This document shows, in pieces, positions 1 through 38,126 of a stretch of 38,126 nucleotides of DNA. A program made the position numbers and the translations under genes. Each line of letters starts with the position of its first letter. Positions within the stretch are counted from its first letter, which is position 1. Under the pieces are notes generated by a model. That model searched no databases and had not been told where the DNA came from. It saw only the letters and a list, made by a program, of their open reading frames with translations. The stretch is from Woeseiaceae bacterium (lineage in GTDB: Bacteria; Pseudomonadota; Gammaproteobacteria; Steroidobacterales; Woeseiaceae), in contig WVYQ01000006.1 in NCBI GenBank assembly GCA_011772865.1, positions 43,953 through 82,078 on the forward strand, written 5' to 3'.

Positions 1-648
1 TCCGAGACGCTGTACAACCTCGAGGCCGGCATAAAGACGTCGCTGCTCGAGCGGACCCTGCAGTTCAACGCCTCGGTATTCGCCAGCCGCCACGAAGACG
101 CGCAGGTGCGCACGTCGTTCCAGCTCAACCCGGGCGACCCGACGTCCTTCGGCTTCGTCACGATCAACGTCGAGGAGAGCCGGGCGCTCGGCCTGGAGGC
201 CGACGTCCGCTGGCTGCCATCCGACAACTGGATGCTGTACGCGACGCTCGGCCTGATCGATACCGAGTTCAACGACGTCTCCGCGCCGTCACTTGCGAAC
301 CTGGATGGACGCGCCAAGGCGCATGCGCCCGAGTACACCCTGGCCTTCGGCGGCAGTTACGAGCACCCGAGCGGCTTTTTCGCCCGGCTCGACGTCTCGG
401 CGCGCGATGCGTTCTATTTCGACGTGGCCCACGATCAGCAGTCAGAGTCATACGAACTGGTCAACGCGCGCGCGGGCTACCGCGCCGAGACCTGGACCGC
501 CACGCTCTGGGCGCGCAACCTGTTCGACGAAGACTACGCCGTCCGCGGTTTCTATTTCGGCAACGAGCCACCCGATTTCCCCAATGCCCTGTACACGCGT
601 GCCGGCGATCCCCGCCAGGTGGGCGTCACGTTCAGCAAGGAGTTCTGA
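1..648 (+). CDS. TonB-dependent receptor, C-terminal part (5' end outside window)
   Basis: This is the last ~215 codons of an outer-membrane TonB-dependent receptor; the reading frame is open from base 1 and stops at 646-648. The sequence shows repeated amphipathic beta-strands separated by turns, the hallmark pattern GLEADVRW followed by WMLYATLGLIDTEF, an ARNLFDEDYAVRGFYF strand near the end, and a C-terminal Phe (GVTFSKEF) as expected for BAM-dependent barrel insertion. The plug domain and TonB box lie outside the window. The next gene starts 2 bases after the stop and encodes a thiamine-binding-like protein, followed by a PnuC-like permease and a kinase, so thiamine or a precursor is the likely substrate. 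That substrate is inferred from context only. A TPP riboswitch would be expected upstream, off the window. Confidence 0.9.
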   Translation, partial: SETLYNLEAGIKTSLLERTLQFNASVFASRHEDAQVRTSFQLNPGDPTSFGFVTINVEESRALGLEADVRWLPSDNWMLYATLGLIDTEFNDVSAPSLANLDGRAKAHAPEYTLAFGGSYEHPSGFFARLDVSARDAFYFDVAHDQQSESYELVNARAGYRAETWTATLWARNLFDEDYAVRGFYFGNEPPDFPNALYTRAGDPRQVGVTFSKEF

Positions 649-650
649 CC

Positions 651-899
651 ATGAAAGTCGCAGTCGATATCAGCCTGTACCCGCTGCAGGAAGACCTGAT
701 CCCGCCGATTCGCAACGTTATCGAGCGACTCAAGTCGCACGAGAATCTTTATGTCGAAACCAACTCGATGAGCACCCAGATACGCGGCGAGTATGACGAC
801 GTGATGGCGGTGCTAACCAGCGAGCTCAGGACGACGTTCGAACTGCTGCCAAAGGCCGTGTTCGTCATCAAGATGCTCAACAACCCGATCGCGGACTAG
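651..899 (+). CDS. Thiamine-binding / YkoF-like small protein
   Basis: An 82-residue soluble protein without signal peptide. It resembles the MTH1187/YkoF family of small ferredoxin-fold proteins, some of which bind thiamine or hydroxymethylpyrimidine. Visible family-like features are the opening MKVAVDISLYPL strand, a helix IPPIRNVIERL, a strand LYVETNSMSTQIRGEY and a final helix and strand LLPKAVFVIKML. It is a single domain, as in MTH1187, whereas YkoF has two. It starts 2 bases after the receptor stop and its stop abuts the next ATG (TAGATG at 897-902), so it is surely in one operon with receptor and permease. Its role is probably cytoplasmic binding or buffering of imported thiamine. The fold call is fairly secure; the ligand is inferred. 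Confidence 0.75.
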   Translation: MKVAVDISLYPLQEDLIPPIRNVIERLKSHENLYVETNSMSTQIRGEYDDVMAVLTSELRTTFELLPKAVFVIKMLNNPIAD

Positions 900-1496
900 A
901 TGGGCGATTTGCTCGGGCAGTTGCTCGGCTGGAGTCCGCTCGAGGTAGCGGCCGTAGTCGCGGCGATCCTCTACCTGCTACTCGCTATCCGCGAGAACAT
1001 CTGGTGTTGGCTGTTTGCCGGCATCAGCACCGCAATCTACGTTTACCTGTTCGTCGTCGCGCGGCTCTACATGGAGTCGGCGCTCAACGTGTTCTACTTC
1101 GTCATGGCCGTGTATGGCTTCACTGTCTGGTACCGGGGGCGCACGCCGGACCGGGAATTGCCGGTCACCGTGTGGCCGGGGAGGGCGCACGGCGTCGCCA
1201 TCGGCGCCATCCTGCTGGCCAGCCTCGTCAGCGGTTACCTGCTGGATACGCAGACCGACGCGGCGTTTCCCTATATCGACTCACTGACGACCTGGTCGGC
1301 GATCTGGGCAACGTTCCTCGTTGCGCGCAAGGTGCTGGAGAACTGGTGGTACTGGTTGGTCATCGACATTGCGTCGGTGTTCATCTACTGGTCGCGTGAC
1401 CTGCAACTCACGTCTCTGCTGTTCGTGGTTTACGTGATCATGATCCCGTTCGGCCTGATCCTTTGGACACGCTCTTATCGCGAGGCGAGCGCATGA
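900..1496 (+). CDS. pnuT: PnuC/PnuT-family vitamin permease
   Basis: A 198-residue integral inner-membrane protein of the PnuC fold, with about seven hydrophobic segments (for example residues 15-30, 38-53, 58-78, 98-115, 150-190). It shows the family's aromatic-rich stretch ESALNVFYFVMAVYGFTVWYRG and a second Trp-rich stretch ENWWYWLVIDIASVFIYW. PnuC members move nicotinamide riboside, whereas PnuT relatives move thiamine by facilitated diffusion and rely on an intracellular kinase for trapping. The neighbours (receptor, thiamine-binding-like protein, kinase) favour thiamine here. The ATG directly follows the stop of the previous gene, and its TGA (1494-1496) overlaps the kinase ATG (1493-1495). 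The symbol pnuT is assigned by context; nicotinamide riboside remains the alternative substrate. Confidence 0.8.
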   Translation: MGDLLGQLLGWSPLEVAAVVAAILYLLLAIRENIWCWLFAGISTAIYVYLFVVARLYMESALNVFYFVMAVYGFTVWYRGRTPDRELPVTVWPGRAHGVAIGAILLASLVSGYLLDTQTDAAFPYIDSLTTWSAIWATFLVARKVLENWWYWLVIDIASVFIYWSRDLQLTSLLFVVYVIMIPFGLILWTRSYREASA

Positions 1497-2245
1497 GGCT
1501 GACGCCTGCAACCGTGCTCGCCGGCCTACCCGAGTGGGCCAACGCGACAATCAGCGATCTCGACGGCGGGCTCACCAATCGCACGTGGCTGGTAGACGCT
1601 GGCGACAGGAAGGCCGTGCTCAAGATCGACGAGACGCCGCGGCAACTGCCGTATAACGAGCGCCGCACCGAGGCGCAGATCCAGATGCGGGCAGCCGAAG
1701 AAGGGCTGGCCAACCGCGTATTGCTCGCGACCGACACGGTCTATATGACCGAGTACGTGGAAGGCGTCGTCTGGTCGCTCGACTGCCTCGAGGTGGACGC
1801 GAACCTCGAACAACTGGCACGCGCATTGCGCCGCCTGCATTCACTGCCACTGACAGGCCGGACGTTCGATGCGGTGGGTGCCGCAAAAGACTATGCGCGC
1901 AAGATTGAAGACCGTGATCAGGCAAAGATCAGCGATTGCCTCGCCAGGATCGCCGCGTCACCGTTGCCACCGAACCTGTGTTTCTGTCACAACGACCTCG
2001 TCGTCGCCAACATCATCAATGTTCCCGAGACCCGCTTCCTGGACTGGGAGTACGCCTGCGACAACGACCCGTTTTTCGACCTCGCCACCGTTGCTGCGCA
2101 TCATGGTATGACGCCCGTGCAGGTCGGCACGCTGCTGGATGCCTACTTCGACGGCAAAGGCGAGCAATGGCGCGAGCAGCTCAACCGGCAGGCGGACGTT
2201 TACGATGCGCTGCTGTGGCTCTGGGAAGCGGCGTGTCGCGACTAG
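1493..2245 (+). CDS. APH/choline-kinase-fold kinase, probable thiamine kinase
   Basis: A 250-residue cytoplasmic kinase of the aminoglycoside phosphotransferase/choline kinase superfamily, the superfamily of E. coli thiamine kinase ThiK. It has a Lys in the N-lobe (AVLKID, about K44), the catalytic loop HNDLVVAN (about 166-173, with the catalytic Asp) and the metal-binding motif LDWEYA (about D184). I chose the ATG at 1493 because it overlaps the pnuT stop in an ATGA arrangement; an in-frame ATG at 1463 would add ten residues inside pnuT. Phosphorylating imported thiamine would trap it in the cell and drive uptake through PnuT. The substrate is inferred from the operon. The stop codon region (2243-2245) overlaps the end of the convergent mscS-like gene. 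Confidence 0.8.
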   Translation: MRLTPATVLAGLPEWANATISDLDGGLTNRTWLVDAGDRKAVLKIDETPRQLPYNERRTEAQIQMRAAEEGLANRVLLATDTVYMTEYVEGVVWSLDCLEVDANLEQLARALRRLHSLPLTGRTFDAVGAAKDYARKIEDRDQAKISDCLARIAASPLPPNLCFCHNDLVVANIINVPETRFLDWEYACDNDPFFDLATVAAHHGMTPVQVGTLLDAYFDGKGEQWREQLNRQADVYDALLWLWEAACRD

Positions 2246-3822
2246 GCGCGCAATCCCTCGATATGTAGCGGTTTCTCGAGGAGTGAAGTGCCGGCCTCGT
2301 TGATGATTCTCAGAACCGCCATGTTCAGCTCTTCGGCAATTTCGAGATAATCCGCCCAGACGACGGTGTCGACGTAGGCGAAGGCTTCGATAACCAGTGA
2401 CTCTTCGCCGATCTCCAGGAATCGCACGCGCTGACCATTGTCGAGCACACGCTCGTGATCCGCGAAAAGCGTACGAATATTGTTGAGAATCGCATCCAGT
2501 TGCTCGGGTGTCGTTTCGAGACGAATCCGCAGGTTAGGTCTGTAGAGAATCTTGTTGCGCGCCGAGTAATTGTCGATCGGCGAATTGGCGAGCTGGGAGT
2601 TCGGAACGGCGATGACCGTATCGGCAAGAGTGCGAACTCGCGTGGTTCTCAAGCCAATTTCCTCAATGGTCCCCGTCTCGGTTCCGATCTTGCAGAAGTC
2701 GCCCACGCGAACCGGCTGCTGCGTGTATAAGGTGATAGCGCCCAGGATGTCCTCCATCGGTTTTTGCAGGGCAAGCGCTACCGCGACACCGCCAACGCCG
2801 AGGCCGGCGATCACCGCAGTGATGTTGATGCCGAGCTTGTCGAGGTAGACCAGCGCCGCCGCAATGGCGACGAGAAGCTTGAGTGCATTGCCGACCGGTC
2901 TCGCGAGGACCGCGGCACCGGGGTGGCCATCCCTGATCCGTCGCGATGAGTAGACATCGCGCAACAGATTGATACCGGCAAACAGTACCCAGACGGTCAG
3001 CAGCATCGGTATGGGCGTGTACCGCTGTATCGCCTCGGCTGTAACGCCCTTGCCCAGCACTGAGGCGACGTAATTCGTCATGATCACGACGGCCCAGATG
3101 CCGACCGGAATGATGAGAAATCGAAACAGGCGCCGCGCACCCGAGGAGCCTTTACGGGTCAAAGTGCGCCGGGAAGCCAGGGCAGTTACCAACACGAACA
3201 GGTAAGTGACCAGTGCGGTGGCCAGCACGAGTACCCACTTGAACAGTTCGAAACCAAGGAAGTTCACGTCCGGCATGACAATACGGAATTCCTCGATGTA
3301 CTCGGGGTAGCCATACGTTTCGTAGAGTTCCGGTATCAGCGAGACCGTGGCGTTGGAGACTTTCCAGATGAAGACGCCGTCGCCGCGCGGGACCTTCTGC
3401 ATCCACAGCTGCTGATTGGTGCCATCGACCGACACGATGCCGATCAGGTCGCGGTAATCGGGCAGGCCGTCATTGAGGCGCCCGTCCGGGTGGTCGATCA
3501 GTTCCGCAACGTCGACCCATTTCGCACGGTTGACGATAACGGCGAATGCCCTGGCCAGTTCCTCGGGGTCTTCGTCCCTGGCTTCGCCACGAAGGTTGCG
3601 CAGGTCGAGATACTCTGTCGCAGTCGCATAATCTCCCTTGTCGACGGCGATAAGGAACCCGTCTGCGCTCCGCCGTGGCGTACCGCGGTCGAAGTCGTCG
3701 ATCGGTATCTCGGGTCCCTCATCCTCGACTTGGTCGGTTTGTTCTTGCTGCGAGAATGCAGCGCCTGAGAAGGACAGCGTGGCCAGCAGTGCCAGGAGAA
3801 GAAAAGGCGTTCGGATAGTCAT
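2242..3822 (-). CDS. MscS-family mechanosensitive channel with periplasmic N-terminal domain
   Basis: A 526-residue membrane protein. It opens with a signal peptide (MTIRTPFLLLALLATLSFSGAAFS), then about 150 residues of soluble, acidic, presumably periplasmic domain. Three to four hydrophobic helices follow, and then the MscS pore helix and Sm-like region: GVGGVAVALALQKPMEDILG, VRVGDFCKI, TGTIEEIGLRTTRVRT and VIAVPNSQLANSPIDN. It probably relieves hypo-osmotic stress by opening at high membrane tension. The frame is open further upstream, but I start it at 3822 because the signal peptide begins there and the ATG overlaps the nhaA stop (ATGA, 3822-3819). It is the last gene of a four-gene minus-strand operon; its stop overlaps that of the convergent kinase. 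N-terminally extended MscS proteins are known, but this periplasmic domain is not one I can name. Confidence 0.88.
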   Translation of the reverse strand: MTIRTPFLLLALLATLSFSGAAFSQQEQTDQVEDEGPEIPIDDFDRGTPRRSADGFLIAVDKGDYATATEYLDLRNLRGEARDEDPEELARAFAVIVNRAKWVDVAELIDHPDGRLNDGLPDYRDLIGIVSVDGTNQQLWMQKVPRGDGVFIWKVSNATVSLIPELYETYGYPEYIEEFRIVMPDVNFLGFELFKWVLVLATALVTYLFVLVTALASRRTLTRKGSSGARRLFRFLIIPVGIWAVVIMTNYVASVLGKGVTAEAIQRYTPIPMLLTVWVLFAGINLLRDVYSSRRIRDGHPGAAVLARPVGNALKLLVAIAAALVYLDKLGINITAVIAGLGVGGVAVALALQKPMEDILGAITLYTQQPVRVGDFCKIGTETGTIEEIGLRTTRVRTLADTVIAVPNSQLANSPIDNYSARNKILYRPNLRIRLETTPEQLDAILNNIRTLFADHERVLDNGQRVRFLEIGEESLVIEAFAYVDTVVWADYLEIAEELNMAVLRIINEAGTSLLEKPLHIEGLRA

Positions 3823-5027
3823 GTCGAGGAGGCTTCGGGAACCGGAGGATGCCGGAGTGCAAATTTGAGAGTAACGATAGCAGCGACAGCCGCGAGTATC
3901 GACCCGACGAGCACGCCCAGCCGGTCGCCTTCGAAATAGTCGCCGCTGCCGTGCTCGAACGCGAGGCCCGCGATGAACAGGCTCATCGTAAAGCCGATGC
4001 CGCTGGCAAACCCGACTCCCATGACCTGGCCCCAGGACACGTTTTTCGGCAGTTCGACGAGGCGAAGTAACACGCCAACGGCGACGAACGCGAGAATGCC
4101 GATTGGCTTGCCGGCGAACAGCCCGAGAATGATGCCGAGGGTTACAGGGTGTTCCAGGGACTCGAATGTAAACCCTGCCAGCGGCAGACCCGCGTTCGCG
4201 AAGGCGAAAATCGGCAATATCGCGTAGACCACGGGCCCGTGCAGGTTGTGTTCGAGTTCGCGCAGGGGCGAATGACCCGCGTCGTCTCGCATCGGGATGC
4301 ACAGCGCGATCAGTACGCCGGCCAACGTGGCATGCACACCTGACTTTAGCAGTGCGATCCACAGCGCGATGCCGAGCAACACGTAGGTCGATGTTCGCGT
4401 CACCCCGGCACGATTCATCGTCACGGCAATCGCAAAAGCAACGGCGGCCACGATAACGAGCTGAAGGGAAATGTCCTCGGAATAGAACAGCGCGATGATA
4501 ATGATCGCACCGAGATCGTCGAAGATGGCGAGCGTGAGCAGGAACACCTTGAGCGCGATAGGGACCCGGCTGCCGAATACGCTAAGTACCGCCAGGGCGA
4601 AGGCAATGTCCGTCGCCGCCGGGATCGCCCAGCCATCAAGTGCTATCGGGTCATTCCAGTTGAACCAGGCGTAGATGCCCATGGGCACGATCATGCCGCC
4701 GAGCGCGGCGACCGCCGGTAACGCGATCTGCTTGGCCGACGACAGTTCGCCTTCCATGACCTCGCGCTTGAGTTCGAGCCCGATCAGGAAGAAGAACACG
4801 GCCATGAGACCATCGTTGATCCAGAGTAGTAGCGGTTTGCTGATCGACCAGTCGCCAACCTGTACCGCGACGATCGTTTCGAGAAAGTCATCGTAGCGCG
4901 GCAAGAGTGGCGTATTGGCGACGATCATCGCCGCTGCAGCCGTTATCAGCAGCAGGATGCCGCCGGCCGACTCGAGCTTGAGAAAATCGCGAATCGCGCT
5001 CGCGACGGGCGCTGCCGCTTTCACCAT
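3819..5027 (-). CDS. nhaA: Na+/H+ antiporter NhaA
   Basis: A 402-residue inner-membrane antiporter that exchanges internal Na+ (or Li+) for external protons. Diagnostic NhaA features are FFFLIGLELKREVMEGELS (about 78-96), ALPAVAALGGMIVP, and the ion-binding acids PAATDIAFALAVLS (D140) and LAIFDDLGAIIIIALFYS (D170, D171), equivalent to E. coli D133, D163 and D164. The C-terminal GIGFTMSLFIAGLAF helix is also typical. The ATG at 5027-5025 lies 7 bases inside the 3' end of the GloB-like gene, and the stop overlaps the mscS-like start, so translation is probably coupled throughout. The pairing with a mechanosensitive channel fits a role in salt and osmotic homeostasis. All key residues are present and the length is near normal (E. 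coli 388). Confidence 0.95.
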   Translation of the reverse strand: MVKAAAPVASAIRDFLKLESAGGILLLITAAAAMIVANTPLLPRYDDFLETIVAVQVGDWSISKPLLLWINDGLMAVFFFLIGLELKREVMEGELSSAKQIALPAVAALGGMIVPMGIYAWFNWNDPIALDGWAIPAATDIAFALAVLSVFGSRVPIALKVFLLTLAIFDDLGAIIIIALFYSEDISLQLVIVAAVAFAIAVTMNRAGVTRTSTYVLLGIALWIALLKSGVHATLAGVLIALCIPMRDDAGHSPLRELEHNLHGPVVYAILPIFAFANAGLPLAGFTFESLEHPVTLGIILGLFAGKPIGILAFVAVGVLLRLVELPKNVSWGQVMGVGFASGIGFTMSLFIAGLAFEHGSGDYFEGDRLGVLVGSILAAVAAIVTLKFALRHPPVPEASST

Positions 5028-5812
5028 TTGTTTCGTAGCTCGCGCAGCTTGAGGAATACGGTTTTCGCATCCGGACTGTCGCCGATCTCCGGAAAGTCCT
5101 CCTGCAATCGGGCGATTACCGATGGACTGTCGAGCCGGAAGAACGTGTTCATCTCGCGTTCCCGGGCCAGCGTAGTGACCAGTGCATTGGCGGGGTCCTG
5201 GCTCTCGTACTGGTCGATCATCTGCCGTGCGACTGAATTGTCTGGCTCACGATCGAGCGTAAATCGCAAATTGTTGATCAGGTAGTCGTGGCCCGGATAA
5301 ATCAGCGTGTCCTCGGGCAGCTTCTCGAGCTGGTTGGCAAAGGTCTCGTAGAGTTCGTTCGGGTGGCCGCCGTTGTGGCAATTGCCGGCGCCGGCATTGA
5401 ACAGGGTGTCGCCCGAGAAAAGGGCCGGCTGGTCGGTCTTCGACAGCAGGCAGATATGGCTCATCGTGTGGCCGGGCGTGTCGAGACATTCGAGGTCGAC
5501 GGTCTCGCCGACCTTGATGATGTCACCAGCGCCTACGCCGCGGTCCATGTTCGGGATTCGGTTCTTCGCATTGGCGTGCGCGACGATCTTCGCGCCCGTG
5601 GCCTTGACCATGCCCTTGTTACCCCCGGTATGGTCGCCGTGCTCATGGGTGTTCAGGATCTGCGTTATCGTCCAGCCGTGCTTCTCGGCGGCCGCCAGGC
5701 ACTTGTTGAAGTCGAGCGGGTCGATCGCTAGCGCGTCGCCGGTTTCGGGGCATGCTACGAGGTAGTTGAAATTGCGGTAGGCGTTTCCGGTCCACACCTG
5801 TTCGACGATCAT
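5021..5812 (-). CDS. gloB: Hydroxyacylglutathione hydrolase-like metallo-beta-lactamase fold protein (glyoxalase II)
   Basis: A 263-residue cytoplasmic metallohydrolase that likely hydrolyses S-D-lactoylglutathione to lactate and glutathione, the second glyoxalase step. The binuclear metal motif THEHGDH is at residues 55-61. Further ligands are in DTPGHTMSH, FSGDTLFNAG and IYPGHDY. The C-terminal REREMNTFFR resembles the glutathione-binding E(R)xxNPFLR signature of GloB, which favours glyoxalase II over other members of the fold. Its ATG overlaps the amidohydrolase stop by 4 bases (5809-5812) and its stop lies 7 bases inside nhaA. Grouping with an Na+/H+ antiporter recalls the link between methylglyoxal stress and ion transport, but that is speculative here. 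Confidence 0.82.
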   Translation of the reverse strand: MIVEQVWTGNAYRNFNYLVACPETGDALAIDPLDFNKCLAAAEKHGWTITQILNTHEHGDHTGGNKGMVKATGAKIVAHANAKNRIPNMDRGVGAGDIIKVGETVDLECLDTPGHTMSHICLLSKTDQPALFSGDTLFNAGAGNCHNGGHPNELYETFANQLEKLPEDTLIYPGHDYLINNLRFTLDREPDNSVARQMIDQYESQDPANALVTTLAREREMNTFFRLDSPSVIARLQEDFPEIGDSPDAKTVFLKLRELRNKW

Positions 5813-7449
5813 TGTGCTTCCTCCGCAGAATAGACTCGTTCCCCTGCAATCCAGGTCTCGAGCACCTGGATATCGTCGATCTCCGACTCGGGTACTTCGA
5901 AATAATCACGATCGATCATGATGAAATCCGCCCATTTGCCGGGCTCGAGGCTCCCCAGGTAATCCTCCTGGTGGGCGGCATAGGCGTTTGCCAGCGTGAA
6001 GGAGTGCAGCGCTTCGGCGCGCGTCAGCCCCTGGTCGGCATACCAGCCGCCTTCGGGCAGGCCCTCGCGGCTCTTGCGCGTCACCGAGGCATAAAGCCCG
6101 TGCCAGGGATTGGCGAGTTCGACCGGGAAGTCGGAGCCGTTTGCGAGCATGGCGCCTGAATCGAGCAGCCGTCGCCAGGCATAGGCACCCCTGATGCGGA
6201 TCGGGCCGACCCGGTCCTCGGCCATGTTCATGTCGGAGGTCGCATGTGTTGCCTGCATGGCGGCGATTACACCGAGTTCGGCAAATCGCGGGATATCAGG
6301 CAGGTCGATGACCTGCGCGTGCTCGATGCGGTTCCTGAGCATCGACGGCTTGCCGCCCTGGATAGCGTCGAATGCGTCGAGCGCCATCCGGTTGCCCAAG
6401 TCGCCAATAGCGTGAATGCCGACCTGGAAGCCCATGTAGTTGGCCTTGTGCGCAAGCCCTGTCAAATCCTCCGTCGTGAAAAACGGCAAACCGCGGTTCT
6501 CGGGGTCGTCGGAGTAAGGCTCGATCATCGCGGCGCCGCGGCTGCCGAGCGCGCCATCGGAGTAGAGTTTCACCGCGCGAATATCGAGCATATCCTCGGC
6601 ATAACGCTTGAGTGGCTTCTCCATCTGGTCGAGGACCTCGTCAGCACCGTCCAGCATCGCGTAGACGCGCAGGCCGAGTTCTCTGTCGTCGGCCATCGAG
6701 ATCAGGACCTCGACTTCTCTGATGGTGACGCCGGCATCGTGCACCCCGGTTATGCCGTAAGGTGCGAGCCCGGCAAACGCCGTACGGTAGACTTCGCGAA
6801 TCTCGTCCCAGTCGGGTTGGGGGATTTGCGCCTTCAACAGGTCCTCGGCCTTGTCGATGAAGACCCCGGTTGCCTTGCCGCTTGTGTCACGGACGATTCT
6901 GCCGCCCACCGGGTCCGGCGTGTCGTCAGTGATGCCCGCGATCTCCATGGCCCTGCTGTTGGCCCATACGGCATGGCCGTCGATACGATCCAGCAAGACC
7001 GGCCGGTCGGATACGACCGCGTCGATATCCGCTGCGGTCGGGAATTCCTTGATGGGCCAGAGGACCTGGTTCCAGCCGCGGCCCTGGATCCATCGCGAGT
7101 GCGGGTTCTCCTTGGCGTAGGCGTTTATCTTGAGCAGCGACTCGGTCAGGGATGGCGTCCCGGCGAGGTCCAGGTTCTGCTGCAGGAAGCCGTAGTTGTA
7201 GAGGTGCGCGTGGCCGTCGGTGAGCCCGGGCAACAGCGTGCGGCCATTGCCGTCAATACGTATGGCATCCGGGCGCGCTTTGAGTAATGATTCGCCCCCT
7301 GTCGCAACGACCCGGCCGTCATCCGCGAAGACCAAAACACTGAATTCCCGGATGCCTTCCGTGGTCGATGTATACCCGGAGACATTGTGAATGGCGGTCT
7401 CGCCGGCAAACGATGAGCCGGCCAGCAGCATCAAAACAAGCGTGCGCAT
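5809..7449 (-). CDS. Secreted amidohydrolase family 3 protein (YtcJ-like)
   Basis: A 546-residue metal-dependent hydrolase with an N-terminal signal peptide (MRTLVLMLLAGSSFAGETA), hence probably periplasmic. It has the amidohydrolase layout: a beta-sandwich part with GNGRTLLPGLTDGHAHLYNYG (metal-binding HxH), the mid-domain RIDGHAVWANSRAMEIAGI, IHAIGDLGNRMALDAF, IEHAQVI, the metal Asp in ANGSDFPVE, and a C-terminal SLEPGKWADFIMIDRDYF that completes the sandwich. YtcJ-like enzymes act on N-substituted formamides, amides or related bonds; the substrate is unknown. It is first in the minus-strand operon with gloB, nhaA and the mscS-like gene. Only 30 bases separate its ATG from the divergent M16 peptidase gene, so the two promoters must overlap coding sequence or each other. 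Confidence 0.88.
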   Translation of the reverse strand: MRTLVLMLLAGSSFAGETAIHNVSGYTSTTEGIREFSVLVFADDGRVVATGGESLLKARPDAIRIDGNGRTLLPGLTDGHAHLYNYGFLQQNLDLAGTPSLTESLLKINAYAKENPHSRWIQGRGWNQVLWPIKEFPTAADIDAVVSDRPVLLDRIDGHAVWANSRAMEIAGITDDTPDPVGGRIVRDTSGKATGVFIDKAEDLLKAQIPQPDWDEIREVYRTAFAGLAPYGITGVHDAGVTIREVEVLISMADDRELGLRVYAMLDGADEVLDQMEKPLKRYAEDMLDIRAVKLYSDGALGSRGAAMIEPYSDDPENRGLPFFTTEDLTGLAHKANYMGFQVGIHAIGDLGNRMALDAFDAIQGGKPSMLRNRIEHAQVIDLPDIPRFAELGVIAAMQATHATSDMNMAEDRVGPIRIRGAYAWRRLLDSGAMLANGSDFPVELANPWHGLYASVTRKSREGLPEGGWYADQGLTRAEALHSFTLANAYAAHQEDYLGSLEPGKWADFIMIDRDYFEVPESEIDDIQVLETWIAGERVYSAEEAQ

Positions 7450-7479
7450 GGCCGCATTCTAATCAGAACGGAGCTAAGG

Positions 7480-10404
7480 ATGAAAAAATTGATAGCCACC
7501 CTGGTGGTCACGCTGGCACTCGGCGCCTGCGGAAAGTCGACGGAGGCCCCGGGGCCCGCCGATGCGGCAACATCGGACAAGATCTTCGATATGCCGTACC
7601 TGATGCGCGACCTCGACAATGGTCTGCGCGTCATTGTGGTACAGACCGACTACCCCGATATCGTTACGATCCAGATCCCGGTGCAGACCGGTTCGCGTAA
7701 CGAGATCGAGCCCGGCAAAACGGGTTTTGCGCACTTCTTCGAGCACATGATGTTCCGTGGCACCGAGAACTACCCCGCTGATATCTACGGGGACATCCTC
7801 AAGAAGGCGGGCGCCGACCAGAACGCCTACACGACCGATGACTATACGAACTACCACATCATGTTCACGAAGGATGACCTCGAGAAAGTCATCGAGATCG
7901 AGGCCGACCGTTTTCAGAACCTGAGTTATACCGAGGATGTTTTTCGCACCGAGGCCCTTGCGGTCAAAGGCGAGTACCTCAAGAACATCTCGAACCCGAT
8001 CCTTATGATGCTAGAACGCATCAGCGACCTGATGTTCGAGAAGCACACGTACAAGCACACGACGATGGGCCTGCTCGAAGACATCGAGGCGATGCCCGAC
8101 CAGATCGAGTACTCCCATACGTTCTTTGACCGCTGGTACCGGCCCGAGAAGTCGGCGGTGATACTCGTCGGCGACGTCGATCCGGAGTCGACGTTCGAAC
8201 TCGTCAAGAAGTACTGGGGTGACTGGGAGCGTGGCAGCTACGAGATGGAAGTGCCGGTCGAGCCGCCGCTCGGCGGTCCGAAATACGAGCACTACCAGTG
8301 GGAGAGCCCGACCCAGCCCTGGTTCGTATTGGCGTTCAGGGGTCCGGCCTTTGTCGCGACCGAGAAGGACATGCCGGCGCTGGACCTGGTATCGGAGATC
8401 TACTTCTCAGAATCGTCCGACCTGTACCGCAAGCTCGTGATCGAGGACCAGTCGGTCGACCAGCTGTTCGGCTATTTCCCGAACCAGAAGGATCCGGGCA
8501 TGTTGCTCATCGCAGCCCGTTTGACGGATGCGGCGCACGGCCCCGACGTGCGGGATGCGATCAACGAGACGCTGACAACAGCGAGGACCCAATTCGTGGA
8601 TCCTGTCAAAGTCGAAGAAACGAAGTCCCGCTTGCGCTACAGCTTTACCTCGGGTCTCGGCAGCTCGGGTAACATCGGGTCGATGCTCGCCAGCTTCGTG
8701 CACTACGATCGTACGCCCGAAATCATCAACGACGTCTATCGCAGCTACGACGCGCTCACTTCTGCAGACGTTCGCGAAATCGCGAACCGCTATTTCGTCG
8801 ACGACTCGCGCGTCACGTTCACGCTGTCGAGCGACGAGTCGATGGAGGGCATCGACGGCATGACGTCGCTCGACGAACTCGTGGCCGCCCGCGGAATGGC
8901 CGAAGCGGCGCCGGCGGCGGCCGCCGCCGGAGAGTCGATCCAGCTTCCGGCGCCGGAAGTCGCTCCCGAGGACGCCACGCCGGTCTCGTACGTCGCCAGG
9001 CCGTCGACCTCGTCGCCGCTCGTCGACGTGTCGTTCATCGTTCACGCCGGGGCGGGATTCGATCCCGAGGGCAAGAAGGGTCTTGCGACGCTGACGGCCG
9101 CGATGGTCACCGACGGTGGCTCCGAGGCGAAGTCGATCGACGAGATCAACAAGGCCATGTTCCCGATGGCCTCGGGCTTCAATGCCCAGGTCGACAAGGA
9201 AATGACCCGCCTGTCGGGCCAGGTTCACAAGGACAATCTCGATGCCTGGTACGAACTCGTGCGCGGCCAGCTGTTGTTCCCGGCCTGGTCGGAGCAGGAC
9301 TTCGAACGCATCAAGACCCAGGTGACCAACGCGATCCGGACGGACCTCGTGGCCAACAACGACGAGGAGCTGGGTAAGGAGGCCTTGTATACAGCCATCT
9401 ACTCAGACGGGCACCCCTACGGCTCATTGAACCTCGGCGCGGTTGGCGACATCGAGTCGATCACGCTCGATGACGTCAGGATGTTCTACAAGGAGTACTA
9501 CACGATCTCCAACATGACGGTCGGGCTGTCAGGCGGCTATCCCGACAGGTTTGCAGCGCGCCTCAGCAACGACCTGCAAAAGCTCGATGCCGGCGTCAAG
9601 GCGCTGCTCGATGCCGGGGCTGCGCCGCTGATCGAAGGCCGTCACGCGACGATCATCGAGAAAGAGACGCCCGGTGTCGCCGTGTCATTCGGCTTTCCGA
9701 TCGAGGTCAAGCGTGGTGACCCGGACTGGGTCGCGCTGTGGCTCGCCCGCTCGTACCTGGGCGAGCATCGCAGTTCCAACAGCCACCTGTACCAACGCAT
9801 TCGCAAGACGCGCGGCATGAACTACGGCGACTATGCGTATATCGAGTACTTCCCGGGGGGCATGTTCCAGTTTCGTCCCGACACGAATCTCGGTCGCCAG
9901 CAGCAGATCTTCCAGGTCTGGATCCGCCCGGTGCGCAGCAACAATGACGCGCAGTTCGCGACGCGTGTGGCGATGTTCGAGCTCGAGAACCTGATCAACG
10001 ACGGCATGACGGAATCGGATTTCGAGGCGACGCGAGCGTATCTTTCGAAGTATGTGAGCCTGCTGACCGACGGGCAGTCGCGTCAGCTCGGCTACACCAT
10101 GGACAGCCAGTACTACGGCATCGACGACTTTGCGAGTTACGTGCGAGACGGACTCGCCGACCTGACGCTCGACGATGTCAACCGCGTCATTCGCGAGAAC
10201 CTGGACATGAACAACGTGCAGTATGTGTTCATCACGCGGGACGGCGCGGATCTGCAGCAGCGGCTCGAGTCGGACCAGCAGTCGCCGATGACGTATGACG
10301 CGGAGCTGCCGCAGGAGGTACTCGACGAGGACAAGCTGATCGACAATATCCCGATCGGTTTCGATTCCGTCGAGGTCGTATCGGCCGACGACGTGTTCAT
10401 GTAG
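7480..10404 (+). CDS. M16 family zinc metallopeptidase, predicted lipoprotein
   Basis: A 974-residue peptidase built from two M16 repeats. It begins with a lipoprotein signal peptide ending in the lipobox LGAC (Cys17), so it should be membrane-anchored in the periplasm. The zinc site is the inverted HxxEH motif HFFEH (H85, E88, H89), with a candidate third ligand at E165 in FRTEALAVKGEY. The second half (from about residue 500) lacks the motif, as usual for the non-catalytic partner repeat; an Ala/Pro-rich linker (AAPAAAAAGES) joins the halves. It likely degrades peptides or misfolded fragments inside its closing chamber. The start is supported by GGAG and AAGG before the ATG at 7480. It stands alone, divergent from the amidohydrolase and convergent to the MATE gene. 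Confidence 0.92.
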   Translation: MKKLIATLVVTLALGACGKSTEAPGPADAATSDKIFDMPYLMRDLDNGLRVIVVQTDYPDIVTIQIPVQTGSRNEIEPGKTGFAHFFEHMMFRGTENYPADIYGDILKKAGADQNAYTTDDYTNYHIMFTKDDLEKVIEIEADRFQNLSYTEDVFRTEALAVKGEYLKNISNPILMMLERISDLMFEKHTYKHTTMGLLEDIEAMPDQIEYSHTFFDRWYRPEKSAVILVGDVDPESTFELVKKYWGDWERGSYEMEVPVEPPLGGPKYEHYQWESPTQPWFVLAFRGPAFVATEKDMPALDLVSEIYFSESSDLYRKLVIEDQSVDQLFGYFPNQKDPGMLLIAARLTDAAHGPDVRDAINETLTTARTQFVDPVKVEETKSRLRYSFTSGLGSSGNIGSMLASFVHYDRTPEIINDVYRSYDALTSADVREIANRYFVDDSRVTFTLSSDESMEGIDGMTSLDELVAARGMAEAAPAAAAAGESIQLPAPEVAPEDATPVSYVARPSTSSPLVDVSFIVHAGAGFDPEGKKGLATLTAAMVTDGGSEAKSIDEINKAMFPMASGFNAQVDKEMTRLSGQVHKDNLDAWYELVRGQLLFPAWSEQDFERIKTQVTNAIRTDLVANNDEELGKEALYTAIYSDGHPYGSLNLGAVGDIESITLDDVRMFYKEYYTISNMTVGLSGGYPDRFAARLSNDLQKLDAGVKALLDAGAAPLIEGRHATIIEKETPGVAVSFGFPIEVKRGDPDWVALWLARSYLGEHRSSNSHLYQRIRKTRGMNYGDYAYIEYFPGGMFQFRPDTNLGRQQQIFQVWIRPVRSNNDAQFATRVAMFELENLINDGMTESDFEATRAYLSKYVSLLTDGQSRQLGYTMDSQYYGIDDFASYVRDGLADLTLDDVNRVIRENLDMNNVQYVFITRDGADLQQRLESDQQSPMTYDAELPQEVLDEDKLIDNIPIGFDSVEVVSADDVFM

Positions 10405-10414
10405 GTTTCGGATT

Positions 10415-10454
10415 GGCGGCAGGTCGGGATCAGACCTCGACCTGCTGCCATTTT
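10415..10454 (+). terminator. Possible terminator hairpin after the M16 gene
   Basis: An inverted repeat GGCGGCAGGTCG (10415-10426) and CGACCTGCTGCC (10438-10449) pairs at 11 of 12 positions around an 11-base loop, followed by ATTTT (10450-10454). It begins 10 bases after the M16 stop and overlaps the last codons of the convergent MATE gene. The U-run is short, so termination may be weak. Confidence 0.5.
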
Positions 10455-11752
10455 CGGCCGCGCCACATCGACAGGAACAGCGAGGTCTGCAAGGCGCGCG
10501 TGACGCCCTGCCAGAGCCAGACTCCCAGCAGGCCATAGCCCAGTATCGGGCCGATCACAAACGCGAGCGGCAGGAACAACAACCACTGGGTGCCGACGCT
10601 GACAAACATGACGCGCCGCGCGTCGCCGGCGCCGAGCATGCCGTGCATGAAAGCGAAGCCGATCGCCTCGATCGGCATCGTAAGACCCATGATGCGCATC
10701 GGCCATCGCGCGAGTTCGCGCGTCGACTCTTCGTGAATGAAGATCGACGAAACGAGGTCGGGCACGAGCCACATCGGGATGCCCAGGAAGGTCAGCAAGA
10801 CCACCGTCACCTTTGCGACGTCAAACGCCCACTGGTAGGCATCGTCCGGGTCGCGCTTGCCGAGCGCCTGGCCGACCAGCGTTGCGCAGGCGAGCCCGAG
10901 GCCGAGGCCGGGCAGGATGGCGAACAGCAATACCGTGACGAGAACGTTGGCAGCCGCCAGTGATGGCGTGCCGATGCGCCCGATGATCCAGAACATCGCT
11001 ACGAGGCCGGCCGCGAAAAAGAGCTGCTGCAGCCCGGAGGCAATCGACACCTTGATAAGCGCTTTCGTCTCCTTGCCGGTTGCGGCGCACTGCAGGAAAC
11101 AACCTTTGGGAACGTGTTTTGTTGCCAGGAAGACGTAGACAATCGTGCCGACGGCCATCGAGATTGCGCTTGCCATCCCGGCGCCGGTAACGCCGAATGC
11201 GGGCGCGCCGAAATTGCCGAAGATCAGCACATAATTCAAAACAATGTTTGTTACATGCATGAAGATCAGCGTCTTCATGTAAATACGTGACAGGTCCAGC
11301 GCATTCCAGTAGCCGCGGAAAGCGAAGTTCATGCCGACGAAGACGATCGCCCCGAGACGCCACTCGATGTACGGCACGCCGCGCTCGATGACAGCAGGAT
11401 CCGCATTGAGGTAGGGGTAGGCGGGCTCCGCGACTTGGATCAGTACCAGCGAGAAGATTGGAGCGACCACGAGGACGAGTAACAGTGCGGAGTTGAGGAT
11501 TGCCGCAGCCCGTTCCGGGCTGCCCTCACCCTGCCGGCGTGCAGCGCTGGATTGTACGCCGGTCGAGATGCCGAGAATCAGCGCCTGGCACATGAAGACG
11601 ATGAACCCGCCGAGGCCAACTGCAGCTAAGGCAGCGTCGCCGAGAAAGCCGACCATCGCGGTATCGACAATGTTCAGGAGATTCTGCGATACCATGCCAC
11701 CGATAATCGGCAGGGCCAGGCTGAAAATTCGTTGGCGGCGAGCCAGGTCCAT
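10430..11752 (-). CDS. MATE family multidrug/toxin efflux transporter
   Basis: A 440-residue inner-membrane exporter with about twelve hydrophobic helices in two halves. MATE features are the opening RIFSLALPIIGGMVSQNLLNIVDTAMVG with the next-helix LGDAALAAVGLGGFIVF, and the second-half equivalents AGLVAMFWIIGRIGTPSLAAANVL and ILPGLGLGLACATLVGQALG. Such proteins extrude organic cations or xenobiotics using Na+ or H+ gradients; the substrate is not evident. I start it at the ATG at 11752, directly before the conserved N-terminus. A longer frame reaching 11812 would run into the divergent AhpD-like gene. The start-to-start distance to that gene is only 44 bases. Confidence 0.9.
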   Translation of the reverse strand: MDLARRQRIFSLALPIIGGMVSQNLLNIVDTAMVGFLGDAALAAVGLGGFIVFMCQALILGISTGVQSSAARRQGEGSPERAAAILNSALLLVLVVAPIFSLVLIQVAEPAYPYLNADPAVIERGVPYIEWRLGAIVFVGMNFAFRGYWNALDLSRIYMKTLIFMHVTNIVLNYVLIFGNFGAPAFGVTGAGMASAISMAVGTIVYVFLATKHVPKGCFLQCAATGKETKALIKVSIASGLQQLFFAAGLVAMFWIIGRIGTPSLAAANVLVTVLLFAILPGLGLGLACATLVGQALGKRDPDDAYQWAFDVAKVTVVLLTFLGIPMWLVPDLVSSIFIHEESTRELARWPMRIMGLTMPIEAIGFAFMHGMLGAGDARRVMFVSVGTQWLLFLPLAFVIGPILGYGLLGVWLWQGVTRALQTSLFLSMWRGRKWQQVEV

Positions 11753-11796
11753 GCTGAGGCAAGTTCCCCGAAACCCAAGAAGAGGTGGCCATAGCA

Positions 11797-12402
11797 ATGA
11801 CCTGGATTTCAACTATCTCATATGACGATGCCGAGGGCGCGTTGAAGGAACTTTACGACAGGATCAAAGGCCCGAACGACAACGTCGACAACATTATGCT
11901 GGCTCACAGCTTGCGGCCGCACACGATGACCGGGCACATGACTCTTTACAAGTACGTGTTGCACCATCCGCGCAATACGCTTCCCAAATCCTACCTGGAA
12001 ACCGTCGGTGTTTACGTCAGCCTGCTCAACGAGTGCGACTATTGCGTGGAGCATCACTTCGCCGGGCTGGCGCGATTGCTCGGGGATGACGAAAGAGCTG
12101 CAGAGATACGACGATCGCTCGAGGCGGGCGATCCCGCCGCTGCCTTTACCGGGCGTGAGCTGGCCGGGCTCGAGTATGCAGCCCGATTGACGACCGCGGC
12201 AGGCACGCTCGATGAGGGCGCCGTCGAGGCATTGCGCGACGCGGGATTCGATGACGGCGAAATCCTCGAGCTCAACCAGGTGACGGCGTACTTTGCGTAT
12301 GCGAATCGCACGGTCCTGGGACTCGGGATTGCGACCGATGGCGACATCATCGGCCTGTCGCCGGGCGATTCGAGCGATCCGGACAACTGGAGCCACCGAT
12401 GA
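11797..12402 (+). CDS. AhpD-like peroxidase-related protein (carboxymuconolactone decarboxylase fold)
   Basis: A 201-residue cytoplasmic protein of the AhpD/CMD superfamily, matching the 'uncharacterized peroxidase-related enzyme' group. The redox signature is ECDYCVEHH (C80, C83, H87), the CxxCxxxH motif of alkylhydroperoxidase D, preceded by the conserved helix SYLETVGVYVSLLN. A C-terminal repeat-like segment (LEYAARLTTAAGTLDEGAVEALRDAGFDDGEILELNQVTAYFAYANRT, given here as successive motifs) is also typical. I chose the ATG at 11797 because AAGAAGAGG (11777-11785) is a good ribosome site about 11 bases before it; the in-frame GTG at 11785 sits inside that site. It may reduce peroxides with thiol partners; substrate unknown. 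Confidence 0.85.
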   Translation: MTWISTISYDDAEGALKELYDRIKGPNDNVDNIMLAHSLRPHTMTGHMTLYKYVLHHPRNTLPKSYLETVGVYVSLLNECDYCVEHHFAGLARLLGDDERAAEIRRSLEAGDPAAAFTGRELAGLEYAARLTTAAGTLDEGAVEALRDAGFDDGEILELNQVTAYFAYANRTVLGLGIATDGDIIGLSPGDSSDPDNWSHR

Positions 12403-12469
12403 ATATGTGGTGCATTTGCAACAAAAATTGCCAGAGGCCTCGAAATCAGTCTGGAAAGTGTCTAAAGAA

Positions 12470-12498
12470 TTGACAAATGGTGGCTTTTCTGCGAATTT
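12470..12498 (+). promoter_or_regulatory. Candidate sigma70 promoter inside the 12.4-12.7 kb gap
   Basis: A perfect -35 TTGACA (12470-12475) is followed after 17 bases by GAATTT (12493-12498). That hexamer keeps the two most conserved -10 positions (A2, T6) and has an extended -10 TG one base upstream (TGC at 12490-12492). The predicted start is near 12505. Nothing coding follows before the terminator at 12618. Confidence 0.45.
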
Positions 12499-12504
12499 CA
12501 GCTC

Positions 12505-12649
12505 TCGAAAGCGTAGCCTTTCAGCAACAACAAAGGCTCGCTACGAATAGCAAGACACCTTCAGGTACGGCTTGGCGGGGGACTCAGGGGGCCAGGAACC
12601 ACGTGCTAACGTTGGTCAAAAAGCGGCTTCGCAAGAAGCCGCTTTTTTT
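12505..12649 (+). ncRNA. Candidate small non-coding RNA (speculative)
   Basis: A transcript from the promoter-like pair at 12470-12498 to the terminator at 12618-12649 would be about 145 nucleotides, a usual sRNA size. The stretch has no ribosome site followed by a plausible frame. I do not recognise it as tmRNA, 6S, RNase P or any tRNA: it lacks a tRNA-like T-arm and CCA end. Alternatively, the terminator simply ends the AhpD-like transcript. Confidence 0.3.
12618..12649 (+). terminator. Strong intrinsic terminator (possibly bidirectional)
   Basis: The stem GCGGCTTC (12623-12630) pairs perfectly with GAAGCCGC (12635-12642) around the tetraloop GCAA. Five A (12618-12622) precede it and seven T (12643-12649) follow. 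The flanking A/T tracts extend the stem and would let it act on both strands. It isolates the AhpD-like gene or the candidate sRNA from the symporter operon. Confidence 0.9.
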
Positions 12650-12661
12650 GTGCCCGGGGTT

Positions 12662-12689
12662 TTCGCCTGCTCGGGCGGGCTCCTACAAT
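12662..12689 (-). repeat. REP-like palindromic element
   Basis: On the minus strand the segment reads TTGTAGGAGCCCGC, then CCGAGC, then AGGCGAA. This matches the general form of gammaproteobacterial REP elements (GTAGGAGC followed by a GC-rich hairpin and GGCGA). Only one copy is seen in the window. The same bases provide a TACAAT (12683-12688) that might serve as the -10 of the downstream gene. Confidence 0.5.
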
Positions 12690-12699
12690 AGGGGGCATT

Positions 12700-12957
12700 A
12701 TGAATCGCGATAAACGCCTCGCGTACTGGCGAGCCAACCTGCGCCTCGTCGCGCTCTGTCTCATTATCTGGTTCGTCTGCTCCTACGGCTTCGGTGTGTT
12801 GCTCGTCGAAGAGCTGAACCGCATTCGCATCGGCGGTTTCCAGCTCGGCTTCTGGTTTGCCCAGCAGGGGTCCATCTACGTTTTTGTGGCATTGATCTTC
12901 TTCTATGCCTGGCGCATGAACCGCATCGACCGCAAGTTCGATGTGCACGAAGACTGA
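12700..12957 (+). CDS. DUF4212 small subunit of a sodium:solute symporter
   Basis: An 85-residue protein with two transmembrane helices (about 17-36 and 56-70) and a charged N-terminus. It matches the DUF4212 family, which almost always precedes a VC_2705-type sodium:solute symporter gene. Recognisable features are RDKRLAYWRANLRL at the start, the first helix LCLIIWFVCSYGFGVLL, the link FQLGFWFAQQGSIYVF and the end WRMNRIDRKFDV. It is read as an accessory subunit of the next gene's product, which starts 9 bases downstream. A good ribosome site (AGGGGG, 12690-12695) precedes the ATG. Its exact biochemical function is not established. Confidence 0.9.
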   Translation: MNRDKRLAYWRANLRLVALCLIIWFVCSYGFGVLLVEELNRIRIGGFQLGFWFAQQGSIYVFVALIFFYAWRMNRIDRKFDVHED

Positions 12958-12966
12958 GCAAACCCG

Positions 12967-14742
12967 ATGAGTCTCCAGGCGCTAACCTATCTCGTTGTCG
13001 GATTGAGCTTTGCGCTCTATATCGGCATCGCGATCTGGAGCCGTGCGCATAACACGGGTGACTTCTACATAGCCGGCAAGGGAGTATCGCCTGTCGCCAA
13101 CGGAATGGCGACGGCAGCGGACTGGATGAGCGCGGCGTCGTTTATCTCGATGGCCGGGCTCATCGCATTTCTCGGTTACGACGGCTCTGTCTACCTGATG
13201 GGTTGGACAGGTGGATATGTGCTGTTGGCATTATTGCTTGCCCCGTACTTGAGAAAGTTCGGCAAATTTACCGTGCCTGAATTTATTGCCGAGCGTTACT
13301 ACTCCAGGACAGCACGCATCGTCGCGGTCATTTGCCTGATATTCATTTCTTTTACCTACGTCGCTGGCCAAATGCGCGGTGTCGGAATCGTTTTCTCGAG
13401 GTTCCTCGAAGTTGACGTGACGGTCGGGCTGCTCATCGGCATGGGCGTCGTTTTCGTCTATGCCGTCCTCGGCGGCATGAAAGGGATTACCTACACGCAG
13501 GTAGCGCAATACTGTGTGCTGATCTTCGCGTACACGGTGCCGGCCGTCTTCATCGCGATCCAGCTGACCGGCAATCCGATCCCGCAGCTGGCTTTCGGCG
13601 GCGAGGTCGCGAACAGCGGAACGCCGTTGCTGGACAAGCTCAACGATATCGTTACGTCGCTTGGATTCAACGAATACACGTCCGGAACCAAGAGCCGGAT
13701 CGACGTGTTCTGCATCACGATGGCGCTGATGGTCGGCACAGCGGGATTGCCGCACGTCATCGTTCGCTTCTTTACCGTGCCCAGGGTTCGTGATGCGCGC
13801 GTTTCAGCGGGCTGGGCGCTATTGTTCATTGCCATCCTCTATACGACGGCGCCGGCCGTGGGCTCGATGGCGCGCTACAACCTGCTCGAGACGATACAAC
13901 CCGGCGAGATCGGTGCGGTCGATGGCAGCCTGGCCTACGACGAGCGTCCCGGGTGGTTCGAGACCTGGGAAAACACGGGGCTTGTCCGGTTCGATGACAG
14001 GAATGGCGATGGCCGCATCCAGTATTACAACGATGCCAATCCCGAGTTTGCTGCCCGTGCCGAGGAATTCGGCTGGCAGGGCAATGAACTCAGTGTCGAT
14101 CGCGACATCATGGTGCTGGCCAACCCGGAGATCGCCGGGCTGCCGAACTGGGTCATCGCCCTGGTTGCGGCGGGTGGCATTGCGGCCGCATTGTCGACAG
14201 CTGCCGGGTTGCTGCTCGTCATATCCGCAGCCGTTTCTCACGACCTGATCAAGGGCATCGTGGCGCCGCATATCTCCGAGAAGAAGGAGTTGCTCGCCGG
14301 GCGCATCGCCGCGGCGTTCGCCATCATGGTGGCCGGCTACCTCGGCTTTGATCCGCCCGGCTGGGTCGCACAGGTGGTTGCCTTTGCCTTCGGGCTGGCA
14401 GCGGCTTCCCTGTTTCCGGCTATCCTGTTGGGTATCTTCTTCAAACGCGTCAACAAGCAGGGCGCGATTGCAGGCATGCTCACCGGGTTGCTGTTTACCT
14501 ATGGTTACATCGAGTTCTACAAGGGCCTGTTCCTGAAGTGGGCCGGATCACCGTGGGGCACGAATACAGCCGAACACTGGCTCTTCGGAATTTCGCCCGA
14601 GGGCATTGGTGTTGTCGGCATGACCCTGAACTTTATCGTGGCGTTGACGGTCAGCCATTTGACGACGCCGCCGCCGGAGCGAATTCAGCACATGGTCGAA
14701 AACATTCGCGTGCCGCGTGAATTGGACGAGGAACACTTATGA
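12967..14742 (+). CDS. Sodium:solute symporter, VC_2705/ActP-like
   Basis: A 591-residue inner-membrane symporter of the SSS family with 12-13 helices. Family motifs include HNTGDFYIAGKGVSPVANGMATAADWMSAASFI near the N-terminus (a typical start of acetate-permease-like members), YVAGQMRGVGIV, VLGGMKGITYTQVAQY, GTAGLPHVIVRFFTVP and AAALSTAAGLLLVISAAVSHDL. It probably imports acetate or another short carboxylate with Na+. An insertion of about 80 residues between helices carries DRNGDGRI (D344-I351), an EF-hand-like DxNxDG loop, on the likely exterior side. Its stop overlaps the ATG of the secreted M20 peptidase (14739-14742), so the three genes 12700-16052 form one operon. The substrate is inferred from family resemblance. 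Confidence 0.9.
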   Translation: MSLQALTYLVVGLSFALYIGIAIWSRAHNTGDFYIAGKGVSPVANGMATAADWMSAASFISMAGLIAFLGYDGSVYLMGWTGGYVLLALLLAPYLRKFGKFTVPEFIAERYYSRTARIVAVICLIFISFTYVAGQMRGVGIVFSRFLEVDVTVGLLIGMGVVFVYAVLGGMKGITYTQVAQYCVLIFAYTVPAVFIAIQLTGNPIPQLAFGGEVANSGTPLLDKLNDIVTSLGFNEYTSGTKSRIDVFCITMALMVGTAGLPHVIVRFFTVPRVRDARVSAGWALLFIAILYTTAPAVGSMARYNLLETIQPGEIGAVDGSLAYDERPGWFETWENTGLVRFDDRNGDGRIQYYNDANPEFAARAEEFGWQGNELSVDRDIMVLANPEIAGLPNWVIALVAAGGIAAALSTAAGLLLVISAAVSHDLIKGIVAPHISEKKELLAGRIAAAFAIMVAGYLGFDPPGWVAQVVAFAFGLAAASLFPAILLGIFFKRVNKQGAIAGMLTGLLFTYGYIEFYKGLFLKWAGSPWGTNTAEHWLFGISPEGIGVVGMTLNFIVALTVSHLTTPPPERIQHMVENIRVPRELDEEHL

Positions 14743-16052
14743 CGTCGAAACTGTTCTGTGCACTTCTAACCGCTGTCACCTTGTGGAGCCACAGTTTGGC
14801 CGCCGACGGTCTGTCAGACGAAGAACGGCGCATGGCGGAATGGATAGATGCACATGCCGAGGACGCGATAGCGCTGCTTGAGGAAACGGTGAATATCGGC
14901 AGCGGTACGATGAATCATGAGGGCGTTCGCGCTGTCGGCGTCGTCATGCGGCGCGAGCTCGACGCGCTCGGCCTCGAAACCGAGTGGATCGAAATGCCGC
15001 CCGACATGAACCGGGCAGGGCACCTGTTTGGCCGCAAGGACGGCAACGGCAAGAAGATCCTGATGATCGGTCACCTCGACACGGTCTTCGAGGCCGATGA
15101 CGCATTTCAGTCATTCGTCCGGGACGGCGACACGGCCATGGGGCCCGGTGTGGACGACATGAAGTCAGGTAATGTCGTCATCGTCTACGCGCTGAAGGCC
15201 CTGAAAGAAATCGGCGCGCTCGATGATATTCCGATCGTCGTCGCTTATACCGGCGACGAGGAGAAGACCGGTTCGCCGCTAGAGATCGCGCGCAGGGACC
15301 TTATCGAGGCAGGCAAATGGGCTGACGTCGCACTCGGCTTCGAGGGCGCAATTCACTATGACGGCCAGGACTGGGCGACGATCGCCCGCCGCAGTTCGAG
15401 CAGCTGGACGCTGGAGGTCGAAGGGAAACAGGCGCACTCATCGGGGATTTTTTCCGAAGACGTCGGCGCGGGTGCGATATTCGAGGCAGCTCGAATCCTC
15501 AATGCGTTCTACGACGAGGTGCGCGGCGAAGAGCACCTGACGTTCAACGCCGGCAATATCCAGGGTGGCACCGATGTCGAGTACGATGCATCGGTCAACC
15601 GCGGCCGCACCTTCGGCAAGACCAACGTCGTTCCGCGCAAGGTCATCGTCCATGGCGGGATACGGACGATCTCTGCGGATCAACTGGCGCACGCCAAGCA
15701 AAAGATGCAGGCCGTCGTTGCACGGAGCCATCCCCTCACGTCGGCGACGATCAGCTTTCGAGACAGTTATCCACCGATGAAGCCGACGGCGGGTAATGAG
15801 CGACTGCAGTTAGCCTTCTCTGACATCAACGAGGCATTGGGGCGCGGGCCGATGCCGGCACTTGACCCATCCCTGCGTGGCGCCGCTGATATTTCGTTCG
15901 TGGCACCTTACGCCGATTCGCTGGCCGGTCTCGGCGCAATCGGCAAAGGCGGGCATTCGCCCAATGAGTCACTGGACCTGACAACGATGCCGCTGGCGAT
16001 CAAACGCGCCGCGATCCTGATCCACCGCCTCTCTATAGAAGGGCAACCGTAG
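14739..16052 (+). CDS. Secreted M20 family metallopeptidase (carboxypeptidase G2-like)
   Basis: A 437-residue zinc peptidase or amidase with a signal peptide (cleavage probably after SLAA, about residue 22), so periplasmic. Metal-binding and catalytic motifs are GHLDTV (H112, D114), GPGVDDMK (bridging D140), TGDEEKTGS (E174/E175) and a C-terminal KGGHSPNESLD supplying the last His. The dimerisation (lid) domain lies between about residues 210 and 330, beginning near SSSWTLEVEGKQAHSSG. The order of motifs and GKTNVVPRKVIVHGGIRT resemble glutamate carboxypeptidases. Its ATG overlaps the symporter stop, which suggests release of a carboxylate or amino acid in the periplasm that the symporter then imports. 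The true substrate is unknown. Confidence 0.88.
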   Translation: MTSKLFCALLTAVTLWSHSLAADGLSDEERRMAEWIDAHAEDAIALLEETVNIGSGTMNHEGVRAVGVVMRRELDALGLETEWIEMPPDMNRAGHLFGRKDGNGKKILMIGHLDTVFEADDAFQSFVRDGDTAMGPGVDDMKSGNVVIVYALKALKEIGALDDIPIVVAYTGDEEKTGSPLEIARRDLIEAGKWADVALGFEGAIHYDGQDWATIARRSSSSWTLEVEGKQAHSSGIFSEDVGAGAIFEAARILNAFYDEVRGEEHLTFNAGNIQGGTDVEYDASVNRGRTFGKTNVVPRKVIVHGGIRTISADQLAHAKQKMQAVVARSHPLTSATISFRDSYPPMKPTAGNERLQLAFSDINEALGRGPMPALDPSLRGAADISFVAPYADSLAGLGAIGKGGHSPNESLDLTTMPLAIKRAAILIHRLSIEGQP

Positions 16053-16067
16053 TACAGTAAACGTGCA

Positions 16068-16940
16068 ATGAGTCACGCCCACGACACAAGCAACATGCGC
16101 CGCGTCACGATCGCGCTGGTCATGACCGGTGTGTTCATGATCGTCGAGGTCATCGGCGGCATCCTGTCCGGCTCCCTCGCACTGCTTGCCGACGCGGGCC
16201 ACATGTTGACCGACACCATGGCCCTGGCGCTCGCCGCCGTGGCTTTTCACGTCAGCAAGCGCCCGGCCGACACGAAGCTGACCTATGGTTACCAGCGCTT
16301 CCAGATCCTCGCGGCGTTCGTCAATGGGCTCAGCCTGCTGTTCATCGTCGGGTGGATACTCTATGAGGCTGTCAATCGCTACATCGCGCCACAGGAGGTC
16401 ATGGGGCGCACGATGCTGATCGTGGCGACGGCGGGTCTCATCGTCAATGTCATTTCCTTCACGGTGCTGCACGGCGGCGACAGGGAAAACCTGAACATCC
16501 GCGGCGCGGCATTGCACGTTGCGGGTGATCTCCTCGGGTCCGTTGCCGCGATTGTCGCCGCCATCGTCATCATCTACACGGGCTGGATGCAGATCGACCC
16601 GATACTCTCGGTCGCGGTTGCAATCCTGATTCTCAAGAGCGCTTGGGCGCTCGTACGCCACAGCGCGCACGTGCTGCTCGAAGGCGCTCCCGATTGGCTG
16701 GATATTGACGCGATGCAGGGGAACCTCGTGAAGCGGATTCCTGAGGTCGCGAGCATTCACCACGTGCACGTCTGGGGAATGACCCCCCAGCAGCTCATGC
16801 TGACGATGCACGTTTGCTGCAAATCCGAGCTTGGAAATCCGACCGACGTCATTCGTCAAGTCAAAGCGTTACTACGAGAAGAATATGGCATCGGCCACTC
16901 CACCATTGAGTTGGAGACGAGCGATTGTGCTGACCACTAG
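16068..16940 (+). CDS. Cation diffusion facilitator (CzcD/ZitB-like zinc exporter)
   Basis: A 290-residue inner-membrane metal/proton antiporter of the CDF family with six transmembrane helices and a cytoplasmic C-terminal domain. Metal-site motifs are HMLTD in helix 2 (LADAGHMLTDTMALALA) and HVAGD in helix 5 (ALHVAGDLLGS), the HxxxD pair typical for Zn2+-selective members. A short His-containing N-terminus (MSHAHD) and the cytoplasmic domain motif IHHVHVWGMTP are further support. It likely exports Zn2+, perhaps Cd2+ or Co2+. It starts 15 bases after the M20 peptidase and may share that operon. Its stop codon falls at the left edge of an 87-base imperfect palindrome. Confidence 0.92.
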   Translation: MSHAHDTSNMRRVTIALVMTGVFMIVEVIGGILSGSLALLADAGHMLTDTMALALAAVAFHVSKRPADTKLTYGYQRFQILAAFVNGLSLLFIVGWILYEAVNRYIAPQEVMGRTMLIVATAGLIVNVISFTVLHGGDRENLNIRGAALHVAGDLLGSVAAIVAAIVIIYTGWMQIDPILSVAVAILILKSAWALVRHSAHVLLEGAPDWLDIDAMQGNLVKRIPEVASIHHVHVWGMTPQQLMLTMHVCCKSELGNPTDVIRQVKALLREEYGIGHSTIELETSDCADH

Positions 16941-17025
16941 CACCCGTGCGAGGGGAAGTGCTCAGCGGAAGTAAAGCGCAGCGCAGCGAGCCATGAAGCT
17001 GAGTACTTACCGGAGCGCGGGTGCT
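16939..17025. repeat. 87-base imperfect palindrome between convergent genes
   Basis: The outer arms AGCACCCG (16939-16946) and CGGGTGCT (17018-17025) are perfect complements. Inside, after 9 unpaired bases on each side, AAGTGCTCAGC (16956-16966) pairs with GCTGAGTACTT (16998-17008) with a single G-U. The 31-base centre contains a tandem AGCGC run. The element fills the space between the CDF and hpt stop codons. There is no terminal T-run, so it is not a typical intrinsic terminator. A mobile palindromic repeat or a structured RNA is possible. Confidence 0.7.
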
Positions 17026-17030
17026 GTGAA

Positions 17031-17561
17031 TCAGTCGGTGGGCGTTACATTCCCAATATATGGAAGCGTGCGATTCTGCTCGGCGTAGTCGAGTCCGTAA
17101 CCGACCACCCACTCGTCGCCGATTTCGAAGCCGATATAGTCGATGTCGATATCGACCTTGGTGTGGTTCGCCTTGTGGAGGAGGGTGCAGGTCCTGATCG
17201 ATGCGGGATTGTGGGATTCGAGAATGCCGATGAGGTAACCGAGGGTGTTACCGGTGTCGACGATGTCCTCGACAATCAGGACATGCCGCCCTTCGATGCT
17301 CCCGCGTACGTCCATGACGAGCCGCACGGCGCCACTCTTGCTGCCGGTGCCATAACTCGATACGGCGATGAACTCGATCGCGCGCGGTATCGTCAGGTTG
17401 CGTGCCAGATCGGCCAGGAAGATGAACGCACCCTTGAGGACGCCGATCAGGACGAGTTCGCCTTTGTCGGCATAATCCGCAGAGATCTTGCCGGCCAGTT
17501 CGGCAACGCGTTCTCGGATATCCGATTCGGCGATCATGACAGGGGGCTGGGTGTCGCTCAC
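17031..17561 (-). CDS. hpt: Hypoxanthine phosphoribosyltransferase
   Basis: A 176-residue cytoplasmic purine salvage enzyme that makes IMP (and possibly GMP) from hypoxanthine or guanine and PRPP. The type I PRTase PRPP motif VLIVEDIVDTGNTL is at residues 94-107 with the acidic pair E98/D99. The pyrophosphate loop LIGVLKGAFIFLADL (38-52), the flexible-loop SSYGTGSKSGAV and the base-binding DYIGFEIGDEWVVGYGLDYAEQNR are all present. The start is a GTG at 17561, preceded by a strong ribosome site GAGGAG six bases upstream; the nearby ATG is out of frame and immediately followed by a stop. It is divergent from the deoxynucleoside kinase gene with 40 bases between starts, which groups two nucleoside salvage functions. 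Confidence 0.93.
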   Translation of the reverse strand: MSDTQPPVMIAESDIRERVAELAGKISADYADKGELVLIGVLKGAFIFLADLARNLTIPRAIEFIAVSSYGTGSKSGAVRLVMDVRGSIEGRHVLIVEDIVDTGNTLGYLIGILESHNPASIRTCTLLHKANHTKVDIDIDYIGFEIGDEWVVGYGLDYAEQNRTLPYIGNVTPTD

Positions 17562-17601
17562 ATGGCACTCCTCGGCAGCTTATTGCGGTAAGGTATCACG
17601 G

Positions 17602-18240
17602 ATGAAGCGCTCTATCGCCATTGCGGGCAACATGGGTTCGGGCAAGTCGACCCTCGTCGAATTCCTGTCCCGTACCTATGGCGTGACGCCGTTTTACGAG
17701 CCTAATGACGAGAATCCGTACCTCGCTGATTTTTACAAGGACATGAAGGCCTGGGCGTTCCAATCACAGCTCTATTTCCTGAGCAGCAAGTTTCGTTTGC
17801 ACCAGGAACTGGACAGGCAACCCGGCGTCGTCGCCCTCGACCGGACCATCTTTGAGGACGCCGAGATCTTTGCGACCGCATTGCACCAGATGCGCAAGAT
17901 CTCGAAGCGCGACTGGGCGACGTACCAGGGATTCTACGGGGCGATCCTCGATGCTATCCAGCCGCCTGACCTGATGATCTACCTGCGGTGTTCAATGCGA
18001 ACCTTACGCCAGCGAATTGCGCTGCGCGGCCGCAAGATGGAGCAGGACGTGCCCCTGTCTTACCTGAAGCGGCTCGAGCGGCTCTATGATGCATGGATCG
18101 AGTCTTACGACATGAGCGACGTCCTGGTGCTCGAGACCGACCAGCTCGACTACATACACGACCTGTTGCACCGACTGGATGTGATGGAACGCATCGAAGC
18201 CGAGTTGCCACCCGAGTTCGGCAAGCCCGCCTGCATCTGA
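17602..18240 (+). CDS. Deoxynucleoside kinase (dNK/dGK family)
   Basis: A 212-residue cytoplasmic P-loop kinase that likely phosphorylates a deoxynucleoside (deoxyadenosine, deoxyguanosine or deoxycytidine) for salvage. Motifs are the P-loop GNMGSGKST (9-17), FYEP (E33, substrate base/sugar contact), the Gln of WAFQSQLYFL (Q54), the DRT motif VALDRTIFEDAEIF (D80-T82) and the Arg-rich lid RQRIALRGRKMEQD. The length and DRS/DRT motif match the bacterial dNK family (PF01712) better than thymidylate kinase. I chose the ATG at 17602, immediately before the P-loop strand; an upstream frame extension to 17488 would overlap the divergent hpt gene. The exact nucleoside specificity cannot be told from sequence alone. 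Confidence 0.9.
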   Translation: MKRSIAIAGNMGSGKSTLVEFLSRTYGVTPFYEPNDENPYLADFYKDMKAWAFQSQLYFLSSKFRLHQELDRQPGVVALDRTIFEDAEIFATALHQMRKISKRDWATYQGFYGAILDAIQPPDLMIYLRCSMRTLRQRIALRGRKMEQDVPLSYLKRLERLYDAWIESYDMSDVLVLETDQLDYIHDLLHRLDVMERIEAELPPEFGKPACI

Positions 18241-18281
18241 CGCGCCGATTGCACAAGCATTGCATTAGGTACAATCCACTA

Positions 18282-18313
18282 TTGCAATCACAAATGCGAA
18301 TCATTATCATTTT
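18282..18313 (+). promoter_or_regulatory. feoAB promoter with overlapping Fur-box-like operator
   Basis: TTGCAA (18282-18287), a 17-base spacer and TATCAT (18305-18310) form a good sigma70 promoter. The -10 is embedded in AATGCGAATCATTATCATT (18293-18311), which resembles the 19-base Fur box and contains its AATCATTATC half. Iron-bound Fur would block RNA polymerase here, giving iron-repressed feoAB. A second possible -10, TACAAT, lies at 18270-18275. Confidence 0.75.
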
Positions 18314-18350
18314 CAGCATCCTGAGGGAATTGCTACAAAAACAGGCGGTT

Positions 18351-18602
18351 ATGGAAATCAATGGCAAGTCGCTCGCGTCCCTGAAACGTGGCCAGAAAGG
18401 GATTATCGCTGCAGTGGATGCGACGGATCCGCAAGTGCAGCGGCTGATGACGCTCGGCCTGGTCGAGGGCACCGAAGTCGAGCTTGCCGGCGCCGCACTC
18501 GGTGGCGACCCGATGGAATTCAGGCTCTTCGGTTGCGGCATTTCCCTGCGCCAGGAGCAAGCTCGCCGGTTCAAGGTCGCCTCGCTCGACTCCGGTGGCT
18601 AA
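18351..18602 (+). CDS. feoA: Ferrous iron transport protein A
   Basis: An 83-residue cytoplasmic SH3-like protein that assists FeoB. It shows the FeoA pattern: SLASLKRGQKGIIAAVD, RLMTLGLVEGTEVELAGAALGGDP, and the closing strand LFGCGISLRQEQARRFKV. The ATG at 18351 is chosen because the conserved domain begins there and it lies downstream of the promoter and Fur-box-like site. An in-frame ATG at 18294 falls inside the operator and would predate the likely transcript. The stop (18600-18602) overlaps the GTG start of feoB by 8 bases, so the two are translationally coupled. No feoC is visible. Confidence 0.92.
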   Translation: MEINGKSLASLKRGQKGIIAAVDATDPQVQRLMTLGLVEGTEVELAGAALGGDPMEFRLFGCGISLRQEQARRFKVASLDSGG

Positions 18603-20712
18603 GACACCCGTTACCCGCATACCAGTAACCGACATCTCCGTAAACCGGCAGCCTTCTGCCAGCATCGCGGTTGTCGGTAGCCCCAATTCCGGCAAGAGCA
18701 CGCTATTCAATCGCCTGACGGGTCTCAGGCAGCGCATTGGCAACTACCCGGGCGTAACGGTCGAAAAACACATTGGCACGCTAAAGACCGACGACCAGAC
18801 CATTGAGCTGGTCGATCTTCCGGGCACGCATGGGCTCAGCGCGCATTCGTATGAGGAGCAGATCGCGATCGATGTCATTTTCGGTCGTATGGAAGGCACG
18901 CAGCCGCCCGACGCAATCCTGGCCGTTGTCGACGCGACCAACCTCTACCAGGGTTTATACCTCGTGCAGCAACTGCTCGATCTCGAGCGCCCCGTCGTCG
19001 TCGCATTGACGATGTCGGACGCTGCCGAGACAGCCGGCGTCACCATCGACGTAGGCGCGCTCGAGGCACGGCTGGGCGGCACGAAAGTCTGCCGCGTTGT
19101 CGCGACGACCGGGCAGGGCATTGCCGAATTGCGTGACGCGCTCGTCGAGTTACCCGGGCAGGGGGCAGTCGCGCCAACGCCCGCCTGGCCGGAGTTGACC
19201 GAGGCGGCTCGCGATCTTGCGGATGGGGCGGGTGTCCCATTGTCCGTCGCCGAAATCGAGCGCCTGATCATCGATGGCAATACCGGCGCCAACGAGCACG
19301 TACTCGAATGTCTCGGCCCTGACGGCCCGGCGAAAGTCGACAAGTATCGCGAAGAATTATTCGGTTACGATCCGCCGCTCGCGCGCGAGGCACGCGTTCG
19401 CTATGCCTGGGTTCGTGACGTGCTGCAGGAAGTGCAGCAGAGCGCTCCACCTTTCTACTCCTGGCGAACGAGGCTCGGGGCATTTCTCAACAGGCCAATC
19501 CCGGGCACGATCGGCCTTTTCCTGGTCATGGCGGTCGTATTCCAGGCCGTGTTCGCCTGGGCGACGCCGATCATGGATATGATCGACGATGTGACAGTCA
19601 GCCTCGGTATTGCCGTCACAGCGCAACTCGGCGATGGTGCGCTCGCCAGCCTTGTAGCAGACGGTGTCATCGCGGGCGTGGGCAGCGTCGTCATCTTCCT
19701 GCCGCAGATCCTGATCCTGTTCGTATTCATAATCCTGCTCGAAGACTCGGGTTACCTGGCAAGGGCGGCGTACCTAATGGACCGTGCCATGCGGTCTGTC
19801 GGACTTTCGGGCCAGTCGATTATCCCGATGATCTCGAGTTTTGCCTGCGCCGTACCGGGCATCATGGCGACGCGTGTCATTCCGAACCGGCGCGATCGCA
19901 TTGCAACGATCCTGGCCGCGCCATTCATGACGTGCTCGGCACGACTGCCAGTCTACGCATTGCTGATCGCCGCATTCGTCCCGCAACGCGATGTCGGGTT
20001 CCTGAACCTGCAGGGACTCGTACTGTTCGGTCTCTACATGTTCGGTATAACGGGCGGAATCCTGACCGCGCTCCTGATTCGCAAGACTGCTCTGCGTGGC
20101 CCGAAGCAGCCGTTTGCGCTGATGCTTCCCGAATTCAGGCGGCCCAACATCCGCACCGTCGCGATTCAGTTGCTTGGCCGGGCGCGTGTGTTCCTCTATC
20201 GAGCGGGCACGGTCATCTTCGCGGTGGCTGTCGTCGTCTGGGCGCTGGCGTATTTCCCGCGCGCCGACGACATCGACCCGTTGATGACCGAGAACGAAGC
20301 CGCCGCGACGCAGCTCGAACAAAGCTGGCTCGGCAGGGCGGGCAAGTTCGTCGAGCCAGCCTTCGAGCCGCTCGGCTGGGATTGGCGCGTGTCGTCCGCG
20401 GTTATCGCCGGATTTCCGGCTCGCGAAGTTGTTGTCGCCGTGCTCGGCACGGTGTATGCCGTCGGCGACGATGCCGACGAGGCGACGCTGTCCGAGCGAC
20501 TACGATCCGCAACATGGCCCGATGGCAGGCCGATCTTCACGTTGCCGATGGTCATCGGCCTGCTGATTTTCTATGCCTGCTGCCTGCAGTGCGCTGCGAC
20601 GCTGGCCGTTATACGACGAGAAACCAATACCTGGCGGTGGCCCGTGTTTGCATGGGCCTACATGACCACGATTGGCTACGTGGGCGCATTGCTCGCGTTC
20701 CAGCTCTTATAG
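18595..20712 (+). CDS. feoB: Ferrous iron transporter FeoB
   Basis: A 705-residue inner-membrane Fe2+ transporter with an N-terminal G domain. G1 is GSPNSGKS (28-35), switch region YPGVTVEKHIG, G3 DLPG (74-77). The G4 position reads TMSD (139-142), whereas the family norm is NxxD, so the guanine-contacting Asn is Thr. The membrane part includes the gate motifs SSFACAVPGIMATR and APFMTCSARLPVYALL, and the end CCLQCAATLAVIRRET. I assign the GTG at 18595, which overlaps feoA by 8 bases, because no ATG occurs before the G1 strand. Upstream codons belong to an alternative frame of feoA. The stop overlaps the convergent aminotransferase stop by 6 bases. Repression by Fur is likely from the site at 18293-18311. 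Confidence 0.95.
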   Translation: MAKTPVTRIPVTDISVNRQPSASIAVVGSPNSGKSTLFNRLTGLRQRIGNYPGVTVEKHIGTLKTDDQTIELVDLPGTHGLSAHSYEEQIAIDVIFGRMEGTQPPDAILAVVDATNLYQGLYLVQQLLDLERPVVVALTMSDAAETAGVTIDVGALEARLGGTKVCRVVATTGQGIAELRDALVELPGQGAVAPTPAWPELTEAARDLADGAGVPLSVAEIERLIIDGNTGANEHVLECLGPDGPAKVDKYREELFGYDPPLAREARVRYAWVRDVLQEVQQSAPPFYSWRTRLGAFLNRPIPGTIGLFLVMAVVFQAVFAWATPIMDMIDDVTVSLGIAVTAQLGDGALASLVADGVIAGVGSVVIFLPQILILFVFIILLEDSGYLARAAYLMDRAMRSVGLSGQSIIPMISSFACAVPGIMATRVIPNRRDRIATILAAPFMTCSARLPVYALLIAAFVPQRDVGFLNLQGLVLFGLYMFGITGGILTALLIRKTALRGPKQPFALMLPEFRRPNIRTVAIQLLGRARVFLYRAGTVIFAVAVVVWALAYFPRADDIDPLMTENEAAATQLEQSWLGRAGKFVEPAFEPLGWDWRVSSAVIAGFPAREVVVAVLGTVYAVGDDADEATLSERLRSATWPDGRPIFTLPMVIGLLIFYACCLQCAATLAVIRRETNTWRWPVFAWAYMTTIGYVGALLAFQLL

Positions 20713-21882
20713 ACGAGCCAGTTTCTCGACGGCATCGGCAAGCATGTCGTCGTCTTTTGCAAAACAGAAACGCAACCGCGTTCCCGTGAACGGCTGCTCA
20801 CAAAAGACCGAGAGCGGAATCGAAGCGACGCCGATTTCACGCGTCCAGCGCTGCGCAACCTCGACGTCGAGTTCGTCGCTGATGTCGCCATAGTCGACAA
20901 TCTGGAAAAACGTGCTGCGTGCCGGCTGAAGTCGCAGCCGGGTTTGCTCGAGCAAGCTGCAAAAGAAATCCCGTTTTTCCTGGTAGAACGCCGACAGGTG
21001 CTCGTAAAAGTGCGGGTCGCTGGTGAGGTAATCGGCCAGCCCGTGCTGCATAGGTGTGCTGACAGCGAAGGTCGCGAACTGGTGGACTTTCCGAAACTCG
21101 CTGGTGAGTTCCGGCTTCGCGAGGCAATAGCCGACTTTCCATCCCGTCGCGTGAAATGTCTTGCCGAACGAGCAGGTGACCACGCAGCGCTCCCAGAGTT
21201 CGTCATGACTCGCAATACTGTGATGGTGTTGACCGTCGAAAACAATGTGCTCATAGACTTCGTCCGATAGCACGTAGGCCCCGGATCCGCGAAGCGTTTC
21301 GGCAAGTCGATCGAGGTCGGCAGGTTCAAGGACTGCGCCGGTCGGATTGTGCGGGAAATTGACGATGACGAGGCGCGTCCGGTCCGACAGAGCATCTGCG
21401 AGCCGCTGCCAGTCGATCTCGAAATCGCTGCCATTACCGGCGATGCGCAATGGCACATGCTGTGTCGTCCCACCCGCCAGCGTTACCGCCGGTTCGTAGG
21501 AGTCGTAGGCAGGGTCGAAGACGATGACGTCGTCGCCGGGTCTGACCAGGGCCTGTATCGTGCTGAATAGTCCTTCGGTTGCGCCGGTGCAGACCGTGAC
21601 TTCGGTGGCCGGATCGACTGCCCGGCCCTGCAGGCGAGCCGTCTTGGCGGCGATCGCCTCTCGCAGTTCGGGAATGCCGGACATCGGCGCGTACTGGTTA
21701 CCGCCATGTTTGAGGTGCCAGGCGATACGGTCGGTCAACGCTTCGGGAGGGTCGAAGCTCGGAAAGCCCTGCGACAGGTTGATCGCGCCGCAATCCGCTG
21801 CGAGCTGACTCATCACCGTGAAGATCGTCGTGCCGACGTCAGGTAGTTTGCTGGATACGGGAGGCGACATGCTTTGCACCAT
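20707..21882 (-). CDS. PLP-dependent aminotransferase, methionine/kynurenine aminotransferase-like (YbdL type)
   Basis: A 391-residue class I/II aminotransferase. It has the fold-type I landmarks: INLSQGFPSFDPPEAL, NQYAPMSGIPELREAIA, TVCTGATEGLFSTIQAL, DPAYDSYEP, the PLP-contacting NFPHNPTGAV and LSDEVYEHIVFD, the Schiff-base lysine in CSFGKTFHATGWKVGY, and the C-terminal Arg in GTRLRFCFAK. The QGFPSFDPP and HATGWKVGY signatures fit the methionine aminotransferase YbdL and kynurenine aminotransferase group. It probably transfers the amino group from methionine or aromatic/branched residues to a 2-oxo acid. I start it at the ATG at 21882; an ATG four codons downstream is the alternative. It lies 25 bases after the GGDEF/EAL gene on the same strand. 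Confidence 0.9.
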   Translation of the reverse strand: MVQSMSPPVSSKLPDVGTTIFTVMSQLAADCGAINLSQGFPSFDPPEALTDRIAWHLKHGGNQYAPMSGIPELREAIAAKTARLQGRAVDPATEVTVCTGATEGLFSTIQALVRPGDDVIVFDPAYDSYEPAVTLAGGTTQHVPLRIAGNGSDFEIDWQRLADALSDRTRLVIVNFPHNPTGAVLEPADLDRLAETLRGSGAYVLSDEVYEHIVFDGQHHHSIASHDELWERCVVTCSFGKTFHATGWKVGYCLAKPELTSEFRKVHQFATFAVSTPMQHGLADYLTSDPHFYEHLSAFYQEKRDFFCSLLEQTRLRLQPARSTFFQIVDYGDISDELDVEVAQRWTREIGVASIPLSVFCEQPFTGTRLRFCFAKDDDMLADAVEKLARL

Positions 21883-21907
21883 GGCGCCGAGAATAGTAGC
21901 AGCGCCG

Positions 21908-24265
21908 TCAGGACGCAAAGGCGCGTCCGGAAAGCCGGCGTTCGATCACCGGTTTCGGCTCATAGCTTTCCAACCAGGCTGCTAAATCAGGCGCTTGCAT
22001 CGCTTTACTCAGATAGTAGCCCTGGGCCTGCTGGCAGCCATGGGTGGCAATTCGCCGCAGGGTTTTCCCGTCTTCGACTCCCTCGGCGACGACCTCGAGA
22101 CCCATGCCATGGGCGAGCTCGACCGTGGTACGCACGATGGAGTCATTGAGGTCGTCGTCGCAAATTCCTTGCACGAAGGATTTGTCGATCTTGAGTTCGT
22201 GCAGCGGGATGTTTCGCAGCTGCGCGAGCGATGAGTGCCCGGTCCCGAAGTCGTCCATTGATATTCTGACGCCGAGATCGCGCAACGCCTCCAGTACTGC
22301 GACGGAGCGTCGCAAATCTTCCATGATGGAGTTCTCGGTCACTTCGAGTGTCAGTTTATCGGCTCGGAATGAATACTCCTTGAGTATCTGGATGATGTGG
22401 TAAGGCAGATACTCGTCCAGCAGGTCGCGCACCGACAGGTTTACCGAGACCTGCAGCGAATGTCCTTTCGTGTCGCATTCGCGGCATTGGCGAACTGCCT
22501 CGGCGATAACATGCCTCGTCAACACAACAATCGTGCCAGATTGCTCGGCTACCGGGATAAAGTCATCGGGACTGAGAAAACCGAGCTCGGGGTGCTGCCA
22601 GCGTACCAGGGCCTCTGCGCCACATATGTTGCCGTCGGGCAGAGACATTTTTGGCTGGTACCAGGTCTGGATCTCGCCGCGCCGCAACGCTGCGGGCAGG
22701 TCATTGACAATCTTCAGGCGGCGCAGGAATTCGTCCTCGCGACCCTCCTTGTAGACACGTACCCGTTCATTGGCCGCCTCGGCGTCGCTCCTCGCGATGG
22801 ACGCAAAGCGCAGCAGGTCTGCGGCAGCAGCGCCATGGCGTGGGAAGGCGGCTATGCCGACCTGGGTCTGCAGGATGATGTTGATGCGACCCAGCGTCAC
22901 GCCCGAACCAAGCAGGTTCTCGATTCGATCAACGTATGCGAGCGCATCTTCGACGTCCTGACCGGGCAGCACGAGTACGAATTCATTCGTTCCGGTATGA
23001 CCCAGCAATTCGACATCCGAAAAGTTTCTCCGCAAGTGTTTTGCTGTTAGGCGAATCAGCTCGTCTGTGGCGTGATGACCCAGGGTCGAGGAGATCTCGC
23101 TCATGCGCAGGAGTTGGACTGACAGGATCGCGATTTCGCTGCCCGTTTTTCCTGCATTTTCGATCAGCTGCGTCAGCTGTTTCAATATCAGTGCGCGGTT
23201 CGGCAGGTCTGTCAACGGGTCATGCAAGGCATGGTGCGAGATGCGCTGCTCGCGTTCGGCGATGGCAGTCTGCATGGCGTTAAAGCTCGAGGCGAGCTGT
23301 CCAAATTCGTCGTCTGCCTTCACTTCCACCACATTTTCATAGTTACCGGATATCATTCGCCTGGCTGCGCCGGCCAGTATTCGGAGAGGCTGCGCAATCG
23401 TCGTGGAGAACCAGGCGCCCGCCATGGCGACGAGCGCGACCAACGCTGCACCGAACGCGACGAGAGCGGTGCGGGCTTCAACATAGGGTTGCATCGCCTG
23501 TTCCATTGAGCGCTGCAGTACGATGACGATGGATGGTTCATTACTGATGAACGGTGTCTGGATGGTCAACGAGTGATCGTCATCGCTGCTCGCCATGTAC
23601 ACCGAGTTGAATCCGTGGTTCAGGTCGATCTGGTCGGGAGCAGCGCTTTGGCTGGCAATGATCGTTTTGAAGTTGCCACCGTCATGAATGATAGAGACTT
23701 CAAGGCCGGTTAAGCCGGCGATGCGTTCGGTGAGCGTGTTGTCGATCGAGAACCCCAGTACAACCCACCCGATCGTGACTGGCGCACGAAGCGGTACCGC
23801 GAACATGTGATACGCCGCGTCGCCGAAGAGTGTCGTCGACTCAACGTCGCTGCGACTTGCATCCGCAATGAGCTGTTTGACATCGACGCGACTTCGAATT
23901 GATGCTGCGAACGTACTGGCAATCATGACACCGTCAAGATCGACGAGTGCGGCGATGTCGGCGCCGACGCGACGGCTGTGATTGTCGAGTACAGACTCAA
24001 TTGTGGCTGCATCGCCAGTCGCCGCAGCTTCCTTCAGGCCGTAGTCTGCAGCCAGCACCGAGACGCTCGTGTGCAACTGGTCCGAGCGTGCGGCGAGGAA
24101 CTCGTCGACTACCGTTGCACCGATCATGAGCGACGCTTGGGCATCGGTTTGCACGTCGTTTTCCACCGTGCGCATCACGGCAATCAGAGTCACGATCTGG
24201 GCGACCGCGAGCGGGACGATCGTCAGAAGCAGCAACTTGGTGCGAAACGTTGTTCGTGAGGCCAT
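21908..24265 (-). CDS. Membrane sensor with HAMP, degenerate GGDEF and EAL domains (c-di-GMP phosphodiesterase)
   Basis: A 785-residue inner-membrane signalling protein. Layout: helix (11-33), periplasmic sensor region (about 34-265), helix (266-288), HAMP (289-340), GGDEF-fold domain (345-510) and EAL domain (520-770). The GGDEF site reads GTNEF (425-429), so cyclase activity is doubtful. The EAL site is complete: EALVR (551-555), NLSVRD (609-614), EVTEN (641-645), DDFGTG (671-676), KIDKSF (692-697) and AEGVE (727-731). It should hydrolyse c-di-GMP in response to a periplasmic cue. The start at 24265 is chosen for the typical MASRTTFRTKL membrane-entry N-terminus. It is divergent from a cupredoxin-like/porin-like gene pair, whose products may supply the cue. 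Confidence 0.92.
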   Translation of the reverse strand: MASRTTFRTKLLLLTIVPLAVAQIVTLIAVMRTVENDVQTDAQASLMIGATVVDEFLAARSDQLHTSVSVLAADYGLKEAAATGDAATIESVLDNHSRRVGADIAALVDLDGVMIASTFAASIRSRVDVKQLIADASRSDVESTTLFGDAAYHMFAVPLRAPVTIGWVVLGFSIDNTLTERIAGLTGLEVSIIHDGGNFKTIIASQSAAPDQIDLNHGFNSVYMASSDDDHSLTIQTPFISNEPSIVIVLQRSMEQAMQPYVEARTALVAFGAALVALVAMAGAWFSTTIAQPLRILAGAARRMISGNYENVVEVKADDEFGQLASSFNAMQTAIAEREQRISHHALHDPLTDLPNRALILKQLTQLIENAGKTGSEIAILSVQLLRMSEISSTLGHHATDELIRLTAKHLRRNFSDVELLGHTGTNEFVLVLPGQDVEDALAYVDRIENLLGSGVTLGRINIILQTQVGIAAFPRHGAAAADLLRFASIARSDAEAANERVRVYKEGREDEFLRRLKIVNDLPAALRRGEIQTWYQPKMSLPDGNICGAEALVRWQHPELGFLSPDDFIPVAEQSGTIVVLTRHVIAEAVRQCRECDTKGHSLQVSVNLSVRDLLDEYLPYHIIQILKEYSFRADKLTLEVTENSIMEDLRRSVAVLEALRDLGVRISMDDFGTGHSSLAQLRNIPLHELKIDKSFVQGICDDDLNDSIVRTTVELAHGMGLEVVAEGVEDGKTLRRIATHGCQQAQGYYLSKAMQAPDLAAWLESYEPKPVIERRLSGRAFAS

Positions 24266-24409
24266 ACGCAACCGTGCATAGTGCACAAAAATCAATGCCT
24301 TAGGAATTTTAGGCGTGTTTAGTCAAATGGAGTGTGCGGCAGTTCACGGTTGCGCGGCCGGAACGGCCCATACACTGAAGTCGGGTATCAATCCGGCGGT
24401 TAGAGCAAG
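24266..24409. promoter_or_regulatory. Divergent intergenic region between EAL gene and cupredoxin gene
   Basis: These 144 bases separate the two divergent starts. They hold a near-palindrome GTGCA-TAG-TGCAC (24274-24286), close to the EAL gene start, and GGCC-GGAAC-GGCC (24356-24368), upstream of the cupredoxin gene. Either could be an operator. A weak plus-strand promoter is TTGCGC (24350-24355), 15 bases, TACACT (24371-24376). None of these is strong. Confidence 0.35.
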
Positions 24410-25069
24410 GTGCCAATAGGGCTTTACGAAAAGCTTCGACGCGCGATTCTGGCAGGCCTCCTGGGGGCTCAGGTGCTCGCTTGTGCGTTTGCCGGTACTC
24501 TCGAGGTCACCGTGCTGGATCCGGCCGATGAGCCGGTCCCGGATGTAGCAGTCTACGTGTCCTACGCATCCGGTGGTCCGAAGACAATGCCGGGCACCGC
24601 CGTAATGGACCAGAAGGACACACGTTTCGTGCCGCATATGCTGGTCGTGCAAAAGGGTACGTCGGTCGAATTTCCCAACAGCGATGTGGTTGCCCACCAC
24701 GTCTATTCATTTTCAAAGCCCAATAATTTCGCTTTGGCGCTGTACAAGGGTGATCCGCACGATCCCATTACCTTCCAACACGATGGCATCGTCACCCTCG
24801 GCTGCAACATTCACGACCACATGCTGGCATATATCGTGGTCGTCGATTCCGATGCCTATGGCAAGACGGGCAAGGACGGGCGGGTGGCCATCGATCTCGA
24901 TGACACGGCCAAAGACGCGACGCTCCACATCTGGAGCCCCCGAATACGGGACAAAAAGGTCTCAAGGGCGGTAAGCGCTGCATCGCAGGCAGTGACGTTT
25001 ACCCTCGAGAAAAAACTGCGACCGGCGCACGATCCCGGCGAAGAGGTACTGCAATGGTCCGAGTACTGA
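24410..25069 (+). CDS. Secreted cupredoxin-like (plastocyanin/amicyanin-type) protein
   Basis: A 219-residue protein with an N-terminal signal peptide (hydrophobic core about 12-28, cleavage after AFA). Residues 30-60 form a strand-rich segment (GTLEVTVLDPADEPVPDVAVYV), and 70-150 a cupredoxin domain with type-1 copper ligands: His in VVAHHVYSF (H96 or H97) and GCNIHDHMLAY giving C132, H135 and M138, the CxxHxxM spacing of amicyanin. H137 is an extra nearby His. Relatives are often annotated 'methylamine utilization protein', but no methylamine dehydrogenase genes are here. The start is a GTG at 24410 because no ATG precedes the signal peptide. Its end overlaps the porin-like gene by 16 bases, so both are co-transcribed. 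It may carry electrons or sense copper in the periplasm. Confidence 0.8.
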   Translation: MPIGLYEKLRRAILAGLLGAQVLACAFAGTLEVTVLDPADEPVPDVAVYVSYASGGPKTMPGTAVMDQKDTRFVPHMLVVQKGTSVEFPNSDVVAHHVYSFSKPNNFALALYKGDPHDPITFQHDGIVTLGCNIHDHMLAYIVVVDSDAYGKTGKDGRVAIDLDDTAKDATLHIWSPRIRDKKVSRAVSAASQAVTFTLEKKLRPAHDPGEEVLQWSEY

Positions 25070-26310
25070 GATCGCTACTGTTTCTGGGTGCGCTCGTGAC
25101 TGCCGGCGCCTCCGTCGCACAGGACGTCGGCGAACGGGCTGATCTGGTTGGCGGCGCCGATATTTCGCTAATAGCCGTGTCCGGGTACGAGTCCTGGACC
25201 GACGGATTGGTTGGGAAACTCCGGTTCAGCGACGACGGCGTCTACCTCGGTCGAGCGTTTGTCGACTTTGACGGCCGACTGACCGACACATTGAAAGCAT
25301 CGTTTGCCGTGGAGGCTTACGGCGATGATCTCGGCAACGCGGTCGACCTGACGGAAGCCTTTCTCGAGTGGCGACCCGTGCCGCGCTCCGCTAATCGCTA
25401 CCGGGTCAAGGTCGGGGCATTTTATCCCAGGATCTCTCTCGAGAACGTCGAAAGCGGGTGGACCAATCCCTATCTGCAGAATTCATCGGCGATCAATACC
25501 TGGGTGGGAGAGGAACTTCGCGCGTTCGGCACCGAGTTGTCGTGGTCACGCAAGCCGCCGAGTCTCGATGGCAGACAGGAGTTCGGGATCAATGCAGCCG
25601 TTTTCTGGGGCAATGACCCAGCCGGATCACTGCTTGCCTGGAAAGGGTGGTCGATACACGATCGCCAATCCCGATTCAGCGACAAGCTGCCATTACCGCC
25701 ATTACCGCAGATTCAGCCCGGCGGCGTATTTGAGGAGCAGGATCCTTACGTTGAGCCATTTCGTGAAATCGATGACAGTGCCGGCTACTACGTGAATCTC
25801 GAGTGGCGTATTGCCAACCGCCTGCTGATACGGGCAATGACCTACAACAACGAGGCGGACCCGACCGCACACGATAGCGGGCAATACGCCTGGTATACCG
25901 AGTTCGAACATATCGGGCTACAGGCAACCCTGCCTGGTGGTGTCGGGCTTATTGCGCAGTGGATGGACGGGTCGACCGTAATGGGGCCGAACCTGGGCGG
26001 CGGCATTCACCCGGTCGATGTCGAATATGACAGCTACTTCGCGCTGCTGACGAAACAATGGGGCTCCCATCGCGTCTCGGCTCGCTACGACAATTTTGGA
26101 ATGACACAGAATGACTCGACGCGCGAGGATAACAATCCCGAGTCAGGCCATGGTTGGACCGTGGGCTATCGCTACCAGATGACTGACGGCTTTGCGCTGC
26201 GCGTCGAATGGCTCAGTATCAAGACGCATCGATGCGCGCACGTCTATTACAGGCTGGATCCGACTGTGACCGAGGAGCAGGCTCAGCTCACGTTGCAACT
26301 GCGTTTCTAG
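25054..26310 (+). CDS. Porin-like outer-membrane beta-barrel protein, function unknown
   Basis: A 418-residue protein with a signal peptide ending in ASVAQ (about residue 23). The rest is alternating-residue beta-strands with aromatic girdles: GYESWTDGLVGKLRF, YLGRAFVDFDGRLTD, YRVKVGAFYPRISLENV, YYVNLEWRIANRLLIRAM, SHRVSARYDNFGM and a last strand AQLTLQLRF ending in Phe. This is consistent with a 16-18-strand outer-membrane barrel inserted by BAM. I do not recognise a named family with certainty. It is coupled to the cupredoxin-like gene by a 16-base overlap and lies opposite the EAL sensor gene. It could admit a metal or an organic solute. Its end is convergent with a BCCT gene, 64 bases away, with no clear terminator. 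Confidence 0.75.
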   Translation: MVRVLRSLLFLGALVTAGASVAQDVGERADLVGGADISLIAVSGYESWTDGLVGKLRFSDDGVYLGRAFVDFDGRLTDTLKASFAVEAYGDDLGNAVDLTEAFLEWRPVPRSANRYRVKVGAFYPRISLENVESGWTNPYLQNSSAINTWVGEELRAFGTELSWSRKPPSLDGRQEFGINAAVFWGNDPAGSLLAWKGWSIHDRQSRFSDKLPLPPLPQIQPGGVFEEQDPYVEPFREIDDSAGYYVNLEWRIANRLLIRAMTYNNEADPTAHDSGQYAWYTEFEHIGLQATLPGGVGLIAQWMDGSTVMGPNLGGGIHPVDVEYDSYFALLTKQWGSHRVSARYDNFGMTQNDSTREDNNPESGHGWTVGYRYQMTDGFALRVEWLSIKTHRCAHVYYRLDPTVTEEQAQLTLQLRF

Positions 26311-26374
26311 TTGAACCAGTAACAGTTCAGAAGTATTCCCAGGCAGGCCAGAACGGGGATTGAGCGATTGCGCA

Positions 26375-27928
26375 TCATTTCGGCTCACTACGCAGGCCCT
26401 GCACGAGCCCCACGCACATAATCAACAACACCACGCCGAACGGCAGGCCGATTGAAATCGTCAGCGCCTGCAGTGACGCCATGCCGCCGCCGAGCATCAA
26501 GGCAACGGCCACGAGACCGGCCAGCAGGCACCAGAATACGCGCTGCTGTACCGGCGCGTTCATCTTGCCGCCGGCCGTTATGATGTCCATGACGAGAGAG
26601 CCCGAATCGGCAGAAGTTACGAAGAAGATCGCGATCAGGAAAACACTGATCGTCGATACGACACCCGTAAACGGCAGCTGCTCGAGCATCTTGAACAAGG
26701 CAAGCTCGGGCACCGACTCAGCGACGCCACGGTAGCCATCGGTGAACAGCTGATCGAGCGCCGTGCCGCCGAACGTCGACATCCACACGAGTCCGATGAC
26801 CGTAGGAATGATCAATACCCATGTGATGAACTCGCGCACCGTGCGCCCGTAACTCACCCTCGCAATGAACATGCCGACAAACGGCGACCACGATATCCAC
26901 CACGCCCAGTAGAAAGTTGACCAGCCGTGCAGGAAGTCGGTGTCCTCGCGGCCGATCCAGTTGCTGAGGCCTGGCAGGTAATAGAGATAGTCGACAAAAG
27001 ATTTGAATATCGTTGCGATCACGACGACTGTCGGGCCGGCGATCAGTACGAACAGCAAGAGGCCCGCCGCCATTGCCATGTTGAGTTCGCTCAGTCTTTT
27101 GACGCCTTTATCGAGGCCCGCGATGACCGACACCAACGCGATCGAGATGATGACGAGGATCAGTATCACCTTGGTCGTGTTTCCGGGCGCCACGTCGAAC
27201 AGGTAGTTGAGCCCTCCGGCGATCTGCTCGGCACCGAAACCCAGCGATACGGCCAGGCCGAACAGGGTGGCCATGACGGCAACCGTATCGACGAAATGGC
27301 CGAAGGGTCCCCATACCGCGTTGCCGATCAACGGGAAGAACGCCGAACGCAAGGTCAGTGGCAGGCCACGGTTGAAGCAGAAAAATGCCAGCGACAGTCC
27401 GACGACGGCGTAGATCGCCCAGGCATGCAGCCCCCAGTGATTGATGGCCGCGGCCATCCCGACAGCTCTTGCCCTGGCAGTGTCGGCCGGGTCGATCCCG
27501 AGTGGCGGGGTCAGAGAATGCGTGACCGGTTCGAGAACACCGAAAAACATGAGGCCGATGCCGACGCCGGCTGCAAACAGCATCGCCAGCCAGCCGAGGT
27601 AGCCATAGCGTGGCTTCGCGTCGGGTCCGCCGAGCCGGATTCGGCCCAGTTTCGAGAATGCGACCGCGAGACAAAACAGCACGAACAAGTTTGCGCTGAT
27701 GACGAAAAACCAGTCGAACGTCGACGTAATCCAGACGCGCATGTCGCCGAACATAACGGCGGCCTGTTCCTGGAATAGCAGGGTGCCGATAACCAGGGCA
27801 ACGGCGAGGATCGCAGAAATGACGAATACCGGGTTATGAATATCCAGCCCGAGGATCTGGATGTTGTGTTCGCCAACCTCGTGATCGATGTTGGTCTGAT
27901 GCGGGGCACTGTGCTGTTCGTCGCTCAA
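26375..27928 (-). CDS. BCCT family betaine/choline/carnitine transporter, classical type
   Basis: A 517-residue inner-membrane transporter of the BCCT (BetP-like) family with about twelve helices. It has the glycine-rich GVGIGLMFFGVLEP of helix 3, the helix-4 aromatic box HWGLHAWAIY (W165, W170, Y173) and the family signature GWSTFYWAWWISWSPFVGMFIARVSYGR (336-363) with W341, W343, W344 and W347. These aromatic residues match the betaine-binding box of BetP. The start is a TTG (27928), preceded by a strong ribosome site GGAGGT at 5 bases, and overlaps the upstream BCCT stop (TTGA). It likely imports glycine betaine or a related quaternary amine. It is the last gene of the eight-gene cluster. 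Confidence 0.93.
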   Translation of the reverse strand: MSDEQHSAPHQTNIDHEVGEHNIQILGLDIHNPVFVISAILAVALVIGTLLFQEQAAVMFGDMRVWITSTFDWFFVISANLFVLFCLAVAFSKLGRIRLGGPDAKPRYGYLGWLAMLFAAGVGIGLMFFGVLEPVTHSLTPPLGIDPADTARARAVGMAAAINHWGLHAWAIYAVVGLSLAFFCFNRGLPLTLRSAFFPLIGNAVWGPFGHFVDTVAVMATLFGLAVSLGFGAEQIAGGLNYLFDVAPGNTTKVILILVIISIALVSVIAGLDKGVKRLSELNMAMAAGLLLFVLIAGPTVVVIATIFKSFVDYLYYLPGLSNWIGREDTDFLHGWSTFYWAWWISWSPFVGMFIARVSYGRTVREFITWVLIIPTVIGLVWMSTFGGTALDQLFTDGYRGVAESVPELALFKMLEQLPFTGVVSTISVFLIAIFFVTSADSGSLVMDIITAGGKMNAPVQQRVFWCLLAGLVAVALMLGGGMASLQALTISIGLPFGVVLLIMCVGLVQGLRSEPK

Positions 27929-29460
27929 GTGTGACCTCCAGTCGCAAGTTCCCGCGCAATCTTTGGTGCCACCCAGAGCGACGGCAGCAATATCAGCGAC
28001 ACGGGCACCGCAGTTACGACAATGAAGTACTGTAGAGCGCCGATGCCGCCCGATCCAATGGAAATCAAGATCATGGCCACGGTACCCATGATAACGCCCC
28101 AGAAGACGCGCAGCAGGGTGGGCGGATCATCGGTGCCCGTCATCACCATGGAAATCGTATAGGTCATGGAGTCGCCAGTCGTGGCGACGAATATGGTTGT
28201 CAGTATCAGGAATAGCAGCGATACCAGGAAACCGAGCGGCAACTGCTGCGTAATCGCGAGCAGCGCGGCCGGCATGTTGAACCCCTCGAATGGGACCGAT
28301 ATGGCGCCCGGGTTGGCAAGTTCGAACGCAACGCCCGAGCCGCCAACGATCGTAAACCAGAATGTCGTTACGATCGGCGCCACTACCGATACCGTCAGTA
28401 CTATCTCGCGGATACGGCGACCGTTGGAAATCCTGGCGATGAACATCGCCATCAGCGGCCCGTACCCCAGGAACCAGCCCCAGAAGAACACCGTCCACTG
28501 ATTCAGCCACGCGGTGTCGGCACGAAACGTGGCCATCGGCAAGAACTTGGCCAGGTACAAACCGGAGGCATTGATATAGCTGTCGAAAATGAATGCGGTC
28601 GGTCCGGCTATGAGCATGAATGTCATCAGTAGCAGTGCCAGGAACACATTGAACGTGCTCAGTAACTGGATGCCGCGCTGGATGCCGGTGACGGTCGAGA
28701 TCGTATACACACCGATGAGACCGAGAATAATCAGCGACTGGGTCAGGTAGGTGTTGGGGATACCGAAGAGGTCGTTGAGCCCGTAGCTCACCTGCAGACC
28801 GAGAAAGCCGATCGGCCCGACCGTGCCGGCGACGACCGCGAGCACGCAGGCCGCGTCGATGATGCCGCCATACCAGCCACGTATAACGCGTTCGCCAAAC
28901 ACCGGGTACAACAGAGTGCGCGGTTTTAATGGTAGCCCCTTGTTGTAATGCAGGTGCATGAAAACGATTGTTGTGAGGCTGCCGAGAATCCCCCAGGCGA
29001 GAAAACCCCAATGCATGTAGCTTTGCGCCAGTGCCGGATAGACAGCGGCCGATGATGACGCGGCGACGTCGAATACGGGTGGCGGCGCCACGAAGTGGGC
29101 CATCGGCTCTGCAGCAGCGAAAAACACGCCACCACCCGCCAGCAGCGTGCACATGATGATGGCAAACCACTTGAACGAGGTGATCTCCGGTTGCGCCAGG
29201 TTTCCGAGCCGCGGCTTGCCCCACGGGGATATGGCAACGACGAGGCCTATTCCAAACGTAGCGAGCAGCAGCGCTTGCCAGTATGCGCCGAACAGTCGCG
29301 TCGAAGTCGCATAGGCGGCATTGACCATCTCGGACAGGTAATCGATATTCACGATCGCTGCCACGACGAAAGCGACCAGGAATCCGCCGCTGATAATGAA
29401 CGTGGGCCAGTCGATGGCGCGTGCGGAAAAATGTTCCGGCTGGTGTTCGGTCGTTTTCAT
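27925..29460 (-). CDS. BCCT family transporter, divergent aromatic box
   Basis: A 511-residue inner-membrane BCCT protein. The family core is clear: MHWGFLAWGILGSL in helix 4, QWTVFFWGWFLGYGPLMAMFIARISNGR (321-348) and TTIFVATTGDSMTYTIS. Relative to BetP and to the neighbouring transporter it differs at the ligand box. Helix 4 keeps W151 and W156 but has L159 in place of Tyr, and helix 8 has F330 and Y333 where classical members have Trp. Helix 3 also reads GGGVFFAAAEPM instead of GxGIGLMFxG. It therefore likely carries a different zwitterion or uses a different coupling ion. It starts 2 bases after the DUF3726-like stop and overlaps the next BCCT start by 4 bases. Confidence 0.92.
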   Translation of the reverse strand: MKTTEHQPEHFSARAIDWPTFIISGGFLVAFVVAAIVNIDYLSEMVNAAYATSTRLFGAYWQALLLATFGIGLVVAISPWGKPRLGNLAQPEITSFKWFAIIMCTLLAGGGVFFAAAEPMAHFVAPPPVFDVAASSSAAVYPALAQSYMHWGFLAWGILGSLTTIVFMHLHYNKGLPLKPRTLLYPVFGERVIRGWYGGIIDAACVLAVVAGTVGPIGFLGLQVSYGLNDLFGIPNTYLTQSLIILGLIGVYTISTVTGIQRGIQLLSTFNVFLALLLMTFMLIAGPTAFIFDSYINASGLYLAKFLPMATFRADTAWLNQWTVFFWGWFLGYGPLMAMFIARISNGRRIREIVLTVSVVAPIVTTFWFTIVGGSGVAFELANPGAISVPFEGFNMPAALLAITQQLPLGFLVSLLFLILTTIFVATTGDSMTYTISMVMTGTDDPPTLLRVFWGVIMGTVAMILISIGSGGIGALQYFIVVTAVPVSLILLPSLWVAPKIARELATGGHT

Positions 29461-29462
29461 GA

Positions 29463-30209
29463 TTACGCTTCCCCTGCGCCGCGACGAGATTGTTCGGTTG
29501 CAGCGACGAGAATCGTTTCGGCAGTCGCAGACAGCGTGGCGAGGAGGTCGTCGCTGACCGCAAGACCATGCTCGATTGCCGCCTGGTAATGCGTCTTCAT
29601 GTCAGCCGCGGAGACATGGCAGGCGCATGCGGAACGCACGTCGCCATCGGCAAATTCCGCCAGGATCGACTCCAGTTGCTGTTGCTGCTCGTGGCAGGCG
29701 AAGTCAAGTGACGTCTCGCTCGCGCTATGTCTGGGCTTTGTCTGCATTCGTCGATAATCCGGGGTACCGCACTTTGTGTCGATTGTTGCGATGTGTTGGT
29801 ACTTGCTGTCGGCCCAGTAAGCTACAGCGCCGGCGCCACGTTGCGCACACAACTCGAGGGCCGGCACGATCGCCATCCGACTATAGCACTGCTGTACTTT
29901 GAGCCGGCCAAAGCCCTCCTGGCCCAGCAGCGCCATGGCAAGATCGGCAATAGAACGGCCGCGTGCAAGCATACTGCTGCCTCTGGCATCCAGTGTCATG
30001 ACGTCATTGTCGATAGCCGTGATCTCCAGTCCGCCCGCGACCTTGCCAAGGCGTTGCCAATGTTCCTCGACCAGTTCGAGACCCCGCATGCCGTGAGATT
30101 CCAGCCATACAGCGGCTCGGGCGGCATCTTCGTAATCTGCCTGGCAATACCCCAGTCCCTCAAACGCCCGCTTGAGCAACGACGTCAGCTCATTTATCGA
30201 GACGTTAAT
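29463..30209 (-). CDS. DUF3726-like protein of unknown function (probable ATT start)
   Basis: A 248-residue soluble protein without signal peptide or membrane helices. Its N-terminus, NVSINELTSLLKRAFEGLGY then EDAARAAVWLESHGMRGLEL, resembles DUF3726 proteins, which I recall beginning with a VSLNE-like strand one or two residues after Met. In this frame no ATG, GTG or TTG lies at that point; the codon there is ATT (30209-30207), with an AAAGGCGG ribosome-site-like stretch a few bases upstream. The ATT shares one base with the previous gene's TAA (ATTAA). A TTG ten codons downstream would cut into the conserved part. It sits between an unknown 576-residue protein and two BCCT genes. No catalytic motif is evident; several Cys occur in its second half. 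The start and family call are moderately sure. Confidence 0.65.
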   Translation of the reverse strand: MNVSINELTSLLKRAFEGLGYCQADYEDAARAAVWLESHGMRGLELVEEHWQRLGKVAGGLEITAIDNDVMTLDARGSSMLARGRSIADLAMALLGQEGFGRLKVQQCYSRMAIVPALELCAQRGAGAVAYWADSKYQHIATIDTKCGTPDYRRMQTKPRHSASETSLDFACHEQQQQLESILAEFADGDVRSACACHVSAADMKTHYQAAIEHGLAVSDDLLATLSATAETILVAATEQSRRGAGEA

Positions 30210-31935
30210 TGAGCCGCCTTTGTTGCATTGTCGGCATAACCGGGAAGTACCAGTCGTCTGCGAAGTCGGCGCCGATGTCGTCTGCCAGCGGGGCACCCTG
30301 GAACATCGTGTTACGCACCCACAAGCGCGATTTCGGGTCGAACTTGCTGACACCGAAGAACGACAATTTGCAACGCAGCAGATGAATGGGAAGGACATCG
30401 GCATCGAGAAGGTTGGTGCGAATATCGCCGTAGGCCGATTGGGTCAGCGACTGCACCCTGCGCAGGGTGCTGCGCAGTTCCGGGAAACGGATGGCAAATT
30501 CTGCAACCGATTGGCAGGCGCCTGCTTCGATCGAAGCGCAAATGAGGTCGTAGCATTGCCGTACATCATAGGCGACCGCCAGGGGCATTGCCTTATCCTC
30601 GCCAGGATCCACGCCACGCTGGCCGAGCCTCGGCTCGGACTTCTCCATCGACCGATACCAGAATACATCGCGACAGTGCGGCTCGGAAAAGTCGATGTCC
30701 AGCGCCCAGTCATAGTGGTTCTCTATCAATGCCTTCGTGTCTGCCAGCGATTGTCCAGGCATCAGTTCGAGGGACTCGTCAACACAAAGCGCATCTTCGA
30801 GTTCGTCGGTCAGCTCGGGATACAGTTCCATCAACAGCGAGTTGATGAGTTCCTGGGTCTCCGGGCTCACACATTGCGATGCATGCTCGACGAGTTCGGC
30901 CCAGTCCAAAAGTTCGCGGGAACCGGCCCAGTCGTGGATGTCGTCGAGTTCCCCGATCACCGTGGCATTACATTTGTTTTGCAGTTCGTTGTCCGTCGCG
31001 ATTTGGCGCAGGTGCAGCGATGCCTTCTGCAGCAGGCACTGCAGATAGCCGCGATTCTCGGCGGTAGGGGATCCGTACCGGATCACGCGAGCCAGCGCGG
31101 TCTCGCGCACCTCGACCCAGCGGCTGATCAACTGCGGGTGATTTATCAGGAAGGGCGCCATGCCGAGGCCCGTGGCATTACCGATGCCGAAGTAGCGTTT
31201 GATCGCAGCGTCCATTTTGACGGCCGTGCCGGGCGCACGGGCGTGTGCGATATGGTCGGCCTGGGCGAGACTGAACTCGCGAATCATGTAGCAGGTGAAC
31301 ATCTCGGCGGCGAAGGGCCGGGCGAAGTCAGGGTGCGTTGAGCGCACTTTCAGCCAGTCGGCCATTCCGAACTTGCCGCTGCCATAAACTGCGGTCGTGC
31401 GGTACAGGTAGCCGATGCGTGCGATGGTCTCGAGTGCGGGCTGCCGGCCGGCGGCGAGCTCGCCGATTACGTAGTCGAAGTTGCGGGAACTCTTGTTGGC
31501 GCGCGACAACACGATGCAGCGTGCGTCGACGCGGCCGGCTTCCTGCAATGGCACATTGGCCCGCAGCATCTGCATCTGTTCGTCATCGACGTCGCCCGCA
31601 CAGAGCGTTACGGTCATGTCCCACTGGTCGGCGATGACGCGGTCGCTGCGCCTGGCGGGCTCGAGGTAGTCGGCGAACACGACGAAACTGAAACGGCCGT
31701 GCGGGGCATCGATCGTGTAGATCGCCGTGCCGTAACCCTCTGCATCCAGGTCCCATGTCTTGCAGTGAATCTGCCAGCGCTCGTTCATTACATGGCGCAG
31801 AAGAATGCGCATGAAGCTCAACCGATACGGGTGCAGTGAGCCCAGCCGCTCGAGATCCAGAACCGTGGACGCAGGGCGCAGCTGCAACGGCGTCGTGGCC
31901 TGGTCATGCGCCGGAGTTTTACCTCGGCCGGGCAT
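30205..31935 (-). CDS. Conserved-looking 576-residue protein of unknown function
   Basis: A large soluble protein with no signal peptide or membrane segment. I do not recognise a named domain. Stretches that look conserved are LHPYRLSFMRILLRHVMNERW (about 34-54), GYGTAIYTIDAPHGRFSFVVFADYL, LRANVPLQEAGRVDARCIVLSRANKSSRNFDYVI, YLYRTTAVYGSGKFGMADW, FGIGNATGLGMAPFLINHPQLI, and near the end FGVSKFDPKSRLWVRNTMFQGAPLADDIG (quoted as motif markers). The invariant-looking Arg, Asn and Gly residues suggest an enzyme or nucleotide/ligand-binding protein. Its ATG directly follows the M19-homologue TGA, and its TAA overlaps the DUF3726-like start, so it is an integral part of the cluster. I infer a role with DUF3726 in handling the imported substrate. 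Confidence 0.7.
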   Translation of the reverse strand: MPGRGKTPAHDQATTPLQLRPASTVLDLERLGSLHPYRLSFMRILLRHVMNERWQIHCKTWDLDAEGYGTAIYTIDAPHGRFSFVVFADYLEPARRSDRVIADQWDMTVTLCAGDVDDEQMQMLRANVPLQEAGRVDARCIVLSRANKSSRNFDYVIGELAAGRQPALETIARIGYLYRTTAVYGSGKFGMADWLKVRSTHPDFARPFAAEMFTCYMIREFSLAQADHIAHARAPGTAVKMDAAIKRYFGIGNATGLGMAPFLINHPQLISRWVEVRETALARVIRYGSPTAENRGYLQCLLQKASLHLRQIATDNELQNKCNATVIGELDDIHDWAGSRELLDWAELVEHASQCVSPETQELINSLLMELYPELTDELEDALCVDESLELMPGQSLADTKALIENHYDWALDIDFSEPHCRDVFWYRSMEKSEPRLGQRGVDPGEDKAMPLAVAYDVRQCYDLICASIEAGACQSVAEFAIRFPELRSTLRRVQSLTQSAYGDIRTNLLDADVLPIHLLRCKLSFFGVSKFDPKSRLWVRNTMFQGAPLADDIGADFADDWYFPVMPTMQQRRLN

Positions 31936-32919
31936 TCAGGTGTCCTGCCGCGTCTCGAACGCGGCGCCGAAAAATCTCAGCCAGTTAAGCCCCATTACCT
32001 TGCGCACGTCGTCGTCACCAAAGCCGGCCTTTTTAAGGCCCTGCGCAAGGTTGGAGAAGTCTTTACAGCTCGCGAACCATTCGGGCTGGCGCGGCCAGTC
32101 CTTGTTGTCCGCCGATCCTTCGCCGTAATCGGCGCCGGCTGTCCAGCGGCCGGAGCGCATCCATTCGAGAACCTGATAGTCCCAGTTCAGGCACAGGTCC
32201 GAGCCGATGCCGAGGTTGTCGATGCCGATAATCTCTGCGGTCTCGGCAGCCATGGCCGAGAACTCGTCGAGCGTGCAGTCGCTGCCATTCTTGAGGTGGA
32301 ACGGGTACAGGCTGAGCCCGAGCATGCCGCCCGATTCGCCCAGTGCGCGCAGCACCGTCGTCGACTTGTTGCGCAGCGCATCGTGAAAGAACGACGGATT
32401 GGCGTGCGTAATGGCGATCGGCCTCTCCGAAAGTTCCATGGCCTCGAGCGTCGAGCGCTCCGCGCTGTGCGACATGTCAATGACCATGCCGACGCGGTTC
32501 ATTTCGCGAATGACTTCCTTGCCAAATCGCGTGATTCCGCTGTCACGGGACTCGTAGCAACCCGTGGCGAGCAGGCTCTGGTTGTTGTAGCTCAGCTGCA
32601 TGATGCGTACGCCGAGCTCGTGAAAGATCTGCACATAGCGCAGGTCGTCCTCGATGGGCGAGCAGTTCTGGAATCCGAACACGATGCCGACGCGCCCTGA
32701 CTGCTCTGCGGCAAGCACATCGTCGGCGCTGCGCGCGTGCAGGATGAGATCGCCGTGCTGGCGAAACAGCCGTTGCCAGTCGCCGATGTTGGCCAGCGTT
32801 TCGCGAGTATTTTCCCAGTAAGCTATGGTGACGTGAATTGCCGTAATACCGGCGTCTTTGGCTGCCTGGAAAAGCTCTCGATTCCAGTTAACGTACTGTA
32901 GTCCGTCGATGACAATCAT
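31936..32919 (-). CDS. M19 (renal dipeptidase-like) family protein with altered metal site
   Basis: A 327-residue soluble protein of the M19 membrane dipeptidase fold without signal peptide. Family landmarks are NNQSLLATGCYE, GMVIDMSHSAERSTLEA (H151), PIAITHANPSFFHDALRN (H172, R183), LGIGSDLC and MGLNWLRFF. The N-terminal metal motif HxD of true dipeptidases is replaced by DGLQYVNW (5-12), and the usual bridging Glu position reads FGFQN (Q84). This matches a subgroup seen beside dimethylglycine/glycine-betaine catabolic genes in pseudomonads (PA5396 type), not classical dipeptidases. It may be a mononuclear hydrolase on a methylated amine derivative. It starts 9 bases after the aldehyde dehydrogenase stop and abuts the next gene. 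Confidence 0.85.
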   Translation of the reverse strand: MIVIDGLQYVNWNRELFQAAKDAGITAIHVTIAYWENTRETLANIGDWQRLFRQHGDLILHARSADDVLAAEQSGRVGIVFGFQNCSPIEDDLRYVQIFHELGVRIMQLSYNNQSLLATGCYESRDSGITRFGKEVIREMNRVGMVIDMSHSAERSTLEAMELSERPIAITHANPSFFHDALRNKSTTVLRALGESGGMLGLSLYPFHLKNGSDCTLDEFSAMAAETAEIIGIDNLGIGSDLCLNWDYQVLEWMRSGRWTAGADYGEGSADNKDWPRQPEWFASCKDFSNLAQGLKKAGFGDDDVRKVMGLNWLRFFGAAFETRQDT

Positions 32920-32928
32920 CGGGTCCGC

Positions 32929-34374
32929 TCAATAGGGCAGGCTGTAAGTGGTCTTGACGACCGTATAGAACTCTTGCGCATACTGACCTTGCTCGCGCGG
33001 GCCATAGCTCGATGCCTTGCGGCCGCCGAACGGCACATGGTAGTCGGTACCTGCCGTGGGCAGGTTGACCATGACGCAGCCCGACCTGGAATGCCGCCGG
33101 AAGTGGTTGGCATGCTTCAGGGACGTCGTCATGATGCCGGCCGTGAGGCCGAACTCGGTATCGTTCGAAACCGCCAGCGCCTCATCGTAGTCGGCTACCT
33201 TGATCACACAGGTAATTGGCCCGAAGATCTCCTCCCGGTTGACGCGCATGTCGTTGGTTGTGCCGGTGAATAACGCCGGCGTCATGAAGTAGCCTTCTGT
33301 GTCCAGCGTCGGCGTGTCGCCTCCGCATTCGAGAACAGCGCCTTCATCCTTCGCGAGTTGCAGGTAGCCCAGGTTTTGCTCGAGTTGCCGGGCATCGACA
33401 ACGGGGCCGATCTGGGTTTGCGGCTCGAGTGCGTGACCGACAACGAGCTCCCGCATCGCTTTTTTCATGCGTTCGACGAACTCGTCGTGGATGCTTTCCT
33501 CGACCACGAGCCTCGACGACGCGGTGCACTTTTGACCGGTGCCGAAGAACGCCCCGTTGATGGCGCACTGCACAGCCAGGTCGAGATCGGCATCCTGCAA
33601 TACGACGAGTGCATTCTTGCTGCCCATCTCGAGCTGTACGCGGGTCATATTGTCGATGGCATTGCGAGCGATCTGGCGGCCGACGGCGACAGAGCCGGTA
33701 AACGAAATGGCGTCCACGTCACCTGCGCGCGTCAGTGCGTCGCCAGTGGTCGACCCCGGTCCCGTCACGAGGTTGAACGCGCCAGCGGGCAGGCCGCTGC
33801 GGCTGATGATCTCGGTCAACGCCCAGGCGCTTGCAGGCACCAGTTCGGCCGCTTTGAGAACGACCGTGTTGCCGAATGCCAGCGCCGGCGCGATCTTCCA
33901 GGCGGCAACGGCCGTCGGAAAGTTCCACGGCGTGACGAGGCCGACCACGCCGAGCGGCTCGCGCGTGACGTCGACGTCCACGCCGGGACGCACCGACGCC
34001 GCGTGTTCGCCCATCTGGCGCAGCACTTCGGCGCCGAAATATTGGAAGAACTGACCGGCGCGGCCTACCTCGCCGATCCCCTCAGCGAGCGGTTTGCCTT
34101 CCTCGCGGCTCAACAGGCGGCCGAGTTCGTCCTTACGCGCGATTAATTCGTTGCCGATGCTGTCGAGTATGGCCTTGCGTTCCTCGAGCCCACTCTGCGA
34201 CCAGCCTGTAAACGCATCACGCGCCGCGTCGACGGCCTGCAGCGCCTCATCCGGCGTGGCGCTGGCATAGTGGCCAATGATGTCGCTGGTGTCGGAAGGG
34301 TTCACATTTGTGACTGTGTCGCCTCCCTCTGTCCACTCACCGCCGATGTAGTTGCAAAATACGTTGTCGGTCAT
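32929..34374 (-). CDS. Aldehyde dehydrogenase, 2-ketoglutarate semialdehyde dehydrogenase-like
   Basis: A 481-residue cytoplasmic NAD(P)+-dependent aldehyde dehydrogenase. Catalytic residues are all present: PWNFP (N151), the general base in QLEMGSKNA (E249) and the nucleophile in GTGQKCTASS (C283). The pattern NPSDTSDIIGHYA, REEGKPLAEGIGEVGRAGQFFQYFGAE, LEMGSKNALVVL and the end PFGGRKASSYGPREQGQYAQEFYT resembles enzymes that oxidise 2-oxoglutarate semialdehyde (2,5-dioxopentanoate) to 2-oxoglutarate, as in glucarate, arabinose and hydroxyproline degradation. The ATG follows GGGAAAC by a suitable distance. Next to an imine reductase of the DpkA type it fits an imino-acid catabolic route. Substrate assignment is by resemblance only. 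Confidence 0.88.
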   Translation of the reverse strand: MTDNVFCNYIGGEWTEGGDTVTNVNPSDTSDIIGHYASATPDEALQAVDAARDAFTGWSQSGLEERKAILDSIGNELIARKDELGRLLSREEGKPLAEGIGEVGRAGQFFQYFGAEVLRQMGEHAASVRPGVDVDVTREPLGVVGLVTPWNFPTAVAAWKIAPALAFGNTVVLKAAELVPASAWALTEIISRSGLPAGAFNLVTGPGSTTGDALTRAGDVDAISFTGSVAVGRQIARNAIDNMTRVQLEMGSKNALVVLQDADLDLAVQCAINGAFFGTGQKCTASSRLVVEESIHDEFVERMKKAMRELVVGHALEPQTQIGPVVDARQLEQNLGYLQLAKDEGAVLECGGDTPTLDTEGYFMTPALFTGTTNDMRVNREEIFGPITCVIKVADYDEALAVSNDTEFGLTAGIMTTSLKHANHFRRHSRSGCVMVNLPTAGTDYHVPFGGRKASSYGPREQGQYAQEFYTVVKTTYSLPY

Positions 34375-34401
34375 CTTGTTTCCCGTTTGCCTGGCAGCAG
34401 C

Positions 34402-35424
34402 TTACGCCGAGCCGGATGGCTCGCAAAGCGCGAGTATTGAATCATGGACCTTGGCGGATAGCTTGACGCCGGCCGATGCCGTCTCGCGGCGGTTACTGTA
34501 GCGCCGTGCGCTGGGCAGCCGGGAACCCGGTTGTGCTTCGATCTGGGCGAACAGCTTTTCTGCGTGCGCGGCCCAGCCTTCGCTGTCGCCGAACAGCTGC
34601 GGATCCATCGCAATGATCAACTCACCGCCGCTCGGCGGGCCGCCGTCGTTATTGTCGCGCTCGGCCGCCTCGAAGCTGAAACACTCGCCGATCAGGGCGC
34701 CAGCAAAGAGTTCGATCATCATGGCGATCGACGAGCCTTTGTGGCCTCCGAACGCCAGCAACGCGCCGTCGAGGACCTCGTTTGGGTCCGTCGTTTCCCG
34801 ACCGTCTTTGTCGACGCCAACTCCAGCGGGCAGGGCTTTGCCTTCGCGGGCTGCGAGCATGACCTCGCCACGTGCCATGACGGATGAGGCCTGGTCGAAT
34901 ATCACGGGTGGGTTGTCTTCCCGCGGCCAGCCGAATGCCAGCGGGTTGGTGCCATAAAGGGGCTTCGAGCCACCCGCCGGTATGACCGCGGGTTTGTATG
35001 ACACACAGGCCAGCGCGCACAGGCCCGCCTCGGCGATTGGCTCGATCTCGGTCCACAACGCGGCGAAATGGTGGATGTCCGTCAGCGCCAATGCGGCAAT
35101 GCCCGATGTTTTCGCAGCATCGATCAACGGCTCACGGCCGCATGCCAGCGCAAGCGGCGCGAAACCACTGTCGCCGTCGACACGCACCACGGCCCCGGCA
35201 ATCTTGTCGACCGTAGGTTCGGCGTGGCCGTTGACTTTGCCACTCTTGAGGGAAGCGACATAGCCGGCGAGGCGCATGAGGCCATGCGAATGACAACCGT
35301 CGCGCTCGGCGGCCGTAATCACATCGGCGACGGCAGCCGCGTTGGCAGCGTTGCAGCCATTGTGGCTCAGTACGCTTGTCGCAAGTGCGTGGACTTCGTC
35401 CAGGGTGAATGTCAGATCGCTCAT
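34402..35424 (-). CDS. Ldh family (DpkA-type) cyclic imine / 2-oxo acid reductase
   Basis: A 340-residue cytoplasmic NAD(P)H oxidoreductase of the malate/L-lactate dehydrogenase-2 (LDH2) fold. Motifs: CHSHGLMRL (44-52), ALTDIHHFAALWTEIEPIAE (His pair 118-119), GTNPLAFGWP (158-167), FDQASSVMARGE, and GALLAFGGHKGSSIAMMIELFAGALIG. The HHFAALW pattern with AFGGHKGS favours the delta1-piperideine/pyrroline-2-carboxylate reductases (DpkA) over true malate or lactate dehydrogenases. Such enzymes reduce delta1-pyrroline-2-carboxylate to L-proline. It begins 12 bases after the sulfotransferase stop and ends 27 bases before the aldehyde dehydrogenase ATG, so it is in the cluster. Confidence 0.87.
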   Translation of the reverse strand: MSDLTFTLDEVHALATSVLSHNGCNAANAAAVADVITAAERDGCHSHGLMRLAGYVASLKSGKVNGHAEPTVDKIAGAVVRVDGDSGFAPLALACGREPLIDAAKTSGIAALALTDIHHFAALWTEIEPIAEAGLCALACVSYKPAVIPAGGSKPLYGTNPLAFGWPREDNPPVIFDQASSVMARGEVMLAAREGKALPAGVGVDKDGRETTDPNEVLDGALLAFGGHKGSSIAMMIELFAGALIGECFSFEAAERDNNDGGPPSGGELIIAMDPQLFGDSEGWAAHAEKLFAQIEAQPGSRLPSARRYSNRRETASAGVKLSAKVHDSILALCEPSGSA

Positions 35425-35436
35425 AGGTTGATTCCG

Positions 35437-37461
35437 TCAGTCGTCAATCGGATACCGTTGCAAAACCGGTCCCAGCGCATGTTTCAGCGGATCAAGGTAG
35501 GGTTCGAAATTGCGCCACTGCTCCAGCCCGGCCTTGTAAATGGGTTGCCGGACCTGTTCGGAACTCGGCGTGCGTACCGATCGCTCGGTGCGATGAAATT
35601 TCAGACAGGCCTCTTCGAAGGGCAGCCCGCAGTGCTCGAGTATCCTGCGCACCTGCGTTTCGAGGTCGGCCACGACATCCTCGTACTGCACGCGCAGGAT
35701 CTTGCCGGGCAAGACCGCGTCCCAGTGGTCCATTAGCTCGACGTAGTCCCTGTAATACCTGCCAATCTCGTCGAGGCCATAGGTGAACTCCTGGCCGCTT
35801 GCGAATAGCTGTTTGAAACCGCTGAAACAGCAGGCCATGGGGTGGCGGCGCGCGTCGATGATAGTTGCATTCGGCAGGATCAGGTGAATCAGGCCGATGT
35901 GACGGAAGTTGTTGGGCATCTTGTCGATGAAAAACGGCGCGTCCTGGCGATGTACCCGGGTGTCTTCGATAAATGCCTCGCCGAATTCGCGCAGTTTATC
36001 GACGGGTATGTCGGCAAGTATCTTCGGATACCGCGGATCCTCGTCCTTGTACCGGCGGCCATCGAGCCGACTCGCAAGGGCCGGTATATTCGGCAGCTCC
36101 AGCGTGCCATCGACCTGTGAGTGCGAAGCGAGAATCTGCTCCAGCAGCGTCGAGCCCGCTCGCGGCAGGCCCACAATGAAGATCGGGTCCGGTGCATTGC
36201 AGCCGCTGCCTGCGCGCTGCGCAAAAAACGCTGTGTCGCAGACCTGCCGCTGCATCTGCAGCCGCTCCGTTATTGCGTCGGACTTGTACTGCAGTTCGTC
36301 TTTCTTCAAGGCGTTGCCGCGCAGGTAGAAATCTGCCGCCGCCGCGAAGTCTTCGCTGTCCTCATAGTGCTTGCCGAGGGCGAAGCAGACGTGAATACGA
36401 TCTTCGACCGAAGTCGAAGGCAGTGACTCGGCCCAACGCATCGACTCTACTTCAGAATCCGAAAAGCGGTAAGTTTTGAGGTTGGCAAGACTCCAGTATG
36501 CGTCTCCATAATCGCGCCGCGCCAGGTAAGAAAGCCGGTAAGACGCGATGGCCTCGTCCAGCCGGCCAATGGTTTTGAGTGCATGCCCATGCACCAGGTG
36601 CAGCCCCGCGTTCTTGTCAGCTTGTTTTGCGAGGCTCTCGTATATTTCCAGCGCCTCATCGTAATTTCCAATCGCGACGCACTGGTTGGCGTAGGCCGCG
36701 AGATAATCAGGGTTGCCCGGTTGCGCCTCAAGGAGCAGTTTCGCTTGCTGCAGGGACTCGGCGTATTTCTGGCGCCGATACAGGACATTCATGTAATCGA
36801 AACGCGCAAAGCGGTTGTCCGGCTCGAACTCCAACGCACTCTCGAGAATGAATTCGGCATCGTCGAGCACGCCAGTTTTTACGCCCAGGTCCGCCAGCAA
36901 GCGCATGCCTTCTATGTTCTGCGGATTCTCCTTCAGGAACGCCCGGCACAGGCGCTCGGCCTTGAAGAGTCGCTTCTCGCTCATCATGTTGCGAACGCTG
37001 AGGAGCTCCGGTGGCAACGCGGCGAGGCGCCGGCGATTCTCTACAACTTCGGAAAGCAGCCTCTCATTGTCTTCTTCGATGGCGATATTTTCGAGCGCCT
37101 GCCAGCTCGCGAGCAGGGAATTGTTGCGAGCAACGGCTTTTTTGTATGCGGTCTTGGCTGCCGCGGTATTGCCCAGCGCGGCTTCCAGGTGCCCCTGTTC
37201 CTGCCAGGCACGGCCATAGGCGGGGCGCAGTTGCTGCAACTTGCTCAGTGCGGCGCGAGCTCCCTCGAATCGCCCGGCGTACCGCAGGCTGACGGCGAAC
37301 ACGTACAGCGCGTCCTCATGCTCGGGCATCTCGCGCAACAGGTCGCGCAGCACGTGGCATGCGTCCTCGGGCCGGCTGGCCGACAGCAAGGCCTTGGCCG
37401 TTGCGATGGCTTCTTCCGGTTGCGGGTGATCCTGTGAGGCCGGCTGGTTTTGCATTGACAT
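35437..37461 (-). CDS. TPR-repeat sulfotransferase family protein
   Basis: A 674-residue protein with two parts. Residues 15-400 are tetratricopeptide-like helical repeats (for example AWQEQGHLEAALGNTAAAKTAYKKAV, NAGLHLVHGHALKTIGRLDEAIASYRLS). The rest is a sulfotransferase domain with the PAPS 5'-phosphosulfate loop FIVGLPRAGSTLLEQIL (428-444), the 3'-phosphate motif ARRHPMACCFSGFKQLF, the YEDVV element ILRVQYEDVVADLETQV and the end RTPSSEQVRQPIYKAGLEQWRNFEPYL. Proteins of this type are common beside TonB-dependent receptor genes, as here. The acceptor is unknown. Two ATGs (37461, 37455) are possible and no strong ribosome site is seen. A terminator-like hairpin lies only 18 bases upstream, leaving no room for a separate promoter after it. 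Confidence 0.9.
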   Translation of the reverse strand: MSMQNQPASQDHPQPEEAIATAKALLSASRPEDACHVLRDLLREMPEHEDALYVFAVSLRYAGRFEGARAALSKLQQLRPAYGRAWQEQGHLEAALGNTAAAKTAYKKAVARNNSLLASWQALENIAIEEDNERLLSEVVENRRRLAALPPELLSVRNMMSEKRLFKAERLCRAFLKENPQNIEGMRLLADLGVKTGVLDDAEFILESALEFEPDNRFARFDYMNVLYRRQKYAESLQQAKLLLEAQPGNPDYLAAYANQCVAIGNYDEALEIYESLAKQADKNAGLHLVHGHALKTIGRLDEAIASYRLSYLARRDYGDAYWSLANLKTYRFSDSEVESMRWAESLPSTSVEDRIHVCFALGKHYEDSEDFAAAADFYLRGNALKKDELQYKSDAITERLQMQRQVCDTAFFAQRAGSGCNAPDPIFIVGLPRAGSTLLEQILASHSQVDGTLELPNIPALASRLDGRRYKDEDPRYPKILADIPVDKLREFGEAFIEDTRVHRQDAPFFIDKMPNNFRHIGLIHLILPNATIIDARRHPMACCFSGFKQLFASGQEFTYGLDEIGRYYRDYVELMDHWDAVLPGKILRVQYEDVVADLETQVRRILEHCGLPFEEACLKFHRTERSVRTPSSEQVRQPIYKAGLEQWRNFEPYLDPLKHALGPVLQRYPIDD

Positions 37462-37478
37462 GATGATCCGGGTGAGGG

Positions 37479-37508
37479 AAAAAAAAGGGCGAACCGTAAA
37501 GTTCGCCC
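37479..37508 (-). terminator. Intrinsic terminator between TonB receptor and sulfotransferase genes
   Basis: On the minus strand GGGCGAAC (37508-37501), a six-base loop, GTTCGCCC (37494-37487) and a run of eight T (37486-37479) form a textbook intrinsic terminator. It follows the TonB-dependent receptor by about 70 bases and precedes the sulfotransferase ATG by 18 bases. It may fully separate the two genes or act as an attenuator with read-through. Confidence 0.9.
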
Positions 37509-37577
37509 CTTCTTCGTCTCGCGACAGCTTTCAGTTCATTTCTTTTTCCATACCAAGCCTCCGAGGCCAGTCCTGGT

Positions 37578-38126
37578 TCAGAAATGGTACGAGAAGCGTA
37601 CTCCAAGCGTTCTCGGGCGGTTCGTTGTGATGCGCTCGAAAAAGTCCTGGCGATTAATGTGCAGCTGTGCGCGCTCGTCGGTCAGGTTAGCCCCGAACAA
37701 CTCGACTCCCCAACCATCGGTCGGGTGCTCCCAGCCCAGCGAGGCGTTAACGACTGTCCAGCTGTCCTGCGTCGTATTGGGCTCCTCGGGCGTGTCGACG
37801 AGCGAGTTGATGGATTCACCGGCATACCTGATGCCCAGTTGACCATAGCCCATCCAGCCGTTGCTGAGGACCCAGTCGTAGCGTGCCCGTGCGGTCATCT
37901 GAAATTCCGGCGTCAGCGGCAACTGGGTGCCGGCGTCGGCGACCACGATGTCGAATGCCGGGTCGACAAACACGAGTTCCGTGTCATTGAACGAAGCGCC
38001 CGCGTACAGGGTCCACCTGTCGGAAGCGGACCAGATCAGGTCGGCTTCGATACCCCGGATCTCAGCATCGCCGCCATTGTCGATCAGCGTAAAGATCGAG
38101 ATATTCTGCGAGTCGAATTGCGAGAC
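37578..38126 (-). CDS. TonB-dependent receptor, C-terminal part (5' end outside window)
   Basis: This is the last ~182 codons of an outer-membrane TonB-dependent receptor; the frame is open to the end of the window. It shows typical late-barrel features: GIEADLIWSASDRWTLYAGASFNDTE (in pieces), LTPEFQMTARARYDW, WMGYGQLGIRYAGESIN, WTVVNASLGWEHPTDGW, the near-terminal VELFGANLTDERAQL and an aromatic end RFSYHF. The residues preceding the end (RPRTLGVRFSYHF) are the usual 'RxxGVxxxxxF' finish. The ligand cannot be inferred from this part. Its transcript should end at the hairpin at 37479-37508, before the TPR-sulfotransferase gene. Confidence 0.92.
   Translation of the reverse strand, partial: VSQFDSQNISIFTLIDNGGDAEIRGIEADLIWSASDRWTLYAGASFNDTELVFVDPAFDIVVADAGTQLPLTPEFQMTARARYDWVLSNGWMGYGQLGIRYAGESINSLVDTPEEPNTTQDSWTVVNASLGWEHPTDGWGVELFGANLTDERAQLHINRQDFFERITTNRPRTLGVRFSYHF

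Follow-up and report, generated by a model that had tools for sequence, protein, structure and literature searches.

The seven-gene cluster of this Woeseiaceae bacterium is one member of a widespread operon, and we think it probable that the operon serves the catabolism of an N-methylated pyridinium betaine, with homarine (N-methylpicolinate) the leading candidate. What we observe is the gene set, its conservation, its neighbors, the division of loci between LDH2 and RidA, the transporter box, and a core protein without a Foldseek match; the substrate, every reaction, and the role of this protein (P576) as the ring-opening step are what we infer.

Gene organization

The window, the whole stretch of 38,126 nucleotides that we analyzed, ends where its contig ends (contig position 82078). 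The seven tightly packed minus-strand genes claimed in the first-pass annotation are real, with gaps of 27, 9, 0, 1, 2, and -4 bases in transcription order (Table 1). The transcription unit probably begins upstream of LDH2, with the TPR-sulfotransferase gene co-transcribed. Same-strand homologs of this sulfotransferase and of the TonB-receptor end are found no more than 9 kb from P576 in 14 and 10 of 148 loci, respectively, the window included in both counts. Read from its first ATG (30404), the DUF3726 frame would overlap P576 by 200 bases; because homologs begin near M[KI]VSxNEL, we moved its start to the GTG at 30203. The source bacterium is probably marine.

Table 1. Genes of the cluster and of its upstream flank, with positions in the window.
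Product	Position	Strand	Assignment
LDH2, 340 aa	34402-35424	-	Pfam Ldh_2, E 2.2e-99; DpkA-type imine reductase
ALDH, 481 aa	32929-34374	-	Pfam Aldedh; KGSADH-like
M19-family hydrolase, 327 aa	31936-32919	-	Pfam Peptidase_M19, best stretch from profile position 39
P576, 576 aa	30205-31935	-	no Pfam/NCBIfam family; core protein
DUF3726 protein	29463-30203	-	Pfam DUF3726, E 4.8e-12; Ldh_2, E 6.7e-4
BCCT1 transporter	27925-29460	-	Pfam BCCT; non-canonical box WWL/WFY
BCCT2 transporter	26375-27928	-	Pfam BCCT; canonical glycine-betaine box WWY/WWW
TPR-sulfotransferase	35437-37461	-	Pfam Sulfotransfer_3 and TPR; 12 bases upstream of LDH2
TonB-dependent receptor, C-terminal end	37578-38126	-	Pfam TonB_dep_Rec_b-barrel; cut by contig end

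Conservation of the operon

P576 is present in 38 of 397 sampled genomes of the phylum (Pseudomonadota) and in 181 of 395 sampled genomes of one family, probably that of the marine Roseobacter relatives; it also occurs in soil and plant bacteria, in Bacillota, and in one haloarchaeon. Its usual neighbors are DUF3726, M19, a KGSADH-like ALDH, BCCT, a LysR regulator, and either LDH2 or RidA. We collected 163 loci, all with a match to the P576 profile, and removed 15 as redundant at 95% identity to leave 148; a clustering of 96 loci had P576 absent in four (L054, L061, L111, L115). Profile thresholds were set by us, and the counted loci themselves supplied the sequences for the profiles of LDH2, SoxA, RidA, and others.

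Counting only the non-redundant loci whose flanks extend 6 kb or more in either direction (110 in all), we find M19 no farther than 9 kb from P576 in 105, DUF3726 in 100 (at a low threshold of 20 bits), ALDH in 82, and BCCT in 70; across all 148 loci M19 is near P576 in 135 and is one of the two most constant neighbors. Control DNA totaling 150.8 kb held no M19, DUF3726, LDH2, or RidA gene, one ALDH, and one BCCT. This control is small, comprising eight stretches, six of them chosen for sox-type matches and one for a BCCT match, so that its sox and BCCT counts are useless as a control. The co-occurrence of the gene set across genomes, proposed in the first-pass annotation as a check, exceeds chance.

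Enzymes of the operon

P576 and the DUF3726 protein are the core proteins without known function. P576 has no match among the Pfam families at E<=0.01 or among those of NCBIfam at E<=0.001, and a sequence search of the PDB returned four matches, all at chance level. Its predicted model is confident (pLDDT 90.1, pTM 0.90), and a Foldseek search of the PDB with this model gave 111 matches at E<=10, none of them at E<=0.001, the highest probability among the best 50 of the 111 being 0.12. Judged from the model, the P576 fold appears to be one that Foldseek does not recognize, which falls short of proof of a new fold. The P576 and DUF3726 genes overlap by four bases in 26 of 50 relatives, and the two proteins are fused in Mesorhizobium. 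By sequence the DUF3726 protein, which has a profile match to yiaK (1nxu, E 3.4e-5), is a distant relative of the N-terminal part of Ldh_2. We suggest tentatively, and with less assurance than the catabolic assignment itself, that P576 and its partner, a degenerate Ldh_2-like protein, form a structurally novel class of pyridinium-ring-opening enzymes, lying outside the recognizable oxygenase, flavin, and metal-binding families, and that the resulting imine has two alternative exits, LDH2 or RidA.

P576 is probably not limited to one substrate, because a diverged clade of the protein (Sinorhizobium, Neorhizobium, Aminobacter) is accompanied by a different ABC transporter. We dropped the idea that the P576 gene on pSymB of S. 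meliloti marks the trigonelline locus, since the latter presumably lies on pSymA.

The first-pass annotation had described the ALDH as of the 2-oxoglutarate-semialdehyde type. The resemblance stands, as the best NCBIfam model is 2,5-dioxovalerate dehydrogenase; the equivalog assignment does not, the score of 509.9 bits lying below the cut-off of 750. Another model scores 473.2 bits against a cut-off of 770, and the protein falls below the cut-off of every one of the 25 NCBIfam models listed. The M19 protein has as its nearest solved relative 2i5g, labeled "amidohydrolase," and its N-terminal IVIDGLQYVNW aligns to IVIDGLIIAKW of that structure; missing is the N-terminal HxD that provides metal ligands in M19 dipeptidases. 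We propose this protein as a candidate N-formyl or amide hydrolase.

LDH2 and RidA as alternative neighbors

By sequence comparison LDH2 is closest, among solved Ldh_2 structures, to DpkA (1wtj/2cwf/2cwh), with a score of 282.6 bits where the next best reaches 137.8, in agreement with its earlier description as a DpkA-type reductase. DpkA is a delta1-piperideine-2-carboxylate reductase and also an N-methyl-L-amino acid dehydrogenase. The part of PMC6237917 that concerns it describes an imine reductase making N-methylalanine by reductive methylamination of pyruvate. LDH2 differs from DpkA in its setting within a catabolic operon, and its substrate is proposed to be N-methyl-2-iminoglutarate.

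LDH2 is found in 34 of the 148 loci and RidA in 48, and no locus has both; by the profile thresholds 66 loci have neither, of which at least four carry an annotated RidA that the profiles missed, the other 62 being without assignment. Fisher's test, which ignores relatedness, gives p = 3.5e-7 for the 148 loci and 2.0e-6 for the 110. Mapped onto the P576 tree (a quick version without a mixture model), with RidA added by hand from annotation for L125, L128, L130, and L131, the two states require at least six changes (86 labeled rows of 148), and an independent-pairs test on this tree was non-significant (median p 1).

N-methylglutamate dehydrogenase-type neighbors

In Ruegeria sp. TM1040, Phaeobacter, and Shinella, SoxBDAG-type genes adjoin the cluster. 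Ten of the 148 loci carry genes of the SoxA/SoxB type no more than 9 kb from P576, three of these loci lacking LDH2, and the genome from which the window comes has its own sox-type genes on another contig. The alpha subunit of TM1040 shares 65.5% identity with a subunit encoded next to dimethylamine monooxygenase genes on a plasmid of Paracoccus yeei, and 54.9% with another whose gene, on a Rhizobium plasmid, has glnT and glutamate-synthase-like genes at its side. On these grounds the TM1040 enzyme is assigned to the N-methylglutamate dehydrogenase (Mgd) type. Mgd takes part in homarine catabolism, according to a passage in PMC13390433 that cites work on the homarine pathway. RidA (48 of 148 loci) and, less often, sox-type genes (10 of 148), neighbors outside the sequence on which the first-pass annotation was based, fit an N-methyl imine of 2-oxoglutarate.

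Transporters

Taking the aromatic box residues of glycine-betaine BCCT proteins from a portion of PMC12093977 (WWY in TM4, WW..W in TM8), BCCT2 agrees with this box and BCCT1 departs from it. The BCCT1-like pattern WW[LVT]/WFY recurs in 71 of the 95 BCCT proteins near P576. BCCT2, the canonical betaine carrier, was considered as the transporter that defines the substrate and rejected, its box WWYWWW being present in seven of the 95. In Shinella and one Aminobacter the Ldh gene is followed by a glycine-betaine-type ABC transporter, and the stretch examined holds no BCCT; P576 also occurs near ABC transporters of the ProU, Pot, or branched-chain-amino-acid types.

Proposed pathway and alternative substrates

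For homarine we envisage the following route. The TonB receptor and BCCT1 would import the substrate; P576 with its DUF3726 partner would attack and open the ring; the M19 protein would hydrolyze the N-formyl group, ring carbon 6 being lost as formate; ALDH would oxidize the resulting five-carbon N-methyl-imino semialdehyde to N-methyl-2-iminoglutarate; and LDH2 would reduce the latter to N-methylglutamate. An N-methylglutamate dehydrogenase with its gene elsewhere in the genome could then convert N-methylglutamate to glutamate and a C1 unit. Relatives of the RidA type would instead hydrolyze the imine to 2-oxoglutarate and methylamine.

Homarine, a methylated ring compound that plankton produce, is described as an abundant marine betaine in a section of PMC8269262, where growth of Ruegeria pomeroyi, the homarine model, is reported to be poorer on homarine than on trigonelline, a point against the homarine reading; the same species drew down homarine within hours, as an excerpt of PMC12817926 has it. 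Homarine concentrations were later corrected, according to the pertinent part of PMC10134881, because a contaminated standard had overstated the values, so the true share of homarine is lower.

The same chemistry might act chiefly on another heterocycle, such as trigonelline, picolinate, or another pyridinium or imidazolium betaine, an alternative that we regard as less likely and that would suit both the occurrence of P576 in soil and plant bacteria as well as in Bacillota and a haloarchaeon and its association with several types of ABC transporter. Against it, the Mgd-type neighbors point to a five-carbon diacid product that bears N-methyl at carbon 2. By chemical reasoning homarine could yield such a product and trigonelline would not; trigonelline, moreover, is already served by the TgnA/TgnB route, as described in part of PMC8269262.

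The first-pass annotation had proposed that the cluster handles a proline- or hydroxyproline-related betaine or another cyclic amine. It was right in kind, in that this is a conserved catabolic operon with BCCT transporters, a DpkA-type reductase, and a KGSADH-like ALDH. These three also speak for a proline or hydroxyproline betaine route, which would proceed by two demethylations, ring opening to 2-oxoglutarate semialdehyde, and oxidation by ALDH. Rieske genes do occur close to the cluster in a Phaeobacter and on a Pseudomonas plasmid, the latter also with mandelate-racemase-like genes nearby. A search with two Rieske proteins, however, placed homologs 6 to 9 kb from P576 in only 7 of 148 loci, six of the seven on the opposite strand, and homologs of two mandelate-racemase-like proteins are in 2 of 148; Pfam found neither Rieske demethylase nor epimerase genes among the window genes, the BCCT1 box is not of the betaine type, and P576, M19, and RidA would be without a role in such a route. 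We therefore consider this substrate quite unlikely. Least credible is that M19, for all its constancy beside P576, is a true dipeptidase in a cluster that breaks down an N-methylated peptide or a conjugate of a betaine with an amino acid, given the missing HxD, the amidohydrolase label of its best relative, and P576 and the imine enzymes left unexplained.

Relation to known systems

A 2026 Nat Microbiol paper by Ferrer-Gonzalez et al. (doi 10.1038/s41564-026-02313-7) reportedly presents, to go by its title, a conserved homarine catabolism pathway in environmental bacteria, and its operon is said to be named homABCDER. The published operon may be the one described here, and the pathway as such has perhaps already been described. 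Our searches of the literature on DUF3726, homarine, Mgd, and membrane dipeptidase/BCCT/RidA/ALDH found no recognizable account of the operon, the text of the 2026 pathway paper lying outside these searches. Points of resemblance are the marine bacteria and the Mgd-type genes that stand beside our cluster in some relatives; the published pathway may or may not include the LDH2/RidA split and the addition of the TonB receptor and sulfotransferase.

Pyridine degradation by PyrA-PyrE in Actinobacteria follows a logic like that proposed here, namely ring opening, removal of the formyl group by a hydrolase, and oxidation of a semialdehyde. Its ring-opening enzyme is a flavin monooxygenase, whereas for P576 neither the family databases nor the PDB folds gave a match. 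The TgnA/TgnB system likewise catabolizes an N-methylpyridinium carboxylate, trigonelline, as outlined in a segment of PMC8269262; by our reasoning it would differ in carbon skeleton and end products, and a Pfam scan of the nine window proteins found no oxygenase family among them.

If the homarine pathway is already in print, the remaining questions are the proposed attack on the ring by P576 and the choice between N-methylglutamate and methylamine. A marker gene set for homarine breakdown would make the flux of homarine traceable in genomes.

A conserved operon around a 576-residue protein

The seven-gene minus-strand cluster described by the first-pass annotation is confirmed. An Ldh_2/DpkA-type imine reductase (LDH2), a KGSADH-like aldehyde dehydrogenase (ALDH), an M19-family hydrolase (M19), a 576-residue protein (P576), its partner DUF3726, and two transporters (BCCT1 and BCCT2) run in that order, with gaps of 27, 9, 0, 1, 2, and -4 bases. 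Six of the seven proteins have a Pfam family, P576 being the exception; an NCBIfam search gave no match for P576, M19, or DUF3726, and the DUF3726 protein has an additional weak match to the N-terminal part of Ldh_2.

We scanned 163 loci around P576 homologues (15, the best 80 of a contig scan, 12 plasmid loci, another 55, and the window) with neighbour profiles built in this analysis, and retained 148 with P576 proteins below 95% identity to each other. Within 9 kb of P576 these held DUF3726 in 136, M19 in 135, ALDH in 100, BCCT in 86, LysR in 79, RidA-type genes in 48, LDH2 in 34, SoxA in 10, and SoxB in 7. The 110 loci flanked on each side by 6 kb or more held M19 in 105, DUF3726 in 100, ALDH in 82, LysR in 71, BCCT in 70, RidA-type genes in 43, LDH2 in 23, SoxA in 9, and SoxB in 6. 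Control DNA of 150.8 kb contained one ALDH and one BCCT, and no M19, DUF3726, LDH2, or RidA. The typical order in Vibrio and Psychrobacter is a divergent LysR gene, RidA, ALDH, M19, BCCT, P576, and DUF3726.

A TPR-sulfotransferase gene and the end of a TonB receptor gene lie immediately upstream of the cluster in the window (see table), and contig and window end at the same position. Counting the window, 15 of 148 loci have a sulfotransferase homologue near P576 (14 on the same strand) and 10 of 148 have a homologue of the TonB end. The genome has, on contig C40 (locus L145), a TonB receptor and a TPR protein resembling these, recognized by reading the sequence, beside a BCCT and an MttB-like gene.

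At class level 16 of 369 genomes have a P576 homologue, at family level 14 of 107, and in a phylum sample for which completeness of 90 or more was requested 38 of 397; each count includes the window's own genome. Homologues are present in 181 of 395 genomes of family f225, which we take as the Roseobacter group since the gene is found on Roseobacter plasmids. Among 72,556 plasmid records 168 contain P576, mostly from Sinorhizobium (64) and Phaeobacter (58). The contig scan gave at least 592 pattern matches, at least 566 of them confirmed; hosts among the best 80, which were kept, span Gamma-, Alpha-, and Betaproteobacteria, Bacillota, and Chloroflexota. A distant copy lies on a haloarchaeal plasmid.

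Positions of features at the window's cluster and at other loci
Feature	Location	Position	Remark
TPR-sulfotransferase and TonB receptor end	window	35437-38126	directly upstream of LDH2
ALDH, P576, DUF3726-like gene, BCCT	L126, Natrinema versiforme plasmid	9091-11621	no M19 match
Class III aminotransferase-like and beta-keto-acid-cleavage-like genes	L024	4418-6669	adjoin P576 cluster; names by reading sequence
Second P576 cluster, RidA type	L125, Phaeobacter inhibens	9016-16000	directly beside DMSP demethylation genes
N-formylglutamate deformylase and formimidoylglutamate deiminase	L202, Pseudosulfitobacter plasmid	2312-4551	adjoin Mgd-type genes

P576 and DUF3726 are one unit

P576 and DUF3726 are one unit: 26 of 50 genes at the DUF3726 position 3' of P576 overlap its stop by four bases (four further rows, being M19 or RidA frames, were left out of the 50), a single base separates the two in the window, and in Mesorhizobium they are fused into one 814-residue protein with Pfam DUF3726 at residues 596-660. 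The predicted P576 model, with 72 sequences as input, has a pLDDT of 90.1 and pTM of 0.90, and a Foldseek search against 350,542 PDB chains returned no match at E<=0.001, the best having E 0.28. Thirty residues are invariant in 146 of 148 sequences, the ones long enough to align, and include six Arg, two Trp, and no His, Cys, or Lys, which argues against a metal site of invariant His or Cys; His 266 is retained in at least 97% of sequences. The conserved residues give few clues to the cofactor.

Two proposed exits for an imine

The nearest relative of LDH2 is clearly DpkA. RidA proteins hydrolyse imines and enamines, and 2-iminobutanoate/2-iminopropanoate deaminase and 2-aminomuconate deaminase are among the names given to RidA relatives here; an imine intermediate might leave by reduction (LDH2) or hydrolysis (RidA). 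LDH2 and RidA were found together in 0 of 148 loci, and of the 10 with SoxA or SoxB nearby seven have LDH2 and none RidA, counts that are not independent of ancestry. The two states changed at least six times on the tree, on which a paired test of LDH2 vs RidA did not reach significance. Neither was matched by profile in 66 of 148 loci, but in at least four of these the annotation shows a RidA without an Ldh gene, fitting the exclusion pattern.

A diverged clade in Sinorhizobium, Neorhizobium, and Aminobacter carries P576, a DUF3726-like or hypothetical gene, M19, an ABC transporter, and RidA, a gene set that suggests a second substrate for the shared core. Three loci of the rhizobial/Aminobacter clade (L124, L130, L131) have an IclR-type gene upstream.

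Neighbouring genes of the N-methylglutamate dehydrogenase type

In Ruegeria sp. TM1040, sox-type genes, encoding subunits of the N-methylglutamate dehydrogenase (Mgd) type, adjoin the cluster with a helix-turn-helix regulator whose Shinella counterpart is annotated GlxA-family; in Shinella, purU is also close by, and the Ldh gene is followed by a glycine-betaine-type ABC transporter. A Paracoccus yeei plasmid copy, its alpha subunit 65.5% identical to that of TM1040, adjoins dimethylamine monooxygenase genes and a GlxA-type regulator, and a Rhizobium copy (54.9%) adjoins glnT, FMN glutamate synthase, and GlxC, the layout of the N-methylglutamate pathway. The R. pomeroyi regulator TmaR, of the AraC type, is described as adjoining mgdABCD (PMC13390433). 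Contig 22 of the genome from which the window comes carries a SoxA homologue (47% identity) together with SoxB- and SoxG-like genes, near MttB-like genes. On that contig (L140-L142), MttB-type methyltransferase-like, DMGDH-like FAD/GcvT, and sox-like genes form a cluster that suggests extensive metabolism of methylated amines or betaines.

Homarine as the candidate substrate

By chemical reasoning, opening the ring of homarine (N-methylpicolinate) and removing ring carbon 6 would yield a five-carbon N-methyl imino diacid, which would bring the DpkA-type reductase, the Mgd neighbours, and an ALDH resembling 2,5-dioxovalerate dehydrogenase into one route. Participation of Mgd in homarine catabolism was reported in 2026, as cited in PMC13390433. 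Of 95 BCCT proteins near P576, 71 have the box WW[LVT]/WFY. Three Vibrio natriegens BCCTs, possible orthologues, are altered at the TM4 tyrosine, two of them also at TM8 tryptophans two and three; they are reported to have taken up no glycine betaine, with the authors' caveat that expression was unchecked (PMC12093977). Counting against homarine, R. pomeroyi is described as growing more poorly on it than on trigonelline (PMC8269262).

What the operon degrades, how each step runs, and what P576 does are all inferred. The betaine or imine catabolism proposed by the first-pass annotation is partly supported, being correct in kind; a homarine-type pyridinium betaine is a likelier substrate than its proline or hydroxyproline betaine. 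A homarine pathway is already in print and may be this same operon; the case for novelty lies in the unrecognised fold of P576 and the two proposed imine exits. The window's cluster is best read as an LDH2-form example of a widespread operon that acts on homarine or a closely related pyridinium betaine.
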